Positions 1 through 63,692 of a stretch of DNA of 63,692 nt are shown here, in pieces (position 1 is the first letter of the stretch; each line of letters begins with the position of its first letter). Under the pieces are notes generated by a model. The model was not told the origin of the DNA. It did not search any database and was given only the letters and a program-made list of their open reading frames with translations. Origin of the DNA: Actinomycetota bacterium (GTDB lineage Bacteria; Actinomycetota; Acidimicrobiia; Acidimicrobiales; Ilumatobacteraceae); NCBI GenBank assembly GCA_016871395.1, contig VFYV01000010.1:1-63692 (forward strand). Direction: 5' to 3'. The position numbers were made by a program, and so were the translations under genes.

Positions 1-1015
1 TCGGAGAATCTTCGACGACGCTGATCGACGCCCCGACGTTCGGGGACGAGGAGTCCGAGTTCGTCAGCACCAGGACCGAGCCGGCGACCGTCAGCGCCAC
101 CGCGCCGCTGATCCACCCCAGGCCGCGACCGACAAGGCGCGCGGCACGGGGGAACCCGTCGGTCGACCGCAGCCGAATACGTGGTGCCGACCCACCGGTG
201 GAACCGCCTCCGGCTCCCGGGGTCACGATCTTGGACGCGGCTTCCAGCACGCGCTCGCGCAGACCGAGCGGAGCGGCGAACACCGGAGCGGCGCCGAACA
301 GTGCCAAAGGAGCCACCTTGCCCTTGGTCGCCTCACAGACGCGGCAGGAGTCGATGTGCCGAGCCACACGTTTGCGAATGAGCACGCTGAACTCGCCGTT
401 CCAGTCGCGCAAGATCTCATCCAGGGTCGCGCACTCACGGCGACCAGCCTTGGCAACGACGAGCGCTCCGAGACTGCGGTCCACTCGCTCGCGCATGCGA
501 TGGACCAGGGAGTAACTCTGCTCGGGGGTGACCCCGAGAGCATCGGCGAGATCCGAGCCGTCCAGGCCTTGTCGGATCGACAACTCGAGAACGAGCTGGT
601 CACGCTCGTCGAGTCCGGCCGCGGCCGCTCGTACGAGTGAGGCCAACTCGGCAAAAGCAACGGAGGCGCCATCGGCGTTCGGATCAGAGGGCGCGACCAC
701 GTCGGGTACCGTGTTCGATTGGAAGTCGGTGGGAGTCGCTCGCCGACGCCGCTTGGTACGCCGATACACCTCGTTGCGCAGAACGGCGTACAACCACGGC
801 TTCAAGCGATCCGGGTCGCGGAGCTGACCCAAACGCTCGGCAGCGATGCAGAAGACGTCTTGCACCATGTCGGCGGCGTCGTGACGATCCGAGAGCATGG
901 CCGCCGCTGTGTCGTAAAGACCACTCGCGTAACGGTCGTAAATGGAAGCAAGAGCTCCTCGATCGCCCGACAGATGGGCGGAGACGAGCGCAGCGTCGGA
1001 GAGTGTCATGCTCAT
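1..1015 (-). CDS. ECF-type RNA polymerase sigma factor with fused zinc-finger anti-sigma-like domain and membrane helix (3' end cut by window edge)
   Basis: The frame stays open from ATG 1015 to the window edge, about 338 codons, so the C-terminus is missing. Residues about 20-90 look like sigma region 2 (DMVQDVF, then LKPWLYAVLRNEVYR) and about 125-185 like region 4. Near residue 220 comes H-x3-C-x2-C (RHIDSCRVC), the zinc-binding signature of ZAS anti-sigma domains, then a Gly/Ser linker and one hydrophobic segment at about 301-319 followed by a Ser-rich, presumably external tail. Actinobacterial ECF groups with such C-terminal extensions are known; the inference is a membrane-tethered sigma factor that carries its own inhibitor or sensor. 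An ATG at 1009 is an alternative start. A 15-bp palindrome lies just upstream. The sigma-factor call is firm; the signal is unknown. Confidence 0.85.
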   Translation of the reverse strand, partial: MSMTLSDAALVSAHLSGDRGALASIYDRYASGLYDTAAAMLSDRHDAADMVQDVFCIAAERLGQLRDPDRLKPWLYAVLRNEVYRRTKRRRRATPTDFQSNTVPDVVAPSDPNADGASVAFAELASLVRAAAAGLDERDQLVLELSIRQGLDGSDLADALGVTPEQSYSLVHRMRERVDRSLGALVVAKAGRRECATLDEILRDWNGEFSVLIRKRVARHIDSCRVCEATKGKVAPLALFGAAPVFAAPLGLRERVLEAASKIVTPGAGGGSTGGSAPRIRLRSTDGFPRAARLVGRGLGWISGAVALTVAGSVLVLTNSDSSSPNVGASISVVEDSP

Positions 1016-1034
1016 GATCGATTGGGCGCCCCAT

Positions 1035-1049
1035 GTCCTCTGAGAGGAC
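1035..1049. promoter_or_regulatory. Inverted repeat upstream of the ECF sigma gene
   Basis: GTCCTC-TGA-GAGGAC is a perfect 6-bp inverted repeat with a 3-nt centre, 20-34 nt before the sigma start. It could be an operator or a small RNA hairpin in the leader. No autoregulatory ECF promoter is recognisable around it. Confidence 0.35.
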
Positions 1050-1100
1050 GACGGGCAACGAACCTCGCTCAAAGTCTGCCCGAAATCGGGCTCGAGATTC

Positions 1101-1922
1101 TCAGGAAACGATCATGTGGATACGGAACCACCGGGTCATGGACTCCCCGGCGGCCAGAACGACGGGTGCGTCGTTGACCTGGTTGGGCGGTCCGGATTGG
1201 GGCTCCACACAGGTCGCATGTCGGGGCTCGTCGTAAAGGACCCAGTGAGTGCAGTCGGAGGAGAGGCCGAGGTCGACGTTCGCGATACGGAATGTCAAGA
1301 GTTCGTCTGCGTCACTCGATCGGCCGTCGAAGCGACCGACGAAACAATCGTCGACGGGACCGGCGGGGCGGACGACTCGCTCGGTGGAGGCGATTCCGGA
1401 ATCGTCGCGACGCAGCATCGTGCGGAGTTCGGTCGGGGAGGAATCGGGCTTGACGAACCATGGATGCCAGCCGACCATGACCGGCATGTCCTCGCCGGCT
1501 TCCACGGTCAGCCGAAGCGACAACGATCCCGGGCCGAGGGACACGTGATGGACCACGTGTCCGAGAAAGGGCCAATGTGGTCCGAGATCCGTGCACAGTT
1601 CCACCGACGACTCGTCGGCGTCGACGACGTCCCAACGACGGTCGAAGGTCGTTCCATGAATCGAATGCGGGTCCGCCGAGACGGGGAGATCGTGCGAACG
1701 ACCGCCGAAGGACAATCGCGCGTCACGAACCCGACCGCAATAGGGAACCATCGGGTAGCAGCCCCATCCGAGAGGATGCACCGCTCGGGGGTGGCCGGCG
1801 TCGATCAGAAGCGGGGTCCCGTCGAACGACAGACGAGTCAGGCGTCCACCGAGAACCGGATCGATCGAGGCGAATAGATGACCGTCGTCGGATCGTAGGT
1901 CGATGGTGAGGGAATTGCCCAT
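1101..1922 (-). CDS. Aldose 1-epimerase (galactose mutarotase) family protein
   Basis: This 273-residue protein has the galactose-mutarotase beta-sandwich pattern: an early GGRLTRL strand, PLGWGCYPMVPYCGRV, the catalytic-type His in SIHG, GWHPWF, and a late Glu in CVEPQSGPPN at the position of the family's catalytic base. The family interconverts alpha and beta anomers of hexoses or hexose phosphates; the substrate cannot be read. ATG 1922 was chosen because AACAAT lies 6 nt upstream and the gene is then divergent from dtd. The sigma-factor gene follows on the same strand after 85 bp. It is separate from the galT/alpha-galactosidase pair at 13-16 kb but could serve the same sugars. Confidence 0.8.
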   Translation of the reverse strand: MGNSLTIDLRSDDGHLFASIDPVLGGRLTRLSFDGTPLLIDAGHPRAVHPLGWGCYPMVPYCGRVRDARLSFGGRSHDLPVSADPHSIHGTTFDRRWDVVDADESSVELCTDLGPHWPFLGHVVHHVSLGPGSLSLRLTVEAGEDMPVMVGWHPWFVKPDSSPTELRTMLRRDDSGIASTERVVRPAGPVDDCFVGRFDGRSSDADELLTFRIANVDLGLSSDCTHWVLYDEPRHATCVEPQSGPPNQVNDAPVVLAAGESMTRWFRIHMIVS

Positions 1923-1928
1923 CCGATC

Positions 1929-1934
1929 ATTGTT
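1929..1934 (-). promoter_or_regulatory. -10 element of the epimerase gene, leaderless layout
   Basis: AACAAT read leftward ends 6 nt before ATG 1922, so transcription would begin at or next to the start codon. It is back-to-back with the dtd -10 at 1940. Confidence 0.4.
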
Positions 1935-1939
1935 GCCCG

Positions 1940-1945
1940 TACGAT
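1940..1945 (+). promoter_or_regulatory. -10 element of dtd, leaderless layout
   Basis: TACGAT ends 6 nt before GTG 1952 and there is no Shine-Dalgarno sequence, consistent with a leaderless mRNA. Confidence 0.5.
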
Positions 1946-1951
1946 CGCCTC

Positions 1952-2401
1952 GTGCGAGCACTGGTGCAACGAGTGAAGCGGGCTTCGGTGGACGTCATCG
2001 AGAACGCGACGGCGACGCGGGTCGGCGAGATCGGCGCCGGCCTGTTGGTGCTCGTTGGCGTCACGCACACCGACGACGAACGGACCGCCGCGAAGATGGC
2101 CGAGAAGATCTGGCACCTGCGGATCATGGACGATGACGGGGGGGTGATGAATCTTTCGGTGGCCGATACGACTCGCACGATCCTGGTGGTCAGCCAATTC
2201 ACTCTCTATGGCGATACGTCGGCGGGGCGTCGCCCGGGATGGGTAGCCGCGGCGCGTCCCGAGCAGGCCGAGCCATTGGTCGACCACGTCGTCGCAGAAC
2301 TGCGGCGGCGAGGCGCCGTCGTGGAGACCGGTCGGTTCCGTACCTACATGAGCGTCGAGTCGACGAACGACGGCCCGACGACGGTGATGATCGACTTGTG
2401 A
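1952..2401 (+). CDS. dtd: D-aminoacyl-tRNA deacylase
   Basis: This 149-residue protein has the normal length and sequence of DTD, which hydrolyses D-amino acids wrongly attached to tRNA in the cytoplasm. The N-terminus MRALVQRVKRASV is typical. SQFTLYGDTSAGRRP contains the active-site SQFTL motif, and the C-terminal NDGPTT corresponds to the NxGPxT motif of the dimer active site. The GTG start is supported by the family N-terminus and by the -10 hexamer just upstream. It is a single gene, divergent from the epimerase gene; lnt ends 17 bp beyond it on the other strand. Confidence 0.95.
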   Translation: MRALVQRVKRASVDVIENATATRVGEIGAGLLVLVGVTHTDDERTAAKMAEKIWHLRIMDDDGGVMNLSVADTTRTILVVSQFTLYGDTSAGRRPGWVAAARPEQAEPLVDHVVAELRRRGAVVETGRFRTYMSVESTNDGPTTVMIDL

Positions 2402-2417
2402 CGGGCGCAGGAGTCTC

Positions 2418-3914
2418 TCAGGCGCGTCGTAGCGGGCGCCGACGTGCGTGCAACACGCCCAGCAACACCACGGCCGTGGCCACGATCCAGGGCCCGTCGC
2501 CGAGTCGCACGTAGAAGGTTTCACCCTCGCGTACGGCAACGTCGCGGATGATCACGGCACCCTCGCTGACGCTCGTTCGCGCGAACACGTCACCGGTGGG
2601 GCTGACGAAGGCACTGAAACCGGTCGGGGCCACTTGAACCACCCAGCGCCCGGTCTCGATGGCGCGCAATCGTGACGAGGCGACTTGTTGCGACTGCAAC
2701 ACGGTCCAGGTGTAACTGGATCCATTGGTCGGGTTGATGATGAATCCGGCTCCGAGTGCCACTCCCTCGCGGGCCCGACCACCGAAGAAGACCTCCCACG
2801 AGATGACGACCGCTGCCCGTTCCTCACCGACGTCGCTCATGAAGTCGAGTGTCGCCGGCGAGGTGCCGGCCACCGCATCGCGTGGTATCTGATCCACCGG
2901 CGCACCGAGCGATTCCAACAGTCCGCGCAGCGGCACGTATTCGCCGAAGGGGACTCGTCGCACCTTGTCATAGCGGTCGAGCACCGACGCCGACTCGTCG
3001 ACGATGACCTGAGCGTTGGTGAAACTCTCGTCGTCCACGTCCTCGGTGATACCGACGGCGAACGGGGCGCCCAGCCGGGCTGATTCACTCGCGACTTCCC
3101 CGATCTCGGGACTGCGCTCGAAGTCGGCGACATCGATGACGTTCTCCGGCCACACGATGAGATCGAGATCGTCCTCGGTGATGGTGGCGGTGGTCGTCAG
3201 ATGTCGTTCGACGACGTCTCGGGGATCGGTGTCGATGGCGCGGGTTCCCTGGGGGCCTCCGCCTTGCACGGCGGCGACCGACAACGAGCGGCCGGTGTTC
3301 TTGGTCCAACTCATCGCCGGGAACGAAACGAGCCAGAGGGCGACGCACACGAGTGCGGCACGACGGCGGGTCGAGCGCACCTGGTGGTTGTCGCGACGAT
3401 GTTCACGCGGTGTGCGCGCCAAAAGGGCGCCGATCTGCCAGGTGACCCACGTGAGCGCGATCACTCCTCCGAGGGAAGCGATTCGATGGAGTGGTCCGGC
3501 GACCTGGGCGATACCCAAAGTGGCCAGCGGTACACCACCGAACGGGAAGATCATCCGCAACATCTCCACGATCGTGTGCAGAACGGGCCCGGTGATCACC
3601 GAGAATCGATCCGCCCGACCGCGGGTGATCGTGGCGGCCAGTGCGTGAAGGGTCGCGAAGAGGGCGACAGCGACGAGGAAACCGGGTGCGGTGAGGAACC
3701 ACATCCACGACATGGCCGGCAAGAACCAACCCAGTCCGAATACGAAGCCGGTCGAAAAACGACGACGCGAGTTGTCGGCGGTGAACTCGAGGCTGGAGTA
3801 CAACGCGATTCCGAAAAACGACAGGGGCCACCATCCCCACGGCGGCATGGACGCGGCGACGAGCAGTCCGGCCACGAGGGCACGCAGCCACGTGCGTCGA
3901 CCGGCGAGAATCAT
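2418..3914 (-). CDS. lnt: Apolipoprotein N-acyltransferase (nitrilase-fold) with Ser in place of the catalytic Cys
   Basis: This 498-residue protein has several hydrophobic N-terminal helices (about residues 10-215), a nitrilase/CN-hydrolase domain (about 220-470) and a last helix near 475-490, the Lnt layout. Lnt adds a third acyl chain to the lipoprotein N-terminus at the membrane. The Glu (LIVWPENV, about 255) and Lys (YDKVRRVPFGEYVPLR, about 314) of the E-K-C triad are present, but the nucleophile motif usually read as ICYE is ISWE here (codon TCG, about residue 369). The protein may use Ser, be inactive, or do another amidation. It is the last gene of the hem-sortase run, 22 bp after the sortase gene. 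Confidence 0.85.
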   Translation of the reverse strand: MILAGRRTWLRALVAGLLVAASMPPWGWWPLSFFGIALYSSLEFTADNSRRRFSTGFVFGLGWFLPAMSWMWFLTAPGFLVAVALFATLHALAATITRGRADRFSVITGPVLHTIVEMLRMIFPFGGVPLATLGIAQVAGPLHRIASLGGVIALTWVTWQIGALLARTPREHRRDNHQVRSTRRRAALVCVALWLVSFPAMSWTKNTGRSLSVAAVQGGGPQGTRAIDTDPRDVVERHLTTTATITEDDLDLIVWPENVIDVADFERSPEIGEVASESARLGAPFAVGITEDVDDESFTNAQVIVDESASVLDRYDKVRRVPFGEYVPLRGLLESLGAPVDQIPRDAVAGTSPATLDFMSDVGEERAAVVISWEVFFGGRAREGVALGAGFIINPTNGSSYTWTVLQSQQVASSRLRAIETGRWVVQVAPTGFSAFVSPTGDVFARTSVSEGAVIIRDVAVREGETFYVRLGDGPWIVATAVVLLGVLHARRRPLRRA

Positions 3915-3936
3915 GCGCTCACCCGACGCCGCGCGA

Positions 3937-4575
3937 TCAGACGTCGGTCCGTCGCGAGTAGTTCGCCACCACGACGATGCGCTCGCGAGTGGACCCCGGA
4001 GGGTGGCAGGCGAAAAGGGTCAAGGTGGCCGCCGTCGTCTGATCGATGATCCACACGTCGGATGGTTGGACGATGAACGTGCGATCGACGACGTACACGA
4101 AGTCGCCGTCGGCTGACGACAGGAACACCTCGTCGCCCGGCTGCAGTTGTTCGAGGTTACGAAAGGGCTTTTTCTTGCTGACGCGATGTCCGCCCAAGAC
4201 CACGTTGCCGACTTGCCCGGGCATCGCCGTACCCGGCCACCAACCCACGCCCTTGTCGAGGGTCGGTAAGGTGATTCCGCGGTAGAGCGTCTGAAGGACG
4301 TCGATGCGCGGGATGGCGATGGCGCCCACGATCACCTCGGGTTCGACCGTGTCTTCGGGTGGGGCGTTCTCTGGTTGGGGTAACGACTGACCCGGGGCGA
4401 GCGTGGGTGGCCCCGAGTACGCCAGAGTGGTCGAGGTGGACGTGGTGGACGAGGTGGTGTTTCGCGCCGTCACGGTGGAAGGGGCGACCGAGATCGTCAC
4501 CGACACCCCCTCGTCGAACGCACACCCGGCGACGAGCGCGGCGATGACCAGGGAGACGGCAACGGCTCGCAACAT
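3937..4575 (-). CDS. Class E-like sortase made as a lipoprotein
   Basis: This 212-residue protein begins with a lipoprotein signal peptide (MLRAVAVSLVIAALVAGC; lipobox LVAG-C at residue 18), then a Thr/Ser-rich linker, then a sortase domain. The catalytic His is in VVLGGHRV (about 128), Cys in LFACHPPG (about 187) and Arg in RERIVVV (about 196). TLFACHPPGS matches class E sortases of Actinobacteria, which attach or cross-link surface proteins. Sortases are normally held by a transmembrane helix; lipid anchoring is unusual. ATG 4575 is 2 nt after the hemY stop, so the genes are co-transcribed. No sorting-signal substrate is seen in the window. Confidence 0.85.
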   Translation of the reverse strand: MLRAVAVSLVIAALVAGCAFDEGVSVTISVAPSTVTARNTTSSTTSTSTTLAYSGPPTLAPGQSLPQPENAPPEDTVEPEVIVGAIAIPRIDVLQTLYRGITLPTLDKGVGWWPGTAMPGQVGNVVLGGHRVSKKKPFRNLEQLQPGDEVFLSSADGDFVYVVDRTFIVQPSDVWIIDQTTAATLTLFACHPPGSTRERIVVVANYSRRTDV

Positions 4576-4577
4576 AG

Positions 4578-6002
4578 TCAGTCTCGCACCGCACCGATAC
4601 CGGCGACGGTCGTCAGCACCGCTGCGGACACGGATTCGGCCTGAGAGATACATGATGCGACGCCGATTCCCCGCATGCTCGCCCCGACCAGTCGCACCCC
4701 GGGCGCCTCAGCCATCAGGATCGCCTCCATGGTCGCAACGCGTTCGATGTGACCCGGTCGATATTGGGGGAAGGAGTTCTCCCAACGGGTGATGCGGTGC
4801 TCGACAGGAGTGATGTCGACGCCGGTGTGGTCGCGCATCTCGTCCACCACTTGTCGCACCAGTCGATCGTCGTCCCACTCATGAACGAGATCGTGAGTGG
4901 GTGCACCATCGCGTCCGAGTGACACCCGCATGATCATGGAGCCGTCGCCGGGATTCCAGTGTGCCCACTTGTTCGATCCGAACGAGGCCGCAGTGACACG
5001 CTTCTGGTCGGGCTTGGGGACGAGGTAGCCACTCATGCCATCGAAGCGCGTCAGATCGGTTCCGGTGACCCGCAGGGTGACCATCACCACCGAGGCGTGT
5101 TCGGTGGGGGCCAACATGTCGGCCAACTCGGACGACAAAGTTCGAAGAAACAACGACGACACGGCCGCTGGGGACGCGACAATGACGTAATCGGAGTCGC
5201 AAGAAGACGTCGTGGTCTCGACCCGGTACGAGCGACCGAAACGATGAATCCCGGTGACCGTGGTTTCGGTGAGGATGTCACCGCCACGACGTCGAATGGA
5301 GTCGGCCAGAGCCGTGGTCAGAGCGCCGAGACCCGACCGCGGCGTCTCGAAGACCGGTCCGGGGGTGTTGGTCGTGACCCGACGACGACGGGCGGTCAGA
5401 AGAACGCTGCGTCCGGGCGTGAGATCGGCGAGTTGGGGGACCGCGGCCAAACTCAAGTTGGTGGTGTCAGCGGCGTAGATGCCACCGATGAGGGGGTCGA
5501 CGAGAAGTTCGTGAACTTCGCGACCGAAGCGCTGGCGTACGAAGTTGCCGACCGAGTCGTGGTGATCGCCGCTCGCGGGAAGTATCGGCTCGAGCGCGGC
5601 GCGAATCTTTCCCCGCCATGTCATCAGGCCACTGCGCGCCAACGACATCGCCCCCGTCGGAACACCCATCATCAAGCCATCCGGTATTCGATGAAGCCCG
5701 CCGTGCATCACCGAAGCGTGCGCATTGGTGGGATTCGTCATCGAGGCCGCCAGCCCGACCTCGCGGGCCAATCGACCGGCAGCGGGCACGCGGGCGAGAT
5801 AGGAGTCGGGGCCCTCGTCCACGCCACCGATTCCCGCGAAGGAGGACGTTCGAATTTTGCCTCCGATCTGCGACGACGACTCGATCAGGGTCACCCGAAC
5901 GCCGGGCGCCGAACCATCGAGCGGATTCAAGAGGCGATGCGCGGTGGCGAGGCCGGTGATACCGGCTCCGATGACGACGACGTGGGCGCGCGTTTCGTTC
6001 AT
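4578..6002 (-). CDS. hemY: Protoporphyrinogen/coproporphyrinogen III oxidase (HemY/CgoX type)
   Basis: This 474-residue flavoprotein starts with the FAD-binding motif VVVIGAGITGLATAHRL and continues with IGGKIRT and EGPDSYLAR, typical of oxygen-dependent HemY. The C-terminus GVRLVGASMRGIGVASCISQAE is the second FAD-contact region. It oxidises the porphyrinogen near the end of haem synthesis. In Gram-positive bacteria HemY-type enzymes mostly act on coproporphyrinogen III (the coproporphyrin-dependent route), so CgoX is the likelier role; the substrate cannot be settled from sequence. It lies 16 bp after hemH in the hemE-hemH-hemY order. Confidence 0.93.
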   Translation of the reverse strand: MNETRAHVVVIGAGITGLATAHRLLNPLDGSAPGVRVTLIESSSQIGGKIRTSSFAGIGGVDEGPDSYLARVPAAGRLAREVGLAASMTNPTNAHASVMHGGLHRIPDGLMMGVPTGAMSLARSGLMTWRGKIRAALEPILPASGDHHDSVGNFVRQRFGREVHELLVDPLIGGIYAADTTNLSLAAVPQLADLTPGRSVLLTARRRRVTTNTPGPVFETPRSGLGALTTALADSIRRRGGDILTETTVTGIHRFGRSYRVETTTSSCDSDYVIVASPAAVSSLFLRTLSSELADMLAPTEHASVVMVTLRVTGTDLTRFDGMSGYLVPKPDQKRVTAASFGSNKWAHWNPGDGSMIMRVSLGRDGAPTHDLVHEWDDDRLVRQVVDEMRDHTGVDITPVEHRITRWENSFPQYRPGHIERVATMEAILMAEAPGVRLVGASMRGIGVASCISQAESVSAAVLTTVAGIGAVRD

Positions 6003-6018
6003 GGTGGGGCGCTCGTCG

Positions 6019-6972
6019 TCACCCGTCGATTCCGGCGACTCGCCTCGCCAGCGACGCGATCACGCGCGCGTCATCGTTGACACAAGCGGTGCGGTCGAAG
6101 GAGAGTCCCTTGGACTCGGCGTGTTGTCGTGCCTCGATGTCGAGGTCGAAGAGAACCTCGAGGTGATCGGCGACGAATCCACAAGCGCACACCAATGCTC
6201 CCGATGAGTTTTCGCTGGCCGCCAAATCGTCGATGACGGAGAGGATGTCGGGCCCGATCCACGGTTCGGGCGTGCGCCCCGCCGACTGCCAAGCGATCGA
6301 CCAGGAGGACCAGTCCGAGAGGCCGACGGCATCGGCCACGGCCTCGGCGGTGGCCCGCAACTCGTTCGGGTACGGGTCACCGGAGTCGATGATGCGCTGG
6401 GGGAGCGAGTGCGCCGTGAAGAGCACCTTGGTGTTGGACGGCATGTTCGCGAGACGGGCCTTCATGTCGGTGGCGAGGAACTCGATGAATGCCGGTTCCG
6501 TGGCCCAACTGTCGATGCCGGTCACCGCGATGCCGTGGGGCTCGGCAGCCGCGCGTGTGCGGTCCATGTATTGGCCGATCGAGTACGACGAGTAATGAGG
6601 TGCCAACACCAATCCGATGATGGATCGGAATCCGCGTCGCGCCAGATCCTCGACGGCGGTCTCGATCTTGGGCTCGGCATGCTTCAGGCCGAGCACCACC
6701 TCGAAGCGCTCGGGTGCGATGGAATCGAGGGCTCGTTGTAGTGCGTCGCGTTGGGCCTCGGTGCGCGCCGCCAGTGGTGAGATGCCGCCGATGGCGTCGT
6801 ACCGCGCGGTGAGTTCGGCCAAAAGTTCCGGAGTCGGGGGACGGCCGCGCCGAATGTCGGTGTAGTAGGGCTCGATCTCGTCCGGGGTCCGCGGGGTCCC
6901 GTAGGCCATGAGAAGGACCGCGGTCTTGTGATCCGTCGCTGCTCCGGTGGTCGACTGGGTGGTCGTGGTCAT
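6019..6972 (-). CDS. hemH: Ferrochelatase (probably coproporphyrin ferrochelatase)
   Basis: This 317-residue protein starts at ATG 6972, one nt after the hemE stop. AVLLMAYGTPRTPDEIEPYYTDIRRG is the standard ferrochelatase N-terminus; the metal-site His is in LFTAHSLPQR, and GFVADHLEVLFDLDIEA is the conserved C-terminal segment. It inserts Fe(II) into the porphyrin; in actinobacteria with HemY-type oxidases the substrate is usually coproporphyrin III (CpfC). HemQ/ChdC, which would complete that route, is not in this window. An upstream extension of the frame lies inside hemE and has no family similarity. Confidence 0.95.
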   Translation of the reverse strand: MTTTTQSTTGAATDHKTAVLLMAYGTPRTPDEIEPYYTDIRRGRPPTPELLAELTARYDAIGGISPLAARTEAQRDALQRALDSIAPERFEVVLGLKHAEPKIETAVEDLARRGFRSIIGLVLAPHYSSYSIGQYMDRTRAAAEPHGIAVTGIDSWATEPAFIEFLATDMKARLANMPSNTKVLFTAHSLPQRIIDSGDPYPNELRATAEAVADAVGLSDWSSWSIAWQSAGRTPEPWIGPDILSVIDDLAASENSSGALVCACGFVADHLEVLFDLDIEARQHAESKGLSFDRTACVNDDARVIASLARRVAGIDG

Positions 6973-6973
6973 G

Positions 6974-8020
6974 TCAGCGTCTCGTGGCTTCGTGGACGTG
7001 AGCGACGATCTCTTCGAGGATCGTCGGGTCGGTGGAGGGATCGACGCCATGGCCGAGGTTGAAGATGTGTCCGTCGCACCCACCGTTGTCGGCCAGCACC
7101 CGAGCGACGCCGCGGAGAGCGGTTTCACGTCCGGCCAGGACGAGAGCCGGATCGAGGTTGCCCTGAACGATCAGATCGGAACCCATGCGTGCCCGGGCAT
7201 CGGAGATGGAGGTGCGCCAATCGAGTCCGAGGACCCTCGGTCCGGCCGAGAGCATCGACTCCAACAAGTGGTCGCAGCCGATACCGAAGTGAATTCCCGG
7301 GACACCGGGATGCTTCAGAGCGATGGTTTCGAACACCCGGCGACTGTGAGGAAGCACGAAGGTGTCGTAGTCGCCACGAGAGAGCGATCCGGCCCACGAG
7401 TCGAACAACTGGAATGCGCGTGCACCAGCGCTCAACTGCGCGTCGACGAACGCGATGGCGTGCTGCGTCAAACGTTCCATCAACTGGTGCCAAAGTTCGG
7501 GGTCGGTCGAGAAGAGCCGTTTGGTGTTCTGATACGAGCGCGAGGGACGCCCTTCGACCAGGTAGCTGGCCACCGTGAACGGTGCCCCGGCGAACGCCAG
7601 CAACGGAACCGAGGCTGGAAGCTCGCGCACGAGATTGCGGACCGTCTCGATGACATAAGGGATGTCGGTGTCGGGTTCGAGGGGACGCAGTCGATCGAGG
7701 TCCGAGGCGCAGCGGAACGCCCTCTCGGCCACCGGCCCGGTGCCGGGGGCGACGTCGATTCCGAAGCCGACGGCATGCGGCGGCACCACGATGTCGCTGT
7801 ACAACACGGCGGCGTCCACTCCGTAACGGCGCACGGGTTGCAGGGTGATCTCGGTGGCCAGGTCGGGCTGCTTGATCGCTTCGAGAATGCTGCCGGCGCC
7901 GCGAACGGCCTTGTATTCCGGGAGGCTACGACCGGCCTGTCGCATGAACCAAGCCGGAGTGTGGTGCGGGCTCGAGCCCGAGGCCGCGGCGAGAAATGCG
8001 GAGGTCGCGATGACTGTCAT
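6974..8020 (-). CDS. hemE: Uroporphyrinogen decarboxylase
   Basis: This 348-residue protein removes four carboxylates from uroporphyrinogen III to give coproporphyrinogen III. WFMRQAGRSLPEY is the UroD signature, followed by the substrate-pocket segment YSDIVVPPHAVG. The C-terminal GCDGHIFNLGHGVDPSTDP is also typical. ATG 8020 is preferred over the adjacent TTG 8023 because TAACGT at 8029-8034 is 8 nt upstream. It is the first gene of the leftward set hemE-hemH-hemY-sortase-lnt, whose gaps are 1-22 bp. Confidence 0.95.
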   Translation of the reverse strand: MTVIATSAFLAAASGSSPHHTPAWFMRQAGRSLPEYKAVRGAGSILEAIKQPDLATEITLQPVRRYGVDAAVLYSDIVVPPHAVGFGIDVAPGTGPVAERAFRCASDLDRLRPLEPDTDIPYVIETVRNLVRELPASVPLLAFAGAPFTVASYLVEGRPSRSYQNTKRLFSTDPELWHQLMERLTQHAIAFVDAQLSAGARAFQLFDSWAGSLSRGDYDTFVLPHSRRVFETIALKHPGVPGIHFGIGCDHLLESMLSAGPRVLGLDWRTSISDARARMGSDLIVQGNLDPALVLAGRETALRGVARVLADNGGCDGHIFNLGHGVDPSTDPTILEEIVAHVHEATRR

Positions 8021-8028
8021 CAACGGTG

Positions 8029-8034
8029 ACGTTA
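8029..8034 (-). promoter_or_regulatory. -10 element of the hem operon
   Basis: TAACGT on the minus strand ends 8 nt before ATG 8020 of hemE. This suggests a nearly leaderless transcript of the hem-sortase-lnt operon. Confidence 0.45.
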
Positions 8035-8070
8035 CCCGTGGGAACCGTCACCGGGGCGAGGCGGGCGGCT

Positions 8071-8973
8071 TCAAAGACCGTTCGAGGGGTGACGTCCCTG
8101 ACGTCGACGCAAGGCGGCATCGATGCGAGCAATGCGTGTGCGGGCCGGAGGATGGGCGGACGATCCCGAACCAGACGTGTGTCGAAGCGCGGCCGCCAAT
8201 TGTCGTCCGTACCCCATGGCCACCACGCGGCGATCGGCGCTGAACTCCGCGGAACGCCCAACACGATTCGTGAGATAGCGAGCGACGGCAAAGCCCGATC
8301 CGAACACCCACGCCGTGGTGGCGAAGAGGGCCGAGACGATACGCCCGGCGACACGCGCGAAGTCGTTGCCACCCGCGAAGTTGTCGGTGGCGGCAATCGA
8401 AACGTCGCGCAGGAACGAACCGACGCGCGCCAACAACACCACCGGCATGATCAGCCACTGATTGATGGTGAGCGCGATGGTGTGGGAACCGAGGTGATGG
8501 CAGATCTCGTGGGCGAGCACACCGCACAATTCGTCGTGATCGAGAGCTCGCGCCGCATGAGACGTGACCACCACGAGGTGACCGCCGCAGGCGAAGGCGT
8601 TGAGGTCGTCGTCGTCGACGACGCCGACCGCGAAGTTGTGGCGACGCAGATGCCAGGCTTGGGTGACCTCGTTGAAGGCCTTTTGCAGGCGCGGGGCCTC
8701 CGACGCCGTCGGTTTGCGGGCTCCGATCATTTTGGTGAGCAGGCGTCGCTGCACCATCGGAACGAACAAGACGACGCCGAGCAGGAGGTAGCCGAGAGCC
8801 ACCTGCAGGTACGACACCCCCGAGACGAGCCAGAGGGGCCACCACAGTACGACCATGGCCAACAGCCAGACCGGGACGACGACGAGCACGGGGACCAGGG
8901 CGACCAGAGCCGCGCCGTCCACGTCGCGCCGACGCCCTCGACGTCCGAAGTTCCCGCTCATGCGCTTGCTCAC
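8071..8973 (-). CDS. M48-family membrane zinc metalloprotease (HtpX-like)
   Basis: This 300-residue protein has two N-terminal transmembrane segments (about 20-85), the zinc motif HEICHH (about 160-165, from ELCGVLAHEICHHLG) and the third-ligand region RSAEFSADRRVVAMG typical of M48 peptidases. Two further hydrophobic stretches lie between them (about 175-240). HtpX-type enzymes degrade damaged membrane proteins on the cytoplasmic side; the specific role here is unknown. The start is GTG 8973, with CAAAAT 7 nt upstream. It ends 50 bp upstream of hemE on the same strand, but hemE has its own promoter. Confidence 0.88.
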   Translation of the reverse strand: MSKRMSGNFGRRGRRRDVDGAALVALVPVLVVVPVWLLAMVVLWWPLWLVSGVSYLQVALGYLLLGVVLFVPMVQRRLLTKMIGARKPTASEAPRLQKAFNEVTQAWHLRRHNFAVGVVDDDDLNAFACGGHLVVVTSHAARALDHDELCGVLAHEICHHLGSHTIALTINQWLIMPVVLLARVGSFLRDVSIAATDNFAGGNDFARVAGRIVSALFATTAWVFGSGFAVARYLTNRVGRSAEFSADRRVVAMGYGRQLAAALRHTSGSGSSAHPPARTRIARIDAALRRRQGRHPSNGL

Positions 8974-8980
8974 GGGGTGA

Positions 8981-8986
8981 ATTTTG
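8981..8986 (-). promoter_or_regulatory. -10 element of the M48 protease gene
   Basis: CAAAAT on the minus strand ends 7 nt before GTG 8973. No Shine-Dalgarno is seen, so the gene is probably leaderless. Confidence 0.4.
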
Positions 8987-9084
8987 CCTGATCAAGGACG
9001 TTTTCCCCGACATGTTCAAGATTCCGTCCCCACGGGCCGAAGAAAAGTGGTCCCGTCGCCCTCGACGGGTCGTCAGGAGTTCGG

Positions 9085-10815
9085 GTGCCCATCACGGAAC
9101 GGCAGCAAGGAGCGGGGTCGGCGGCGCTGTCCGGTCGTTCGCACGCGTCCGCGCGACTGTTGTTGGATCTCGCGCGCACCCACGAAGTCACCGAGCCGGA
9201 GCGGGCTCGCTCTCTGGTGCAACAGGCGCGAGCGTTGGCGCGCGCCGAAGGTGATCACCTCGGAGAGGCCGAGTCCCTCTACCGACTGGCATCACTGGCT
9301 CACTACGACGGACAACCCGGCGACGCCTTCGCACTCGCCGTCGAGGCCCGTGACTTCGCCATATCGCACGATCTCCCACTGGTGCTGGCGTGGTCGTTGA
9401 ACTTGATCGGTCTCGTGCACACGAACTCGGGGAATCACTCTGAGGCCCTCTCGTGTTGCATGCAGGCCCTCGACTATTACCGGGGTACCGATCACCGGGT
9501 CGACGAGGGCAACCTCCTCAATACCATCGCCACGATTCACCACGAACTGGGTGACACTGATCGTGCCATCGTGAACTACGAGGCGGCGATCACCGCCAAC
9601 GCCGAGTTGAATCGTCCCGACTTCGATGCCATCACCTTGGCCAACGTGGCGACGTTGCGCGCGGAGCGAGGCGAATATGACGAGGCGATCAAAATCGGCG
9701 AGCGTGCGTTGGATTTGTGTCGACGACACGCACCTGGGTTCCTGCCCGAGGTGCTGTCGTCGTTGGCGGAGTCCTACGGTAAGTGTTCCGATTTCTCGAA
9801 CGCCCGCGTGCTGCTGGAGGCGGCGCTGGCGATGCTCGACGCGTCGAGCGTCAGCTTCGATGATTCGGTGCGCTCGGGAGTCGAATTGGCTTTCGGGCGG
9901 GTGGAGATGGCGGCCGGGGAACACGCAACGGCCATCGTTCACCTGGACCGTGCGCTCGGGCTCGCCGAGGTGATCGGTGCCAAGCCGGTGGTGATGTCGG
10001 CTCACGACGCGCTCGCCGAGTCCCTCAAGGCCGTCGGCGACTTCGAGAAAGCGGTTTTCCATCTCGAGCGCAAATTCAAGGTCAATCAGCAGATGTTCAA
10101 CGAGGGCACCGACATTCGTATCAAGACCCTGCAGATCGCTCACGAGGCCGAGGAGGCCCGCCAGCAGGCCGAGATCCTGCGACTACGCACCTCGGAGTTG
10201 GAGGGCTTGGTCGTCGGGCGCACCACCGAACTGGAGCAGTTCCAACTCGAGGCCCTCGAGCGCCTGGCCATTCTCGGCGAGTTTCGTGACACCGACACCG
10301 GTGAACACACGGTGCGCGTGGGGGACATGTGCGCCGAGATAGCCCACTTGTTGGGGCAGGACCCGGTCTGGTCGGAACGCCTGCGATTGGCGGCCCGTCT
10401 GCACGACATCGGCAAGGTGGCGATTCCGGACTCGATTCTCCTGAAGCCGGGGCCCTTGACCTCGGCCGAGTTCGAGGTGATGAAGACCCACACCACATTG
10501 GGGGCGCGCATCCTGTCGGGGAGCAACAGCCCACTTGTTCAACTCGCCGAGCAGGTTGCCTTGAATCACCACGAGCGTTGGGACGGGACCGGTTACCCGA
10601 ACGCCATCGGGGGCACCGAGGTTCCCATGTCGGGTCGTATCTGCGCGGTGGCCGACGTGTTCGACGCACTGACCAGCGATCGGGTGTACAAGAAGTCCTG
10701 GACCGTCCCCGATGCCGTGCGTTACATCGCGCGCGCCGCCGGCACCCAGTTCGATCCGCACGTGGTGGAGGCCTTCGTGCGCATCGCCGAGGAGCGATTC
10801 GGCGTTCGAGTCTGA
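9085..10815 (+). CDS. TPR-repeat protein with C-terminal HD-GYP phosphodiesterase domain
   Basis: In this 576-residue cytoplasmic protein, residues about 20-345 are tetratricopeptide-like helical repeats (AESLYRLASLAHYDGQPGDAF, EALSCCMQALDYY, DEAIKIGERALDLC). A short charged coiled coil follows (about 350-390, rich in Glu/Gln/Arg), then an HD-GYP domain (about 395-575) with HDIGK near 437 and the complete HHERWDGTGYP near 494. HD-GYP enzymes hydrolyse cyclic di-GMP or related dinucleotides. The TPR array replaces the usual receiver or PAS input, so the trigger is probably a protein partner. GTG 9085 is preceded by AGGAG at a spacing of 5. The fully conserved motifs suggest an active enzyme. 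Confidence 0.9.
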   Translation: MPITERQQGAGSAALSGRSHASARLLLDLARTHEVTEPERARSLVQQARALARAEGDHLGEAESLYRLASLAHYDGQPGDAFALAVEARDFAISHDLPLVLAWSLNLIGLVHTNSGNHSEALSCCMQALDYYRGTDHRVDEGNLLNTIATIHHELGDTDRAIVNYEAAITANAELNRPDFDAITLANVATLRAERGEYDEAIKIGERALDLCRRHAPGFLPEVLSSLAESYGKCSDFSNARVLLEAALAMLDASSVSFDDSVRSGVELAFGRVEMAAGEHATAIVHLDRALGLAEVIGAKPVVMSAHDALAESLKAVGDFEKAVFHLERKFKVNQQMFNEGTDIRIKTLQIAHEAEEARQQAEILRLRTSELEGLVVGRTTELEQFQLEALERLAILGEFRDTDTGEHTVRVGDMCAEIAHLLGQDPVWSERLRLAARLHDIGKVAIPDSILLKPGPLTSAEFEVMKTHTTLGARILSGSNSPLVQLAEQVALNHHERWDGTGYPNAIGGTEVPMSGRICAVADVFDALTSDRVYKKSWTVPDAVRYIARAAGTQFDPHVVEAFVRIAEERFGVRV

Positions 10816-10833
10816 TCGACCCGGTTCATCGGC

Positions 10834-10839
10834 TAGAAA
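10834..10839 (+). promoter_or_regulatory. -10 element of the lipase-lgt operon
   Basis: TAGAAA ends 6 nt before ATG 10846. The GGGG run between them is too close to the start to be a good Shine-Dalgarno. Confidence 0.4.
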
Positions 10840-10845
10840 AGGGGA

Positions 10846-11619
10846 ATGAGCGCGCACATCGATCGATCACCGGTTCTTTCCGGAGCCGAAGCCTGGAGTC
10901 ACGAAGGATCTTCGAGGGTGGGGGCACTGTGCATTCACGGCTTCACCGGCAACCCGTCGTCGATGCGGGGGCTCGCCGAAGCTTTCGCCGCCGCCGGCTA
11001 TCACGTGGAGTTGCCACGACTTCCCGGCCACGGCACTGCGGTGAGCGACATGATCCCCACTCGTTGGAGTGATTGGTCGTCCGTCGTCGACAAGACGTTC
11101 GAGAAGTTGTCGGCGCGGGTCGACAAAGTCGTCGTGGTCGGATTGTCGATGGGGGGCTCACTGACATTGTGGACCGCCCTCGAGCACCCCGAAGTGTCGG
11201 GCATCGTGTGCATCAACCCGGCGTCTCAACCCCAAGCACCCGAGATGGTCGAGATGGTGAAGGGCATGTTGGCCGAAGGAACCGAGACGTTCCCCGGCAT
11301 CGGTTCGGACATCGCGGACCCTGACGTGAAGGAGAATTCGTACTCCGAGACCCCGTTGGCTCCTTTGGTTTCATTGGTGGAGGAGGGGATCACGCCCATG
11401 GTCGAGCGTTACTCCAGCAGTCGGGTGCCGATGTTGTTGATCACGTCGAGAAATGACCACGTGGTGGATCCGGCCACCAGCGATCAATTGGCGGCCGCCT
11501 GGGGTGGCCCCATCGAACGCATCTTGCTCGATCGCAGTTTTCACGTGGCGACCCAGGATTTCGACAAGGAACGTATCTTCGAGGCCTCCGTGGCGTTCGC
11601 CGACCAAGTCACGGCGTGA
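10846..11619 (+). CDS. Alpha/beta hydrolase, carboxylesterase/monoacylglycerol-lipase type
   Basis: This 257-residue protein has the alpha/beta hydrolase fold: oxyanion-hole segment GALCIHGFTGNP (about 25-36), nucleophile elbow VVVGLSMGGSL (Ser about 99), acid TSRNDHVVDP and His LDRSFHVATQD near the C-terminus. The layout matches small bacterial carboxylesterases (Est30) and monoacylglycerol lipases, which hydrolyse short esters or monoacylglycerols. No signal peptide is present, so it should be cytoplasmic. The stop overlaps the GTG start of lgt by 4 nt, so the two are translationally coupled. The natural substrate is unknown. Confidence 0.88.
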   Translation: MSAHIDRSPVLSGAEAWSHEGSSRVGALCIHGFTGNPSSMRGLAEAFAAAGYHVELPRLPGHGTAVSDMIPTRWSDWSSVVDKTFEKLSARVDKVVVVGLSMGGSLTLWTALEHPEVSGIVCINPASQPQAPEMVEMVKGMLAEGTETFPGIGSDIADPDVKENSYSETPLAPLVSLVEEGITPMVERYSSSRVPMLLITSRNDHVVDPATSDQLAAAWGGPIERILLDRSFHVATQDFDKERIFEASVAFADQVTA

Positions 11620-12491
11620 GTTCCGCCCTCGACGTGGCGCCGATGACGAACCTGTGGACGTCGGTCGTGGGGTCGATCCCCAGTCCGGGATCGGGTTCGC
11701 TGCGGATTGGTCCCCTGCAGTTGCGGGCCTACGGTCTGATGATCGCGATCGGCGTGATCCTGGCGGTGCGGTTGTGGGGTCGGCGACTGACACTGATCGG
11801 TGTCGGTGGCGCCGATGAAGCCAACGCGGTGGCGATCTGGGCGGTGCCGGCCGGCGTCATCGGTTCACGGCTGTACCACGTGGCCACGGAGTGGGACCGT
11901 TTCTCCGACGACCCGGTGGCCATCGTGCAGTTCTGGAAGGGTGGCCTTGGCATTCCCGGCGGAATGTTGTTGGGAATCGTCGTGGGTGTATGGGTCATCA
12001 AGCGTCGCGGGATGCCAGTGGGTCCGACGCTGTGGGCCGTGGCCCCCGCGCTTCCGTTGGCCCAAGCCGTCGGTCGTTGGGGTAACTGGTGGAATCAAGA
12101 GCTGTTCGGCCGTCCGACGACGTTGCCGTGGGGACTCGAGGTCGACGCCGACAAGGTGGCCGGCGCCGGTTACGAGCCGGGCACGTTGTTCCATCCCACC
12201 TTTCTCTACGAGTCACTGTGGAACCTCGCCTTGATGGTCGTGCTCATCGTGATCGGGCGTCGAATGATCGATTCACAACCCGGTCGACTGTTGGCGGGTT
12301 ACGTGTTGGGATACGGCGTCGGTCGCTTCTGGGTGGAGGGTCTACGCATCGACCCGGCCAAGGAGGGCGGGGGATTACGTCTCAACCAATGGATGGCCAT
12401 CGTGCTGGTGGTTGGGGGCGTGCTGTGCTTGCTCATTTGTGCCCGTCGAGCACGGCTCGGTTACCGTCGGGAGAATGTCGAACAGTCCTGA
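11616..12491 (+). CDS. lgt: Prolipoprotein diacylglyceryl transferase
   Basis: This 291-residue membrane protein transfers diacylglycerol from phosphatidylglycerol to the lipobox Cys, the first step of lipoprotein maturation. GRWGNWWNQELFG is the Lgt signature with the phospholipid-binding Arg and essential residues, RAYGLMIAIG is the conserved first helix and FHPTFLYESLWN is also typical. About seven hydrophobic helices can be seen. The GTG at 11616 overlaps the preceding stop; ATG 11643 is an alternative. Lipobox proteins in the window (sortase, lipase-like, DUF4333-like) are its expected substrates. The 3' end overlaps the next gene by 17 nt. Confidence 0.95.
   Translation: MSSALDVAPMTNLWTSVVGSIPSPGSGSLRIGPLQLRAYGLMIAIGVILAVRLWGRRLTLIGVGGADEANAVAIWAVPAGVIGSRLYHVATEWDRFSDDPVAIVQFWKGGLGIPGGMLLGIVVGVWVIKRRGMPVGPTLWAVAPALPLAQAVGRWGNWWNQELFGRPTTLPWGLEVDADKVAGAGYEPGTLFHPTFLYESLWNLALMVVLIVIGRRMIDSQPGRLLAGYVLGYGVGRFWVEGLRIDPAKEGGGLRLNQWMAIVLVVGGVLCLLICARRARLGYRRENVEQS
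12462..12467 (+). promoter_or_regulatory. -10 element inside the lgt 3' end, for the enoyl-CoA hydratase gene
   Basis: TACCGT ends 7 nt before ATG 12475. It would give the hydratase its own leaderless transcript in addition to read-through from lgt. A GGGAG close to the ATG could also serve translation from the longer transcript. Confidence 0.35.
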
Positions 12492-13275
12492 TCTCGTTCT
12501 CGCCTCGGTGACCCCCTCGGGTGTCGGGATCATCACCTTGAACAATCCCGAGCGTATGAACGCGTGGAGTTCGGTCATGTCGAAGCGCTTCTTCGAACGC
12601 CTCGCCGAGTTCCGCGTGAACGCCGAAGTGCGCGTCGTCGTCATCACCGGCGCCGGCAAGGGCTTCTGCCCAGGAGCCGACATGGACGCCTTGAACCAGA
12701 TTCGGGCGAATCCCGCCGGTGGGGCCGGCCCGGCCACCGGAGTTGGTCGCTTCAGCGATCTTCTGGATTACCCGAAGCCCGTGATCGCCGCCATGAACGG
12801 TGCCGCCGCCGGAGTCGGCTTCGTTTTGGCGATTTTTTGCGACCTGCGCTTCGCCGCCGGTGGCATCAAGCTCACCACGTCGTTCAGTCGTCGCGGCCTC
12901 ATCGCCGAATACGGATCATCGTGGGCCCTGCCGCGCCTCGTCGGTTCGGCACGGGCTCTCGACTTGTTGTTGTCGGGTCGCGTCATCACCGCGGACGAAG
13001 CCGAGCGCATGGGATTGGTGAACGCCGTGTACCCGGCGGAGGAGTTGATGGACAAAGTGATGGCGTACGCCGAGGACTTGGCCACGAACTGTTGCCCGAT
13101 CAGCTGGGCCACCATGAAGCGTCAGGTGTACGGCGACTGGTTGCGCGACGTGGATGCCGCAACCACCGATGCGATCCACCTCATGAACGAATCGGTGAAG
13201 AGCTCCGACTTCCAAGAGGGGGTGCAGTCGTTCCTCGACAAGCGCCCCCCGGTTTTTGCGCCCTACACCGACTGA
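12475..13275 (+). CDS. Enoyl-CoA hydratase/isomerase family protein
   Basis: This 266-residue crotonase-fold protein has GIITLNNPERMNAWS, the CoA-binding/oxyanion segment GKGFCPGADM and NGAAAGVGFVLAIFCDLRFAA. A Glu is present in RRGLIAEYGSSWALPRLVG at one of the two crotonase acid/base positions. It probably hydrates or isomerises a 2-enoyl-CoA; the substrate is not evident. ATG 12475 was chosen over upstream in-frame codons because of its near-perfect family N-terminus and the -10 and GGGAG just upstream. It overlaps lgt by 17 nt and galT tail-to-tail by 13 nt. Confidence 0.85.
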   Translation: MSNSPDLVLASVTPSGVGIITLNNPERMNAWSSVMSKRFFERLAEFRVNAEVRVVVITGAGKGFCPGADMDALNQIRANPAGGAGPATGVGRFSDLLDYPKPVIAAMNGAAAGVGFVLAIFCDLRFAAGGIKLTTSFSRRGLIAEYGSSWALPRLVGSARALDLLLSGRVITADEAERMGLVNAVYPAEELMDKVMAYAEDLATNCCPISWATMKRQVYGDWLRDVDAATTDAIHLMNESVKSSDFQEGVQSFLDKRPPVFAPYTD

Positions 13276-14156
13276 TCATTCGACGCGCGCAATCGCAGCG
13301 CCAACTCCTCGGGCACCACCGGATTGAAGTACTCGCCGGCGCCCACCTCGGCGGCGGCGATGTAGCGAGGGAGATTCGCCGCGCGCCACGGCGAGACGAT
13401 TTCGATGTTCAGCCAGGCGTCATCGAAACCGGCGGTGAATGGGCGTTGATTCACCCACAGCATGTAGGGAATCGGTTCGTCGTAGAGCCGGTCGAGCCGG
13501 TCGAGCACGTCGGCGAGCATGCTCGCCAGATCCCGACGGGTCGCGCGGTCCAGTTCACTCAGCCGGCCGACGCGGACTCGAGGGGCGATGGTGACCGCGA
13601 CGGGATACACGGGCGCAGGGGGAACGGCCGCGATCATGCTGTCGTTCCCGACGACGAGGAGTTGGTCGTCGAAGGAAGGCACCCATCCGCCCGTGCCGAG
13701 CAACTGGTTGCTTCGTCGGGGAACGTGGTCGTAGGCGTAGATCTGCCCGTGCGGATGCGAGATGGTGGCGCCGATGCTGGTCCCGCGGTTCTCGAAGACG
13801 AGGACGAACTCGACGTCGTCTCGTGCGCCGAGAGTCTCGGTGCGCTCGACCCACAGGTCGATCACCCGAGCGATACCGTCGACGCCGAGCGAGGCGAAAC
13901 TCGCGTCGTGATTCGGTGAATACAGGATCACCTCGCAACGATCACCGTCCATGGGCGGCCAACGGTTGATGAACCAACGCGTCTCGTAGGGGTCGGGTGC
14001 CTCGAGACCACCGACGCAGAACGGGCAAGCGGTCACCGACCGACCATCGGAGATAATCGGTCGGCTTTGGCGACCACCCACTATGTGGATGGTGGTTCCG
14101 AGAAACGGGTCGATGCGGCGCTGGCTCTCGGGCACGGCGTCATTCTTGCCGCCCAT
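13263..14156 (-). CDS. galT: Galactose-1-phosphate uridylyltransferase
   Basis: This 297-residue HIT-superfamily enzyme swaps UMP between UDP-glucose and galactose-1-phosphate in the Leloir pathway. A CPFC zinc-type motif lies near residue 50, FENRGTSIGATISHPHGQIYAYD contains the catalytic His-x-His-x-Gln (about 134-140), and the C-terminal WLNIEIVSPWR is family-like. It is shorter than the usual 340-350 residues, mainly at the N-terminus. Upstream in-frame codons lie inside the divergent alpha-galactosidase gene and do not look like GalT, so ATG 14156 is preferred. The pair forms a galactoside-use module. Confidence 0.9.
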   Translation of the reverse strand: MGGKNDAVPESQRRIDPFLGTTIHIVGGRQSRPIISDGRSVTACPFCVGGLEAPDPYETRWFINRWPPMDGDRCEVILYSPNHDASFASLGVDGIARVIDLWVERTETLGARDDVEFVLVFENRGTSIGATISHPHGQIYAYDHVPRRSNQLLGTGGWVPSFDDQLLVVGNDSMIAAVPPAPVYPVAVTIAPRVRVGRLSELDRATRRDLASMLADVLDRLDRLYDEPIPYMLWVNQRPFTAGFDDAWLNIEIVSPWRAANLPRYIAAAEVGAGEYFNPVVPEELALRLRASNDQSV

Positions 14157-14162
14157 TAGGTT
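14157..14162 (+). promoter_or_regulatory. -10 element of the alpha-galactosidase gene, abutting the galT start
   Basis: TAGGTT begins one base after the galT start codon and ends 6 nt before GTG 14169. Only 12 bp separate the two divergent start codons, so the alpha-galactosidase -35 region must lie within galT. Confidence 0.45.
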
Positions 14163-14168
14163 GAGTCC

Positions 14169-16319
14169 GTGCACCAGTCGATCGAGCACCTGCGCGCCGA
14201 CACCACGAGCGTGGTGGTCGACGTGTCGCGGGGTATTCCCGTGATCCTGCATTGGGGCGCCGCCTTGAGTCAGGATCCGACGCAGTGGCAGCAGGGTATT
14301 CCCGCCCACGGGACGATCGACGTGGTGGCCCCTATTTCCATGGTGCCCATGCACGGGGACGGCTTCGCGGGGCGCCCGGGGTTGCAGGTTCATCGTCGGG
14401 GTGGTCGGCATTGGTCGCCTCGTTTTCGCGCCGCCGAGCACGCAGTGACGAGAATCGACGGGGGCCTGGTTCTCGAGAGTCGCGCGATCGACGAGGTGTC
14501 CGAGTCGGAGATCATCGGTCGTCTCCATCTGGCCGATGACGGGGTTCTGACCGCGTCAGCCGACTTCCGCAACAACTCGAATTCCCCGGTGATGCTGAAC
14601 TCGTTTACGGTGACGCTTCCCATAGTCAGTGGAGCAACCGAACTCGGGGTCTTCGCCGGTCGCTGGTCCCGAGAGTTGCAATTGCAACGTTTCTCGTGGC
14701 CGTACGGCGCATGGACCAGCGAAAATCGGATGGGGCGAACGTCGCACGAACATCCGCCGTACTTGTTCGCTCTGGAGTCCTCATCGGACGAGTGGAACGG
14801 ACAGGTGTGGGGGATCCATGCAGCGTGGAGTGGCAACCATTCGATGTACGCCGAATGGATGCCCGACGGACGTCGTTACGTGCAGGCGGGCGAGCTCTTC
14901 CACCCGGGCGAGATGTGTGTGTATTCCGGAGAGAGTTTGTCCGCGGTCGACGTGATCGGTGTGTACTCGAATTCGGGTTTGAACGGTGCGTCACGCTCGT
15001 TTCACCGGGAGGTTCGCCGACGGCTACCAGCGAACGCTCGTCGAGTCCGACCGGTGCACCTCAACACCTGGGAGGCCGTCTATTTCTCGCACGACGAGGA
15101 GCGTCTGAGTCGATTGGCCGAGGCGGCCGCGTCGGTCGGGGTCGAGCGGTTCGTTCTGGACGATGGTTGGTTCGGTGGGCGTCGCAACGATCAGACCGGA
15201 CTCGGAGATTGGACGGTCTCTTCGACCGTGTATCCCAACGGCCTCGCACCCCTGATCGCGCAGGTTCGAAATCTGGGCATGGAATTCGGCATATGGGTCG
15301 AGCCCGAGATGGCCAATCCCGACAGTGACCTATTGCGCGCTCACCCCGAGTGGGCCGCCACCACTGATGGATACGACCCGGTGATGGGGCGTCGGCAACA
15401 TGTGGTGGATCTCACGAATCCGGCGGCTTACGAGCACGTGCTGTCGGCTCTCGACGATCTGTTGACCGGGCACGAAATCACGTACGTCAAGTGGGACATG
15501 AACCGTTGGCACGTGCAGGCCAGCGGTGCCGATGGCACGGCGATCACCCACGCACTGACCAAGGCCGTGTACGCGATGATGGACGAGTTGCGTCGACGTC
15601 ATCGAGACGTCGAGTTCGAGTCCTGCGCCTCGGGAGGTGGTCGCATCGATTTCGAGATCCTGCGACGCTGCGAGAGAGTGTGGACGAGTGATTGCAACGA
15701 CGCCCTGGAGCGTCAGCTGATTCAGCGGGGCGCCTCCATGATCATCCCGGCCGAGGTGATGGGCTCACACGTCGGACCGTCCCGCTCGCACACCACGGGT
15801 CGACGTTTGTCGATGGAGTTACGCGGCGTCACCGCGATGTTCGGTCACATGGGTGTCGAGGCCGACGTCTCGGCCATGGGCGAGGACGAGTTGGCGGATC
15901 TTTCCCATCTCGTCGCGGTTCACAAACGCTTTCGAGCGCTGATCCACTCCGGGGACGCAGTTCGATTCGAGACGTTCGATCTGACCGGCGGTTCGGCCTT
16001 GTCCCACGGCGTCATCGCCTCCGATCGGTCCGAAGCCATCGTCGCCTACGTGCAGTTGGTGACCGCTCAGGCCGCGGTGCCACCGCCATGGCGAATTCTC
16101 GGACTCGATGCCGCGCGTGACTACACGGTGAATCTGATCCCGCTGACCCGTGCGACGGTTCCGCTCTCGGGAACGGCCGCGGATCAACCGGCGTGGTCGA
16201 GTGATTCCCTCGCGGGTCGTCCCCAACGCGTGTCGGGCGCATTTCTACGCGACATCGGTTTGGCGCCTCCCGCCATCTGGCCCGAATCAGCGGTGCTCGT
16301 CCACCTGTCCGGCTCGTAG
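14169..16319 (+). CDS. Alpha-galactosidase, glycoside hydrolase family 36
   Basis: This 716-residue enzyme releases alpha-linked galactose from melibiose- or raffinose-type sugars. It has an N-terminal beta-sandwich (about 1-270), a TIM barrel (about 280-610) and a C-terminal beta domain. GH36 motifs are intact: FVLDDGWFGGRRND, GIWVEPEMANPDSD, the nucleophile Asp in YVKWDMNR (about 442), ESCASGGGRID, and the acid/base Asp in VWTSDCND (about 507). No signal peptide is visible, so oligosaccharides must first be imported. The GTG start is supported by the -10 just upstream. Divergence from galT implies joint galactose catabolism; galK and galE are not in the window. Confidence 0.95.
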   Translation: MHQSIEHLRADTTSVVVDVSRGIPVILHWGAALSQDPTQWQQGIPAHGTIDVVAPISMVPMHGDGFAGRPGLQVHRRGGRHWSPRFRAAEHAVTRIDGGLVLESRAIDEVSESEIIGRLHLADDGVLTASADFRNNSNSPVMLNSFTVTLPIVSGATELGVFAGRWSRELQLQRFSWPYGAWTSENRMGRTSHEHPPYLFALESSSDEWNGQVWGIHAAWSGNHSMYAEWMPDGRRYVQAGELFHPGEMCVYSGESLSAVDVIGVYSNSGLNGASRSFHREVRRRLPANARRVRPVHLNTWEAVYFSHDEERLSRLAEAAASVGVERFVLDDGWFGGRRNDQTGLGDWTVSSTVYPNGLAPLIAQVRNLGMEFGIWVEPEMANPDSDLLRAHPEWAATTDGYDPVMGRRQHVVDLTNPAAYEHVLSALDDLLTGHEITYVKWDMNRWHVQASGADGTAITHALTKAVYAMMDELRRRHRDVEFESCASGGGRIDFEILRRCERVWTSDCNDALERQLIQRGASMIIPAEVMGSHVGPSRSHTTGRRLSMELRGVTAMFGHMGVEADVSAMGEDELADLSHLVAVHKRFRALIHSGDAVRFETFDLTGGSALSHGVIASDRSEAIVAYVQLVTAQAAVPPPWRILGLDAARDYTVNLIPLTRATVPLSGTAADQPAWSSDSLAGRPQRVSGAFLRDIGLAPPAIWPESAVLVHLSGS

Positions 16320-16322
16320 CAT
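16317..16322 (+). promoter_or_regulatory. -10 element of the gatCAB operon
   Basis: TAGCAT starts on the alpha-galactosidase stop codon and ends 8 nt before GTG 16331. It supports a leaderless gatC. Confidence 0.45.
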
Positions 16323-16330
16323 TGAGACTC

Positions 16331-16645
16331 GTGCCCGATCCCTCCCGCGAAAGAATCTCGGCCGACGCCGTAGCCAAGGTGGCCCGTCTGGCCCGACTCG
16401 ATGTGAGCGATGACGAGATCGCTCGCATGACCGGGCAACTGGCCGTCATGCTCGAGCACTTCGCCGATATCGACTCCCTCGATCTGTCCGACGTCGCCCC
16501 CATGACGCAGCCGTATCCGCTGGCCAACGTCCTGCGTGACGACGTGGTGATGCCCAGCTTGGATCGTGACGAGGTGTTGACCAATGCTCCGGCGACAGAG
16601 GACGGACGTTTCAGGGTGCCCCCGATCATCGGGTTGGAGGGCTGA
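16331..16645 (+). CDS. gatC: Aspartyl/glutamyl-tRNA amidotransferase subunit C
   Basis: This 104-residue protein is the small linker subunit that holds GatA and GatB together. ISADAVAKVARLARLDVSDDEI is the GatC N-terminal helix, and MTQPYPLANVLRDDVV matches the conserved extended middle region. GTG 16331 gives the normal N-terminus and sits at leaderless spacing from TAGCAT; a TTG at 16322 is the alternative. It is followed after 2 nt by gatA. The operon makes Gln-tRNA(Gln) and/or Asn-tRNA(Asn) from the misacylated precursors. Confidence 0.93.
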   Translation: MPDPSRERISADAVAKVARLARLDVSDDEIARMTGQLAVMLEHFADIDSLDLSDVAPMTQPYPLANVLRDDVVMPSLDRDEVLTNAPATEDGRFRVPPIIGLEG

Positions 16646-16647
16646 AC

Positions 16648-18096
16648 ATGGTCTCTTTCCCCTCCAGCGCCTTCGACATCGCCGAGGCCGTGCGTTCCGG
16701 CTCGGTGAAAGCCGCCGCCATCCTCGAGGATCATTTGGGACGCATCGCCGAACGAGAGGCCGACATTCACGCCTTCAATCTGGTCACGGCCGACGCCGCG
16801 CGCGTCATTGCCGCCCGTGTCGACGACGTGGTGGCCGCGGGACATGATCCGGGACCGCTGGCGGGTGTCCCGATCGCGCTCAAGGACAACATGTGCACGC
16901 GGGGCGTGCCCACCACCTGTTCGTCTCGCATTCTCGAGGGATGGAAGCCCCCGTACGACGCCACGGTGGTGTCGCGATTGGCTGAGTTGGGGGCGGTGTT
17001 CGTGGGCAAGACGAATCTCGACGAGTTCGCGATGGGTTCGAGCACCGAGAACTCGGCCTTCGGTGTCACGCTGAACCCACGCGACACCTCGCGGGTGGCC
17101 GGCGGATCCAGTGGCGGTAGTGCCGCGGCCGTGGCCGCCGCTTTCGCTCCGGTGAGCCTCGGCAGTGACACCGGTGGATCCATTCGCCAACCCGCCGCGC
17201 TGTGCGGTGTGGTGGGCGTGAAGCCGACCTACGGCACCGTCAGTCGCTACGGCTTGGTGGCCTTCGCCAGCAGTCTCGATCAAATCGGTCCGTTCTCGGT
17301 CGATGTGCGCGACTCGGCGTTGATCCTGGAGTCCATTTCGGGTCACGATCCCCTGGACTCCACTTCGATTCCCCAGGGACCGCTCGACCTCTTGTCGGTC
17401 CTCGACCAGGACGTGAAGGGAATGCGCATCGGCCGCATCACCGACATGCCCGAAGGGGCCGATCCCGACGTACTGGGTCGCCTGGAGGCGGCCTTCGACG
17501 CGTTGCGTGCCGCCGGTGCGACCATCGTCGACGTCGAATTGCCGACGCTGAAGTACGGGATCACCGCGTATTACCTCATCGCTCCCGCCGAGGCCAGTAG
17601 CAACCTGGCTCGTTACGACGGCGTGCGTTACGGACGACGGGTCGATTCGGTCGACACGAACTCCATGTACATGGCTACGCGTGCCGCCGGGTTCGGCGAC
17701 GAGGTGAAGCGTCGCATCATGCTGGGCACCTACGCGTTGTCCGCCGGTTATTACGACGCCTACTACGGTAAGGCCCTGAAGGTGCGCCGTCTCATCAGCG
17801 ACGATTTCGCCCGCGCCTACGGCAAGGCCGACGTGTTGCTGACGCCCACCTCACCGATTCCCGCGTTCAACGTGGGCGAGAAAGCCGACGATCCGTTGGC
17901 CATGTACCTCTGCGACGTCTACACCATTCCCACCAACCTGGCCGGACACCCCGCGATGAGTGTTCCGTTCGGTGATTCCCGTGATGGTCTTCCCATTGGG
18001 GTACAGGTGATGGCTTCCACACTCGGCGAGCGACCCATGTTCAAGGTGGCCGCCGCCCTCGAACGACACATGGTCGCCACCGGAGGTCGATCGTGA
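16648..18096 (+). CDS. gatA: Aspartyl/glutamyl-tRNA amidotransferase subunit A
   Basis: This 482-residue amidase-signature enzyme frees ammonia from glutamine for GatB. The Lys of the Ser-cisSer-Lys triad is in PIALKDNMCTRG (about 78), the cis-Ser in AGGSSGGSAAAVAA (about 153) and the nucleophile Ser in LGSDTGGSIRQPA (about 178). The length is normal for GatA. The stop overlaps the GTG start of gatB by 4 nt, giving tight translational coupling in gatCAB. Confidence 0.97.
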   Translation: MVSFPSSAFDIAEAVRSGSVKAAAILEDHLGRIAEREADIHAFNLVTADAARVIAARVDDVVAAGHDPGPLAGVPIALKDNMCTRGVPTTCSSRILEGWKPPYDATVVSRLAELGAVFVGKTNLDEFAMGSSTENSAFGVTLNPRDTSRVAGGSSGGSAAAVAAAFAPVSLGSDTGGSIRQPAALCGVVGVKPTYGTVSRYGLVAFASSLDQIGPFSVDVRDSALILESISGHDPLDSTSIPQGPLDLLSVLDQDVKGMRIGRITDMPEGADPDVLGRLEAAFDALRAAGATIVDVELPTLKYGITAYYLIAPAEASSNLARYDGVRYGRRVDSVDTNSMYMATRAAGFGDEVKRRIMLGTYALSAGYYDAYYGKALKVRRLISDDFARAYGKADVLLTPTSPIPAFNVGEKADDPLAMYLCDVYTIPTNLAGHPAMSVPFGDSRDGLPIGVQVMASTLGERPMFKVAAALERHMVATGGRS

Positions 18097-19559
18097 GCCC
18101 CGCCGAGATGGAGGTCGCACCGAACGACGGTTCGTATCTGATCGACGGCTACGAAGTGGTGTGTGGTCTCGAGGTGCACGTGGAGTTGGCGACGGCGACC
18201 AAGTTGTTTTCGGCCAGCGCCAACCGTTTCGGTGACGAACCCAACACCCACATCGACCCGGTGACGCTCGGCCTGCCCGGCGCCCTTCCGGTTCTCAATC
18301 GTCGGGCCGTGGAGTTGGCCATGCGAATCGGCTTGGCTCTGAATTGCACGGTGCAACCGAGCACGTTCCATCGCAAGAACTATTTCTATCCCGACATGCC
18401 CAAGGCGTATCAGATCTCGCAGTACGACCAACCTCTCAACATCGACGGCTGGCTCGAACTTCCGGGTGGTAAGCGAATCGGCATAGAACGCGCCCATCTC
18501 GAGGAAGACACCGGTAAGAGCACCCACGTCGGTGGTACCGGTGGTCGGATTCACGGTAGTGATCACTCGTTGATCGACTTCAACCGCGCCGGCGTTCCCT
18601 TGGTCGAGATCGTCGGACGTCCCGACATCGCGAGCCCCGACGAAGCCAAGCAGTACGTCACCGAGTTGCGCCAAATCCTGGTGGCGATCGGTGCGAGCGA
18701 CGCCAAGATGGAGGAGGGCTCCATGCGGTGCGACGCCAATGTCAGCGTGCGCAAGCCGGGCTCGCCGCTCGGCACGCGTTGTGAGATCAAGAACGTCAAC
18801 TCCGTTCGCTCCCTCGGTCGAGCCATCGAGTACGAGGCTCGTCGGCAGATCGCCCTCGTCGAAGCTGGCGAGTCCATTCGACAGGAGACTCGTCACTGGG
18901 ACGAAAGCGATGGTCGTACGCACACTTTGCGCTCCAAGGAGGACGCCGACGATTATCGGTACTTCCTCGAACCGGACCTGGTTCCGCTGGATCCGGGGGC
19001 CGAGTGGATCGAGGCCGTGCGAGCGGCACTTCCCCTGCTCCCGCGCGAGCGTCGAGTGCGTCTGTCTCGGGCGACCGGTGCTGCGGCCGACGGCGAAGCG
19101 GTGATGGTGGTGGTCGAGCGTGGACAAGACGACTACGTGTTGGCTGTCACCGAATCGGGCGCCGATCCGGCTCGCGCCTTGGTGCACGTGAAAGAGGCGT
19201 ACGCCGAGCAGGGTGCTCGACCGAGCGTCCCTGTGCTCGACCTGGCGCGAATGATCACCATGGAGGTCAGCGGTACGTTGACCTCGACCCAGGCCAAGAT
19301 TGTGCTGGCCGAATTGGTGGCCAACGGCGGGGGCGACGCCGAGGCGATCGCCACGGCCAAAGGTTTCGAGGCCTTGGACACCTCGGCGTTGGAGGCCATC
19401 GTCGACGACGCCATCGCCGCTCAGCCCGCTGCGTGGGCGAAGTACTGCGCCGGCGAGGAGAAGGCCATGGGCGCGTTGGTGGGCGCCATCATGAAAGCCA
19501 GCAAAGGCAAGGCTGACGGCAGGATCGTCACCGCGCTCCTGCAGTCGAGACGCGGCTAG
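18093..19559 (+). CDS. gatB: Aspartyl/glutamyl-tRNA amidotransferase subunit B
   Basis: This 488-residue subunit binds the misacylated tRNA, phosphorylates its side chain and transfers ammonia supplied by GatA. YEVVCGLEVHVELAT is the GatB start, and NYFYPDMPKAYQISQYDQP plus the later EEGSMRCDANVSVR are the kinase-domain signatures. The C-terminal helical YqeY-like tail (about 335-488) contacts tRNA and is complete. It is the last gene of the operon; 208 bp of apparently non-coding sequence follow before folBK. Confidence 0.97.
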   Translation: MSPAEMEVAPNDGSYLIDGYEVVCGLEVHVELATATKLFSASANRFGDEPNTHIDPVTLGLPGALPVLNRRAVELAMRIGLALNCTVQPSTFHRKNYFYPDMPKAYQISQYDQPLNIDGWLELPGGKRIGIERAHLEEDTGKSTHVGGTGGRIHGSDHSLIDFNRAGVPLVEIVGRPDIASPDEAKQYVTELRQILVAIGASDAKMEEGSMRCDANVSVRKPGSPLGTRCEIKNVNSVRSLGRAIEYEARRQIALVEAGESIRQETRHWDESDGRTHTLRSKEDADDYRYFLEPDLVPLDPGAEWIEAVRAALPLLPRERRVRLSRATGAAADGEAVMVVVERGQDDYVLAVTESGADPARALVHVKEAYAEQGARPSVPVLDLARMITMEVSGTLTSTQAKIVLAELVANGGGDAEAIATAKGFEALDTSALEAIVDDAIAAQPAAWAKYCAGEEKAMGALVGAIMKASKGKADGRIVTALLQSRRG

Positions 19560-19767
19560 ACCCGGCCTGACACGATCCCATCGATGGTGGAGGACGAAAT
19601 CATGTCGGTGTGAATGCTGCGTCCCCCGAGGGACGGTGGCGGCGTGGTGACTTCGCTGGTCCAAGGGGGCCCACGACGAGTGAACACCCGCCGAACGTCG
19701 CGGCAGCGAGACCAGACGACGAACGAGGGGTGCCGTCGGACACGACCCAACGGTAACTTGATGAGCC
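19560..19767. other. Intergenic region gatB-folBK
   Basis: These 208 bp hold no convincing gene. The only recognisable element is the folBK -10 at the right end. Confidence 0.5.
19754..19759 (+). promoter_or_regulatory. -10 element of folBK, leaderless layout
   Basis: TAACTT ends 8 nt before GTG 19768. The same TAACTTGAT string occurs before the GTG at 43076. Confidence 0.5.
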
Positions 19768-20622
19768 GTGACGGGTCGATCGACGGACCACATCTTCATC
19801 GAGCGCTTGCGGGTCGTGAGCATCATCGGCGTTCTGGACCATGAGCGGGTCACCCCACAGCCCCTGCAGATCGACGTCGACATCGAGGTCGATCTCCATG
19901 ATGCCGGTCAAAGCGACGACCTGACGCAGACGGTGCACTACGGCGAGGTGGCGGTGGCCCTCGCAGAGTTGGCGCGCAACACCCGCTACCAGTTGCTCGA
20001 GCGATTGGCCCAACACATGACCGAGGTCGTGCTGTCGTTCCCGCTGGTGCGCGCCGTCGATTTGACCCTCACCAAGTTGGAGCCGCCCATTCCCGAGGAC
20101 ATCGGATCGACGGCGGTGCGCCTGCGCCGAGTGCGATCGGACTTTTCGACCAGCAGCGTGCACAAGGCGATCATCGCCCTGGGCAGCAACATCGGCGACC
20201 GCGCCGGTTATCTGCGCTACGCCTTGGAGCAATTGGGTGACCGCGTCACCGCTGAATCTCAGGTGTTCGAGACCGACCCGGTTGGCGGCCCCGAGAACCA
20301 GGATGCCTACCTCAACATGGTCGTGGCTATCGACACCGAGCTCGATCCGTACGCGCTATTGCGTTGGCTGCACCGCATCGAGGCCGATACCGGTCGCGAG
20401 CGAATCGTGCATTGGGGTCCGCGCACCCTCGACCTGGATCTGTTGTTCTACGACGACGTGGTGATCGACGGCGGAAACCTGGCGGTGCCCCACCCGCGGT
20501 ACGCCGAGCGTCGTTTCGTCTTGGCGCCGTTGAAAGAGGTGGCCCCCGATCGGTGCCCGGCTGGCTGGGAGACGGATCTACCACCCGATGCGGTGTATCC
20601 GCGAGGGCCGCTGACGCGCTGA
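19768..20622 (+). CDS. folBK: Bifunctional dihydroneopterin aldolase / 6-hydroxymethyl-dihydropterin pyrophosphokinase
   Basis: This 284-residue protein fuses two consecutive folate-pathway enzymes. Residues about 5-120 are FolB-like (DHIFIERLRVVSIIGVLDHERV, then the catalytic-Lys region DLTLTKLEPP). Residues about 131-284 are FolK: IIALGSNIGDR at its start, ETDPVGGPENQDAYLN, RTLDLDLLFYDD with the Mg-binding Asp residues, and PHPRYAERRFVLAPL. The product supplies the pyrophosphate-activated pterin for dihydropteroate synthase. The GTG start sits at leaderless spacing. A FolP-like gene follows in the opposite direction but looks degenerate, so a true FolP is expected elsewhere. Confidence 0.95.
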   Translation: MTGRSTDHIFIERLRVVSIIGVLDHERVTPQPLQIDVDIEVDLHDAGQSDDLTQTVHYGEVAVALAELARNTRYQLLERLAQHMTEVVLSFPLVRAVDLTLTKLEPPIPEDIGSTAVRLRRVRSDFSTSSVHKAIIALGSNIGDRAGYLRYALEQLGDRVTAESQVFETDPVGGPENQDAYLNMVVAIDTELDPYALLRWLHRIEADTGRERIVHWGPRTLDLDLLFYDDVVIDGGNLAVPHPRYAERRFVLAPLKEVAPDRCPAGWETDLPPDAVYPRGPLTR

Positions 20623-20638
20623 CCCGCCTCGTGTGAGT

Positions 20639-21391
20639 TCACATGCTCTCGATCACCAATCGTTCGACGCGCCGAATCTTCTCGGGGTAGTGGCCGCGCC
20701 CGAACTCGGGTCGCTGACGCAGAACGATCTCGAGCAGTTCGTCATGTTGAGCCGTTTCTTTCCATGGGAGGGCGATGTAGAGCGGAAGACCGAACACGCG
20801 AAGGGCGGACAGGTTGGAGTACACGTGCTTTTGGTAGACGTACCTCTCCTCCCACGGCCAGTTCGATGGCGCAAAACCGGTTCCCGGATCGAGGATGCAC
20901 AGCTCGCGCAGACCGAATCGGTCGGCGACGGCGAGCTGGGCCTCGAAAAACTCCAACATCACCTTCACCGGGTCGGTGCGAACCATCTCCATCTCGCGGG
21001 GGTTCGGACCCGACAGGAACGGCAGTACGATCGGAGCTCGGAAGTCCGCGGCCACCTGCCACATCTCGTCGGTCTGCATGCCGTCGGCGGCGTTGATCAC
21101 GGTGGCACCGGTGGCCAAGGCGCGTCGCGTCACCTCGGGCTTCCAAGAGTCGATGCTCACGGGCACGCCGAACGCGGCCAGGGCCTTCACGATGGACTCC
21201 AATCGTTCCCATTCCTCCTGCCACGACACGACGGTGGCGTTGTCGGTGCTGCCTTGACCGCCGAGATCGATGCCGTCGCAGCCGTTGCCGAGTAGGTACT
21301 CACCGCGACGGGTAGCGGCGGTGGCGTCGAGGGCGATTGACTCGGTGTTGAGCGAATCCGGAGAGGCGTTCACGACGCCGTACAAGAACAT
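20639..21391 (-). CDS. Dihydropteroate synthase paralog (FolP2-like)
   Basis: This 250-residue TIM-barrel protein has DHPS landmarks in altered form: MFLYGVVNASPDSLNTES for the usual GVVNVTPDSFSDGG, DLGGQGSTDNA for DVGGESTRPGA, the intact VSIDSWKPEV, and DPGTGFAPS in place of DPGIGFGK. The pABA/phosphate-site Ser-Arg-Lys loop is missing, replaced by PLYIALPWKET. In M. tuberculosis folP2 (Rv1207) is next to gpgS (Rv1208) and FolP2 lacks DHPS activity; the same pairing occurs here. ATG 21391 fits the family N-terminus and has TAATCT 7 nt upstream; ATG 21427 is possible. The function is unknown and may be linked to GpgS. Confidence 0.8.
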   Translation of the reverse strand: MFLYGVVNASPDSLNTESIALDATAATRRGEYLLGNGCDGIDLGGQGSTDNATVVSWQEEWERLESIVKALAAFGVPVSIDSWKPEVTRRALATGATVINAADGMQTDEMWQVAADFRAPIVLPFLSGPNPREMEMVRTDPVKVMLEFFEAQLAVADRFGLRELCILDPGTGFAPSNWPWEERYVYQKHVYSNLSALRVFGLPLYIALPWKETAQHDELLEIVLRQRPEFGRGHYPEKIRRVERLVIESM

Positions 21392-21398
21392 GCTCGGC

Positions 21399-21404
21399 AG
21401 ATTA
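21399..21404 (-). promoter_or_regulatory. -10 element of the FolP2-like gene
   Basis: TAATCT on the minus strand ends 7 nt before ATG 21391. It is the best match to the bacterial -10 in this divergent region. Confidence 0.5.
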
Positions 21405-21425
21405 GGGCGAGCGGGGCGAGGCGAC

Positions 21426-22334
21426 ATGAGCGTGAAGACATTCGATCCCTCCGGCTGGACCCTGGAGACTGCGCTCTTGATGAAGGGCGATCGCACCGTC
21501 TCGGTCTGCATTCCGTGCAAGAACGAGGCCGGAACCATCGGAGATTTGGTACGTCTGATCGAACCCCAGTTGCTCGGTACCTTGGTGGATGAGCTCATCG
21601 TGTTGGACGATGATTCGAACGATGGCACCAGTGAGATCGCCGTTGAGGCCGGAGCCAGCGTGGTTCACATTGATCTCGTGCACTCCCTCCACGGGAAGGG
21701 CGAAGGCAAGGGCAATGCGCTGTGGGCCAGTCTTCTGGCCAGCACGGGCGACATCGTGGTCTGGATCGATGGCGACATCACCAGCTTCAGTATCGATTGG
21801 ATCGTCCGATTGGTGATGCCGTTGCTGATCGACGCCGAGGTAGGTCTGGTGAAAGCCAGCTACGAGCGGCCATCCCACCTGGGTGGTGGTGGACGCACGA
21901 CCGAACTGGTGGCTCGGCCCTTGTTGTCGATGTTCTTTCCGTCGATCGCCGACATGCAACAGCCTCTGGCCGGCGAGTATGCCGGGCGTCGATCGATGTT
22001 GGAGGCCATCCCATTCGCCACCGGTTGGGGGGTCGAGATCGGCATGATCATCGACATGGCGAGCGTCTTTGGGCCCTCCAGCCTGGCACAAGTGGACCTC
22101 GGCGTTCGACTGCATCGCCATCACAATCTGGAGACGTTGGCGATTCAGGCGGCTGAGGTGGCCGCGACCGTCTTGGCCCGCACGGCGAATCCACCGACCC
22201 CGGTCGATACGCAACCGACGTTACGTCGCAAGTCGGGGGAAACACTCCTGTTGAACGTGGGGGAGCGACCTCCCGTGAACACGCTGCCGAAGTTGGGTGT
22301 CGTCGGTCAGTTCCCGGACGACGCGCGCAAGTAA
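21426..22334 (+). CDS. gpgS: Glucosyl-3-phosphoglycerate synthase
   Basis: This 302-residue GT-A glycosyltransferase matches mycobacterial GpgS: TVSVCIPCKNEAGTIGDLV, DELIVLDDDSNDGT, the metal-binding D-x-D in VVWIDGDIT (about 116-118), GGGGRTTELVARPLLS, LQPLAGEYA-like MQQPLAGEYAGRRS, and ATGWGVEIGMIIDMA. It transfers glucose from a nucleotide sugar to 3-phosphoglycerate, the first step to glucosylglycerate or to methylglucose lipopolysaccharides. The start ATG 21426 lies 34 bp from the divergent FolP2-like start. The 3' end overlaps the next convergent gene by 28 bp. GpgP was not found in the window. Confidence 0.92.
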   Translation: MSVKTFDPSGWTLETALLMKGDRTVSVCIPCKNEAGTIGDLVRLIEPQLLGTLVDELIVLDDDSNDGTSEIAVEAGASVVHIDLVHSLHGKGEGKGNALWASLLASTGDIVVWIDGDITSFSIDWIVRLVMPLLIDAEVGLVKASYERPSHLGGGGRTTELVARPLLSMFFPSIADMQQPLAGEYAGRRSMLEAIPFATGWGVEIGMIIDMASVFGPSSLAQVDLGVRLHRHHNLETLAIQAAEVAATVLARTANPPTPVDTQPTLRRKSGETLLLNVGERPPVNTLPKLGVVGQFPDDARK

Positions 22335-22921
22335 CGCAGAAAAACGAAGCCGTCGTCGGTGGCAATGTGAGCGAGATCCCACGGTTCGCGAAGGGCGAGC
22401 GGACCGGCCGCGATGCGCTGACTGGCTCCACTTACGAAGCGGGGTGCGATGGTCAGGCAGATCTCGTCCACCAGATCGGCGGTCAGCATCTGGGCGTTGA
22501 GACTCGGGCCTCCCTCGAGCACACACAGACGCCCCGGCAAGTCGAGAACGATGTCACGTACGTCGCCGCCCACGATGCGTGTGTTGCCCGCGACCGTGAG
22601 TGCTGTGGCGTTTCGCCCGAGGTCGCCGGTTTTGGAGACCACTACCAGCACCTGGTGGGCGGCGAGAGGGGTGTACACGTCTTGTCGAACCGTCTCGGCG
22701 CCAACGAGCACACTGTCGGCCGAGCGATGAAGATGGAGGAAGACCTCCCGATCGGTGGGGCCCCCGAGAAGTGACGAGTTCCCCTCGAGCGACACGGCTC
22801 CGTCGGCGGTACTGATCATGGACATGACGACCCACGGGCGGTCCTCACGGCGAGGGCGGTCGGTCAGGTCGTAGGCGACGTCGACGGACACATCGTCGAC
22901 ACGGGGATGGATCAAACGCAC
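22307..22921 (-). CDS. RibD C-terminal (pyrimidine reductase)-like protein
   Basis: This 204-residue protein has the dihydrofolate-reductase-like fold of the RibD reductase domain. WVVMSMISTADGAVSLEGNSSLLGGPTDREVF contains the substrate-binding segment, then SADSVLVGAETVRQD, VLEGGPSLNAQML with the NADPH-contact Gly-Gly, and VDEICLTIAPRFVSG. It could reduce a 5-amino-6-ribosylamino-pyrimidine in riboflavin/F420 precursor synthesis or an unrelated substrate; no deaminase domain is attached. The GTG start has TAGACA 6 nt upstream. Its end overlaps gpgS tail-to-tail. Confidence 0.85.
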   Translation of the reverse strand: MRLIHPRVDDVSVDVAYDLTDRPRREDRPWVVMSMISTADGAVSLEGNSSLLGGPTDREVFLHLHRSADSVLVGAETVRQDVYTPLAAHQVLVVVSKTGDLGRNATALTVAGNTRIVGGDVRDIVLDLPGRLCVLEGGPSLNAQMLTADLVDEICLTIAPRFVSGASQRIAAGPLALREPWDLAHIATDDGFVFLRYLRASSGN

Positions 22922-22927
22922 GAACCG

Positions 22928-22933
22928 TGTCTA
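22928..22933 (-). promoter_or_regulatory. -10 element of the RibD-like gene
   Basis: TAGACA on the minus strand ends 6 nt before GTG 22921. Confidence 0.4.
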
Positions 22934-23060
22934 GCGGGACGGAGGCGGCCGAACCGCTCAGCCCCGGAATTGACGCAAGACTGACAACTTGGCGGTCCCT
23001 GCTCCTCCCCCCGGGACCTCACAGGTCACAAGATTTCGCTCACATTTCGCCCGCTCGGTT

Positions 23061-23077
23061 TCTGAGAAGTCGTCAGA
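23061..23077. promoter_or_regulatory. Operator site 1 (TCTGACR-N3-YGTCAGA family)
   Basis: TCTGAGA-AGT-CGTCAGA is 17 bp with one half-site mismatch from the consensus of sites at 31778, 36384 and 38858. It ends 20 bp before the acyl-CoA dehydrogenase start and covers the -35 position relative to the -10 at 23086, as expected of a repressor site. Confidence 0.6.
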
Positions 23078-23085
23078 TGGTGGAG

Positions 23086-23091
23086 TAGGAT
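23086..23091 (+). promoter_or_regulatory. -10 element of the acyl-CoA dehydrogenase gene
   Basis: TAGGAT ends 6 nt before ATG 23098, a leaderless layout. Operator site 1 occupies the -35 region. Confidence 0.5.
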
Positions 23092-23097
23092 CGGCCC

Positions 23098-24282
23098 ATG
23101 TTCCTCGCCGAAACACCCGACCAGCAGGCTTTGCGCAAAGAGCTTCGCGAGTATTTCGCGGCCATGCTCACCCCCGAGGTACGCGCCGAGTTGGGCGAGT
23201 CGGGTGAGGGTAAGCCGTTGTTCCGCGACTTGGTGCGCCGTATGGGTGCCGACGGTTGGCTGGGCCTCGCATGGCCCAAGGAGTTCGGCGGTCAGGGCCG
23301 GCCGGCCACCGATCAATTCATCATGTTCGACGAGATCCAGCGTGCGCACGCGCCGTTCCCTTTCGTCACCGTGAACACCGTCGGACCAGCGATCATGGCG
23401 CACGGCACCCAGGCCCAAAAGGATCGATACCTCACCGGCATCTTGAAAGGTGAGATCAACTTCGCGATCGGATACACCGAGCCCGAGGCGGGAACCGATC
23501 TGGCCAGTTTGCGCACCACTGCCGAATTGGACGGTGATGAATGGGTCATCAACGGCAACAAGGTCTATACGTCGGGGGCCAATCAGAGCGACTACGTCTG
23601 GTTGGCCTGTCGTACCGACGCCGACGCCCCGAAGCATCAGGGAATCAGCATCATCATCGTCCCCACCAACACCAAGGGTTTCGAGTGGACCCCGATCGTC
23701 ACCGTCGGCGGCGTGGTCACCACGGCTACGTACTACACCGATGTGCGGGTACCCAAGGAGAATGTGATCGGACCGATCAACGGTGGCTGGAAGCTCATCA
23801 CCATGCAACTCAATCATGAGCGCGTGGGTTTGGCCGCCTTGTCCGGATTGACCGAGCGCTTGCTGGACGACGTCACGACGTGGTGTCGGGTGACTCCGTC
23901 GGGTGCCGCCGGGGGAGAAAAGATGATCGACGTGGCCTGGGTCCAGCAAGATCTGGCCAAGTGCCACGCCCTGCTCGACGCCATTCGGCTCATGACGTGG
24001 AAGTTGGCCCAGAGTGTGGCCGACAACACGCTCGGAGCGGCCGAAGCGAGCGGTGTGAAGGTGTTCGGCACCGAGCGCGCCGTCGAGGTGTATCGCATCA
24101 TGCAAGGCATTCTCGGTCCGATGTCGCACCTGCGCGATGGCTCCGATGGGGCCGTCATCCACGGCGAGGTCGAGCGCGCCGCTCGCGCCGCTCAGATCAA
24201 CACCTTCGGTGGTGGTGTGAACGAGATCCAGCGCGAGTTGGTGGCCACTGCCGGCTTGGGTTTGGTTCGCTCGACGCGCTGA
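23098..24282 (+). CDS. Acyl-CoA dehydrogenase (FadE)
   Basis: In this 394-residue flavoenzyme residues about 1-125 form the helical N-terminal domain, and GYTEPEAGTDLASLRTTAELDG is the FAD/substrate-binding middle-domain signature. The C-terminal domain ends in GGGVNEIQRELVATAGLGL, matching mycobacterial FadE proteins. It introduces the alpha-beta double bond into an acyl-CoA. It is convergent with the fadA5-cyp125-ltp2 operon, with a 1-bp gap to fadA5, and shares the operator motif with that operon. This suggests a substrate from the same pathway, possibly a steroid side-chain or ring-derived CoA ester, though that is inference. Confidence 0.9.
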   Translation: MFLAETPDQQALRKELREYFAAMLTPEVRAELGESGEGKPLFRDLVRRMGADGWLGLAWPKEFGGQGRPATDQFIMFDEIQRAHAPFPFVTVNTVGPAIMAHGTQAQKDRYLTGILKGEINFAIGYTEPEAGTDLASLRTTAELDGDEWVINGNKVYTSGANQSDYVWLACRTDADAPKHQGISIIIVPTNTKGFEWTPIVTVGGVVTTATYYTDVRVPKENVIGPINGGWKLITMQLNHERVGLAALSGLTERLLDDVTTWCRVTPSGAAGGEKMIDVAWVQQDLAKCHALLDAIRLMTWKLAQSVADNTLGAAEASGVKVFGTERAVEVYRIMQGILGPMSHLRDGSDGAVIHGEVERAARAAQINTFGGGVNEIQRELVATAGLGLVRSTR

Positions 24283-24283
24283 G

Positions 24284-26732
<2,449 letters not shown>

Positions 26733-26736
<4 letters not shown>

Positions 26737-27926
26737 CGATCTACCCCCAGAATCAGCCCACTCGTGGGCACACCCGTCCCCGCAGAGACGAGGACGTTGA
26801 CGACATTATCCACCTGATTGACGCTCGTTCCCCGGATCTGACGCACCGCCTCGGCGATGCCATTCATTCCGTGGATGTAGGCCTCGCCCAACTGACCGCC
26901 GTGGGTGTTGATCGGAAGACGACCGCCGATCTCGAGTGCTCCGTCGGCGATGTAGTCCTTGGCCTCGCCGCGACCGCAAAAGCCGAACTCTTCCAACTGC
27001 ATGAGCACGTAGGGTGTGAAGTGGTCGTACAGAATCGCGGTCTGAATGTCGGCCGGGGTCAGACCCGACGAGGTCCAGAGTTCGTCGGCGACGACTTTCA
27101 TCTCGGGTAGCTGAGCGATGTCGTCGCGGAAGAACGAGGTCATGGTCCACTGCTCGTCCCCGGCGCCCTGGGCGCCGGCGACGATGAGCGCGGGCGTGTT
27201 GGGCAGATCGCGGGCACGCTCGGCGCTGACCACCACCAGGGCTTGTCCGCCGTCGCTTTCTTGGCAGCAGTCGAGCAGGTGCAACGGATCCACGATCCAA
27301 CGACTGGCCTGATGCTCCTCGAGTGTGATGGGCTCGTTGTAGAACCAGGCCGCCGGGTTGTTGGCGGCGTGCTTGCGTCCGGCTACCGCGACCCGCCCGA
27401 AGTCTTGCGAGGTGGCACCGTAGAGGTGCATGTAGCGGCGCGCGACCATGGCCACCCACGACGCGGGTGTCAACAGTCCGGAGGGAGTGGTCCACGAGAA
27501 CTGCGCGCGCTCGGCGGTGGCCGCGATCGGGATGTCTTGCACGCCCGCACCGAAACGCCGACCACTGCGTTCGTTGAATGCGCGGTAGCACACCACCGCG
27601 TCGGCGACGCCGGTGGCCACGGCCATGGCGGCCTGGACGATGGTTCCGCAGGCCGCACCGCCGCCATAGTGCACTCGGCTGAAATGGCGTAGCGCCCCGA
27701 TGCCCACGTGTCGGGCGATCTCCACGTCGGGATTGTTGTCCGCGCTGTAGGTGACCATGCCGTCGATGTCGCACGGCTTCAGGCCGGCGTCGGCGATGGC
27801 GGCGGCCACGGCCTCGCTGGCGAGACTCATCTCGCTGCGTCCGGAGTCCTTGGAGAACTCGGTGGCGCCGATGCCGGTGATGGCGGCCCTGCCACCGAGT
27901 TGGTTACCGCGGCGATTGATGCTCAC
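26733..27926 (-). CDS. ltp2: Ltp2-like steroid side-chain retro-aldolase (thiolase-fold lipid-transfer protein)
   Basis: This 397-residue thiolase-superfamily protein lacks the normal nucleophile-Cys motif, as in SCP-x/Ltp proteins. Recognisable segments are AAITGIGATEFSKDSGRSE, VHYGGGAACGTIVQAAMAV, the catalytic-type Tyr/His region AILYDHFTPYVLMQLEEFGFCGRGE and LPINTHGGQLGEAYIHGMNGI. Ltp2 (Rv3540c) together with the DUF35 domain of ChsH2 cleaves the 17-hydroxy steroid-CoA to androstenedione-type product and propionyl-CoA. It overlaps chsH1 and cyp125 by 4 nt each, and the partner ChsH2 is encoded in the same operon. Confidence 0.87.
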
Positions 27927-28348
27927 GGCAACACCACCTCGACCGTGGCGTTCATGTGGTCACCGAGGGAGTTCGTGCCCTTCACGGCCACGGTGACGGT
28001 GCGGGTGTCGTCGTCTTTGGCTGTGATCGAACCGGTGACGACCATCGTGTCACCGGGGTAGTTGGGGGCGCCCAAACGGATTTTCACCGACGAGATGAAA
28101 CTGTTCGGGCCCGCCCAATCGGTGATGTAGCGACCGACGAAGGCGTTGGAGGTGAGGATGTTCATGATGATGTCCTTCGAACCGCGTTCGGCGGCGATGG
28201 ACGGATCATGGTGGACCACCTGGTAGTCGCGAGTGGCGATGGCGGTGCTGACGATGAGGGTGCGCGTGAGTGGCAACTCGAATGGAGCGATTTCATCGCC
28301 CACGCTCACGCTGGCAAAGGTGCGGGTGTCGGGAAGCGTCGAAGTCAT
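27923..28348 (-). CDS. chsH1: MaoC-like hydratase subunit (ChsH1-like)
   Basis: This 141-residue hot-dog-fold protein carries the hydratase-2 signature region RDYQVVHHDPSIAAERGSKDIIMN with the likely catalytic Asp and His, followed by SNAFVGRYITDWAG and VKIRLGAPNYPGDTMVVTGSI. In M. tuberculosis ChsH1 pairs with the MaoC domain of ChsH2 to hydrate the steroid 17,20-enoyl-CoA. ATG 28348 was chosen from the family N-terminus; the longer frame reaches into the neighbouring chsE1 gene. It is 14 bp after chsE1 and overlaps ltp2 by 4 nt. Confidence 0.87.
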   Translation of the reverse strand: MTSTLPDTRTFASVSVGDEIAPFELPLTRTLIVSTAIATRDYQVVHHDPSIAAERGSKDIIMNILTSNAFVGRYITDWAGPNSFISSVKIRLGAPNYPGDTMVVTGSITAKDDDTRTVTVAVKGTNSLGDHMNATVEVVLP

Positions 28349-28362
28349 GGTTTCATCGTCAC

Positions 28363-29478
28363 TCAGGTACGGGCGATGAGATTGCCGAGTCGGGACAGAT
28401 GGGCGCTGGCCGAGCCGAGGACGCTGGCCAACTGGATTCCCCACAAAAAGTAGCGGTGAACGGGGTATTCGACGTCGGCGCCGATTCCACCGTGAAGGTG
28501 TTGAGCGGCGGTGACCACTTGTTGCGCTCCCTCGCTGGCCCAATAGGCGGCCACGGCCACGTCGCGTCGCGCGTCGAAACCCTCGCTCAATCGCCACGCG
28601 GCGTTGAGGGCGGTCACGCGCATGGCCTCGGCGGTGATGTAACCGTCAGCGGCGCGCTGCGTGGTGGCTTGAAAAGCCGACAACGGCTTGCCGAATTGGG
28701 TGCGTCCCGACAGGTGGGTTGCGGTGAGAGCCAACGATCCCTCGGCTACCCCCACTTGAAGGGCGGCCAACCCGACCAGGGAATGTTCGTACAGTGAGCG
28801 CAGCGCCTCGCGACCGTCGATGCCGACGCCGTGTCCGAGGATGGCCTCCACGGGAATGTCGATGTCGAGTTCGAGGTGGGCCTGCGGTTCGTGATTGGTG
28901 GTGGCTACTGGCGTGAGCGCGACACCGGTGGTCGAGCGGAGATCGACGAGGGCGATCTGCGCCGAGCCGTCGAGGTCGATGGGGACGAGGCCCAGCGAGG
29001 CGTGCTGAGCGAAGGGCACAGCGGGCTTGAAGCCCTCGATGTGCACACGACCACCCGAGGTGGAGCCGACGACGGTGGGTCGCATCACGTCGTTCACACC
29101 TTGCTCGGCCAAAGCGATGGACGCCACGGTCTCTCCACTGGCGATGCCCGGCAGGTACGTGGCCTGTTGGGTCGGGCTTCCAAAATCCGTCAGAGCCAAC
29201 GCGGTGACACCGCTCAGCCACAGCGGCACCGGTGCCACGTTGCGCCCTTGTCCCACGAGGGCCAACGCCAATTCGACCGCGCCGAAACCGCTGCCGCCGA
29301 ACTCCTCGGGCACGCACAGCGCCTGAATGCCACTGTTGGCCAGTTGCTGCCACAAGTCGCGGTCGAAACCGCCGGACTTCTCGACTTCCTTCACGCGCTC
29401 GACAGTGGCCTGCTCGGTGAAGATCTGCAGAGCGAGGTCCCTGATGACCAACTGCTCCTCGGAGAGGTCGAAGTTCAC
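28363..29478 (-). CDS. chsE1: Acyl-CoA dehydrogenase subunit (ChsE1/FadE28-like)
   Basis: This 371-residue protein has the acyl-CoA dehydrogenase fold (MNFDLSEEQLVIRDLALQ; CVPEEFGGSGFGAVELALAL; GVAEGSLALTATHLSGRTQFGKPLSAFQ) but is shorter and more divergent than its operon partner. The C-terminus reads QHLHGGIGADVEYPVHRYFLW and lacks the GG-NEIQ segment. This is the pattern of the alpha subunit of M. tuberculosis ChsE1-ChsE2, an alpha2beta2 enzyme that dehydrogenates the three-carbon steroid side-chain CoA ester. It overlaps chsH2 by 4 nt. The pairing with the 30512-31729 product is inferred from this gene order. Confidence 0.85.
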   Translation of the reverse strand: MNFDLSEEQLVIRDLALQIFTEQATVERVKEVEKSGGFDRDLWQQLANSGIQALCVPEEFGGSGFGAVELALALVGQGRNVAPVPLWLSGVTALALTDFGSPTQQATYLPGIASGETVASIALAEQGVNDVMRPTVVGSTSGGRVHIEGFKPAVPFAQHASLGLVPIDLDGSAQIALVDLRSTTGVALTPVATTNHEPQAHLELDIDIPVEAILGHGVGIDGREALRSLYEHSLVGLAALQVGVAEGSLALTATHLSGRTQFGKPLSAFQATTQRAADGYITAEAMRVTALNAAWRLSEGFDARRDVAVAAYWASEGAQQVVTAAQHLHGGIGADVEYPVHRYFLWGIQLASVLGSASAHLSRLGNLIART

Positions 29479-30515
29479 GATGTTGCTCCAATCGGGTCGA
29501 TGACGGCGAAGGGAAGTTTCATGTCGGGGTCGGTGGCACGGATCTCGATTCGCACTCGGGCGCCCACGGCGAGTGCCGACTCGGCAGAGTCGGCGGTGTT
29601 CATGATCATGCGCACCCGGTCGTTACCGAGTTTGCCGATGTGCGAGGTGCTGGGGTCCATGTCGACCAACACGATGGGCAGGGGATAATCGAAGCCGGGC
29701 ACTTGGGGATAGTGGGCCACGACGAAACTGTGAATCGTCCCCGACAGGGGCAGCTCCACCTTGTCGTACGAACGCGAGTGGCACGACGGGCACATCGGCC
29801 CGGTCGGGAAGCGGACGCGTCCGCAGTTGGCGCACGCCTGGGCGCACAAGCGACCTTCGCCCAGTTCGTCGAACCACCACTGGTTGTCGTACGTGGTGGC
29901 CGGACGCGGACGCCGAGGTTGGGGCTTCGCCGGTGGCACTTTGGCCGCCGGTTTGAAGCGGAATATACGAAAAAGCATCGACCCGACCAGTTGGTCGTCG
30001 GCGTCGAAGTAGTCCTGGCGGGTACTCACGAAATGACCGGTGCCCAGACCCGTGGTCTTCTCGTCGCTGATGCTGTCGATCACGGTGCGCATGGTCAGGT
30101 GATCGCCGGGTCGCAGATAACGCTTGTAGGACTGTTCGCTGTTCGTCCCCAGCACGCTGGTGAAGCCCCGTGAGAAGAGTAGTTGGTTCATCTTCTCGTA
30201 CGGTCCGTTGCCTCCACGCGCCGGACCGTCGATGCCCCGCATCACCCACGCCTGCAACATGGTTGGCGGGGCGACGATTCCGCCGTGGATGCTGTCAGCG
30301 GCGAGTTCGGGATTCGTGTAGATCGGGTTGCGATCGCCCACGGCTTCGACCAGATGACGGATCATGGGGGCGTTCACCTCGTCGGGTCCCGGCGTCGGTT
30401 CGCCAACCTCGAGTCCGACGTACGTCTGCAACTCGGCGTAGAACGCGGCCTTGGCCTCGGGGGTGGAGTCGACGATGATCGAGGGGCTGGTATTCGTCAT
30501 GACGTCGTCGCTCAT
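29475..30515 (-). CDS. chsH2: MaoC domain plus DUF35 zinc-ribbon/OB protein (ChsH2-like)
   Basis: In this 346-residue protein residues about 15-190 form a MaoC-type hot-dog domain (IRHLVEAVGDRNPIYTNPE; VAPPTMLQAWVMRGID). Residues about 215-346 are a DUF35 domain with a four-Cys zinc ribbon (CANCGRVRFPTGPMCPSC) and an OB fold (GTIHSFVVAHYPQVPGF). This exact fusion is Rv3542c/ChsH2, whose MaoC half works with ChsH1 and whose DUF35 half with Ltp2; both partners are in this operon. ATG 30515 forms a 4-nt ATGA overlap with the upstream stop; ATG 30500 is an alternative. Confidence 0.9.
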   Translation of the reverse strand: MSDDVMTNTSPSIIVDSTPEAKAAFYAELQTYVGLEVGEPTPGPDEVNAPMIRHLVEAVGDRNPIYTNPELAADSIHGGIVAPPTMLQAWVMRGIDGPARGGNGPYEKMNQLLFSRGFTSVLGTNSEQSYKRYLRPGDHLTMRTVIDSISDEKTTGLGTGHFVSTRQDYFDADDQLVGSMLFRIFRFKPAAKVPPAKPQPRRPRPATTYDNQWWFDELGEGRLCAQACANCGRVRFPTGPMCPSCHSRSYDKVELPLSGTIHSFVVAHYPQVPGFDYPLPIVLVDMDPSTSHIGKLGNDRVRMIMNTADSAESALAVGARVRIEIRATDPDMKLPFAVIDPIGATS

Positions 30516-31729
30516 CCGACCCGATTGAGGGACCGCCACGGAAGGTTCTTGTCGGGCGTGGGTTCGCGCGGTAGACCGAGACCGCGCTCGGCGATGATGT
30601 TGTGCTGGATCTCGTCGGTACCACCACCGATGCGGATGGCGAATTGGCTCAACAGGTGATGACCCCACTGATTGTCTTCGATGGCGTCATCACCCCACAA
30701 CATGGCGTCAGCACCCAAGATGCCGATGGCCGTTTCGGCGCTGAGTCGCCAATGATTCGCGAAAGCCAACTTCAGCGCGAGTATCTCCGGCCCGGGCATG
30801 CGCTTTTGGCTCATCGCGGTGCGCATCCGGAAGCCGAGGTACTTCAACGTTTCTTGGCGGCTCACGGCTTCGGCCAACCGTTGACGCACGTGTGGGTCAG
30901 CGGCGCAACCACGACGCTGAGCCAGATCCACGAGGTCAGTCGCGCTCCAGGAGCCACCCGATCCGATGAAGTTGCGCTCGTTGGCCAAGGTGGTTTGGGC
31001 GACCTTCCAACCCTCGTTCGCCCCGCCCACGACGTTGGAGTCGGGAATGCGCACGTCGGTGAGGAAGGTCTCGTTGAAGTGCTGGACGCCGGTGATCTGG
31101 GTGATGGGACGGACCTCGATACCGGGGGACTTCATGTCCAAGATGAAGTAGGTGATGCCGGCGTGCTTGGGCCGGTCGCCGTCGGTGCGGGCCAACAAGA
31201 TGGCGTAGTCGGCGTACTGGCCCAGGCTGGTCCAGACCTTCTGGCCGTTGACCACCCAGTCGTCACCGTCGCGCACGGCCCGGGTACCGAGCGAGGCGAG
31301 GTCGCTGCCCGAGCCGGGCTCGCTGAACAACTGGCACCAGACCTCCTCACCCTTCAGAATCGGGGCCAGGTGCTTTTGCTGTTGCTCGGGCGAGCCATGG
31401 GCGATGAGGGTGGGACCCACCATCCCGATGCTCACCGCGAACGTGCCCACTGCGACATCGAACTGCGCCATCTCCTCGTTGAAGATGGCGGCCTGTATGG
31501 CACTGGCCCCCTTCCCGCCGAATTGCTCGGGCCACGTGATGCCGGCCCACCCATGATCGAACAACACGCTCTGCCAGTCACGACACGCCTGCACGTGTCC
31601 GGCCAGGTCGCGTGAATGATCGACGCTGTCGGCGCGATGGGTGTCGCACTTGCGGGGGGCGTGGGCTTCCAACCACGCGCGGGCCTGGGCGCGATAATCG
31701 GCTTCTTCTCGTGTGTCACCGATGTGCAT
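30512..31729 (-). CDS. chsE2: Acyl-CoA dehydrogenase subunit (ChsE2/FadE29-like)
   Basis: This 405-residue protein has complete acyl-CoA dehydrogenase motifs: GITWPEQFGGKGAS, FSEPGSGSDLASLGTRAV, GQKVWTSLGQYADYAILLART and the C-terminal GGGTDEIQHNIIAERGLGLPREP. It resembles FadE29/ChsE2, the FAD-binding partner of ChsE1. It is the first gene of the leftward seven-gene steroid side-chain operon, and the 17-bp operator at 31778 lies about 50 bp before its ATG. The following chsH2 overlaps by 4 nt. It could in principle act alone on another acyl-CoA, but the operon argues for the heteromeric enzyme. Confidence 0.88.
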   Translation of the reverse strand: MHIGDTREEADYRAQARAWLEAHAPRKCDTHRADSVDHSRDLAGHVQACRDWQSVLFDHGWAGITWPEQFGGKGASAIQAAIFNEEMAQFDVAVGTFAVSIGMVGPTLIAHGSPEQQQKHLAPILKGEEVWCQLFSEPGSGSDLASLGTRAVRDGDDWVVNGQKVWTSLGQYADYAILLARTDGDRPKHAGITYFILDMKSPGIEVRPITQITGVQHFNETFLTDVRIPDSNVVGGANEGWKVAQTTLANERNFIGSGGSWSATDLVDLAQRRGCAADPHVRQRLAEAVSRQETLKYLGFRMRTAMSQKRMPGPEILALKLAFANHWRLSAETAIGILGADAMLWGDDAIEDNQWGHHLLSQFAIRIGGGTDEIQHNIIAERGLGLPREPTPDKNLPWRSLNRVG

Positions 31730-31777
31730 GGATCTCGTGGTTCCCGAAATGAGCGCGACGCGGGAGGTTCCGCGACA

Positions 31778-31794
31778 TCTGACAGTCTGTCAGA
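31778..31794. promoter_or_regulatory. Operator site 2, perfect 17-bp palindrome before the side-chain operon
   Basis: TCTGACAGTCTGTCAGA is a perfect inverted repeat around a central T. It lies between the SDR stop (31812) and the chsE2 start (31729). Size and symmetry suit a TetR-family dimer. Confidence 0.75.
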
Positions 31795-31811
31795 AACCCG
31801 CCGGACCCCAC

Positions 31812-32723
31812 CTAGCCGGGGAAGGCGGCATCACCGGTGTAGAAACCCAGATCGTCGCGACTGTGGCGCATCCACGCCGCGCCGGCGGAGTCGGTGACCT
31901 CGTCCCAGTGGGCCAGTAGCCCCTCGGCGTCGGTGGTGGGTCCGCCGTTCCAACCCGGAGTGGTGATGGAACCGATCAATGCCGTTCGTCCGGCCCCGGT
32001 GGGGAAGAAGTCGCCCGAGGCTGGGGCGCACTCGTGCAACAACACCACGGCGGCCGCAGTGCAGAGATGCGCGGGGAAGTGCTGCTCCATCCAGGCCCGC
32101 GTGTCCGGGTTGGGATTCAGGGCGGCCGCCCGGGTGTAACCGATGGGCATCAACGCGTTCACCTTGATGTCGTGGTCGGCACCCTCGATGGCCAACGACC
32201 GGGTGAGACCGAGCAATCCGGACTTGGCCATGCTGTAGGCGGCCATACCGCTGTTGCCGATGGCCGCACTCGAGGCGGTGTTGAGGATGCGGCCGTACCT
32301 CTGGGCCTGCATCACGGGCCAGGCGGCATGACACACCAGATAGGTGCCCATCAAGTGCGTTCGCACGATGGTCTCCATGGTGTCGAGGGACGAACTCTCG
32401 AATGGTCCGGTCGGGCCGCCGCGTCCGGCGTTGTTGAGCACCACGTGCAATCCACCAAAAGTGTCGAGGGACGTGCCAACGATCGCTGCGGCTCCTTCGG
32501 GGGTGGCCACCGTGTTGGTGTCGGCCACGGCCACACCTCCGCGGGCCGTGATCTCGTTGGTGGTGGCACGAGCGCGCTCGGCGCTCACGTCGTTGACCAC
32601 CACGCTCGCTCCTCGGGCAGCCAAAGCCAAGGCGTGTTCGCGACCGAGTCCGCGCCCGGCACCGGTGACGATGGCGATTCGGCCGTCGAAACGCAGTTCG
32701 TCTCCGGAGCGGGCGGTGTTCAT
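31812..32723 (-). CDS. Short-chain dehydrogenase/reductase (peroxisomal-multifunctional-enzyme type)
   Basis: This 303-residue SDR has the NAD(P)-binding motif IVTGAGRGLGREHALALA (GxxxGxG), LNNAGRGG, the catalytic Ser in NTASSAA and the Y-x3-K in AAYSMAKSG. The GAGRGLGREHAL start is typical of 17beta-HSD4-like (3R)-hydroxyacyl-CoA dehydrogenases, so beta-oxidation of a branched or steroid acyl-CoA is plausible. ATG 32723 was chosen because TACGGT lies 6 nt upstream. It lies upstream of the igr-like operon on the same strand, but an operator intervenes. Confidence 0.87.
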   Translation of the reverse strand: MNTARSGDELRFDGRIAIVTGAGRGLGREHALALAARGASVVVNDVSAERARATTNEITARGGVAVADTNTVATPEGAAAIVGTSLDTFGGLHVVLNNAGRGGPTGPFESSSLDTMETIVRTHLMGTYLVCHAAWPVMQAQRYGRILNTASSAAIGNSGMAAYSMAKSGLLGLTRSLAIEGADHDIKVNALMPIGYTRAAALNPNPDTRAWMEQHFPAHLCTAAAVVLLHECAPASGDFFPTGAGRTALIGSITTPGWNGGPTTDAEGLLAHWDEVTDSAGAAWMRHSRDDLGFYTGDAAFPG

Positions 32724-32729
32724 AGTGCC

Positions 32730-32735
32730 ACCGTA
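32730..32735 (-). promoter_or_regulatory. -10 element of the minus-strand SDR gene
   Basis: TACGGT on the minus strand ends 6 nt before ATG 32723, a leaderless layout. It is back-to-back with the -10 at 32762. Confidence 0.45.
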
Positions 32736-32761
32736 CCGCTCGATCTCCGACGGGTCGCACG

Positions 32762-32767
32762 TACAGT
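32762..32767 (+). promoter_or_regulatory. -10 element of the plus-strand SDR gene
   Basis: TACAGT ends 6 nt before GTG 32774, a leaderless layout. Confidence 0.45.
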
Positions 32768-32773
32768 GGGGTC

Positions 32774-33613
32774 GTGACGCAACCACGAGTTGTCATGGTG
32801 ACTGGTGCCAGTCGGGGCATCGGTCGGGCCACCGCGTTGGTCTTGGCCGCGCGGGGACATCACCTCGTGCTCACCGCTCGATCGGTGTCGGGGGGCGCGC
32901 GATTCGACGGGACGACGAGGGACGATCCGTTGGCCGGAGTCGCTCTGCCGGGCTCCGTGGAGGAGGTGGCCGACGAATGTCGGGCAGTCGCCGGGCGCGT
33001 CGGCTCTGCTGCGAGATTCGTGTGCGTGGCCATGGATCTGGCCGCGGAGGAGTCGGTGCGAGCGGCGGCCCACGTGGCATTGAGTGAGTTCGAGTCGGTG
33101 GACTGTGTGGTGTCCAATGCGATCTACCAGGGACCGGGCGTGAACGACCGATTCCGTGACGTCCCCATGCAGTTGTTGCGCACCGTGATAGAGAGTGACG
33201 CCGTGGCTCCGTTGATTCTGTTGCAGGAGTTCCTCCCGGGCATGATCGCCAGCGAGCGGGGGGTCTTCGTGCATCTCACCTCGGGGGCCGCGACGCTCGT
33301 GCCGCGCGCTCCAGCTGGTGAGGGAGGCTGGGGACTTGCCTACGCCATGGCCAAGGGAGCAGCGCACCGAATTGCCGGTGTGTTGCACGTCGAACACGCG
33401 CACCACGGTATGCGCGCCTACAGCCTGAACCCCGGACACGTGACCACCGAGGTGATGCGACTGCGCGCCGAGAGTGAAGGCCGACCGGTGACCGGCGGAA
33501 GTCCCGACGAGGTGGCCCGGGTGATCGATTGGCTGATCGAGGGTGGTCCTGATGCAGTGACCTTGTCGGGTCGTGAGGTCGTCGCGCGCGAGGTCATCGA
33601 ACGCTGGGGGTGA
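32774..33613 (+). CDS. Short-chain dehydrogenase/reductase
   Basis: This 279-residue SDR has VVMVTGASRGIGRATALVLAARG for the cofactor site, a Ser in VHLTSGAATLV, and the Y-x3-K in LAYAMAKGAAHRIAG. NAI replaces the usual NAG. The segment between strands beta2 and beta3 is long and Arg/Asp-rich. The substrate is unknown. It is divergent from another SDR with only 50 bp between starts, and its 3' end overlaps the lipase-like gene tail-to-tail by 20 bp. None of the four operators controls it directly. Confidence 0.85.
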   Translation: MTQPRVVMVTGASRGIGRATALVLAARGHHLVLTARSVSGGARFDGTTRDDPLAGVALPGSVEEVADECRAVAGRVGSAARFVCVAMDLAAEESVRAAAHVALSEFESVDCVVSNAIYQGPGVNDRFRDVPMQLLRTVIESDAVAPLILLQEFLPGMIASERGVFVHLTSGAATLVPRAPAGEGGWGLAYAMAKGAAHRIAGVLHVEHAHHGMRAYSLNPGHVTTEVMRLRAESEGRPVTGGSPDEVARVIDWLIEGGPDAVTLSGREVVAREVIERWG

Positions 33614-34574
33614 GACATCGGCGTAAAAATTCGCTCACGGTCGGTGTGATGACGTTCTCGTTCGGCTCGCCCAGCACCCGGTTGACTTCCTCGTGGGAGT
33701 AGTCCCCGGCGAAAAGCACGCTGGCATCCCCACCGGCCGCCACGACCAGATCAGCGAATTCGACGGCCCGATGTTGTGCCGACCCCCGGGTGATGATGAG
33801 GTATCGCGTGGCGGGGGCACCCTCGCGTTCGACGCGCACCGACGGGGACGCGTCGGCCAGAACCTCGGGATCGGTGCCGAACGCGTTGTCCACGGCGATC
33901 GGATACGAGGTGGCGCGATCAGCAAGTCGATAACCCACGGTGTCGTTGGCGATCACGCAGTCGAGTGTCGTGTCCGCCAAGCCCCGAGCCGACATGTACG
34001 AACGGTCCGCCGACAAGATGGCCACCGTGTGACCACCGGCGGAGTGACCGAGCAACGAGATGCGTTCGGCATCGAGCAACAAGGTGTCGGCGTTGCCGAC
34101 GATGTGTGCGACCGCATCGGCGACGTCGTTCGGATAATCGGGCCAGAAGCCTTTGCCGAATTTGTTCGCCAATCGGTAATTGGTACTTGCCAACGCGTAG
34201 CCGAGCGAGAATGCGTACGAGGCGCGGTCGAGGGCCTCGGGGTTGGCCTTGTCACCGCCGACCCAAGCACCTCCGTGCACCCACACGAGTACCGGAAAAG
34301 GACCGCATCCGGCGGGGAGATACAGATCGAAACTGGTGAAGCGGTCACCGACACCGGGATAGGTGGCGTAAACGTGGTTGGTGATCGTGGGTTCGAGATG
34401 GTTGCACGGCACCGTGGTGGTGGTCGTGCTGGTGCTCGTCGAGGTGCTCGTGCTGCTGGTGGTGCTCGAGGTCATGAATGACGTGGACGCGCTGCCGGCC
34501 ACGATCTCGTCCCGGCCCCCCGACGAACCGCAACCCGTCAACAGCGCCAGGACGGCAACCACGATGCGTCTCAT
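33594..34574 (-). CDS. Secreted alpha/beta-hydrolase lipoprotein (hormone-sensitive-lipase/BD-FAE type)
   Basis: This 326-residue protein starts with a lipoprotein signal peptide (MRRIVVAVLALLTGC, lipobox LLTG-C) and a Ser/Thr-only linker of about 25 residues. The hydrolase domain has the oxyanion motif VWVHGGAWVGGDK and the nucleophile elbow LLGHSAGGHTVA; a late Asp and a His in FAGDYSHEEV complete a plausible triad. It should sit on the outer face of the membrane and cleave esters, which would fit supply of fatty acids or sterols from esters. ATG 34574 overlaps the LLM stop by 4 nt, so it is the last gene of the operon starting at 36383. Confidence 0.87.
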   Translation of the reverse strand: MRRIVVAVLALLTGCGSSGGRDEIVAGSASTSFMTSSTTSSTSTSTSTSTTTTTVPCNHLEPTITNHVYATYPGVGDRFTSFDLYLPAGCGPFPVLVWVHGGAWVGGDKANPEALDRASYAFSLGYALASTNYRLANKFGKGFWPDYPNDVADAVAHIVGNADTLLLDAERISLLGHSAGGHTVAILSADRSYMSARGLADTTLDCVIANDTVGYRLADRATSYPIAVDNAFGTDPEVLADASPSVRVEREGAPATRYLIITRGSAQHRAVEFADLVVAAGGDASVLFAGDYSHEEVNRVLGEPNENVITPTVSEFLRRCLTPSVR

Positions 34575-35608
34575 GACGACGAAGAGTTCCGCAAGTCCGC
34601 GATGGCCGCACCCAGCAGGGTGTCGTGCGTGGGGTCCGGCGGGGGAGCGACGAGGATGCCGTCGGCGAGCCCCGCGAACCACTCACGAGCCACCCGTGGG
34701 AGTTCGTCGTAGGTGGCTTGAGGAACGAGGGTGTCGAGCACCTCGTCGGTGACGAGAGCGGACAAGTCGGACCAACGATCATCCCGAATGAGGGACCGCA
34801 GACGACCGGCAAGATCGGACCATCCGAACAACTCGAGCGTTCGCTCGTAAGCCGGAGTGCTGTACAGGAACGCGAGAAGTCGCCGGTTGTGCTCGCGACG
34901 CTCTAAGAGTTCCGACGCCGAGGACCCCAGAATCCACTGCGTTCCAACGACCAGTTCGATCTCGCGTGGATTGCGTCCGGCCTCGCGGGCGCTGGCGTCC
35001 AAACCGGGACGACACAGCTCGCGCAGATAACGCGGGTGACTGTTGGTCGGATGGGTGACGAAGCCGTCGGCGATGCGTCCGGCGGCGCTCACGAGACGCT
35101 TGTTCACTCCACCCATCCAGATGTTCGGTCGTACCACGTCGGGGGCAAGCGGGTCGGGCGTGAAGTTGGGAGTGAGCAGGTCCAAGTCGTAGTGGGTGCT
35201 GTGATAATCGAGTTTCTCGAGGCCGTCGAAGGCTCTCCAGCACGCGCGCACCGCCCCGATGTGATCACTCAATCGGCCCACCGGATCATCGAACGGGGCT
35301 CCGAAACGTCGCTCGATGTGAGGTCGGATCTGCGTGCCCAGGCCCAACTGGAAACGACCGTGCGACAACGACGCCAGATCCCAGGCGCTGTAGGCGACGG
35401 CCATGGGGCTGCGCACGAGCGCCAACGCGACGCTCGTTCGCACCACCAACGACTCGGTGGCCTGCAGAGCCGCCATCGACGCGAGGAACGGATCGTGAAT
35501 CGTCTCGGCGATGTGCAATCCGTCGTAGCCGAGGCTTTCGATCCGTCGGGCATGCGCGGCAATGCCGCTGATCGGCAAGCGAGGATCCATGCCGGCGTAG
35601 ACGCGCAT
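34571..35608 (-). CDS. Luciferase-like monooxygenase (LLM) family, probable F420-dependent oxidoreductase
   Basis: This 345-residue TIM-barrel protein has MRVYAGMDPRLPISGIAAHARRIESLGYDGLHIAE at the start, SLSHGRFQLGLGTQ as the cofactor-phosphate region, and APDVVRPNIWMGGVNKRLVSAAGRIADGFVTHP, all typical of actinobacterial LLM proteins. These mostly use F420H2; a flavin is possible. The substrate is unknown. It follows the enoyl-CoA hydratase after 1 nt and overlaps the lipase-like gene by 4 nt. CofC for F420 synthesis is encoded at 56 kb in the same window. Confidence 0.85.
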   Translation of the reverse strand: MRVYAGMDPRLPISGIAAHARRIESLGYDGLHIAETIHDPFLASMAALQATESLVVRTSVALALVRSPMAVAYSAWDLASLSHGRFQLGLGTQIRPHIERRFGAPFDDPVGRLSDHIGAVRACWRAFDGLEKLDYHSTHYDLDLLTPNFTPDPLAPDVVRPNIWMGGVNKRLVSAAGRIADGFVTHPTNSHPRYLRELCRPGLDASAREAGRNPREIELVVGTQWILGSSASELLERREHNRRLLAFLYSTPAYERTLELFGWSDLAGRLRSLIRDDRWSDLSALVTDEVLDTLVPQATYDELPRVAREWFAGLADGILVAPPPDPTHDTLLGAAIADLRNSSSS

Positions 35609-35609
35609 G

Positions 35610-36383
35610 TCAGATCCGTTCCGACCGTTCGGCCGCGCGCTGGGCGGCCCACTCCCGGGCCCGACGATTCTCCACGGCGAAGGCCTCGTCACCTTCACCC
35701 AACGTCGCGACTTCACGGTACAGATTTCGGATGGCGGAGACGGCGGGACCGTTGTTGCCCGCGATGGTGGTGGCGATCTGCAGGGTGCGTTCGAGCAGTC
35801 GATCGTGCTCGACAATTTCGGTGACGAGTCCCCATTCGAGTGCTCGATGCGCGTCGATGAACTCCGACGTGCTGGACATGCGTCGGGCGCGACCCGGGCC
35901 GATCAACGCAGGAAGCAGTACGGTCAGGCCCCAACCGGGGATCATGCCCACCTTGGCGTGGGTGTCGGCGAAGCGGGCCCGATCCGAGGCGACGAGGAAG
36001 TCACAGGCCAGAGCGATCTCGAGACCTCCGGTGACCGCCGCACCGTTGATGGCACCGATGACGGGCACGCGAGTGGGAGGAAGGGCACCCCAATAACCGG
36101 GATGCGGATTGGTCCCCTTCTTCTTTCCCGATCCGACGTCGCCAAGATCGAATCCGGCGCAAAAAGCGGGATCGGCACCGGTGAGCACGATGGCGCGCGT
36201 CGATGGATCACCGTCGGCTTGGCGGATACGTAGCGGCAATTGTTCGGCCAGATCGGGGGAGATCGCATTGCGCGCCCCGGGACGGTTCAATGTGACGATC
36301 GCGATGCGCGCGGTGTCGTCGATCTCGTGCCAGGCCAAGGCGACCGCATCGAAGTTCGGCTCGTCCGCTCCTTTTGGCTCCAC
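35610..36383 (-). CDS. Enoyl-CoA hydratase/isomerase family protein
   Basis: This 257-residue crotonase-fold protein has IVTLNRPGARNAISPDL, the oxyanion segment GADPAFCAGFDLGDVG and IGAINGAAVTGGLEIALACDFLVASD. The loop GSGKKKGTNPHPGYWGALPPTRVPV is a Lys-rich insertion not usual in the family. The GTG start 36383 is supported by CACTAT 6 nt upstream, which lies inside operator site 3. It is the first gene of the leftward hydratase-LLM-lipase operon. The shared operator suggests a role in the same catabolic program as the steroid side-chain operon. Confidence 0.87.
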   Translation of the reverse strand: MEPKGADEPNFDAVALAWHEIDDTARIAIVTLNRPGARNAISPDLAEQLPLRIRQADGDPSTRAIVLTGADPAFCAGFDLGDVGSGKKKGTNPHPGYWGALPPTRVPVIGAINGAAVTGGLEIALACDFLVASDRARFADTHAKVGMIPGWGLTVLLPALIGPGRARRMSSTSEFIDAHRALEWGLVTEIVEHDRLLERTLQIATTIAGNNGPAVSAIRNLYREVATLGEGDEAFAVENRRAREWAAQRAAERSERI

Positions 36384-36400
36384 TCTGGCATAGTGTCAGA
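36384..36400. promoter_or_regulatory. Operator site 3 between divergent hydratase and LLM genes
   Basis: TCTGGCA-TAG-TGTCAGA has one mismatch in its left half. It directly abuts the GTG start at 36383 and contains the -10 of that leaderless gene (CACTAT, 36390-36395). It also contains TAGTGT (36391-36396), a possible -10 for the rightward LLM gene, so one bound protein could shut both. Confidence 0.65.
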
Positions 36401-36414
36401 AAGGGAGGAATGCG

Positions 36415-37314
36415 GTGAAGTTCTGGTGTGCGACGGCGTTCATGAAGACCAAACAGTTGGTGCACATCGCCCAATTGCTCGACGAGGCTGGCTATCACGG
36501 ATTGATGGTCAGCGATCACCTCGTGTACCCGAAGAATCTTCGATCGAAGTATCCCTACTCACCCCACCCTGATGGTCGACCCATCTGGGACCCCGAGACG
36601 GCGTGGCCCGATCCGTGGGTGTTGATCGGCGCGATGACCAGCGTCACCAAGCAGTTGAACTTCACCACCAACATCTACGTGGCGGGACATCGACCCGTGT
36701 TGCAGTTGGCCAAGGAGATCGCCACCGCCTCGGTGCTGTCCGACGGACGCGTGGCGTTGGGCGCCGGAGCCGGATGGATGAAGGAGGAATTCGACCTGCA
36801 GGGACAGGACTTCTCCAACCGCGGCAAGCGCTTGACCGAGATGATCCAAGTCTTGCGAGCCATGTGGGAGGGCGGATGGGTCGAGTTCCACGGTGAGTAC
36901 TACGACATCCCGCCGGTGACGATGGAACCGCACCCACCGAAGAAGGTGCCCATTTACGTCGGTGGCCACACCGATGCGGCGCTGAAGCGCGCCGCCAAGG
37001 TAGGCGACGGTTGGATCGGCAACGCCTATCCACTGGAGGAGGCCGAGATGCACATCAAGAAACTGAAGGGATACTTGCGCGAGTACGGACGTGAGAATGA
37101 CGATTTCGAGATCATCTGCGGCTTGTATGCGATGCCGACCGCCGATCTGTACAAGCGCGCCGAAGAAGAGATGGGTCTCACGGGCACGCTGTGCATGCCG
37201 TGGGCCCTCGGTAACCCGTCGGCCGGCGATCACGCCGGATTGACCGAGATGTCGGCGGCCTACAAGCCCTTCATCGACGACTTTGCCGCGAACGTCGTGG
37301 CGAAGTGCCAATGA
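36415..37314 (+). CDS. LLM-family F420-dependent oxidoreductase
   Basis: This 299-residue TIM-barrel protein of the LLM family (TIGR03619-like) has HIAQLLDEAGYHGLMVSDHLVYP near the start, NFTTNIYVAGHRPVLQLAKEIATASVLSDGRVALGAGAGWMKEEFDLQG in the middle and PPKKVPIYVGGHTDAALKRAAKVGDGWIGN late. F420 use is expected from the family; the substrate is unknown. GTG 36415 has a strong AAGGGAGG Shine-Dalgarno at 36401-36408, so unlike its divergent neighbour it has a short leader. It is controlled by operator site 3. Confidence 0.88.
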   Translation: MKFWCATAFMKTKQLVHIAQLLDEAGYHGLMVSDHLVYPKNLRSKYPYSPHPDGRPIWDPETAWPDPWVLIGAMTSVTKQLNFTTNIYVAGHRPVLQLAKEIATASVLSDGRVALGAGAGWMKEEFDLQGQDFSNRGKRLTEMIQVLRAMWEGGWVEFHGEYYDIPPVTMEPHPPKKVPIYVGGHTDAALKRAAKVGDGWIGNAYPLEEAEMHIKKLKGYLREYGRENDDFEIICGLYAMPTADLYKRAEEEMGLTGTLCMPWALGNPSAGDHAGLTEMSAAYKPFIDDFAANVVAKCQ

Positions 37315-37341
37315 TTCGTGACGGCGGCGCCGGCGATCTCG

Positions 37342-38820
37342 TCAGCCCGGCCAAACGACGGACTGCATCTCCGTGTAGCAATGCAGTCCGAAGTCACCAC
37401 CGTCACGACCCACCCCGCTCATCTTGAAGCCTCCGAAGGGCGCCTCGTGATTGCGCTGGGCGGTGTTGATCCCCACATTGCCGCTTCGGAGTCGACGAGC
37501 GATGCGGTACGCACGGTCACTGTCCTGCGAAAAGACGTAGTCGTACAGACCGAATTCGGTGCCATTGGCGATCGCGATTCCCTCGTCCTCGTCGTCGAAG
37601 GGGACGACGACCACGACCGGTCCGAAGATCTCCTGTTGAACGGGAGTCATGTCGGCACGGCAACCGGTGATGAGAGTCGGACCGACGTAAAAGCCGCGTT
37701 CCATGTGGGAGGGACGACGACCGTCGACCACCACGTCGGCGCCCTCGTCGGCACCGGCTTTGATGTAACCCTCGATGCGGTCTCGCTGGATCGACGAGAT
37801 GACTGGTCCGACGAGAGTGTCCATCGAAGTGGGATCGCCCACTCGGAGATTCGGCGCGACCTTGGCGAGCGCGGCCACCAACTCGTCGTGGCGACTGCGG
37901 TGCACGATGGCGCGGGTGGGGGCCGTACAGATCTGACCGCTGTGAAAGGCCCAAACGCTCTGGATACCGGCCACGGCCTTGGCGATATCGGCGTCGTCCA
38001 TCACCAGTCCGGCACCCTTGCCACCCAGTTCGAGTAATTGACGCTTCATGGTGGCCGCACCGGCTTCCATGATGCGTACGCCCACGCTGGTGGAACCGGT
38101 GAAGGACACCATGTCGACATGGGGACTGGTGGTGAGTGCCGCGGCCGGCGCCGGCTTGGACGAAGTGATGATGTTGATGACCCCCGGTGGGAAGCCCACC
38201 TCGTGCATGATCTCGGCCAACTCGATCACCGCCAAGGGATCTTGGGGGGCCGGCTTCATGACGACGGTGCAACCGACCGCGAGGGCGGGAGCGATCTTTC
38301 CGGCCATATTCACCACGGGGAAGTTGTACGGCGAGATGCAGGCGACGACGCCCACGGGCTGTCGGTGAACTACGCCACCGATGAGGCCTCCGGCGGCGAG
38401 TGGCGTGGCCTGCGTCGGCGATGGCGGCAACGCGATGTCGATGCTTCGCGTGGCGGACCGGGCGTAACGCTCGAATCGTTCGATGGCCACGGGAACCTGC
38501 ATACGCGAGCCGACCATGGCGGTGGCTCCGGTTTCGCTGATGATGAGAGGAACCAGGTCGCCTTGGCGTTCGCGCAACTTGTCGGCGACTGCCTGCAACA
38601 AACGGGCCCGCTCGGCGGGCGGGGTGCGCCACCATTTGGGAAAGGCTTCCTGGGCGGCGCGGGCGGCGGCTTCGGCTTGGGCCTCACTGGCCTCGGGTGC
38701 ATGGCCGACCACTTCCTCAGTGGCCGGATTGATGATGGGGGTCGTGCCTTCGTCTCCATCGACCCAATCTCCGCCAATGAGAAGTCGGTACCTCTTGTCC
38801 ACTGTGCCCGATGAACCCAT
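37342..38820 (-). CDS. NAD(P)-dependent aldehyde dehydrogenase
   Basis: This 492-residue enzyme has the cofactor segment GVVACISPYNFPVVNMAGKIAPALA, Rossmann motif FTGSTSVG, the general-base Glu in LLELGGKGAGLV (about 263) and the nucleophile Cys in HSGQICTAPTR (about 297). The C-terminal GFKMSGVGRDGGDFGLHCYTE is typical of medium-chain or betaine-type ALDHs. It oxidises an aldehyde to the acid; the substrate is unknown. GGAGGG precedes ATG 38820. Operator site 4 lies 38 bp upstream, placing it in the same regulon as the steroid operon. Confidence 0.9.
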   Translation of the reverse strand: MGSSGTVDKRYRLLIGGDWVDGDEGTTPIINPATEEVVGHAPEASEAQAEAAARAAQEAFPKWWRTPPAERARLLQAVADKLRERQGDLVPLIISETGATAMVGSRMQVPVAIERFERYARSATRSIDIALPPSPTQATPLAAGGLIGGVVHRQPVGVVACISPYNFPVVNMAGKIAPALAVGCTVVMKPAPQDPLAVIELAEIMHEVGFPPGVINIITSSKPAPAAALTTSPHVDMVSFTGSTSVGVRIMEAGAATMKRQLLELGGKGAGLVMDDADIAKAVAGIQSVWAFHSGQICTAPTRAIVHRSRHDELVAALAKVAPNLRVGDPTSMDTLVGPVISSIQRDRIEGYIKAGADEGADVVVDGRRPSHMERGFYVGPTLITGCRADMTPVQQEIFGPVVVVVPFDDEDEGIAIANGTEFGLYDYVFSQDSDRAYRIARRLRSGNVGINTAQRNHEAPFGGFKMSGVGRDGGDFGLHCYTEMQSVVWPG

Positions 38821-38857
38821 GTTTCCCTCCGTGGTGACGACCAGGGGGAAGGTTACA

Positions 38858-38874
38858 ATCTGACGGACCGTCAG
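38858..38874. promoter_or_regulatory. Operator site 4, perfect palindrome between ALDH and amidohydrolase genes
   Basis: TCTGACG-GAC-CGTCAGA is perfect and extends two more symmetric bases on each side (38856-38876). It overlaps TACAAT (38853-38858, rightward -10) and sits over the spacer/-35 of the leftward TAACCT (38849-38854). It could control both divergent genes. Confidence 0.75.
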
Positions 38875-38930
38875 ATTCGATCGCGGTCGGAATACATTCG
38901 CGACGCCATTCAGCCCAAGGGGTTCAGAGC

Positions 38931-40652
38931 ATGCTCGACATCGTCATCCGCGGAGGCAACGTCATCGACGGCACGGGAGCTCCGGCTCGTCGTGCCGACG
39001 TCGGTATCAAAGACGGCCGGGTGGTGGCTGTCGGCGTGGTGGAGGATTCGGCGGCCGAGGTCATCGTCGCCGACGGCATGATCGTCACCCCGGGCTTCAT
39101 CGATCCGCACACGCATTACGACGCCCAGTTGCTGTGGGACCCGACTGCCAGTCCGTCGAGCGTCCACGGGGTCACCACCGTCGTGGGAGGAAACTGTGGA
39201 TTCACTTTGGCGCCGTTGTTGCCCGGTGATGCCGACTACTTGCGCAAGATGATGGCCAAGGTCGAGGGTATGCCGTTGGCGGCACTCGAGAACGGCACGG
39301 ACTGGTCGTGGGAAACCTTCTCGGAATATCTGGGACGCCTCGAGGGCAACATCGCGGTCAATGCCGGCTTCCTGGTGGGACACTGTGCGATCCGCCGTTA
39401 CGTCATGGGTGACGACGCCGTGGGTGCGGTCGCCGACGCGGACCAGATCACGGCGATGCGGGCCGAGTTGGCGCGTGCGATCGAAGCGGGAGCACTGGGA
39501 TTTTCGTTCACCAACAGCACGTCGCACAGTGACGGCGACGGTGAGCCGGTAGCCAGTCGTTGGGCGACCCACGACGAGTTGCTCGCTTTGTGCGACGAAG
39601 TGGGCCGACACGAGGGCACCACCTTGGAAGGCATCGTCCCGGGCTGCCTCGATCGTTTCGAGGATGACGAAATCGAGTTGTTGGGGGCCATGAGTGCGGC
39701 TGCCAACCGGCCGATGAATTGGAACGTGCTCACGGTCGACTCTCGTGAACCCGATCGGGTTCCGCGTCAGATCTCGGCTCACGACCGGTCGGTCGAATTG
39801 GGTGGAAGGGTGGTGGCCCTCACCATGCCGGTGCAGGTCCCGATGAACATGAGCTTTCTCAATTTCTGCGGACTGTGGCTCCTGCCGGGTTGGCAGAAAA
39901 TCCTCGGAGTCCCGGTGGCCGAGCGGATCGCCCGTCTGCAGGACGCGGACACGCGCGTGGTGTTGCTGGAGAACAGTTTGTCGCCGGCGGCCGGGGTCTT
40001 CCGCCGACTAGCCGACTGGGGTGACTACGTGGTCGGTGACACCTTCTGCGACGCGAATCGCGGGCTGAAGGGTCGTGTGGTGCGCGACATCGCCAACGAG
40101 CGTGGGCGCAGTTGTTTCGGAACCTTGCTCGACATCGTGATCGCCGACGAGTTGCGAACCGTGTTGTGGCCGACCCCGCAAGACGACGATGCCGAGTCGT
40201 GGCGAATGCGGGCCGAGTTATGGCAAGACGAGCGTGCGATCATCGGTGGCTCCGACGCCGGCGCTCATCTGGACCGCATGTGTGGCGCGCCGTATCCGAC
40301 GCGTTGGCTGTCGGACTGCATTCGTGGTCGGCAACTGGTGCCGGTCGAACACGCCGTGAGGATGATGACGTCGGCGCCGGCACGCTTGTTCGGCTTCACC
40401 GATCGAGGCGAGTTGCGCGAAGGAGCGTTCGCCGACGTGGTGGTGTTCGACCCGGCGGTGGTGGGCTCGCAGGACGCGGCGTTGGTGACGGACCTGCCGG
40501 GCGATTCGTCGCGATTGACGGCAGGGTCGTTGGGAGTGAAGCGTGTCTTGGTGAATGGCGTGGTGATCGTGGAGGACGGAGTGGCAAATGGTCGGGTGCC
40601 GGGAACGGTGCTGAAGTCCGGTCGTGACACCTACACCGTTCCCGCCCGCTAG
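38931..40652 (+). CDS. N-acyl-D-amino-acid deacylase-type amidohydrolase
   Basis: This 573-residue metal-dependent hydrolase has DIVIRGGNVIDGTGAPARRADVGIKDGRV at the start, the metal-binding GFIDPHTHYDAQLLWDP (HxH), TTVVGGNCGFTLAPL, a late GGSDAGAHLDRM with a metal-site Asp, and a C-terminal beta domain (FADVVVFDPAVV). The family includes D-aminoacylases and many uncharacterised amidases in actinobacterial catabolic clusters. The true substrate is unknown, and the neighbours argue against simple D-amino acid metabolism. AAGGGG lies 9 nt before ATG 38931. It is divergent from the ALDH across operator site 4. Confidence 0.87.
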   Translation: MLDIVIRGGNVIDGTGAPARRADVGIKDGRVVAVGVVEDSAAEVIVADGMIVTPGFIDPHTHYDAQLLWDPTASPSSVHGVTTVVGGNCGFTLAPLLPGDADYLRKMMAKVEGMPLAALENGTDWSWETFSEYLGRLEGNIAVNAGFLVGHCAIRRYVMGDDAVGAVADADQITAMRAELARAIEAGALGFSFTNSTSHSDGDGEPVASRWATHDELLALCDEVGRHEGTTLEGIVPGCLDRFEDDEIELLGAMSAAANRPMNWNVLTVDSREPDRVPRQISAHDRSVELGGRVVALTMPVQVPMNMSFLNFCGLWLLPGWQKILGVPVAERIARLQDADTRVVLLENSLSPAAGVFRRLADWGDYVVGDTFCDANRGLKGRVVRDIANERGRSCFGTLLDIVIADELRTVLWPTPQDDDAESWRMRAELWQDERAIIGGSDAGAHLDRMCGAPYPTRWLSDCIRGRQLVPVEHAVRMMTSAPARLFGFTDRGELREGAFADVVVFDPAVVGSQDAALVTDLPGDSSRLTAGSLGVKRVLVNGVVIVEDGVANGRVPGTVLKSGRDTYTVPAR

Positions 40653-40678
40653 ACCTTTCTCGACAGGTCGTCGCTCGG

Positions 40679-42028
<1,350 letters not shown>

Positions 42029-42072
42029 CCGGTCGTGCGCGACCGCCCTCGCGACTATTGCGTGCGCACACC

Positions 42073-42078
42073 TAGTGT
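42073..42078 (+). promoter_or_regulatory. -10 element of the phosphatase gene
   Basis: TAGTGT ends 7 nt before ATG 42086. It supports that start over ATG 42116 further downstream. Confidence 0.45.
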
Positions 42079-42085
42079 TCTGAGG

Positions 42086-42598
42086 ATGGAGCAGCGCCGG
42101 AGCGGTTCGCTCAACATGGACGGGGGGATCCACGAGGTACCGATTGCCAGAACTGCGGGCCGACTTTGGGTGTGCGGCAAGCATCGAATCGCGCCAAATC
42201 CCGAGGCGACTCTCCTCGCCACCGGGGCGACGCATGTCGTTTGCCTCGTGAAGGAACATGAATTGGTCGGTCATTTCGATGATTACGTCGTCTGGTTGCG
42301 CGGATCCGGCCGAGCGACCTGGGCGCCGACGAGCGACTTCGGATTCGACCCGCTCGACAAGGTGTTGCCCTTGTTCGAGGAAACATTCGCTCGCATGACC
42401 GCTGGTGGGTCGGTGATCGTTCACTGCGGGGCCGGATTGGGGCGTGCGGGAACCTTCGCTTCGGCGATGTGCGTGATGGCGGGCATGGGGGTCGATGACG
42501 CGGTGGCCCACGTCCGCCGACATCGTCCCGGGGCCGGACCAGAGGTCGGTGAACAGCGAGAGATACTCGAGTTGTTGGCCGTCCGCCTCGATCGTTGA
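42086..42598 (+). CDS. Dual-specificity/tyrosine phosphatase-like protein
   Basis: This 170-residue cytoplasmic protein has the cysteine-phosphatase P-loop VIVHCGAGLGRAGTFA (Cys-x5-Arg) near residue 114 and a plausible general-acid Asp in the segment WAPTSDFGFDPLDKVL. It may dephosphorylate protein Tyr/Ser/Thr or a small phospho-compound. Its length and the N-terminal fold VPIARTAGRLWVCGKH fit small bacterial DSP-like enzymes. No kinase is adjacent. ATG 42086 is chosen from its -10; ATG 42116 would shorten it by ten residues. Confidence 0.8.
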   Translation: MEQRRSGSLNMDGGIHEVPIARTAGRLWVCGKHRIAPNPEATLLATGATHVVCLVKEHELVGHFDDYVVWLRGSGRATWAPTSDFGFDPLDKVLPLFEETFARMTAGGSVIVHCGAGLGRAGTFASAMCVMAGMGVDDAVAHVRRHRPGAGPEVGEQREILELLAVRLDR

Positions 42599-42620
42599 GA
42601 TCGCGAGTCGTCCTCGTCGC

Positions 42621-43019
42621 TCACTCGTGCACGCGAGCGCTCAGCGCCGCCACGCCGGCGAGGATGGCGGCCGCGGCCAACGCGGCGAGCACCACCGCCG
42701 AACCCGGTGAGTCGTGTCGGTCGACCAGAGCCAACACGGTCAACTCGATGCTGACCACCCACGCCGACCAATGGACCGCCGGACCCCGCAGCAACGACAG
42801 CACCGTCGACGCGATGCTCGGCATGAGAAACGCCAACCCGAGCGAGTAGCGAAGCAAGGTCGACCAACGCTCCTCGTCCGCCCACCACAACGGACGGCCG
42901 ATCAGGTCGGAAGAAATCGCCACTGCAGCGATGCTCAACGACATCGAGGTCCAAAAGACGGCCAGAACACGGGCCCAAACCGGATGCACGCGCACCCTGG
43001 TGGCGGTCGGTTGGCTCAT
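42621..43019 (-). CDS. Small integral membrane protein, unknown function
   Basis: This 132-residue protein has four hydrophobic segments at about 17-37, 55-75, 83-101 and 107-125, with short polar loops. No catalytic motif or known family is recognisable. TAGTTT lies 7 nt before ATG 43019, giving a leaderless layout. It is convergent with the phosphatase gene (22 bp gap) and divergent from the GT2 gene. Reality is supported by the promoter and the clear membrane pattern. Confidence 0.65.
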   Translation of the reverse strand: MSQPTATRVRVHPVWARVLAVFWTSMSLSIAAVAISSDLIGRPLWWADEERWSTLLRYSLGLAFLMPSIASTVLSLLRGPAVHWSAWVVSIELTVLALVDRHDSPGSAVVLAALAAAAILAGVAALSARVHE

Positions 43020-43026
43020 CGACTCG

Positions 43027-43032
43027 AAACTA
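43027..43032 (-). promoter_or_regulatory. -10 element of the small membrane protein gene
   Basis: TAGTTT on the minus strand ends 7 nt before ATG 43019. Confidence 0.4.
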
Positions 43033-43063
43033 CTGCCACCGAGCCGTGGACGACGCCCGCCGA

Positions 43064-43069
43064 TAACTT
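43064..43069 (+). promoter_or_regulatory. -10 element of the GT2 gene
   Basis: TAACTT ends 6 nt before GTG 43076, a leaderless layout. The TAACTTGAT string is shared with folBK. Confidence 0.45.
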
Positions 43070-43075
43070 GATCAG

Positions 43076-43828
43076 GTGACCCAAACGGTGCACTTTCGAA
43101 AACTCTCCCTCTTTTTCCCCATGTGGAACGAGCAGGAGTACATCGGGCGCACCCTCGCTGCGGCCCACGAGGCCTGCGCGACCTTGATCGACCTGGGCGA
43201 GATCGCCGACTACGAAATCATCATCATCGATGACGCCTCGACGGACGACACCCCGCGTCTGGCTGACGAAGCGGCGGCGGTCGATCAACGGATCAAGGTC
43301 GTGCACCACCCCAAGAATCGCAAACTCGGTGGTTCCATCAAGACCGGCTTCGCCACGGCAACCGGTGACCTCGTGCTGTACACCGATGCCGACCTTCCTT
43401 TCGACATGGGTGAATTGAAGCGCGCTTGCCGCATCATGCGGCTGTACGAAGCCGACATCGTGAGCGCCTACCGTCTCGATCGCACGGGGGAGGGCTACGT
43501 GCGCACGGTGTACTCGTTCATCTACAACGTGCTCGTGCGGGTCTTCTTCGGCGTCAAGATGCGCGACGTCAACTTCGCCTTCAAGTTGTGTCGCGGACGA
43601 ATTTTCGAACACATCGAACTACAGAGCGAGGGCTCGTTCATCGATGCCGAGTTGGTCATTCGAGCCAACAAACTCGGGTACCACATCGTCCAGTTCGGGG
43701 TGGACTACTTCCCCCGAACCCGGGGAATCTCCACCCTCTCGTCACCGAGCGTGATCGTCAAGATCCTCCGTGAAATGCGCCACTTGCGCCGTGAACTACG
43801 GGCGATCGAGCCAGTCGTTCGGCTCTGA
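43076..43828 (+). CDS. Glycosyltransferase family 2 (dolichyl/polyprenyl-phosphate sugar synthase-like)
   Basis: This 250-residue GT-A enzyme has LFFPMWNEQEYIGRTL, EIIIIDDASTDDTPRLADE, GSIKTGFATATGDLVLYTDADLPF with the metal-binding D-x-D, and the C-terminal FPRTRGISTLSSPSVIVKILREM typical of polyprenyl-phosphate mannose/glucose synthases. There is no C-terminal membrane domain, so it is probably membrane-associated from the cytoplasm. The lipid and sugar cannot be read. GTG 43076 has the -10 at leaderless spacing. An L,D-transpeptidase gene follows in the same direction from its own promoter, suggesting an envelope context. Confidence 0.88.
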   Translation: MTQTVHFRKLSLFFPMWNEQEYIGRTLAAAHEACATLIDLGEIADYEIIIIDDASTDDTPRLADEAAAVDQRIKVVHHPKNRKLGGSIKTGFATATGDLVLYTDADLPFDMGELKRACRIMRLYEADIVSAYRLDRTGEGYVRTVYSFIYNVLVRVFFGVKMRDVNFAFKLCRGRIFEHIELQSEGSFIDAELVIRANKLGYHIVQFGVDYFPRTRGISTLSSPSVIVKILREMRHLRRELRAIEPVVRL

Positions 43829-43853
43829 ACGGAACGTGTCCGGACACCACCGC

Positions 43854-43859
43854 TAGCAT
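43854..43859 (+). promoter_or_regulatory. -10 element of the L,D-transpeptidase gene
   Basis: TAGCAT ends 6 nt before GTG 43866. Confidence 0.45.
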
Positions 43860-43865
43860 CTCATC

Positions 43866-44936
43866 GTGGCGACAGACCCCGATTCCCCTCGGTCGCGTCG
43901 TGCCCACCCGAGTTCCCTGGCCTATCGCTGGGCTCCGGTCATCGCAGCGGCGGCGGTGTTGCTCGCCGTCGTCGTCGTGGGGGTAGTGACGTCGGACGGT
44001 GACGACTCTTCCACGCCCACAACCACCATCAACCAAGTCGTCACCGACAGCACGAACGTCCCCGTGACCAAACTACCCCTCACCCAGACCTACGGCCGCG
44101 GAGCGGCTGGTCCCGAGATCAAGCTCATCCAGGACCGCTTGATCGAGCTGAAGTTCGACCCGGGTGTTCCCGATGGCGCCTTCGGCGAACGTACCCAGCA
44201 GGCGGTCTGGGCTTTCGAGGCCCTGGTGATGGGCGTGCCGGGCGACCAACTCACCGGTAAGGTCGACGCCGAGATGTGGAGTCGGATGCAGGACCCCATC
44301 ACCGTCGCCCCGCGTCGCGCGAGCGCGACCCCCAATCACACCGAGATCTATCTGCCCCAACAGGTCCTCATCGTTTTTCGGTCCGACGTTCCGGTCCTCA
44401 TCACGCACATTTCGTCGGGCGACAACCAGGAGTGGTGCGAAGTGGTGCAGATCTCACCAGGTGAAAGGGGCAATGAGGACGGCACCGAGCCGATCGAGAA
44501 GGGAGTTTGTGGTCTGTCGTGGACTCCGGGCGGGGTCTTCAAGTACTACCGAATGGTTGTGGGTCGCCGTGAAAGTCAATTGGGTGGCATGTACAACCCG
44601 GTGTACTTCAATTTCGGTATCGCGGTTCACGGGGCGGCTGAGGTTCCCGACTTTCCGGCATCGCACGGGTGCATCCGTATCCCGATGCACATCTCGGAGT
44701 ATTACCAATCCTTGGTGGCCAAGGGTGACCAGGTGTTCGTCTTCGACGGTGTGAAGGAACCCGAGGAGTATGGGGCGCAGGTGCCCCGCTTCAATTGGCC
44801 TGACCCGAGTTACACCACGACGACCTCGTCGACGACGACCACGACGCCACCGGGGCCGAGCACGACTTTGCCGGTTGCCCCGACCACGCTTCCCGCGCCG
44901 CCGACGGCAACCACCACCACCCTGGCTCCGGGCTGA
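43866..44936 (+). CDS. L,D-transpeptidase with peptidoglycan-binding domain
   Basis: This 356-residue envelope protein has an N-terminal anchor helix (about 22-42), a Thr-rich stretch, a PG_binding_1 domain (about 75-130; GPEIKLIQDRLIELKFDPG), a YkuD domain (about 155-300) with the active-site signature FPASHGCIRIP, and a Pro/Thr-rich tail of about 45 residues. L,D-transpeptidases make 3-3 cross-links in peptidoglycan or attach proteins to it. The catalytic Cys and His are intact. The tail could span the wall or be glycosylated. Confidence 0.93.
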   Translation: MATDPDSPRSRRAHPSSLAYRWAPVIAAAAVLLAVVVVGVVTSDGDDSSTPTTTINQVVTDSTNVPVTKLPLTQTYGRGAAGPEIKLIQDRLIELKFDPGVPDGAFGERTQQAVWAFEALVMGVPGDQLTGKVDAEMWSRMQDPITVAPRRASATPNHTEIYLPQQVLIVFRSDVPVLITHISSGDNQEWCEVVQISPGERGNEDGTEPIEKGVCGLSWTPGGVFKYYRMVVGRRESQLGGMYNPVYFNFGIAVHGAAEVPDFPASHGCIRIPMHISEYYQSLVAKGDQVFVFDGVKEPEEYGAQVPRFNWPDPSYTTTTSSTTTTTPPGPSTTLPVAPTTLPAPPTATTTTLAPG

Positions 44937-44987
44937 CGTTCAGGTCGAAAGGCGACCATCGACGCCGAGCGACATCGGGCCTGAGCT

Positions 44988-45674
44988 TCATCGACCACTG
45001 ATCAGTTCACCGAGAACGGTCTCCATTTCGGTGATTTCGGCTGATTGACCCCGAATCATGGATTCGGCGAACGAGCGCACTGCGGCGTTGTCGGCTCCGT
45101 CGAGGGCGACTTCGGCCATGTCCACGCCCCCACGGTGATGAGCGATCATCAGTTCGGCGAACATGATCGACGCTGCGACACCAGTTGCGTTCGCGAAAGC
45201 GTCGAGTTGTTCCTCGCTGGCCAGTCCGTCCATCTGATCGATCGGTACCTCGTGGCCCATCCACCCCATGGCGACTCCCGTGTCGTTCACCTCCGACAGT
45301 CCGAGGTTGCGCAACATCTGGATCATTCGCCCGGCTTCCATTTGTTGGGACAGAAGGATCTCTTCGGCGAACATCGTCAAGCGAGGGTGAGGCTCGTCGA
45401 CTTCGGTGAGGTAGAAGAACGCCATCTGCACCGCTTGATCGTGGTGGTATCGCATGTCCTGAAGGAAACCCTCGTCGACCTCGTTGAAGTCGGGTGTGGC
45501 CGATCGGTCGCCGACCAGATATCCGATACCCGCCCCGAGGACGAGGCCGCCGATGGCGATGGCGATGAAATTGAGGGGGTTCTGCCACCATGGAAGAACC
45601 CGTGCTTCATCGAGATCATCGACCTCTGAGTTGGTTCGAATCGACGGATCGCTCACGCTCCCATGGTCGCACAC
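44988..45674 (-). CDS. DUF305 family protein, membrane-anchored
   Basis: This 228-residue protein has one N-terminal transmembrane helix (about 36-56) and an external DUF305 ferritin-like four-helix domain. The His/Met-rich pairs DMRYHHDQAVQMAFF and LMIAHHRGGVDMAEVAL are the family hallmarks. DUF305 proteins are often found near copper and other metal-handling genes; no such neighbour is seen here. GTG 45674 gives the longest form, and GTG 45656 is an equally possible start. A TTGACA promoter for the divergent bioY lies just upstream. Confidence 0.85.
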   Translation of the reverse strand: MCDHGSVSDPSIRTNSEVDDLDEARVLPWWQNPLNFIAIAIGGLVLGAGIGYLVGDRSATPDFNEVDEGFLQDMRYHHDQAVQMAFFYLTEVDEPHPRLTMFAEEILLSQQMEAGRMIQMLRNLGLSEVNDTGVAMGWMGHEVPIDQMDGLASEEQLDAFANATGVAASIMFAELMIAHHRGGVDMAEVALDGADNAAVRSFAESMIRGQSAEITEMETVLGELISGR

Positions 45675-45710
45675 GAGGGTTGCCCGACCTCATCAGTGTC
45701 CGTGACTGAG

Positions 45711-45739
45711 TTGACACACCGGGTCTCCCTCGGTACCGT
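45711..45739 (+). promoter_or_regulatory. Sigma-70-like promoter of bioY
   Basis: TTGACA (45711-45716), 17 bp, then TACCGT (45734-45739) is the best -35/-10 pair in the window. It leaves a leader of about 40 nt before ATG 45785, with the Shine-Dalgarno GAGAGAGG. No clear biotin-repressor operator was recognised. Confidence 0.5.
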
Positions 45740-45784
45740 CCGATCCCGCGGCTGCCAGGCCGGTCCGATGAGAGAGAGGTTGTC

Positions 45785-46411
45785 ATGACTACTGCTTTGG
45801 TTTCGCCTCGCTACACCCTCGTGGATGCACTGCTCGGATCGCCGAGCGACCGCGCGGGGAGGGTTCGCAGTGGTGTGGCGGTGGCCGGTTTTGCGGTCCT
45901 GACTGCGCTCCTGGCCCAGGCACGGGTTCACCTCGGTTTCACCCCCGTGCCGATCACGGGGCAAACACTGGCGGTGCTCCTTGCCGGCACCACCCTGGGC
46001 TCTCGGCGTGGCGCGGCGTCGATGGCTGTGTACTGGCTCGTCGGGATCGTCGTGCCGTTCGGGTGGTATTCGGGCGGGACTCATGGCTGGGAGGTCGCCA
46101 CTGGTGCGACCGGTGGATATCTGTTCGGCTTCGTCATCGCGGCTTTCGCCGTCGGTCTCCTTGCCGAGCGTGGTCAAGACCGGAGTTTGCTGACCTCGGT
46201 TCCGGCCATGTTGATGGGCACCTTCGTCATCTACGTTTTCGGCGTTGCTTGGCTGGCACATGAAACCGGAGTGCCGGTGTTCGACGGGGAGAAGACTGCT
46301 GTGACTCTCGGTGTCGTTCCCTTTCTCGCGGGTGACATCTTGAAGCTCGTGATCGCCGGTCTGATCGGACCACTGTCGTGGAAGTTCGTCAACGGTCGTA
46401 CTCGCCAGTAG
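45785..46411 (+). CDS. bioY: Biotin transporter substrate-binding S component
   Basis: This 208-residue membrane protein has six hydrophobic helices. RVHLGFTPVPITGQTLAVLLAGTTLGSRRGAASMAVYWLVG is the BioY signature, with the biotin-binding loop PVPITGQT. The C-terminal VVPFLAGDILKLVIAGLIG is also typical. BioY is the ECF-type S component that captures biotin; bioM and bioN are not adjacent, so it works alone or with a shared energising module. It is preceded by a canonical promoter and GAGAGAGG. Confidence 0.95.
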   Translation: MTTALVSPRYTLVDALLGSPSDRAGRVRSGVAVAGFAVLTALLAQARVHLGFTPVPITGQTLAVLLAGTTLGSRRGAASMAVYWLVGIVVPFGWYSGGTHGWEVATGATGGYLFGFVIAAFAVGLLAERGQDRSLLTSVPAMLMGTFVIYVFGVAWLAHETGVPVFDGEKTAVTLGVVPFLAGDILKLVIAGLIGPLSWKFVNGRTRQ

Positions 46412-46418
46412 CCAGTGG

Positions 46419-46727
46419 TCAACCGGTGACCTTGCCGTCGATCACGGTGATCTCGCGGTCACCGGTGATTTCGACGATGAAAGTCCAGACGTCACCGTCA
46501 TTGTCGGTCGCCCCGCAGGCGAATTGGGTGCCGTCCGAGGTGGAGGCCGGTGTTTCGCAGCGGGCGTCCCGAAAGGTGTAGCCGGCTTCTTCGGCCAAAT
46601 CCTTGCTCTCGAGGAACTTCTCGGCCTCGTCCTTGAAGTCGCCGGCGGAGGTCGAGCATCCGGCGAGAACCATGAGGCCGACCACCGAGAGGGGCAAAAA
46701 GAATCGGTTGGGGTGGGAGGTCATCAC
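46419..46727 (-). CDS. Small lipoprotein with DUF4333-like domain
   Basis: This 102-residue protein has a lipoprotein signal peptide (FLPLSVVGLMVLAGC, lipobox VLAG-C at about 24). Two Cys residues in CETPASTSDGTQFACGATDNDG match the C-P...G-x-F-x-C-x-A pattern of DUF4333, a small actinobacterial extracytoplasmic domain of unknown role. The ATG overlaps the end of the upstream EamA transporter gene by 4 nt, so the two are co-transcribed. Convergent with bioY. Confidence 0.75.
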   Translation of the reverse strand: MMTSHPNRFFLPLSVVGLMVLAGCSTSAGDFKDEAEKFLESKDLAEEAGYTFRDARCETPASTSDGTQFACGATDNDGDVWTFIVEITGDREITVIDGKVTG

Positions 46728-47662
46728 GCAACGCTACGGGAGACACGAGCCTCGTTCAACGTATCGACGGTCACGAGAAGCAAGGCGATCCAGACCAAGG
46801 CGAAGCCGATGATCCGACTGGTGTTCAGCGTCTCGTGGTAGGCGAGCCAGCCCAAAAGGAAGTTGATGATGGGGACCAAGTACTGCATCGGTCCGAGCAC
46901 GGTCAGTGGAAGCCGCTGGGAAGCATGGGCGAAGAGTACGAGAGGGACCGCGGTGATGACGCCCGAGAGGGAGACCAAGACGAGTTCGGCGGCCGAGGCC
47001 GAGCGAAACACCGAACCTTCGTCCTGAAGATGCCACAGAACGAGTGCCAGCCCGGGAACCATGAGGACGATCGTTTCGGAGGCCAGGCTTTCGAGGGGGG
47101 TCAGGGAAATCTGTCGTTTCAGGAGTCCGTAGATCGACCAGGTGATTGCCATGGCCAGGGCGTAGACGGGCAGACGCCCGTAACTGATGGTGAGTACCAA
47201 GACAGCGATGGTCGCCAGCGAGGCGCTCACCATTTGCCGGGGTCGCAGGTGCTCGCGTAGCACCTTCACTCCAAGCAACATCGTCCCGAGTGGCGCGATG
47301 AAGTAGCCGAGGGCGGCTTCGATCACCCTGCCCTCGTGGATGACGACGACGTAGGTGGCCCAGTTGCCCGCGAGGAGGGCAGAGGCCAACGTGACGCGAC
47401 CCCACAGAGATTCGGCGCGCATGCGCCGGAAGAAGGTTCGCAGGCGCGAGCGTGTCGCGAGCAGAACGAACAAGAAGACCACGGACATCGTGATTCGGAA
47501 CCCGACCAACTCCAAGGGGGCGAACTCTTTCAGGGCCTTCCAATAAATCGTGATGAGTCCCCAGAGCAAGTAGGCAGTTACTCCGGACACCACACCACCA
47601 ACGGTGCCGTCAGTGGTGACCCCGCCCCCGACGTGCTCGTTCGTCTCGGCTCCGGCGGTCAC
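46724..47662 (-). CDS. rarD: EamA-family transporter, RarD-like
   Basis: This 312-residue membrane protein has ten predicted helices in two EamA halves. GVTAYLLWGLITIYWKALKEFAPLELVGFRI is the RarD N-terminal signature, with ALLAGNWATYVVVIHEGRVIEAALGYFIAPLG further on and VPLVLFAHASQRLPLTVLGPMQYLVPI in the second half. The RarD subgroup of drug/metabolite transporters has no firmly assigned substrate. The GTG start 47662 has both TAGGAA and a GAGG nearby. It is upstream of and overlapping with a small lipoprotein gene. Confidence 0.88.
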   Translation of the reverse strand: MTAGAETNEHVGGGVTTDGTVGGVVSGVTAYLLWGLITIYWKALKEFAPLELVGFRITMSVVFLFVLLATRSRLRTFFRRMRAESLWGRVTLASALLAGNWATYVVVIHEGRVIEAALGYFIAPLGTMLLGVKVLREHLRPRQMVSASLATIAVLVLTISYGRLPVYALAMAITWSIYGLLKRQISLTPLESLASETIVLMVPGLALVLWHLQDEGSVFRSASAAELVLVSLSGVITAVPLVLFAHASQRLPLTVLGPMQYLVPIINFLLGWLAYHETLNTSRIIGFALVWIALLLVTVDTLNEARVSRSVA

Positions 47663-47706
47663 GACCTCTTCCTATCACTCGGCCGGTCCGAGCGGCGATT
47701 CTCCAC

Positions 47707-47712
47707 TAGCGT
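47707..47712 (+). promoter_or_regulatory. -10 element of pgi
   Basis: TAGCGT ends 4 nt before ATG 47717 and 7 nt before GTG 47720. The usual spacing here favours GTG 47720 as the real leaderless start. Confidence 0.4.
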
Positions 47713-47716
47713 CGAG

Positions 47717-49342
47717 ATGGTGACTGGTATCGAGGCATCGAAAGCGTGGACCGAGATGCTGGCCGTCGAGCGGCCTCTCTCGATCGGCGAACTCTTCGCC
47801 GACGATCCGACTCGTGTGGAGAAACTGACCTTGTCGATCGGCGACCTCGTCATCGACCTCTCCAAGAATCTGATCGACGACCGCGTGGTGGCGACGTTGT
47901 TGGCGGTCGCCGACGAGGCTGACGTCGAATCGGCCATCGGTCGCTTGCTGGATGGTTACGTCGTGAATCTCACCGAGGGCCGAGCCGCGGGACATGGGTT
48001 GCTGCGTCGACCCGAGGAGGCCCGAGCGATGGTCGACGGGGTCGATGTGGCCCACCTTGTTCACGGTGTGCTGGCGCGCATGAGATCCTTCGTTGCTGAT
48101 GTGCACTCCGGTCGTCGTCTCGGCGCAACGGGTGAACGACTGACCACGATCGTCAACATCGGCATCGGGGGGAGTGATCTGGGTCCATCCATGGCGTACG
48201 AGGCCCTTCGTCCCCACCATGTGACGGGACTCCGCTGTCGCTTCGTGTCCAACATCGATCCGGCGGACCTGCGGGCCGGTCTGTCGGACCTCGAACCGGC
48301 GTCGACCTTGTTCGTCGTGGCATCCAAGACCTTCGCCACCACCGAGACGCTGGCCAACGCCAAGGTGGCGCGGGACTGGATCGTCGATGCTCTCGGTGAG
48401 AAAGCCATCGCATCCCACTTCGTGGCGGTCAGCACGAACTCGCAAGCCGTGCGGAACTTCGGCATCGGTGATGACGAGATGTTCCCGTTCTGGGACTGGG
48501 TCGGGGGCCGGTATTCGCTACCCTCGTCGATCGGATTGTCGCTCATGTTGGGCGTCGGCTCCGACGCCTTCGATCAGATGCGCGCCGGCATGCATGTGAT
48601 CGACGAAGCTGTGCGCTCGACTCCGGCGCGCGCGAACGCCGCGGTGATGATGGCGCTCATCGGCATCTGGAATCGGAACGTGCTCGGTTGCGTCAGCAAG
48701 GCGGTCTTGCCGTACTCGCACGATCTGCGGCGGTTCCCGGCCTTCCTGCAGCAACTCGACATGGAGTCCAACGGCAAGTCGACCAGACTCGACGGTTCGC
48801 CCGTGCCGTACGAGACCGGTCCGATCATCTGGGGTGAGCCGGGTACGAACTCCCAGCACGCCTTCATCCAATCGATCCACCAGGGAACCAGTGTCGTGCC
48901 GGTGGACTTCATCGGATTCGCCGAACCGGCCGACGCACTGGTGCGCGTCGGCGCGCCGGACGATACCCGTCATCGCACACTCTTTCTCGGCATGCTGGCT
49001 CAGGCGCGGGCCTTGGCCTTTGGACGTTCGCTCGACGAGGTGTCCGCGGGTCCATTCGCCGAACACCGCGTCTTGCCCGGCAATCGCCCATCGACCGTGG
49101 TCGTGGCAAGACGTCTGTCGCCGTCGGTGTTGGGTCAGTTGGTCGCCTTGTACGAACACGTCGTTCACGTGCAAGGAGTCATCTGGGGCATCAACAGCTT
49201 CGATCAATTCGGTGTGGAGTTGGGAAAAGAGATGGCCCTCGATCTGGCCGTCACCGCTCCGAGCGACCGAGGAGCCGATCCTTCCACCCACTCTTTGCTC
49301 CGGTGGTACCACGGATTCGCTCGGGGACCCGACGGAGGCTGA
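47717..49342 (+). CDS. pgi: Glucose-6-phosphate isomerase
   Basis: This enzyme of about 541 residues interconverts glucose-6-phosphate and fructose-6-phosphate in glycolysis and gluconeogenesis. NIGIGGSDLGPSMAYEAL, ASKTFATTETLANA, QLDMESNGK with the catalytic Glu, and GEPGTNSQHAFIQSIHQGT are PGI signatures; GVIWGINSFDQFGVELGK carries the C-terminal catalytic Lys. Translation starts at ATG 47717 or, more likely from promoter spacing, at GTG 47720. The reading frame extends upstream but there it overlaps the transporter gene antisense and has no PGI similarity. pafBC-like genes follow after 6 bp. Confidence 0.96.
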   Translation: MVTGIEASKAWTEMLAVERPLSIGELFADDPTRVEKLTLSIGDLVIDLSKNLIDDRVVATLLAVADEADVESAIGRLLDGYVVNLTEGRAAGHGLLRRPEEARAMVDGVDVAHLVHGVLARMRSFVADVHSGRRLGATGERLTTIVNIGIGGSDLGPSMAYEALRPHHVTGLRCRFVSNIDPADLRAGLSDLEPASTLFVVASKTFATTETLANAKVARDWIVDALGEKAIASHFVAVSTNSQAVRNFGIGDDEMFPFWDWVGGRYSLPSSIGLSLMLGVGSDAFDQMRAGMHVIDEAVRSTPARANAAVMMALIGIWNRNVLGCVSKAVLPYSHDLRRFPAFLQQLDMESNGKSTRLDGSPVPYETGPIIWGEPGTNSQHAFIQSIHQGTSVVPVDFIGFAEPADALVRVGAPDDTRHRTLFLGMLAQARALAFGRSLDEVSAGPFAEHRVLPGNRPSTVVVARRLSPSVLGQLVALYEHVVHVQGVIWGINSFDQFGVELGKEMALDLAVTAPSDRGADPSTHSLLRWYHGFARGPDGG

Positions 49343-49348
49343 CTCGCG

Positions 49349-50302
49349 ATGCACCAATTGGAACGGGTGACGAATCTGCTGACCTTGTTGCTGTCGGCGC
49401 GTCGTCACGTGACCTTCGACGAGATCCGCAACGAATTGCGGGGGCAGTACCCCGAAAATCTGGTGGCAGCGCGAGCGGCCTTCGAACGCGACAAGTCGTT
49501 GCTCCGCGACGAGGGCGTACCCATCGATTCGGTGGTCCTCGGAGGCGACCAAGCCGGGACCACCGGGTACCGAATCCTGCGGTCCGAATACGAGTTGGGA
49601 GACATCGACCTCGAACCGGACGAGGCCGCCGCGTTGCGGGTCGCGGTGTCCACCATCCGAATGGGTCAAACGTGGGGTGTCGAGGCGCTGTGGAAGGTCG
49701 ACATCGAGCCGGGGCCCGCCCGAGACGGTGGTGCCGCTCCGGTGGTGGTGGCGAACCTGCCCGTCGATCCTCGTCTTCCCCTCCTGCATCGATCGTTGGC
49801 GTCGCGGTGCGAAGTGTCGTTCGACTACAACGGCAAGTCGCGTGAGGTTCGACCCTTCGGATTGTTGGCTCGTGACGGCTGGTGGTATCTGGTGGGTCAC
49901 GACCGAAGCGTCGACGAGTTGCGGACCTTCCGGGTCGATCGCATCGCGGGAGAGGTCGAGGTCGGACGAAGCGGGGCCTTCACGATCCCCGAGGGGTTCG
50001 ATGTGAGCGCGGTGTTTCCATCCGATCCGAAGCTGCTTCCCGACAACGTGGACATGGGCGCCGATGTGGCCGAGGTGTTGGTCGACGCCTCCGATGTGGG
50101 CGTGGTGATGGCCCAGTACGGTGCGGGTGCGGTGGTGTCTGAGCGTGCCGACGGGTCGACGGTTTTCGCCATCCCCTGCTCGAACGTGCGAGCCTTCGAT
50201 CAGTGGCTGTTGGGCTTCGTCGATCGTGCCGAGGTGTTGTCACCGCCTTTACTTCGCCAACACGTCGTCGATTGGCTCGAGTCGATCGGAGCGCGGGCGT
50301 GA
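49349..50302 (+). CDS. pafB: WYL-domain transcriptional regulator (PafB-like)
   Basis: In this 317-residue protein residues about 1-70 form a winged helix-turn-helix (LERVTNLLTLLLSARRHVTFDEIRNELRGQYP). The WYL domain (about 145-215) contains FDYNGKSREVRPFGLLARDGWWYLVGHD, and a C-terminal WCX domain follows. PafB pairs with PafC to activate SOS-independent DNA-damage genes in mycobacteria, the WYL domain binding a nucleic-acid signal. Its stop overlaps the second WYL gene by 4 nt. Unlike in mycobacteria no pafA or proteasome gene is adjacent, so the PafB name rests on the tandem arrangement and sequence type. Confidence 0.83.
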   Translation: MHQLERVTNLLTLLLSARRHVTFDEIRNELRGQYPENLVAARAAFERDKSLLRDEGVPIDSVVLGGDQAGTTGYRILRSEYELGDIDLEPDEAAALRVAVSTIRMGQTWGVEALWKVDIEPGPARDGGAAPVVVANLPVDPRLPLLHRSLASRCEVSFDYNGKSREVRPFGLLARDGWWYLVGHDRSVDELRTFRVDRIAGEVEVGRSGAFTIPEGFDVSAVFPSDPKLLPDNVDMGADVAEVLVDASDVGVVMAQYGAGAVVSERADGSTVFAIPCSNVRAFDQWLLGFVDRAEVLSPPLLRQHVVDWLESIGARA

Positions 50303-51252
50303 CACGTCGGGGTCCCCGTCCGGTCAATCTGCGGCTGCGTCGGCTGTTGGTGATGCTCCCATGGTTGGCGGAGCGTGGCACCGTCTCCACCGCGGCGATG
50401 GCCGAACACTTCGCGATGACGGTCCCCGATCTGATGGCCGACCTCACGTTGGCCTCGTTGTGCGGTGTGTCGCAGGATCCTCGTGATCTGATCGATCTGT
50501 GGGTCGACGAGGAGGCGGTGCACTTCGGAATACCGAAGTACTTCAATCGCCCACTTCGTCTCACGGCGCCCGAAGCCTTCAGTCTGGTGGCCTCGGCGAC
50601 CGCCGCGCGCAACCTGACGGGCTCAGACCTCGGTGGTGCGCTGAATCGCGCGGTCGACAAAGTGGCCCGGGCCCTGGGCATCGACGACGTCGACCGGCTG
50701 GTTGTCGAATTGGAGACCCCCGCCGCGGTGGCCGACTTCGCCCGGGCCGCCGAGGCGGGCGTGGAGGTGACCATCAGCCACTGGTCCGTGACCACGGGCG
50801 ATTCCGTGGAGCGACGGATCGTGCCGGCGGAGGTCTTCATGGAATCGGATCATTGGTACGTGCGAGCCCTCGATCTCGGGGTCGGGGCCGAACGCACCTT
50901 CCGCCTCGACCGAATCGAGAGTCACCAGGTCGGGCAAACCCGACACGATGTGGATCTCGGACCGCGACGCCCGTGGTTCTCCGACCCGGTCGAGACGACC
51001 CGGGTGACGATCGAGATGGATCCGGCGTGGATGTGGGTTCTCGAGCAATATCCCGGGGTCACGATCGACGAAGTCACGACGCCCAGACCCCAGGGTTGGG
51101 TCTCGGTCTCGATGCCGGTGAGCAGTGAACGGTGGTTGCAACGTTTGTTGTTGCGTCTCGGGTCGCATGCCCGAGTGCGGGCGCCAGAGAGTTGGACCGA
51201 CTTGGCCTCAGACACCGCTCGACTGGTGCTGACGCGCTACGGCAAGAAATAG
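50299..51252 (+). CDS. pafC: WYL-domain transcriptional regulator (PafC-like)
   Basis: This 317-residue protein has a helix-turn-helix part (LRRLLVMLPWLAERGTVSTAAMAEHFAMT), a WYL-type domain (VTISHWSVTTGDSVERRIVPAEVFMESDHWYVRAL) with Arg in RTFRLDRIE, and a C-terminal WCX region. The start GTG 50299 overlaps the PafB-like stop. It is probably the heterodimer partner of the preceding protein. Its last 16 bp overlap the convergent exonuclease gene, which may itself act in DNA repair. Confidence 0.83.
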   Translation: MTRRGPRPVNLRLRRLLVMLPWLAERGTVSTAAMAEHFAMTVPDLMADLTLASLCGVSQDPRDLIDLWVDEEAVHFGIPKYFNRPLRLTAPEAFSLVASATAARNLTGSDLGGALNRAVDKVARALGIDDVDRLVVELETPAAVADFARAAEAGVEVTISHWSVTTGDSVERRIVPAEVFMESDHWYVRALDLGVGAERTFRLDRIESHQVGQTRHDVDLGPRRPWFSDPVETTRVTIEMDPAWMWVLEQYPGVTIDEVTTPRPQGWVSVSMPVSSERWLQRLLLRLGSHARVRAPESWTDLASDTARLVLTRYGKK

Positions 51253-51818
51253 TCGGTCATCTGGGCGACGGACTCGATCGCGTGTCCACGCAATAGATGA
51301 GGCAATAGTTCCGCTGTGGCCTGGGCATCGTGAAACGCGTCGTGGGCTTGATCGAGTCGGATCCCGTAGTCCTCGCACAACGAACCCAGCCGATGGTTCT
51401 TGTGGCCGTGGGGGTCGAGGCGCCGAGAGAGGTCGAGGGTGCACAAAACTCCGGCCCAATCGAGGGTGACCCCGACCTCCTCGGCAGCGTTTCGCAGAAA
51501 TCGCGTGTCGAAGGGAGCGTTGTGGGCCACCACGATACGCCCGGTCGTGAGTTCGGCCAGGGTTGTCATGGCGCGTCGTAGTCCGGGAGCGAACAACACG
51601 TGTCGTCGTCCGATGCCGTGGATGTGGCGGGGACCGAGGTCGGCGGTCAAGACGCCTCGGGGGCGTACGTGCGTGCTCCAGTTTCGCGTTGTGCGACCCG
51701 ATAGATCGCTGAGGATCACCGCCATCTGCAGAATCGTGTCCGAGGCGCGCAGACCGGAGGTCTCGAGGTCCACCACGGCAAAGCCCCGAGCGGCGCTAGC
51801 GGACGACGATGAGGACAT
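51237..51818 (-). CDS. DEDDh 3'-5' exonuclease (DnaQ-like)
   Basis: This 193-residue protein has the exonuclease motifs I (FAVVDLETSGL, Asp and Glu), II (VVAHNAPFDTRFLRN) and III (HDAFHDAQATAELL, H-x4-D), and HIHGIGRRHV between I and II. It could be a polymerase proofreading subunit, an oligoribonuclease-like or a stand-alone repair exonuclease; the size fits the DnaQ epsilon-like group. ATG 51818 has TAGGGT 7 nt upstream. It sits beside the PafBC-like regulators of DNA damage genes and before whiB. Confidence 0.87.
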   Translation of the reverse strand: MSSSSSASAARGFAVVDLETSGLRASDTILQMAVILSDLSGRTTRNWSTHVRPRGVLTADLGPRHIHGIGRRHVLFAPGLRRAMTTLAELTTGRIVVAHNAPFDTRFLRNAAEEVGVTLDWAGVLCTLDLSRRLDPHGHKNHRLGSLCEDYGIRLDQAHDAFHDAQATAELLPHLLRGHAIESVAQMTDYFLP

Positions 51819-51825
51819 CGACCTC

Positions 51826-51831
51826 ACCCTA
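51826..51831 (-). promoter_or_regulatory. -10 element of the exonuclease gene
   Basis: TAGGGT on the minus strand ends 7 nt before ATG 51818. Confidence 0.4.
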
Positions 51832-51844
51832 GAGTCGAGGTCGG

Positions 51845-52159
51845 TCAGCTGGCGGAACGAAGACCGCGCGCGCGTACACCGATCGGTGCCGCCACGGTGA
51901 AACCGGCCAGGTGGCGTTCCTCCTCGGACTCGCCACCCCAGAACCCGTACTCCCGGTTGTCACGCGCGAAAACCTGACATTGATCATTGACCGGGCAGGT
52001 GCGACACAGGAGACGAGCCTGCGTCTCCCGACGAACGCGAGCCTGAGGACGTTCGGCCTTGGGCGGGAAGAACAGATGAGTCTTGCCCTTGCACACCGCG
52101 TGATCCATCCAGTTGGTGGACGAGGGCACCTTCAGTTCGGGGGACTCGAGGGCCGACAT
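51845..52159 (-). CDS. whiB: WhiB-family iron-sulfur transcriptional regulator
   Basis: This 104-residue protein carries the four cluster-binding Cys residues at 23, 52, 55 and 61 (AVCKGK; LLCRTCPVNDQC), the WhiB turn GFWGGESEEER and a short basic tail GVRARGLRSAS. WhiB proteins bind a 4Fe-4S cluster and the primary sigma factor to control transcription; they are confined to Actinobacteria, which supports the taxonomic call. ATG 52159 matches family N-termini; TAGACA lies 10 nt upstream. The family member (WhiB1-7) cannot be assigned safely. Confidence 0.92.
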   Translation of the reverse strand: MSALESPELKVPSSTNWMDHAVCKGKTHLFFPPKAERPQARVRRETQARLLCRTCPVNDQCQVFARDNREYGFWGGESEEERHLAGFTVAAPIGVRARGLRSAS

Positions 52160-52207
52160 GGGGACCGCCTGTCTACGAAAAGCCGGATGGACAACGAAAG
52201 ATGTAGG

Positions 52208-52243
52208 GCGGTAGGGCCAGGAGGGGGGGATTGGCCCTACCGC
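52208..52243. other. Strong 12-bp hairpin between phoH and whiB
   Basis: GCGGTAGGGCCA (52208-52219) pairs perfectly with TGGCCCTACCGC (52232-52243) across a 12-nt G-rich loop. It lacks a U-tract on either strand, so it is not a standard terminator. The phoH frame stops inside its right arm. It may protect or attenuate the phoH or whiB transcript. Confidence 0.6.
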
Positions 52244-53748
52244 TCGCATTTAACACTAAATGAAAGGGGGACAATCGTCAAGGAAAAAATTCGCGGTGCC
52301 ATGTCGCCGTCGTCACAGGACCCAGCGCTGACACGCGGGGCCTTCTGGATCGCCACCAGAGGACCAGGTTTTTTCGGGGGGGGGGACAGAGAGTTAGAGA
52401 GTGGGGAGGTGATGTGCCCAAAGCAGTGCTGACCACGAAACGCGCCGATCAACACGGCCAAAGCGTTGTTGGATTCGCCAAGGTACGGAGCATCGATCTG
52501 GCTGGTGTCGCCGGTGAAAATCACCTTGGTGCCCTCGCCGATGCGCGTGAGGATCGTTTTCAACGTGGTGGGCTCAAGGTTTTGGGCCTCGTCGACGACC
52601 ACGATCTGACGGTGCAGTGACCGCCCCCGCAGGAAGGTCACCGACTCCAAAGAGAGCTGGTTGCGGGCGATCAATTCGTCGATCATCGTGCAGGCCTCGC
52701 GATTCGAGCGCTGATCGGTGAGAGCCACGATCGCGTCGTGAATCGCCGACATCCACGGGTCCAGTTTCTCGTCGAGTCCTCCGGGAAGGAAACCGACGTC
52801 GGCTCGGCCGACCGGAACGAGGGGCCGGTACACCGCGAGCTTCTCGTATCGACGTTGTTCCACGACCTGCTCGAGCCCGGCTGCGATTGCCATCACGGTC
52901 TTGCCGGTGCCCGCACGTCCGTCGAGAGCGATAACGCTCACGTCAGGATCGAGCAACAACTCCAATGAGAATCGCTGTTCTTTCGAGCGGGCTCGCAGAC
53001 CCCAAGCCTCTGAGGACGTTTGTGGGATGAGGTGCAGGGATCCATCGACGCAACGCACGAGGGCCGACTGAGAACCGGCCCGAAGCACCGCGAAGGAATT
53101 TTCCGCCAACGTCCCCCGAGCCGTCACCTCGTCGGGATCGACGGAGATTCCGGCGTAGAGCGAGTCGATGAGCGACGCGTCGCAGTCGATGGTGGTCCAA
53201 CCGAGCGGTCGCGACGTTTCGTGTCGGCCGGCGAGTTGGTGCTCGTGAGCCGTCAACCCTAGGTGAGCAGCCTTCAGTCGAAGCGCGGCATCGTTCGACA
53301 CCATCCGCGTCGGAGCATGGCTGGCCTGTCCGAGAGCGGCGCCGATGATCCGATTGTCGGGCGTGGTGGCGTCGAGGCCGTGTTCGATCAGCAGATGCTT
53401 TTGGATGCCGTTGATCTCGATATGGACCGTGGCCGAGGCCGGTTCGCTGGTCAGGGGGACTGGCCGAGCCAACGAGCCACCGGCGCGCATGCGCAGTTCC
53501 TCGAGGGATCGCAAGGCCGCGCGGGCCGCGCGGCCGACGTCGTCGGGACGACTTTTCAGGCCGTCGAGCTCCTCGATCACGGTCAGCGGGATGACGATCG
53601 CGCACTCGGGGTACGCCCCCAGGCAATTCGGATCGGCGATCAACACGGAGGTGTCGAGTACGACGCGGGTGTCGTGTTCTCCGGGGATCCGCACTGAGGC
53701 GCGGTCGTGCGGCGTCTGGTGAATCATGCCCCGCACCACCTCATCCAC
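52237..53748 (-). CDS. phoH: PIN-domain PhoH-like ATPase with an aberrant C-terminus
   Basis: This 503-residue protein has a PIN nuclease domain (about 25-160; VVLDTSVLIADPNCLG, DNRIIGAAL) and a PhoH NTPase domain (about 235-445) with Walker A DGRAGTGKTVMA (near 280) and Walker B IVVVDEAQN (near 384). PIN-PhoH proteins act on RNA; several are helicase-nucleases. After GQHCFGHIT, where the family continues with a Glu-Arg-Ser motif and a final helix, this frame reads about 55 low-complexity residues through a run of ten C (52376-52385) and stops in a hairpin. GTG 53748 has AGGAG at a spacing of 7. Confidence 0.88.
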   Translation of the reverse strand: MDEVVRGMIHQTPHDRASVRIPGEHDTRVVLDTSVLIADPNCLGAYPECAIVIPLTVIEELDGLKSRPDDVGRAARAALRSLEELRMRAGGSLARPVPLTSEPASATVHIEINGIQKHLLIEHGLDATTPDNRIIGAALGQASHAPTRMVSNDAALRLKAAHLGLTAHEHQLAGRHETSRPLGWTTIDCDASLIDSLYAGISVDPDEVTARGTLAENSFAVLRAGSQSALVRCVDGSLHLIPQTSSEAWGLRARSKEQRFSLELLLDPDVSVIALDGRAGTGKTVMAIAAGLEQVVEQRRYEKLAVYRPLVPVGRADVGFLPGGLDEKLDPWMSAIHDAIVALTDQRSNREACTMIDELIARNQLSLESVTFLRGRSLHRQIVVVDEAQNLEPTTLKTILTRIGEGTKVIFTGDTSQIDAPYLGESNNALAVLIGAFRGQHCFGHITSPLSNSLSPPPKKPGPLVAIQKAPRVSAGSCDDGDMAPRIFSLTIVPLSFSVKCER

Positions 53749-54238
53749 TCAGACTCCTCATCGGTTGTGTCGTTGCCTCGCGCTGCAGCGATCCGGCTTC
53801 GGGATACGGGGAACTTTTCGGCGAACGGACTCGAGGGGAGAACCCCAGGTTCCATTATTGCCCACACGTAGTCCGGCATGGTGGATTCCCGGGGCGAGTT
53901 CTGGGCGATTCGCCGCGAGAGTCGCTCTCGTGGCATCCACCATCGAAAGCGTTCAATTTGCCAAACTTTTCAATCACCAGAAGTGGTTTGAAACGATTGA
54001 CGGGTCCGCCCATCGAGTTCCGAACCGGCGTCTTCGGCGTGAGCGCGCAGCCTCATTGCATTTGCAACAAAAGCAATACTTGTAATGAAGCGAAAAATCC
54101 AATCGAATGAAGGTTGGTTCCACCCAGGATCCGATCAGAAACGATCAGAAACGAAGCGAAGTGCGCAGACGGCCCCGGCCTGAAGCGACTCGAAATCAAT
54201 TCAGAGCAATTCCAAAACAAACCAGAAAGGGAATTCCC
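53749..54238. other. Intergenic region phoH-histone-like gene
   Basis: The 490 bp between divergent genes hold no convincing CDS. Composition drifts from GC-rich near phoH to A-rich from about 53940. TTGCA-TT-TGCAA (near 54057) is a small palindrome in an A/T-rich patch likely to contain the rightward promoter. A tandem repeat of GATCAGAAAC lies at about 54131-54150. The long A-rich leader before ATG 54239 may regulate its translation. Confidence 0.5.
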
Positions 54239-54409
54239 ATGGCAGCAAAGAAGAAGGCAGCAAAGAAGAAGGCAGCCGCCAAGAAGGCTCCGGCCAAGAA
54301 GAAGGCAGCGGCCAAGAAGGCTCCGGCCAAGAAGAAGGCTCCGGCCAAGAAGAAGGCAGCCGCCAAGAAGGCTCCGGCCAAGAAGAAGAAGGCAGCCAAG
54401 AAGAAGTGA
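54239..54409 (+). CDS. Small Lys/Ala-rich histone H1-like DNA-binding protein
   Basis: This 56-residue protein is made almost only of Lys, Ala and Pro in AKKKA/APAKKK repeats, like the C-terminal tails of histone H1, HC2 or mycobacterial HupB. It should bind DNA without fixed structure. ATG 54239 follows the good Shine-Dalgarno AAAGGGA; an in-frame ATG at 54107 has no ribosome-binding site. A perfect terminator starts 30 bp after the stop, so this is an independently transcribed and perhaps abundant product. The Lys codons are nearly all AAG, and the DNA is itself repetitive. Confidence 0.85.
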
Positions 54410-54439
54410 TTCTTTCCGATCAGTGATCGGGTGGGAACT

Positions 54440-54475
54440 GAACGAGCGGGGGATTCCCCCGCTCGTTCGCTTTTT
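54440..54475 (+). terminator. Rho-independent terminator of the histone-like gene
   Basis: A perfect 13-bp stem (54440-54452 with 54456-54468) closes a 3-nt ATT loop and is followed by GCTTTTT. It is the clearest intrinsic terminator in the window. Confidence 0.95.
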
Positions 54476-54501
54476 CTGACCGGTCGAGCGGAGGGTCCCC
54501 C

Positions 54502-55290
54502 ATGAAACATCTGACCGTTCTGGGCGATCTGGCCGCCGAGCAGACCGCCCTCGGACGGATTCTCGACGATCTGACGCCGAGCGAATGGACCCAACCCACG
54601 CCCTCGGAGGGATGGACGGTGGCGGATCAGGTCAGCCATCTGCGGTTTTTCGACGAACGCGCCACCATGGCGCTGTCGGATCCTGAAGCGTTCATGGTCG
54701 AGCGCGAGCGGATCATCGCTGGCGCGCCGCATGACCCTTCCGTCGATGCCGGGCGATCACTGTCCTCGGCAGATCTTCGTGGCGAGTGGAAGCGACACTC
54801 CGAACGACTCCGAGCGGTTGCGGCGGTCGCCCCGGCGGATCGGCGCGTGCCGTGGTTCGGACCGGCGATGTCCCTCTCCTCGTTCCTCACCGCGCGTTTG
54901 ATGGAGTGTTGGGCCCACGGGCATGATGTGTGTGAAGCCACCTCTCGTCCACCGATCGTCTCCGACCGTCTCAGGCAGGTGGCCCACATCGGGTACTCCG
55001 CTCGTCCGTTCAGTCTGCTCATCAATCAACTTCCGATCGACGATCGCCCGATTCGGTTGGAGCTCGAAGGCCCGAACGGTCAACTCTGGGTTTGGGGTTC
55101 GTGCGATGCCGAAGATCGCGTGATCGGCGGGGCGTACGACTTCTGTCTGGTCGTCACGCAACGACGTCGCCCCGATGAGTCGCAGCTCGTGGTCGTTGGG
55201 GAATCGGCGCGCCAATGGATCGACGTGGCTCAGGCTTTTGCCGGTGGCCCCGGACGCGGTCGAGGTGTCAGAGGTCCGAGATACGGGTGA
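54502..55290 (+). CDS. TIGR03084-type DinB/maleylpyruvate-isomerase-like metal-binding protein
   Basis: This 262-residue protein belongs to the mycothiol-dependent maleylpyruvate isomerase-like group. Residues about 5-150 are the DinB-like four-helix bundle with PTPSEGWTVADQVSHLRFFDERA, PWFGPAMSLSSFLTARLMECWAHGHDVCEA (metal-site His residues), and a C-terminal domain GNGQLWVWG-like with LVVTQRRRPDESQLVV and IAQAFAG-like AQAFAGGPG. The function is unknown; related enzymes use mycothiol as a cofactor. GGAGGG precedes ATG 54502. The end overlaps the PIG-L gene tail-to-tail by 23 bp. Confidence 0.85.
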   Translation: MKHLTVLGDLAAEQTALGRILDDLTPSEWTQPTPSEGWTVADQVSHLRFFDERATMALSDPEAFMVERERIIAGAPHDPSVDAGRSLSSADLRGEWKRHSERLRAVAAVAPADRRVPWFGPAMSLSSFLTARLMECWAHGHDVCEATSRPPIVSDRLRQVAHIGYSARPFSLLINQLPIDDRPIRLELEGPNGQLWVWGSCDAEDRVIGGAYDFCLVVTQRRRPDESQLVVVGESARQWIDVAQAFAGGPGRGRGVRGPRYG

Positions 55291-56047
55291 AGATCTCGGC
55301 CGCCGGCCGATCGATGCGTCGCCCGAGTTCGGTGAGGCGCGCGCGGATGCGGACGGCGAACTTGTCCAGATCGGCGGGTTCCACGGCCTTCATGGTGCTT
55401 TCGAACTGGGAGGCGTGGGCCAGGAGCGCCTCGATTTTGGTGTCGATGAAGCCGTCGACGTCTTCGGCGTGGTTCGCCACCTCAGCCTCCCAGAGCAACA
55501 GGTTGGCCGGGCGATGGTGCGTCAAGCCGTGATCGCGGAAAAAGTGCGGGTCGCGCGCCGCCACGATCGCGTCGCAGGTCAAAAAGCCGGCGTGGCGGTG
55601 GTCGGGGTGCAGGCGGTGTCGCTTCCACGGGTCGTGACCCAACACGACGTCGGGGCGAACGACGCGAATGTGTCGGGCAATTCGGCTGCGAAGCTCGAGG
55701 CTTTCCCGAAGTTCGCCGTCCACCTGATCGAGGAAAGTCACCTCGTCCTGACCGCCCAGTCGACGGGCGGCCTCGCTTTGCTCCACTCGACGTGATCGGA
55801 TCAACGCGGCGATGTCGGCGTCGGGGTTCCACGTTCCCTTCGAGCCGTCGGTCAGCACCAAGTGATGGATACGACAGCCCGCCGCCGCCCATTTGGCCAG
55901 AGTTGCGCCGCATCCGAACTCGATGTCATCGGGATGCGCACCGATAGCCAAAGCCACTGTCGGGGTCGGCAAATCGACCGAGGTGATGGCCCACTCGACG
56001 TTCGGCGCCGGTTGACCGGGATCGTTCGCCGAGGGCGTGGCGTTCAT
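55268..56047 (-). CDS. PIG-L/LmbE-family deacetylase
   Basis: This 259-residue zinc-dependent N-deacetylase has VALAIGAHPDDIEFGCGATLAKW (AHPDD motif), the substrate-binding SRRVEQSEAARRLGG, and HRLHPDHRHAGFLTCDAI with the third ligand His. Family members deacetylate GlcNAc-inositol (MshB), bacillithiol precursors or other amino sugars. A mycothiol-related role is possible, as an MshB-like enzyme in an actinobacterium, but this one is not a close MshB match. ATG 56047 overlaps the cofC stop by 4 nt. Confidence 0.88.
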   Translation of the reverse strand: MNATPSANDPGQPAPNVEWAITSVDLPTPTVALAIGAHPDDIEFGCGATLAKWAAAGCRIHHLVLTDGSKGTWNPDADIAALIRSRRVEQSEAARRLGGQDEVTFLDQVDGELRESLELRSRIARHIRVVRPDVVLGHDPWKRHRLHPDHRHAGFLTCDAIVAARDPHFFRDHGLTHHRPANLLLWEAEVANHAEDVDGFIDTKIEALLAHASQFESTMKAVEPADLDKFAVRIRARLTELGRRIDRPAAEIFTRISDL

Positions 56048-56679
56048 GGACGGCTCCGATTCGGGATGAGTCGGTCGAGTTGGTCGGCGATACTCGGGTT
56101 GTCGAGGTCGCGAGGCGTGTCGAGATCCAGCGACAGCATGGCATCGTCGACGACGAGTGGTTCGACCCCGAGGTCGCGAGCTTGGGCGACATGGGCCCTG
56201 AAGGAGCCCACCCCGTAGAGGAAGCACCAACGCGCCACGAGGTCGCTCCCGATGATGACCACGTTCGATCCATCGTGCTCGGCGTCGGGAACGATCACCA
56301 CGGACGACGCGCTCGACGTCGGGGAGAGTTCGCCCCAGAGGTCACCCAAGCGCTCTGCGAAAGGCAGGTCGGCGTGAGCCACGATCACCGTCTGCCCGGG
56401 GCGATCGACCAGAACACGCGGTATCGCTGCGCTGAGAGCCGCGTTGAGTCCCTCGACGTCCACTCGAACGGGCGTGGCGGACAGGTCACTGGCAAACTCA
56501 GCTACTTCGTCATCGTCGCACACGACGAACACGTCGGCGCCCGGTATCGATCCGATCACGCGTCGAGCACACGCGATGGTGAGCTCACGCCGGTCGTGGG
56601 CCGAGAGAACCCCGGACAGCCGACTTTTGGCGTCGTCGAAGGCCCGCATCGGAATCACCAACGATACGGGAGCGACCAC
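56044..56679 (-). CDS. cofC: 2-phospho-L-lactate/phosphoenolpyruvate guanylyltransferase (CofC/FbiD)
   Basis: This 211-residue nucleotidyltransferase has LVIPMRAFDDAKSRL at the start (the CofC MKxxxxAKSRL motif), VVCDDDEVAEFA, VIVAHADLPFAERLGDL with the Asp of the active site, and LDLDTPRDLDNP near the C-terminus. It activates phosphoenolpyruvate or phospholactate with GTP in coenzyme F420 synthesis. The neighbourhood cofC/gpsA, divergent, is the same as Rv2983/Rv2982c in M. tuberculosis. TAGGCT lies 6 nt before GTG 56679. F420 would serve the two LLM enzymes at 34-37 kb. Confidence 0.9.
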   Translation of the reverse strand: MVAPVSLVIPMRAFDDAKSRLSGVLSAHDRRELTIACARRVIGSIPGADVFVVCDDDEVAEFASDLSATPVRVDVEGLNAALSAAIPRVLVDRPGQTVIVAHADLPFAERLGDLWGELSPTSSASSVVIVPDAEHDGSNVVIIGSDLVARWCFLYGVGSFRAHVAQARDLGVEPLVVDDAMLSLDLDTPRDLDNPSIADQLDRLIPNRSRP

Positions 56680-56685
56680 GACGTG

Positions 56686-56691
56686 AGCCTA
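56686..56691 (-). promoter_or_regulatory. -10 element of cofC
   Basis: TAGGCT on the minus strand ends 6 nt before GTG 56679, a leaderless layout. Confidence 0.45.
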
Positions 56692-56742
56692 GGAGGTGTG
56701 TCGTGACGTCTCGTGTTCGAGAACCCCTGATCGATAGCCCGA

Positions 56743-56748
56743 TACGCT
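56743..56748 (+). promoter_or_regulatory. -10 element of gpsA
   Basis: TACGCT ends 7 nt before GTG 56756, a leaderless layout. Confidence 0.45.
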
Positions 56749-56755
56749 CGGGTGC

Positions 56756-57763
56756 GTGGCGGTGTCGAAGTCGATCAGGGTGGCGGTCGTCGGTGCCGGC
56801 TCGTGGGGGACGACGGTGGCATCGCTGGCCACGACCAACGCCGAGACAGTGCTGTGGGCCCGACGCCCTGACCTGGCCGCGAGCATCGCGAGCAAACGGA
56901 CCAACAGGGAATACCTGCCCGGCTACGAACTGCCCGATTCGCTCGAGGTGACGGCCGACCTCGGCCTGGCGGTGTCGGCGGCCGATGTGGTGGTGATGGC
57001 GGTTCCCTCGCATGGTTTCCGCGCGGTGGCGACCCAAGCATTCCGATACGTTTCCGCCGGGGTGCCCATCGTCAGTCTGGCGAAGGGTTTGGAGCGCACT
57101 TCTTTGAAGCGCATGACCGAGGTGGTGGCCGACGAGATGCCGGGTCACCCGGTTGCAGTACTCACCGGACCCAACTTGGCCCATGAGGTGATGCAGGGTC
57201 AGCCGACCGCCGCCGTCGTAGCCAGCAACGACAGGGCCGTCGCCGACGAACTCCAACACATTTTCCTGCGTCCGACGCTACGGGTGTACACGAACCCCGA
57301 CGTGATTGGCTGCGAGGTGGCTGGTGTGGTCAAGAACGTCATCGCGATCGCCTCGGGCATGGCCGCGGGGATGGGCTTGGGCGACAACACCCGAGCTGCC
57401 TTGATGACCCGAGGATTGGCCGAGATGTCGCGACTCGGGGTGGCCATGGGGGGTGAAGGTCTCACGTTCGCCGGGTTGGCCGGGATGGGTGACCTCATCG
57501 CTACCTGCTCGTCGACCCAGAGCCGCAACAACACCGTGGGACGACGTCTCGGCTCGGGGGAGTCCATCAACGACATTCTCGACTCGATGACCATGGTCGC
57601 CGAGGGCGTCAAGAGCTCTCCCGCCGTGCTCGACTTGGCCCGACGACATGGTGTGGAGATGCCGATCACCGAACAGGTCGTGTCGGTGTGTCAGAACGAA
57701 CGCGGTGCTGCCGAAGCTCTCGCACTTCTGATGCAGCGACGGGGGCGAAGTGAGCTTGGCTGA
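56756..57763 (+). CDS. gpsA: Glycerol-3-phosphate dehydrogenase [NAD(P)+]
   Basis: This 335-residue enzyme reduces dihydroxyacetone phosphate to sn-glycerol-3-phosphate for phospholipid synthesis. VAVVGAGSWGTTVASL is the Rossmann motif; AVPSHGFRAVA, VSLAKGLE, VLTGPNLAHEV and the catalytic-Lys region CEVAGVVKNVIAIASGMAAGMG follow, then FAGLAGMGDLIATCSS. The GTG start gives the standard N-terminus. The 3' end overlaps the next gene by 14 nt, implying co-translation. Confidence 0.95.
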   Translation: MAVSKSIRVAVVGAGSWGTTVASLATTNAETVLWARRPDLAASIASKRTNREYLPGYELPDSLEVTADLGLAVSAADVVVMAVPSHGFRAVATQAFRYVSAGVPIVSLAKGLERTSLKRMTEVVADEMPGHPVAVLTGPNLAHEVMQGQPTAAVVASNDRAVADELQHIFLRPTLRVYTNPDVIGCEVAGVVKNVIAIASGMAAGMGLGDNTRAALMTRGLAEMSRLGVAMGGEGLTFAGLAGMGDLIATCSSTQSRNNTVGRRLGSGESINDILDSMTMVAEGVKSSPAVLDLARRHGVEMPITEQVVSVCQNERGAAEALALLMQRRGRSELG

Positions 57764-59048
57764 CGAGATGTTGCCCATCGGGGTGTTCGGCCGACCGGCC
57801 GTCGGTCGGGTGGCCCCGAGTGGCCGCGTGAGTTTCGTGGACGGTTCGCCGGATTTGGGTTGGCACGTGGCCGCCGATGATCGGTGGTACGACCCCGAGC
57901 GGGAGGTGGCGGTTCGTCGCTCCGATACCGGCGGATTGCCGATCGTCTCCACTCGCATGCGGGTGCCCGGTGGCGACATCGTTCATCGGGTCTGGTGCGC
58001 CAGTGGGCCAAACGCTCGGCCCATCGTCGTGGTCGATGTCGAGAACGACTCACCGATGCCCGTGGCAGTGGCGTTCACTCGCAACGACCTTTCGGTATCG
58101 CGTCCGATCGCGGCTCGTGGCGCCGAGGGAACGTGGCCGGCGCCGGGTCTCGAGTTGGCGATCGCGCCCACGGTGATGCCGGTCGGACACCGAGCCCGGG
58201 TGCGGGTCGCGGTGGGCCGCGGCGTCGATCTGGAGCGTTTGGCCGACGTGGACGCTGTCGCTCGGGGCTGGTCGACCATGTGCGAGGGCTCTTCGCGTCT
58301 CGTTCTGCCCGATCTCCGTTCCGGGACGCCGTTGGTTGATCGGGTGAATCGGGCCAAGGTCGGCCTCGCTTTGGCCGATGACACTGAGATGCCGTGGCGT
58401 GACGCCGACGAACTATCGACCTGGTTGATCGATCGTTTTCATGCGCAGCGTTTGGGTGCCCGGTCCACTCCCGCCGAGGAGGTGGCCGGGGCCATCGAGC
58501 GCATCGTTCGTCAGTCCCGTCGCGGACGAATGTCGTCGCGTCGGGCGGCGGCTGTCCGCGTCGGGGCGATCTGGTTGTCGGGGCGGGACGAGCACACCGT
58601 GGGTGACATCGCACGAATCGTCCGACGCAAACTCGGTGACGAATTGCCCACGGTCCTCGGTGGTCCGCGCCTCGACGTCGACACCGCATCATCGGATGGG
58701 GAGGTGATCACCGCCGTCGAGGAATCGCTGGTGTCGTGGCGGGGTGACGATCGGTTGACATTGTGTCCCGATGGAATCGTCGCAGAGCGTCTCGGTTCGT
58801 CGTTCGAGGCCCACGGACTGGCCGTCGCCTTCGGTGCCCGATTATCGATGGCTGTGCGTTGGCACGGACCCAACGCGGCGGTCTTGTGGGACATCGAGGC
58901 GAGCGATGAAGGTCCCGCTCGACCGGTCGAACTCCGATGTGGTGCCGACGATCAGTGGTCCTCGAACGAAGCGCGCGGTGAGGGTCTGTGGCGCGTGACG
59001 GCGGCGGGGACCATCGTGGACGGGTCCGAATCCATCTCGTTCGACTGA
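57750..59048 (+). CDS. Conserved-looking protein of unknown function, 432 residues
   Basis: I do not recognise this family. Residues about 1-160 look like a beta-rich domain (alternating hydrophobic strands such as IVVVDVENDSPMPVAVAFTRNDL). The middle (about 195-330) is alpha-helical and Arg-rich. The last third (SFEAHGLAVAFGARLSMAVRWHGPNAAVLWDIEA) resembles the C-terminal beta segment I associate with actinobacterial glucoamylase/GH15-like proteins, but no catalytic Glu pair is evident. It has no signal peptide or membrane helix. The GTG start lies 14 nt inside gpsA with GGGG upstream; ATG 57768 is possible. Codon use is like its neighbours. Confidence 0.8.
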   Translation: MSLADEMLPIGVFGRPAVGRVAPSGRVSFVDGSPDLGWHVAADDRWYDPEREVAVRRSDTGGLPIVSTRMRVPGGDIVHRVWCASGPNARPIVVVDVENDSPMPVAVAFTRNDLSVSRPIAARGAEGTWPAPGLELAIAPTVMPVGHRARVRVAVGRGVDLERLADVDAVARGWSTMCEGSSRLVLPDLRSGTPLVDRVNRAKVGLALADDTEMPWRDADELSTWLIDRFHAQRLGARSTPAEEVAGAIERIVRQSRRGRMSSRRAAAVRVGAIWLSGRDEHTVGDIARIVRRKLGDELPTVLGGPRLDVDTASSDGEVITAVEESLVSWRGDDRLTLCPDGIVAERLGSSFEAHGLAVAFGARLSMAVRWHGPNAAVLWDIEASDEGPARPVELRCGADDQWSSNEARGEGLWRVTAAGTIVDGSESISFD

Positions 59049-59331
59049 AGATCCCCGTGGCGGGGCGCTCTGTTGGTCGCTCTCATCGTCGAGGCCCTCG
59101 GGCGGCGCCGCGATTCTCACACGACGTGGTCCCCGCCGACGGGGCCGAGAGCATCGCGTCGTCGGAGCCGAAGAGAACACCGCATCGAAGATCGTGGTGG
59201 TCGCTGACGCTGACGAACCCGACGCTTGGACGACGAGAGCCAGACCGGGCCCCGTTCGGTGGTTGCGCGCTCGTCGATGAGCGGTCGGGACCGTCAGCCC
59301 AACCGACCCCGGAAGCGGGCAAGATAGGGGG
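59049..59331. other. Intergenic region before the GT4 operon
   Basis: The 283 bp show no gene I can support on either strand. A short GC hairpin (CCCCG-TGG-CGGGG) follows the upstream stop. A GATAGG-type -10 with a G-rich stretch lies immediately before GTG 59332. Confidence 0.45.
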
Positions 59332-60411
59332 GTGCAGTCGCCCGTCCGAGTCGCGTACACCCTCGAACAATGTTGGCACCGAGTTCCGGGCGGCACCGCC
59401 ACTTCCGCATTGAGGACCGCAGTGGCATTGTCCGACGTGCCCGGAGTCGAGGTGATCGGGGTCGCGGGTCGTCACCGCAACCCTCCCAAGCCATCGTTCG
59501 TTCCCTCCGTCCCCGTGCGACACATGAGCCTGCGCGCACCGTTCCTGTACGAGACGTGGTTGCGACTCGGGTGGCCGTCGGTCGAGAGCGTCACGGGAGA
59601 CGTCGACGTGGTGCACTGCACCGGATTCGTCCCTCCGCCCTCGAAGGCTCCGATGGTCAGCACTCTTCACGACGTGGCCTGGCGTCATCGTCCGGATCAT
59701 TTCACCAGGCACGGGGTGCGGGTGTTCGAACGGAGCTTGGCCGAGGTGCGTCGTCGCGCCGAATTGGTCCTGTGTCCGTCCAGGGTCTCGATGCTCGACG
59801 CCGAACGAGCCGGCATCCCCTTCGAGCGACTGCGTTTGGTGCCGTGGGGGGTCGAGGCCCTCGAGGTTGACGAAGCCCACAAGGCAGCGGTGCGTGTAAC
59901 CCACGGGTTGCCACGGGAGTATTTGTTGTTCGTCGGGACCGTGGAGCCCCGCAAGAATCTGGGCCGTCTGGTCGAGGCCCTCGAGCGCGCGGAGTGCGAT
60001 CTACCCCTCGTCGTGGCCGGCTCCGTCGGTTGGGGGGATTCGGGGGTGGTCGCGTCGTCGCGCGTGCAATTCATCGGATTCGTGCCCGAGGTCGACCTGC
60101 CGGCGCTGTACGCCGGGGCAGCGGTCTTTTGTTACCCCAGTGAACGCGAGGGCTTCGGTATGCCGGTACTGGAGGCGATGTCCTACGGAACCCCGGTGGT
60201 GACCAGTTCGGGGACATCGACCGAGGAGGTCGCCGGCGGAGCGGCCGTGTTGGTGGATCCTTTCGACGTCGATGACATCGCCCGTGGCGTGGACGAGGCC
60301 ATGGGGCGACGAGTCGAGTTGTCGATGTGGGGTCTGCGTCAGGCGGCCCGTCGCCATTGGTCGGAGACCGCGCGACTCACGGTCGACGCGTACCGCGAGG
60401 TCATGCGTTGA
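59332..60411 (+). CDS. Glycosyltransferase, GT4 family
   Basis: This 359-residue GT-B enzyme has an N-terminal acceptor domain with VPGGTATSALRTAVAL and VSTLHDVAWRH, and a C-terminal donor domain with YLLFVGTVEPRKNLGRLVEAL, YAGAAVFCYPSEREGFGMPVLEAMSYGTPVVTSS, the E-x7-E motif of GT4 enzymes. It probably transfers a sugar from a nucleotide donor to a lipid-linked or polysaccharide acceptor. It is the first of three consecutive GT4 genes with 4-nt overlaps, so the products build one glycan together. Confidence 0.9.
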   Translation: MQSPVRVAYTLEQCWHRVPGGTATSALRTAVALSDVPGVEVIGVAGRHRNPPKPSFVPSVPVRHMSLRAPFLYETWLRLGWPSVESVTGDVDVVHCTGFVPPPSKAPMVSTLHDVAWRHRPDHFTRHGVRVFERSLAEVRRRAELVLCPSRVSMLDAERAGIPFERLRLVPWGVEALEVDEAHKAAVRVTHGLPREYLLFVGTVEPRKNLGRLVEALERAECDLPLVVAGSVGWGDSGVVASSRVQFIGFVPEVDLPALYAGAAVFCYPSEREGFGMPVLEAMSYGTPVVTSSGTSTEEVAGGAAVLVDPFDVDDIARGVDEAMGRRVELSMWGLRQAARRHWSETARLTVDAYREVMR

Positions 60412-61517
60412 TCGCTTCATTACGTGTCGCCGTGAACCTGGCTTGGTGCGTACCCGGGGCGGTGGGTGGAAGCGAGGAGTACCTGGTTCGTCAGATTCGA
60501 GGCTTGATCACCGGCGAGATCGTGCCGACCTTGTTCGTCCCCCGGGGATTCGCCGTGGCGCATCCGGAACTGTCGGAGAGGTTCGACTGCATCGAGACCA
60601 AAGATGACGGAACGTCGCGTCCGCGAAGAGTCCTGGCCGAGTCGACGTGGTTGTTCCGTCGCACCGGCGATTTCTCGCTGGTTCACCACGGAGGGGGAAC
60701 GATTCCCGCACGTCATCGGACACCGACGTTGTTGACCATTCACGATCTGCAGTACCGAGCGTTCCCGGAACACTTCGGTCGGCGAAAGTTGGCTTATCTA
60801 CGCGCGATGATGCCCCGTTCCGCCCGCCGGGCGACGGCGATCGCCGTGCCCAGTGAATTCGTCAAGTCGACGGTCTGCGACGCCTACGACATCGCGGCCG
60901 AACGCGTGCACGTCGTTCCCCACGGCGTCGAACCGAATCTGGGTCAGGACGCAACGCCCGCCAGTGAGCTTCGGACCAGATTCGGATTGGGTGACGGACC
61001 ATTCGTCGTCTTCCCGGCCATGACTCATCCACACAAGGGCCATGCCTTCCTGCTCGACGTCATGGAAAAACACTGGAGTCGACAAGGTGTCCGCCTCGTC
61101 TTGATCGGAGGGCGAGGTTCCGGGGAGGACGAAGTCGCTCGTCGCCTCGCCGAGGAGCCGTTGTCGTCGACGGTGTCGCGACTCGGTCGGGTGTCGGTGG
61201 CCGATCGGGACGGACTGATTCGGGCCGCGACGGCGTTGGTGTTCCCCAGTCAATACGAGGGTTTCGGGGCCCCGATCATCGAAGCCATGGCGCTGGGCAC
61301 ACCGATCATCTGCAGTGATCGCGCCTGCCTTCCCGAGGTGGTGGGCGACGCCGGGCTGGTGCTCGAACTGGACGCCGACCGCTGGGCGGGAGCGCTCGAC
61401 ACCATCGACTCGCACCGATCCGCTCTCGTCGAGGCGGGGCGCTCGCGAGTGAATCGGTTCACCACGGCCGTCTCGGCCGCGGCGTTGACCCAGGCGTACC
61501 GGAGCGTCGTGTCGTGA
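60408..61517 (+). CDS. Glycosyltransferase, GT4 family
   Basis: This GT-B enzyme of about 369 residues has VNLAWCVPGAVGGSEEYLVRQIRGL at the start, LLTIHDLQYRAFPEHFG, PHGVEPNLG, and the donor domain segment ALVFPSQYEGFGAPIIEAMALGTPIICSD with E-x7-E. TTG 60408 overlaps the preceding stop by 4 nt and is the most economical start; GTG codons at 60423 and 60429 are alternatives. It sits between two other GT4 genes in a tight operon for an extracellular or cell-wall glycan. Confidence 0.88.
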   Translation: MIASLRVAVNLAWCVPGAVGGSEEYLVRQIRGLITGEIVPTLFVPRGFAVAHPELSERFDCIETKDDGTSRPRRVLAESTWLFRRTGDFSLVHHGGGTIPARHRTPTLLTIHDLQYRAFPEHFGRRKLAYLRAMMPRSARRATAIAVPSEFVKSTVCDAYDIAAERVHVVPHGVEPNLGQDATPASELRTRFGLGDGPFVVFPAMTHPHKGHAFLLDVMEKHWSRQGVRLVLIGGRGSGEDEVARRLAEEPLSSTVSRLGRVSVADRDGLIRAATALVFPSQYEGFGAPIIEAMALGTPIICSDRACLPEVVGDAGLVLELDADRWAGALDTIDSHRSALVEAGRSRVNRFTTAVSAAALTQAYRSVVS

Positions 61518-62773
61518 GCGATCGATTGAGACTGTTGGTGTTGTGCCCTCACTTCGCTCCGGACTCCGCGCCCACAGGGGTCGTGATATCCCGCATCGTC
61601 GAGGAGTTGGGCGTGCTCGGACACGAGGTGCACGTCGTCACCTCGCTGCCGTGGTACCGCGAGCATCGCGTCGACGAGGCGTGGTCGACGGTGCGCTGGC
61701 GTGATCGAACCTCGACGACGGCGTGGGGAACGATCGCCCGCTTGCATCCCCGCGCCGACGGGGACAAACGCGACCTCGTCCGACGGGCCTGCGGTTTCCT
61801 CGGATTCTCGGTCGCCTCGATCGTGGCCGGGGTGCTCGCTGGGCGCTCAGGCCGTCGCGTCGACGCTGTGATCGCGATGTCGCCACCTCTCACGCTGGGA
61901 GTCGCTGGTCGCGTGGTGGCGTGGATCAGACGCGCGCCACTGGTCTTCAACATCCAGGACGTCTTCCCCGACGCGGCGGTGGAGACCGGGGCCATCACGA
62001 ATCGGTGGGTCATCGGAGCCGCTCGCGTGCTCGAGAAAGTCTCCTACCTCCTGTCGAGTCGGGTGACGGTGCTCTCCGATGACTTGGCCGGCAACGTGAC
62101 CTCCAAGATCGGCCCCTCGCGAGCGACTCGGGTCGTGGTGATCCCGAATTTCGTCGACACGGAGCGCATCACTCCCCTCGACACCGCAACCGACTATCGA
62201 CGCGAACTCGGCCTCACGGATCGTCCGGTCGTGATGTACGCGGGGAACATCGGCTTTTCTCAATCGTTGGAGTTGATGGTGGCGGCGGCCCGCGCTCGGC
62301 CCAACGTCGATTTCGTGATCAATGGCTCCGGTTCGGCGCGCTCGGATCTGGAGCGTTCGGCGTCGGGGCTGAGCAATCTGGTGTTCGGGGATTTCCAACC
62401 GTCAGAGCGACTGTCCGAGGTGTTGGCCAGCGGAGACATTCACGTCGTCCTGCTTCGTCGGGGTCTGGGTCGGGTCAGCGTTCCCTCGAAGACCTTTTCG
62501 ATCATGGCTGCGGGTCGCCCCATCGTGGCCGCCGTCGACGCCGGGACGGAGGTCCCGCGGATGGTCGATGCTGCGCGATGCGGTCTCGTTGTTCCCCCCG
62601 ACGAGACCGAGTCCTTCATCGCCGCGATCGATCGGCTGGTATCGGATCGCGACGGCCGACGTGACATGGGAGAGCGGGCCCGAGCCTTCGTGGAGGGCCA
62701 GGCCTCCCCGCGTTCGGTCGCTGAGCGCTACGCGAACCTCGTGCACGAAATTCGGCGTCGGCCGCCGCGGTGA
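61514..62773 (+). CDS. Glycosyltransferase, GT4 family (WcaI-like)
   Basis: This 419-residue GT-B enzyme has LRLLVLCPHFAPDSAPTGVVISRIVEEL at the start, PLVFNIQDVFPDAAVETGAI and RPVVMYAGNIGFSQSLELMVAAA, matching the WcaI-like colanic-acid glycosyltransferases. VPSKTFSIMAAGRPIVAAVDAGTEV and VVPPDETESFIAAIDRL are its donor-site region. A hydrophobic segment near 100-120 may associate it with the membrane. GTG 61514 overlaps the previous stop by 4 nt. Third and last gene of the glycosyltransferase operon. Confidence 0.9.
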   Translation: MSDRLRLLVLCPHFAPDSAPTGVVISRIVEELGVLGHEVHVVTSLPWYREHRVDEAWSTVRWRDRTSTTAWGTIARLHPRADGDKRDLVRRACGFLGFSVASIVAGVLAGRSGRRVDAVIAMSPPLTLGVAGRVVAWIRRAPLVFNIQDVFPDAAVETGAITNRWVIGAARVLEKVSYLLSSRVTVLSDDLAGNVTSKIGPSRATRVVVIPNFVDTERITPLDTATDYRRELGLTDRPVVMYAGNIGFSQSLELMVAAARARPNVDFVINGSGSARSDLERSASGLSNLVFGDFQPSERLSEVLASGDIHVVLLRRGLGRVSVPSKTFSIMAAGRPIVAAVDAGTEVPRMVDAARCGLVVPPDETESFIAAIDRLVSDRDGRRDMGERARAFVEGQASPRSVAERYANLVHEIRRRPPR

Positions 62774-62820
62774 AATCGTCCACTTTGCCGAGTGACCCCG
62801 TATTCGGCTCCACCCGCAGG

Positions 62821-62826
62821 TAGCCT
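62821..62826 (+). promoter_or_regulatory. Possible -10 element of the right-edge gene
   Basis: TAGCCT ends 9 nt before GTG 62836. Spacing is slightly longer than in the other leaderless genes. Confidence 0.35.
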
Positions 62827-62835
62827 CCCTCCCTC

Positions 62836-63692
62836 GTGGGTAAGGCATCGTCGGCCAAGAAAGTCGCTCGTTTGGCCCAGAAGGGCAAGGGACGCAAGGT
62901 TCGTTTCCAGGGTGGGACGCTGTTCCCGGCGGTCATCGTGGGTATCTCCTTGGTCGGATTGGCTCTCATCGTCTATTCGCGAACCTCGATCCCGAATCAG
63001 AACGTTCCTCCGACCGTCGAAGATCACTGGCACGCCTCGTACGGCTTCTACGCCTGCGACGCGTGGCTCCCCGATCTTCAGGGCAACAAGGAAGAACTCG
63101 ACACGGCCGGTCAATTGGCCAACGACGGCTTTCGACGCACCGGAATCCACAGCCACGACGACGGCGTCGTTCACTGGCACCCGTACTCTTCGGTGGCCAC
63201 CGGTCGCAACGCCAAACTCGGCGTCTTCCTCGACGTGTACGACGTGAAGGTTTCCGACTCCAAGATCGAGTTCCCGGCCGATCAAGGTGGCGCGGTCTAT
63301 GAAGAAGGCGTCACGAAGTGCATCGTCGACGGCAAGGAAGTCGACGGAGAAGTGGTCGTGTACGCCTTCGATTCGTACGACAACGTCGATGACTATTCGA
63401 CATACATCACGAATTTCGACGAAATTCGTCTGAAGAACGATGCGATGGCTTTCTCGATCGTCTTCGCCCCGGCTGGCTCCGACCCCGTACTGCCGCCGTC
63501 GGCTGCATCGTTGCCGGAATTGGGAGCCGTCGATATGGGCGCCAACGTGACCACCACCGTTGCCGATGGCACGAGCACCACCGTTGCCGGTGGCACGAGC
63601 ACCACCGTTGCCGGTGGCACGAGCACCACCGTTGCCGGTGGCACGAGCACCACCGTTGCCGGTGGCACGAGCACCACCGTTGCCGGTGGCAC
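62836..63692 (+). CDS. Membrane-anchored His-rich protein with Thr-rich repeat tail (3' end beyond window)
   Basis: The frame is open to the window edge, at least 285 residues. A basic N-terminus (KKVARLAQKGKGRKVRF) is followed by one transmembrane helix (about 28-47). The external domain contains VEDHWHASYGFYACD and GIHSHDDGVVHWHPYSS, a dense His/Asp cluster suggesting metal binding, and a second Cys in VTKCIVDG. From residue about 239 the chain enters an eight-residue TTVAGGTS repeat encoded by a 24-bp tandem repeat. I do not know the family or function; the tail may be a wall-spanning, glycosylated stalk. GTG 62836 is the first start in frame with the basic N-terminus. Confidence 0.8.
   Translation, partial: MGKASSAKKVARLAQKGKGRKVRFQGGTLFPAVIVGISLVGLALIVYSRTSIPNQNVPPTVEDHWHASYGFYACDAWLPDLQGNKEELDTAGQLANDGFRRTGIHSHDDGVVHWHPYSSVATGRNAKLGVFLDVYDVKVSDSKIEFPADQGGAVYEEGVTKCIVDGKEVDGEVVVYAFDSYDNVDDYSTYITNFDEIRLKNDAMAFSIVFAPAGSDPVLPPSAASLPELGAVDMGANVTTTVADGTSTTVAGGTSTTVAGGTSTTVAGGTSTTVAGGTSTTVAGG
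63553..63692. repeat. 24-bp tandem repeat (five full units plus a partial, truncated by window edge)
   Basis: Units start at 63553, 63577, 63601, 63625 and 63649, then a partial unit from 63673. Unit 1 differs from the rest by one base (GAT for GGT in the fifth codon); the others are identical. 24 nt keeps the frame, so copy-number change would only lengthen or shorten the TTVAGGTS tail. Confidence 0.95.

Follow-up and report, generated by a model that had tools for sequence, protein, structure and literature searches.

Four nearly identical 17-bp palindromes lie just 5' of start codons in a catabolic gene block of this Ilumatobacteraceae contig, which raises the question of whether they form a regulon and which protein reads them. 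We consider it probable (roughly 85%) that WTCTGACRNNNYGTCAGAW is the operator of one TetR-family repressor, encoded at C12:52742-53377 of the same genome, that controls catabolic operons, its own included, and is released by an effector. Below, "the window" is the whole stretch of 63,692 nucleotides that was analysed.

Palindromes with at most one mismatch occur four times in the window against 0.06 expected (100 dinucleotide shuffles, largest count 1). When up to three mismatches are allowed, the window holds 12 matches against 12.35 by chance, with no excess, and therefore only the near-perfect sites are meaningful. A sequence-only reading of this DNA had described four such sites, two perfect and two with one mismatch, within about 70 bp of start codons; all of this was confirmed, except that the last site starts at 38859 and not at 38858 (table 1). 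The same reading had them overlapping or abutting promoter elements, which we did not recover, as a sigma-70 consensus scan of positions 22900-39100 gave a single promoter-like match, at none of the four sites. At Rfam gathering thresholds no RNA family was found in the window.

Table 1. Palindromic sites and neighbouring genes in window coordinates; site-to-start distances rest on starts predicted by a simple gene caller.
Feature	Position	Strand	Evidence and remarks
Operator-like palindrome	23061-23077		TCTGAGAAGTCGTCAGA, one mismatch; centre 29 bp 5' of acyl-CoA dehydrogenase start
Operator-like palindrome	31778-31794		TCTGACAGTCTGTCAGA, exact; centre 57 bp 5' of ChsE1-like gene, head of igr-like operon
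Operator-like palindrome	36384-36400		TCTGGCATAGTGTCAGA, one mismatch; between divergent hydratase and LLM genes, centre 9/23 bp from starts
Operator-like palindrome	38859-38875		TCTGACGGACCGTCAGA, exact; between divergent ALDH and amidohydrolase genes, centre 47/64 bp from starts
Acyl-CoA dehydrogenase (target)	23098-24282	+	Pfam Acyl-CoA_dh N, M, C
Thiolase, FadA5-like by place	24284-25471	-	Pfam Thiolase_N/C
Cytochrome P450, CYP125-like	25501-26736	-	Best PDB matches CYP125, 8vxi and 5dqn
Ltp2-type steroid aldolase	26733-27926	-	PDB 6ok1 (lipid-transfer protein), E 2.4e-184
MaoC-like hydratase, ChsH1-like by place	27923-28597	-	Pfam MaoC_dehydratas
Acyl-CoA dehydrogenase, ChsE2-like	28363-29478	-	Best PDB match Tcur3481, 6wy8 chain A
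MaoC-like hydratase fused to ChsH2 zinc ribbon/OB domain	29475-30515	-	Pfam FAS1_DH_region, zf-ChsH2, OB_ChsH2_C
Acyl-CoA dehydrogenase, ChsE1-like	30512-31729	-	Best PDB match Tcur3483, 6wy8 chain B
Alpha/beta hydrolase	33594-34574		Third gene of enoyl-CoA hydratase run
Luciferase-like gene	34571-35608		Next in run behind enoyl-CoA hydratase
Enoyl-CoA hydratase	35610-36383	-	Heads close-packed run of three genes
F420-dependent LLM oxidoreductase	36415-37314	+	TIGR03619
Aldehyde dehydrogenase (ALDH, target)	37342-38820	-	
Amidohydrolase family 3 protein (target)	38931-40652	+	

Judged by its predicted products, the operon headed by the 31778 site is an igr-type steroid side-chain operon, with ChsE1-ChsE2, ChsH1-ChsH2, Ltp2 and CYP125 together, ChsH1 being assigned by place only. 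These are the components that make up the igr operon. Its two dehydrogenases are named after ChsE1 and ChsE2, and PDB 6ok1 is Ltp2.

The motif is not confined to the catabolic block. The whole genome has six exact sites and 11 with at most one mismatch, mostly directly 5' of catabolic genes; ten of the 11 lie no more than 76 bp from a predicted start and the remaining one at 139 bp, and two overlap a neighbouring ORF call. The reversed pattern, used as a control, had no exact match in this genome or in 61 relatives; of 396 phylum genomes, only G237 and G263 contain it, with one copy apiece. The placement of the sites departs from the equal frequency inside coding sequence that would have spoken against a regulon. 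Across sites the specified bases are conserved and the central three vary, and the position flanking the 17-bp query is A or T in 91% of cases. Among 66 exact sites set against gene calls, 11 lie within a called gene and have no alternative start close by, a count that depends on simple gene callers that disagree with each other (GC3 for Streptomyces); for two of these 11 (L117:4001 and L118:4001) a second caller sets starts 29-48 bp away. The survey of target families took in 73 of the 74 predicted targets with a length of 300 bases or more, after removal of one near-duplicate.

Exact sites are present in 21 of the 24 genomes of the genus and are patchy outside it. Upstream conservation was examined in orthologues picked without reference to the site, namely the best 30 loci each among the matches for the aldehyde dehydrogenase and the acyl-CoA dehydrogenase (ACAD), leaving out those that offered no useful upstream sequence (L183 for ALDH, L214 and L226 for ACAD). 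Counting the genome's own gene in each set, an exact site precedes all 14 close ALDH orthologues, and a site with at most one mismatch stands 28-30 bp 5' of 15 of the 16 close ACAD orthologues, so that the motif is indeed conserved in front of orthologous genes, as a regulon would have it. It is absent from most distant orthologues (12 of 15 for ALDH, 9 of 12 for ACAD). The other two sites can be illustrated from contigs chosen for carrying sites: the ChsE1-like gene has an exact site 5' of it in six relative contigs, and the hydratase/LLM site is exact in relatives, 23 or 44 bp from the LLM start.

The candidate regulator is a 211-aa TetR protein encoded outside the window. Its gene is the last of an operon (gaps of 1-25 bp) headed by a site at C12:48181, 4.6 kb upstream of it. 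The helix-turn-helix domain PF00440 is recognized at C12:52811-52924 with 37.2 bits (cut-off 24 bits), and an orthologue with 94% identity, modelled by AlphaFold2 (pLDDT 93.4), has the all-helical TetR fold with a C-terminal ligand/dimer domain; its best structural matches belong to the TetR family, EthR being the nearest and FasR and FadR scoring lower. An HMM of the genome's nine own TetRs, run against the site-bearing stretches, retrieved five TetR ORFs, all of one family: its own and one each from G031, G051, G054 and G058. For eight other TetRs of the genome, NCBIfam gave nothing at E up to 1e-20. In line with the expectation of a TetR-type regulator, the family of the candidate tracks the motif. 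That its gene should carry the site at its own promoter is borne out in one relative (G037) and in 5 of 79 named TetR loci, and in the present genome only by way of the site-headed operon. Of 80 named TetR loci, 36 have a site with at most one mismatch and none has the reversed control pattern; the 80 are the top-ranking ones among at least 593 and overlap with the genome samples, and the ten closest had no site in the stretch examined.

The TetR and the motif occur together. Among the 61 relatives, 29 have both, three the motif only, two the TetR only and 27 neither (p = 9e-12); among the 396 phylum genomes the corresponding figures are 23, 6, 4 and 363 (p = 7e-28), and 16, 5, 1 and 214 when counted by genus (p = 1e-19). 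The cut-offs for calling the TetR, 1e-38 and 1e-50 respectively, were fixed after the E-values were known and fall in gaps from 2.7e-40 to 1.9e-16 and from 1.4e-59 to 7.5e-29. The relatives with the motif and no TetR are G040 (93% complete, three exact sites), G043 (one exact site) and G021 (60% complete, four sites); those with the TetR and no exact site are G047 and G060, the latter keeping a one-mismatch site at its ALDH gene. In the phylum sample, five of the six motif-only genomes have a single site and G124 has two, and three of the four TetR-only genomes belong to g81, which we take to be Streptomyces; as only the best seven first-look candidates per genome were scored there, a TetR may have been missed. 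In the three members of the genus that have neither motif nor TetR, ACAD and ALDH matches are missing as well, and co-occurrence within the genus therefore partly reflects the presence of the pathway.

This last point bears on one alternative, that the palindrome is a true operator read by another regulator, the TetR being a mere passenger of the same catabolic clusters. In the genus, TetR and targets do travel together (at the thresholds applied, G001, G011 and G019 lack them all), and G040 has its three exact sites without the TetR. Against this, G057 has ACAD and ALDH homologues (59-64%) and neither TetR nor motif, several genomes have the site directly 5' of the TetR gene, and the linkage extends to distant families and to MAGs titled Deltaproteobacteria, Myxococcota and Gammaproteobacteria. 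Moreover, a control TetR showed no association with the motif (p = 0.78), although it is only one of nine other TetRs and covers that family alone. We regard the passenger explanation as unlikely.

If the TetR is the reader of the site, a dimer on each WTCTGACRNNNYGTCAGAW copy just 5' of a start codon would block transcription of the catabolic operons. The controlled set would comprise the igr-type operon with its CYP125, further acyl-CoA dehydrogenases, SDRs and F420-dependent LLM oxidoreductases, together with aldehyde dehydrogenase, amidohydrolases, AMP-ligases, a sulfatase and an MFS-ABC transporter. The TetR would be released from its operator by a catabolic intermediate, with a CoA thioester as the likeliest candidate, and, since its gene closes a site-headed operon, the protein may limit its own level; autoregulation is common in the TetR family, though not obligatory. 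Activation, or action both ways, by the bound TetR seems to us just as improbable as another reader: some sites are 60-70 bp from start codons, and nothing more direct speaks for it, but many lie 20-60 bp 5' of predicted starts, where a bound dimer would probably cover the promoter or start region. KstR and EdcR, which are analogous in function, also act as repressors (PMC1995591 and PMC8700777).

A KstR regulon with a drifted operator is very improbable. The idea draws on the igr-type genes of the 31778 operon, which in mycobacteria are under KstR control. As the sequence-only reading had held, though, the motif is unlike that of KstR: the KstR motif TNNAACNNGTTNNA has no exact match in the window and nine one-mismatch matches against 8.4 expected, the half-site TCTGAC has nothing in common with AAC..GTT, and the five PDB sequences that match the TetR at E up to 0.001 include no entry labelled KstR. 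A chance origin of the four palindromes, or their being copies of a repeat element, can be practically dismissed, as the chance-level count at three mismatches, which would suit it, is outweighed by the excess of near-perfect sites, the conserved specified bases around a variable centre and the empty reversed control in 61 genomes.

To judge by its kin, the bacterium is a freshwater actinobacterium, and kinship of the regulator places it with an Ilumatobacteraceae-type group of Acidimicrobiia represented here by MAGs. Repression by the TetR, if correct, would mean that this group has a regulon for catabolism whose candidate regulator can be named, and would place an igr operon under a repressor other than KstR. 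Shared control would also link the LLM oxidoreductases, amidohydrolases, sulfatase and MFS-ABC transporter, all of unknown substrate, and the site could serve as a marker for finding the remaining pathway genes. Related regulators in Acidimicrobiia, Streptomyces and the MAGs titled with other phyla have this 17-bp site nearby, either exact or one mismatch away. More tentatively, and with somewhat less than even odds, the pair may be a portable TetR-operator module, shared across phyla, for steroid and steroid-like acyl-CoA catabolism, a counterpart of KstR that would sense a steroid side-chain CoA thioester and bind tandem operators two DNA turns apart at the transporter gene.

In Streptomyces, a culturable laboratory carrier of the TetR has a TCTGATGTACCGTCAGA-type site near acyl-CoA dehydrogenase and thiolase genes, and in the plasmid record H1 no catabolic neighbours were seen.

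That the regulon is undescribed, run by a TetR and not KstR is supported by our data, and no description of the motif or of the regulator-operator pair appeared among the matches listed in the open-licence PMC literature searched. Several known regulators resemble it in part. EthR of Mycobacterium tuberculosis matches the TetR in fold, with only about 20% identity; no match labelled EthR is among its PDB sequence matches at E up to 0.001, and the target and operator of EthR probably differ from those here. The best PDB sequence match is 3vuq (E 6.6e-06), which we take to be SbtR of Thermus thermophilus, whose regulon is not known to be related to the present one. SbtR shares the TGAC/GTCA half-sites of our palindrome, but its site, TGACTGGCCAGTCA, is 14 bp long, with other spacing and without the TCT flank (PMC4948773, which names 3VUQ once). 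EdcR of Caenibius tardaugens was considered because TetR homologues sit on sphingomonad plasmids; it is likewise a TetR repressor over a steroid (oestradiol) catabolic cluster, and was rejected as a counterpart since its proposed operator, TnnCnnTACnAnTnGTAnnGnnA in PMC8700777, differs from WTCTGACRNNNYGTCAGAW. On a Sphingomonas plasmid, the TetR neighbour has only a two-mismatch site, 82 bp 5' of the annotated TetR start, and we therefore make no claim for that plasmid. KstR3 of Mycolicibacterium neoaurum, compared by its description in PMC10398937, is a TetR lying within a steroid side-chain operon, and the text consulted gave no operator sequence for it. A further parallel is the mycobacterial KstR, a TetR repressor of cholesterol catabolism with scattered lipid-catabolic operons, autoregulation and a palindromic operator, TnnAACnnGTTnnA as given in PMC1995591, in place of the WTCTGACRNNNYGTCAGAW found here; the window shows no enrichment of the KstR motif. 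The regulator-operator pair described here is new, and of a known kind.

We consider the regulon to be real. The sequence-only reading had claimed four copies of the palindrome TCTGACRNNNYGTCAGA in the window, two exact and two with one mismatch, and these were borne out, all at one mismatch or fewer, against a mean of 0.06 and a maximum of 1 in 100 dinucleotide shuffles; at up to three mismatches, the window count of 12 is at chance level. The whole genome (1.95 Mb, 43 contigs, 87% complete; the window is its contig C10) holds 6 exact copies and 11 at up to one mismatch, and at up to two mismatches there were 26 matches against 7 for the reversed control pattern. According to simple gene calls, a start lies within 76 bp in 10 of these 11 sites.

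Copies of the palindrome in the genome under study (contigs C) and putative operator pairs upstream of MFS-ABC orthologues (loci L)
Location	Mismatches	Context
C10:23061	1	
C10:31778	0	
C10:36384	1	
C10:38859	0	
C3:6395	<=1	MFS-ABC gene
C6:36409	<=1	SDR; overlaps end of upstream ORF
C12:38537	<=1	acyl-CoA dehydrogenase
C3:86566	<=1	between two divergent acyl-CoA dehydrogenases
C12:44520	<=1	amidohydrolase with AMP-ligase; LLM gene opposite
C12:48181	<=1	alcohol dehydrogenase with AMP-ligase; TauD gene opposite
C19:1566	<=1	sulfatase, start 139 bp off; inside overlapping ORF call
L160:6604/6625		operator pair
L154:11821/11842		operator pair
L162:1012/1033		operator pair; third weak copy at 1054
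L064:1501/1522		operator pair

By its gene make-up, the run at 31729-24284 of the window is of the igr type (steroid side-chain operon). Its two acyl-CoA dehydrogenases have Tcur3483 and Tcur3481 as best PDB matches, and its other products are a MaoC protein, a MaoC-ChsH2 fusion, a CYP125-like P450, a thiolase and an Ltp2-type aldolase (6ok1, E 2.4e-184). In a tally confined to predicted targets, 73 of them from other genomes, the commonest families were acyl-CoA dehydrogenase (15), SDR (8), luciferase-like (5), amidohydrolases (4 with Amidohydro_3, 3 with Amidohydro_2), periplasmic binding protein (4), CoA-transferase III and ChsH2 OB domain (3 each). A PF00850 histone-deacetylase-fold protein stands immediately behind the site-following SDR on C6 (L017:3117-4196). 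The paired operators, exactly 21 bp apart, precede MFS-ABC orthologues 74-89% identical to our gene, which has a single site.

The exact motif occurs in 32 of 61 relatives (own genome counted) and in 21 of 24 genomes of the genus, with 4 to 13 exact copies each; the reversed pattern has no exact match in any of the 61. The genus members G001, G011 and G019 have neither motif, TetR nor either target match at the thresholds used, an apparent absence of the whole pathway. Proteins of the aldehyde dehydrogenase (ALDH) and the acyl-CoA dehydrogenase at 23098..24282 (ACAD) were searched blind to the site, and upstream DNA was checked in the best 30 loci each. The expected conservation upstream of orthologues was evident: the site is exact in 14/14 close ALDH loci (>=86%) with upstream DNA and within one mismatch in 15/16 close ACAD loci (>=90%), own genome counted in both, G014 being the sole exception. 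ACAD-orthologue sites lie 28-30 bp from the start. Distant orthologues carry it in 3/15 (ALDH) and 3/12 (ACAD) cases. When 130 distinct sites with up to one mismatch were compiled into a matrix, the half-sites proved strong and the centre almost free, and the next outward position, which lay outside the query, was A/T in 91%.

Sequence comparison yields a well-supported candidate regulator, the TetR at C12:52742-53377. The genome has 10 TetR matches, none inside the window, and the ~3-kb stretches around them hold no site at up to two mismatches. An HMM from nine of these TetRs, run on the window and on site-flanking stretches of this genome and eight relatives, retrieved five TetR ORFs near sites: the C12 member and, at 38-50% identity to it, single ORFs from G051, G031, G058 and G054; all five form one family. 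The candidate, for which NCBIfam gave no model at its cut-off, is the last gene of a five-gene operon (gaps of 16, 13, 25 and 1 bp) whose first gene is preceded by the site at C12:48181, 4.6 kb upstream of the TetR. One gene separates site and TetR in G051, and in G037 an exact site lies directly upstream of the TetR start.

TetR and motif also co-occur. The counts (both, motif only, TetR only, neither) were 29, 3, 2 and 27 in the 61 relatives (TetR at E below 1e-38; p=9e-12), 9, 2, 2 and 24 outside the genus (p=2e-5), 23, 6, 4 and 363 in a sample of 396 phylum genomes (E below 1e-50; p=7e-28) and 16, 5, 1 and 214 by genus in that sample. Species are not independent of one another, an effect which tallying by genus lessens but does not abolish. 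Another TetR of the genome, taken as control, was not associated (24, 8, 20 and 9; p=0.78). Of the 20 phylum-sample genomes that carry at least two exact sites, 19 have the TetR; only 2/396 contain the reversed pattern, one copy each. Among the relatives, G047 and G060 have the TetR only, and G021, G040 and G043 the motif only. G040 (93% complete) has exact sites at C124:8001, C182:4067 and C182:18432, yet no TetR-family match; these are perhaps read by a diverged regulator.

The closest named TetRs come from MAGs whose titles read Ilumatobacteraceae, Acidimicrobiales and acIV. Beyond these, the family extends to other Acidimicrobiia, to Streptomyces and to MAGs with Deltaproteobacteria, Myxococcota and Gammaproteobacteria as titles. 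Among the best 80 of at least 593 named loci, 36 have a site at up to one mismatch (reversed control 0); in 5/79 it precedes the aligned TetR start by no more than 150 bp, and the examined flanks of the ten closest have none. In Streptomyces, TCTGATGTACCGTCAGA recurs near the TetR orthologue (L343, L345, L347, L349, L362, L363, L364), beside an acyl-CoA dehydrogenase or thiolase gene in the three loci examined (L347, L363, L345). Four loci titled Bifidobacterium breve MAG (L291, L292, L319, L321), with genes 45-78% identical to the TetR, look mislabelled.

As for known regulators, the view that the motif is not of the KstR type holds, the KstR motif being at chance level in the window. No report of the palindrome was found among the open-licence papers listed by literature searches, and passages of the KstR3 paper (PMC10398937) gave no operator. 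SbtR shares the TGAC half-sites but differs in spacing (PMC4948773), and the EdcR operator differs from the palindrome (PMC8700777). The regulator-operator pair is apparently new.
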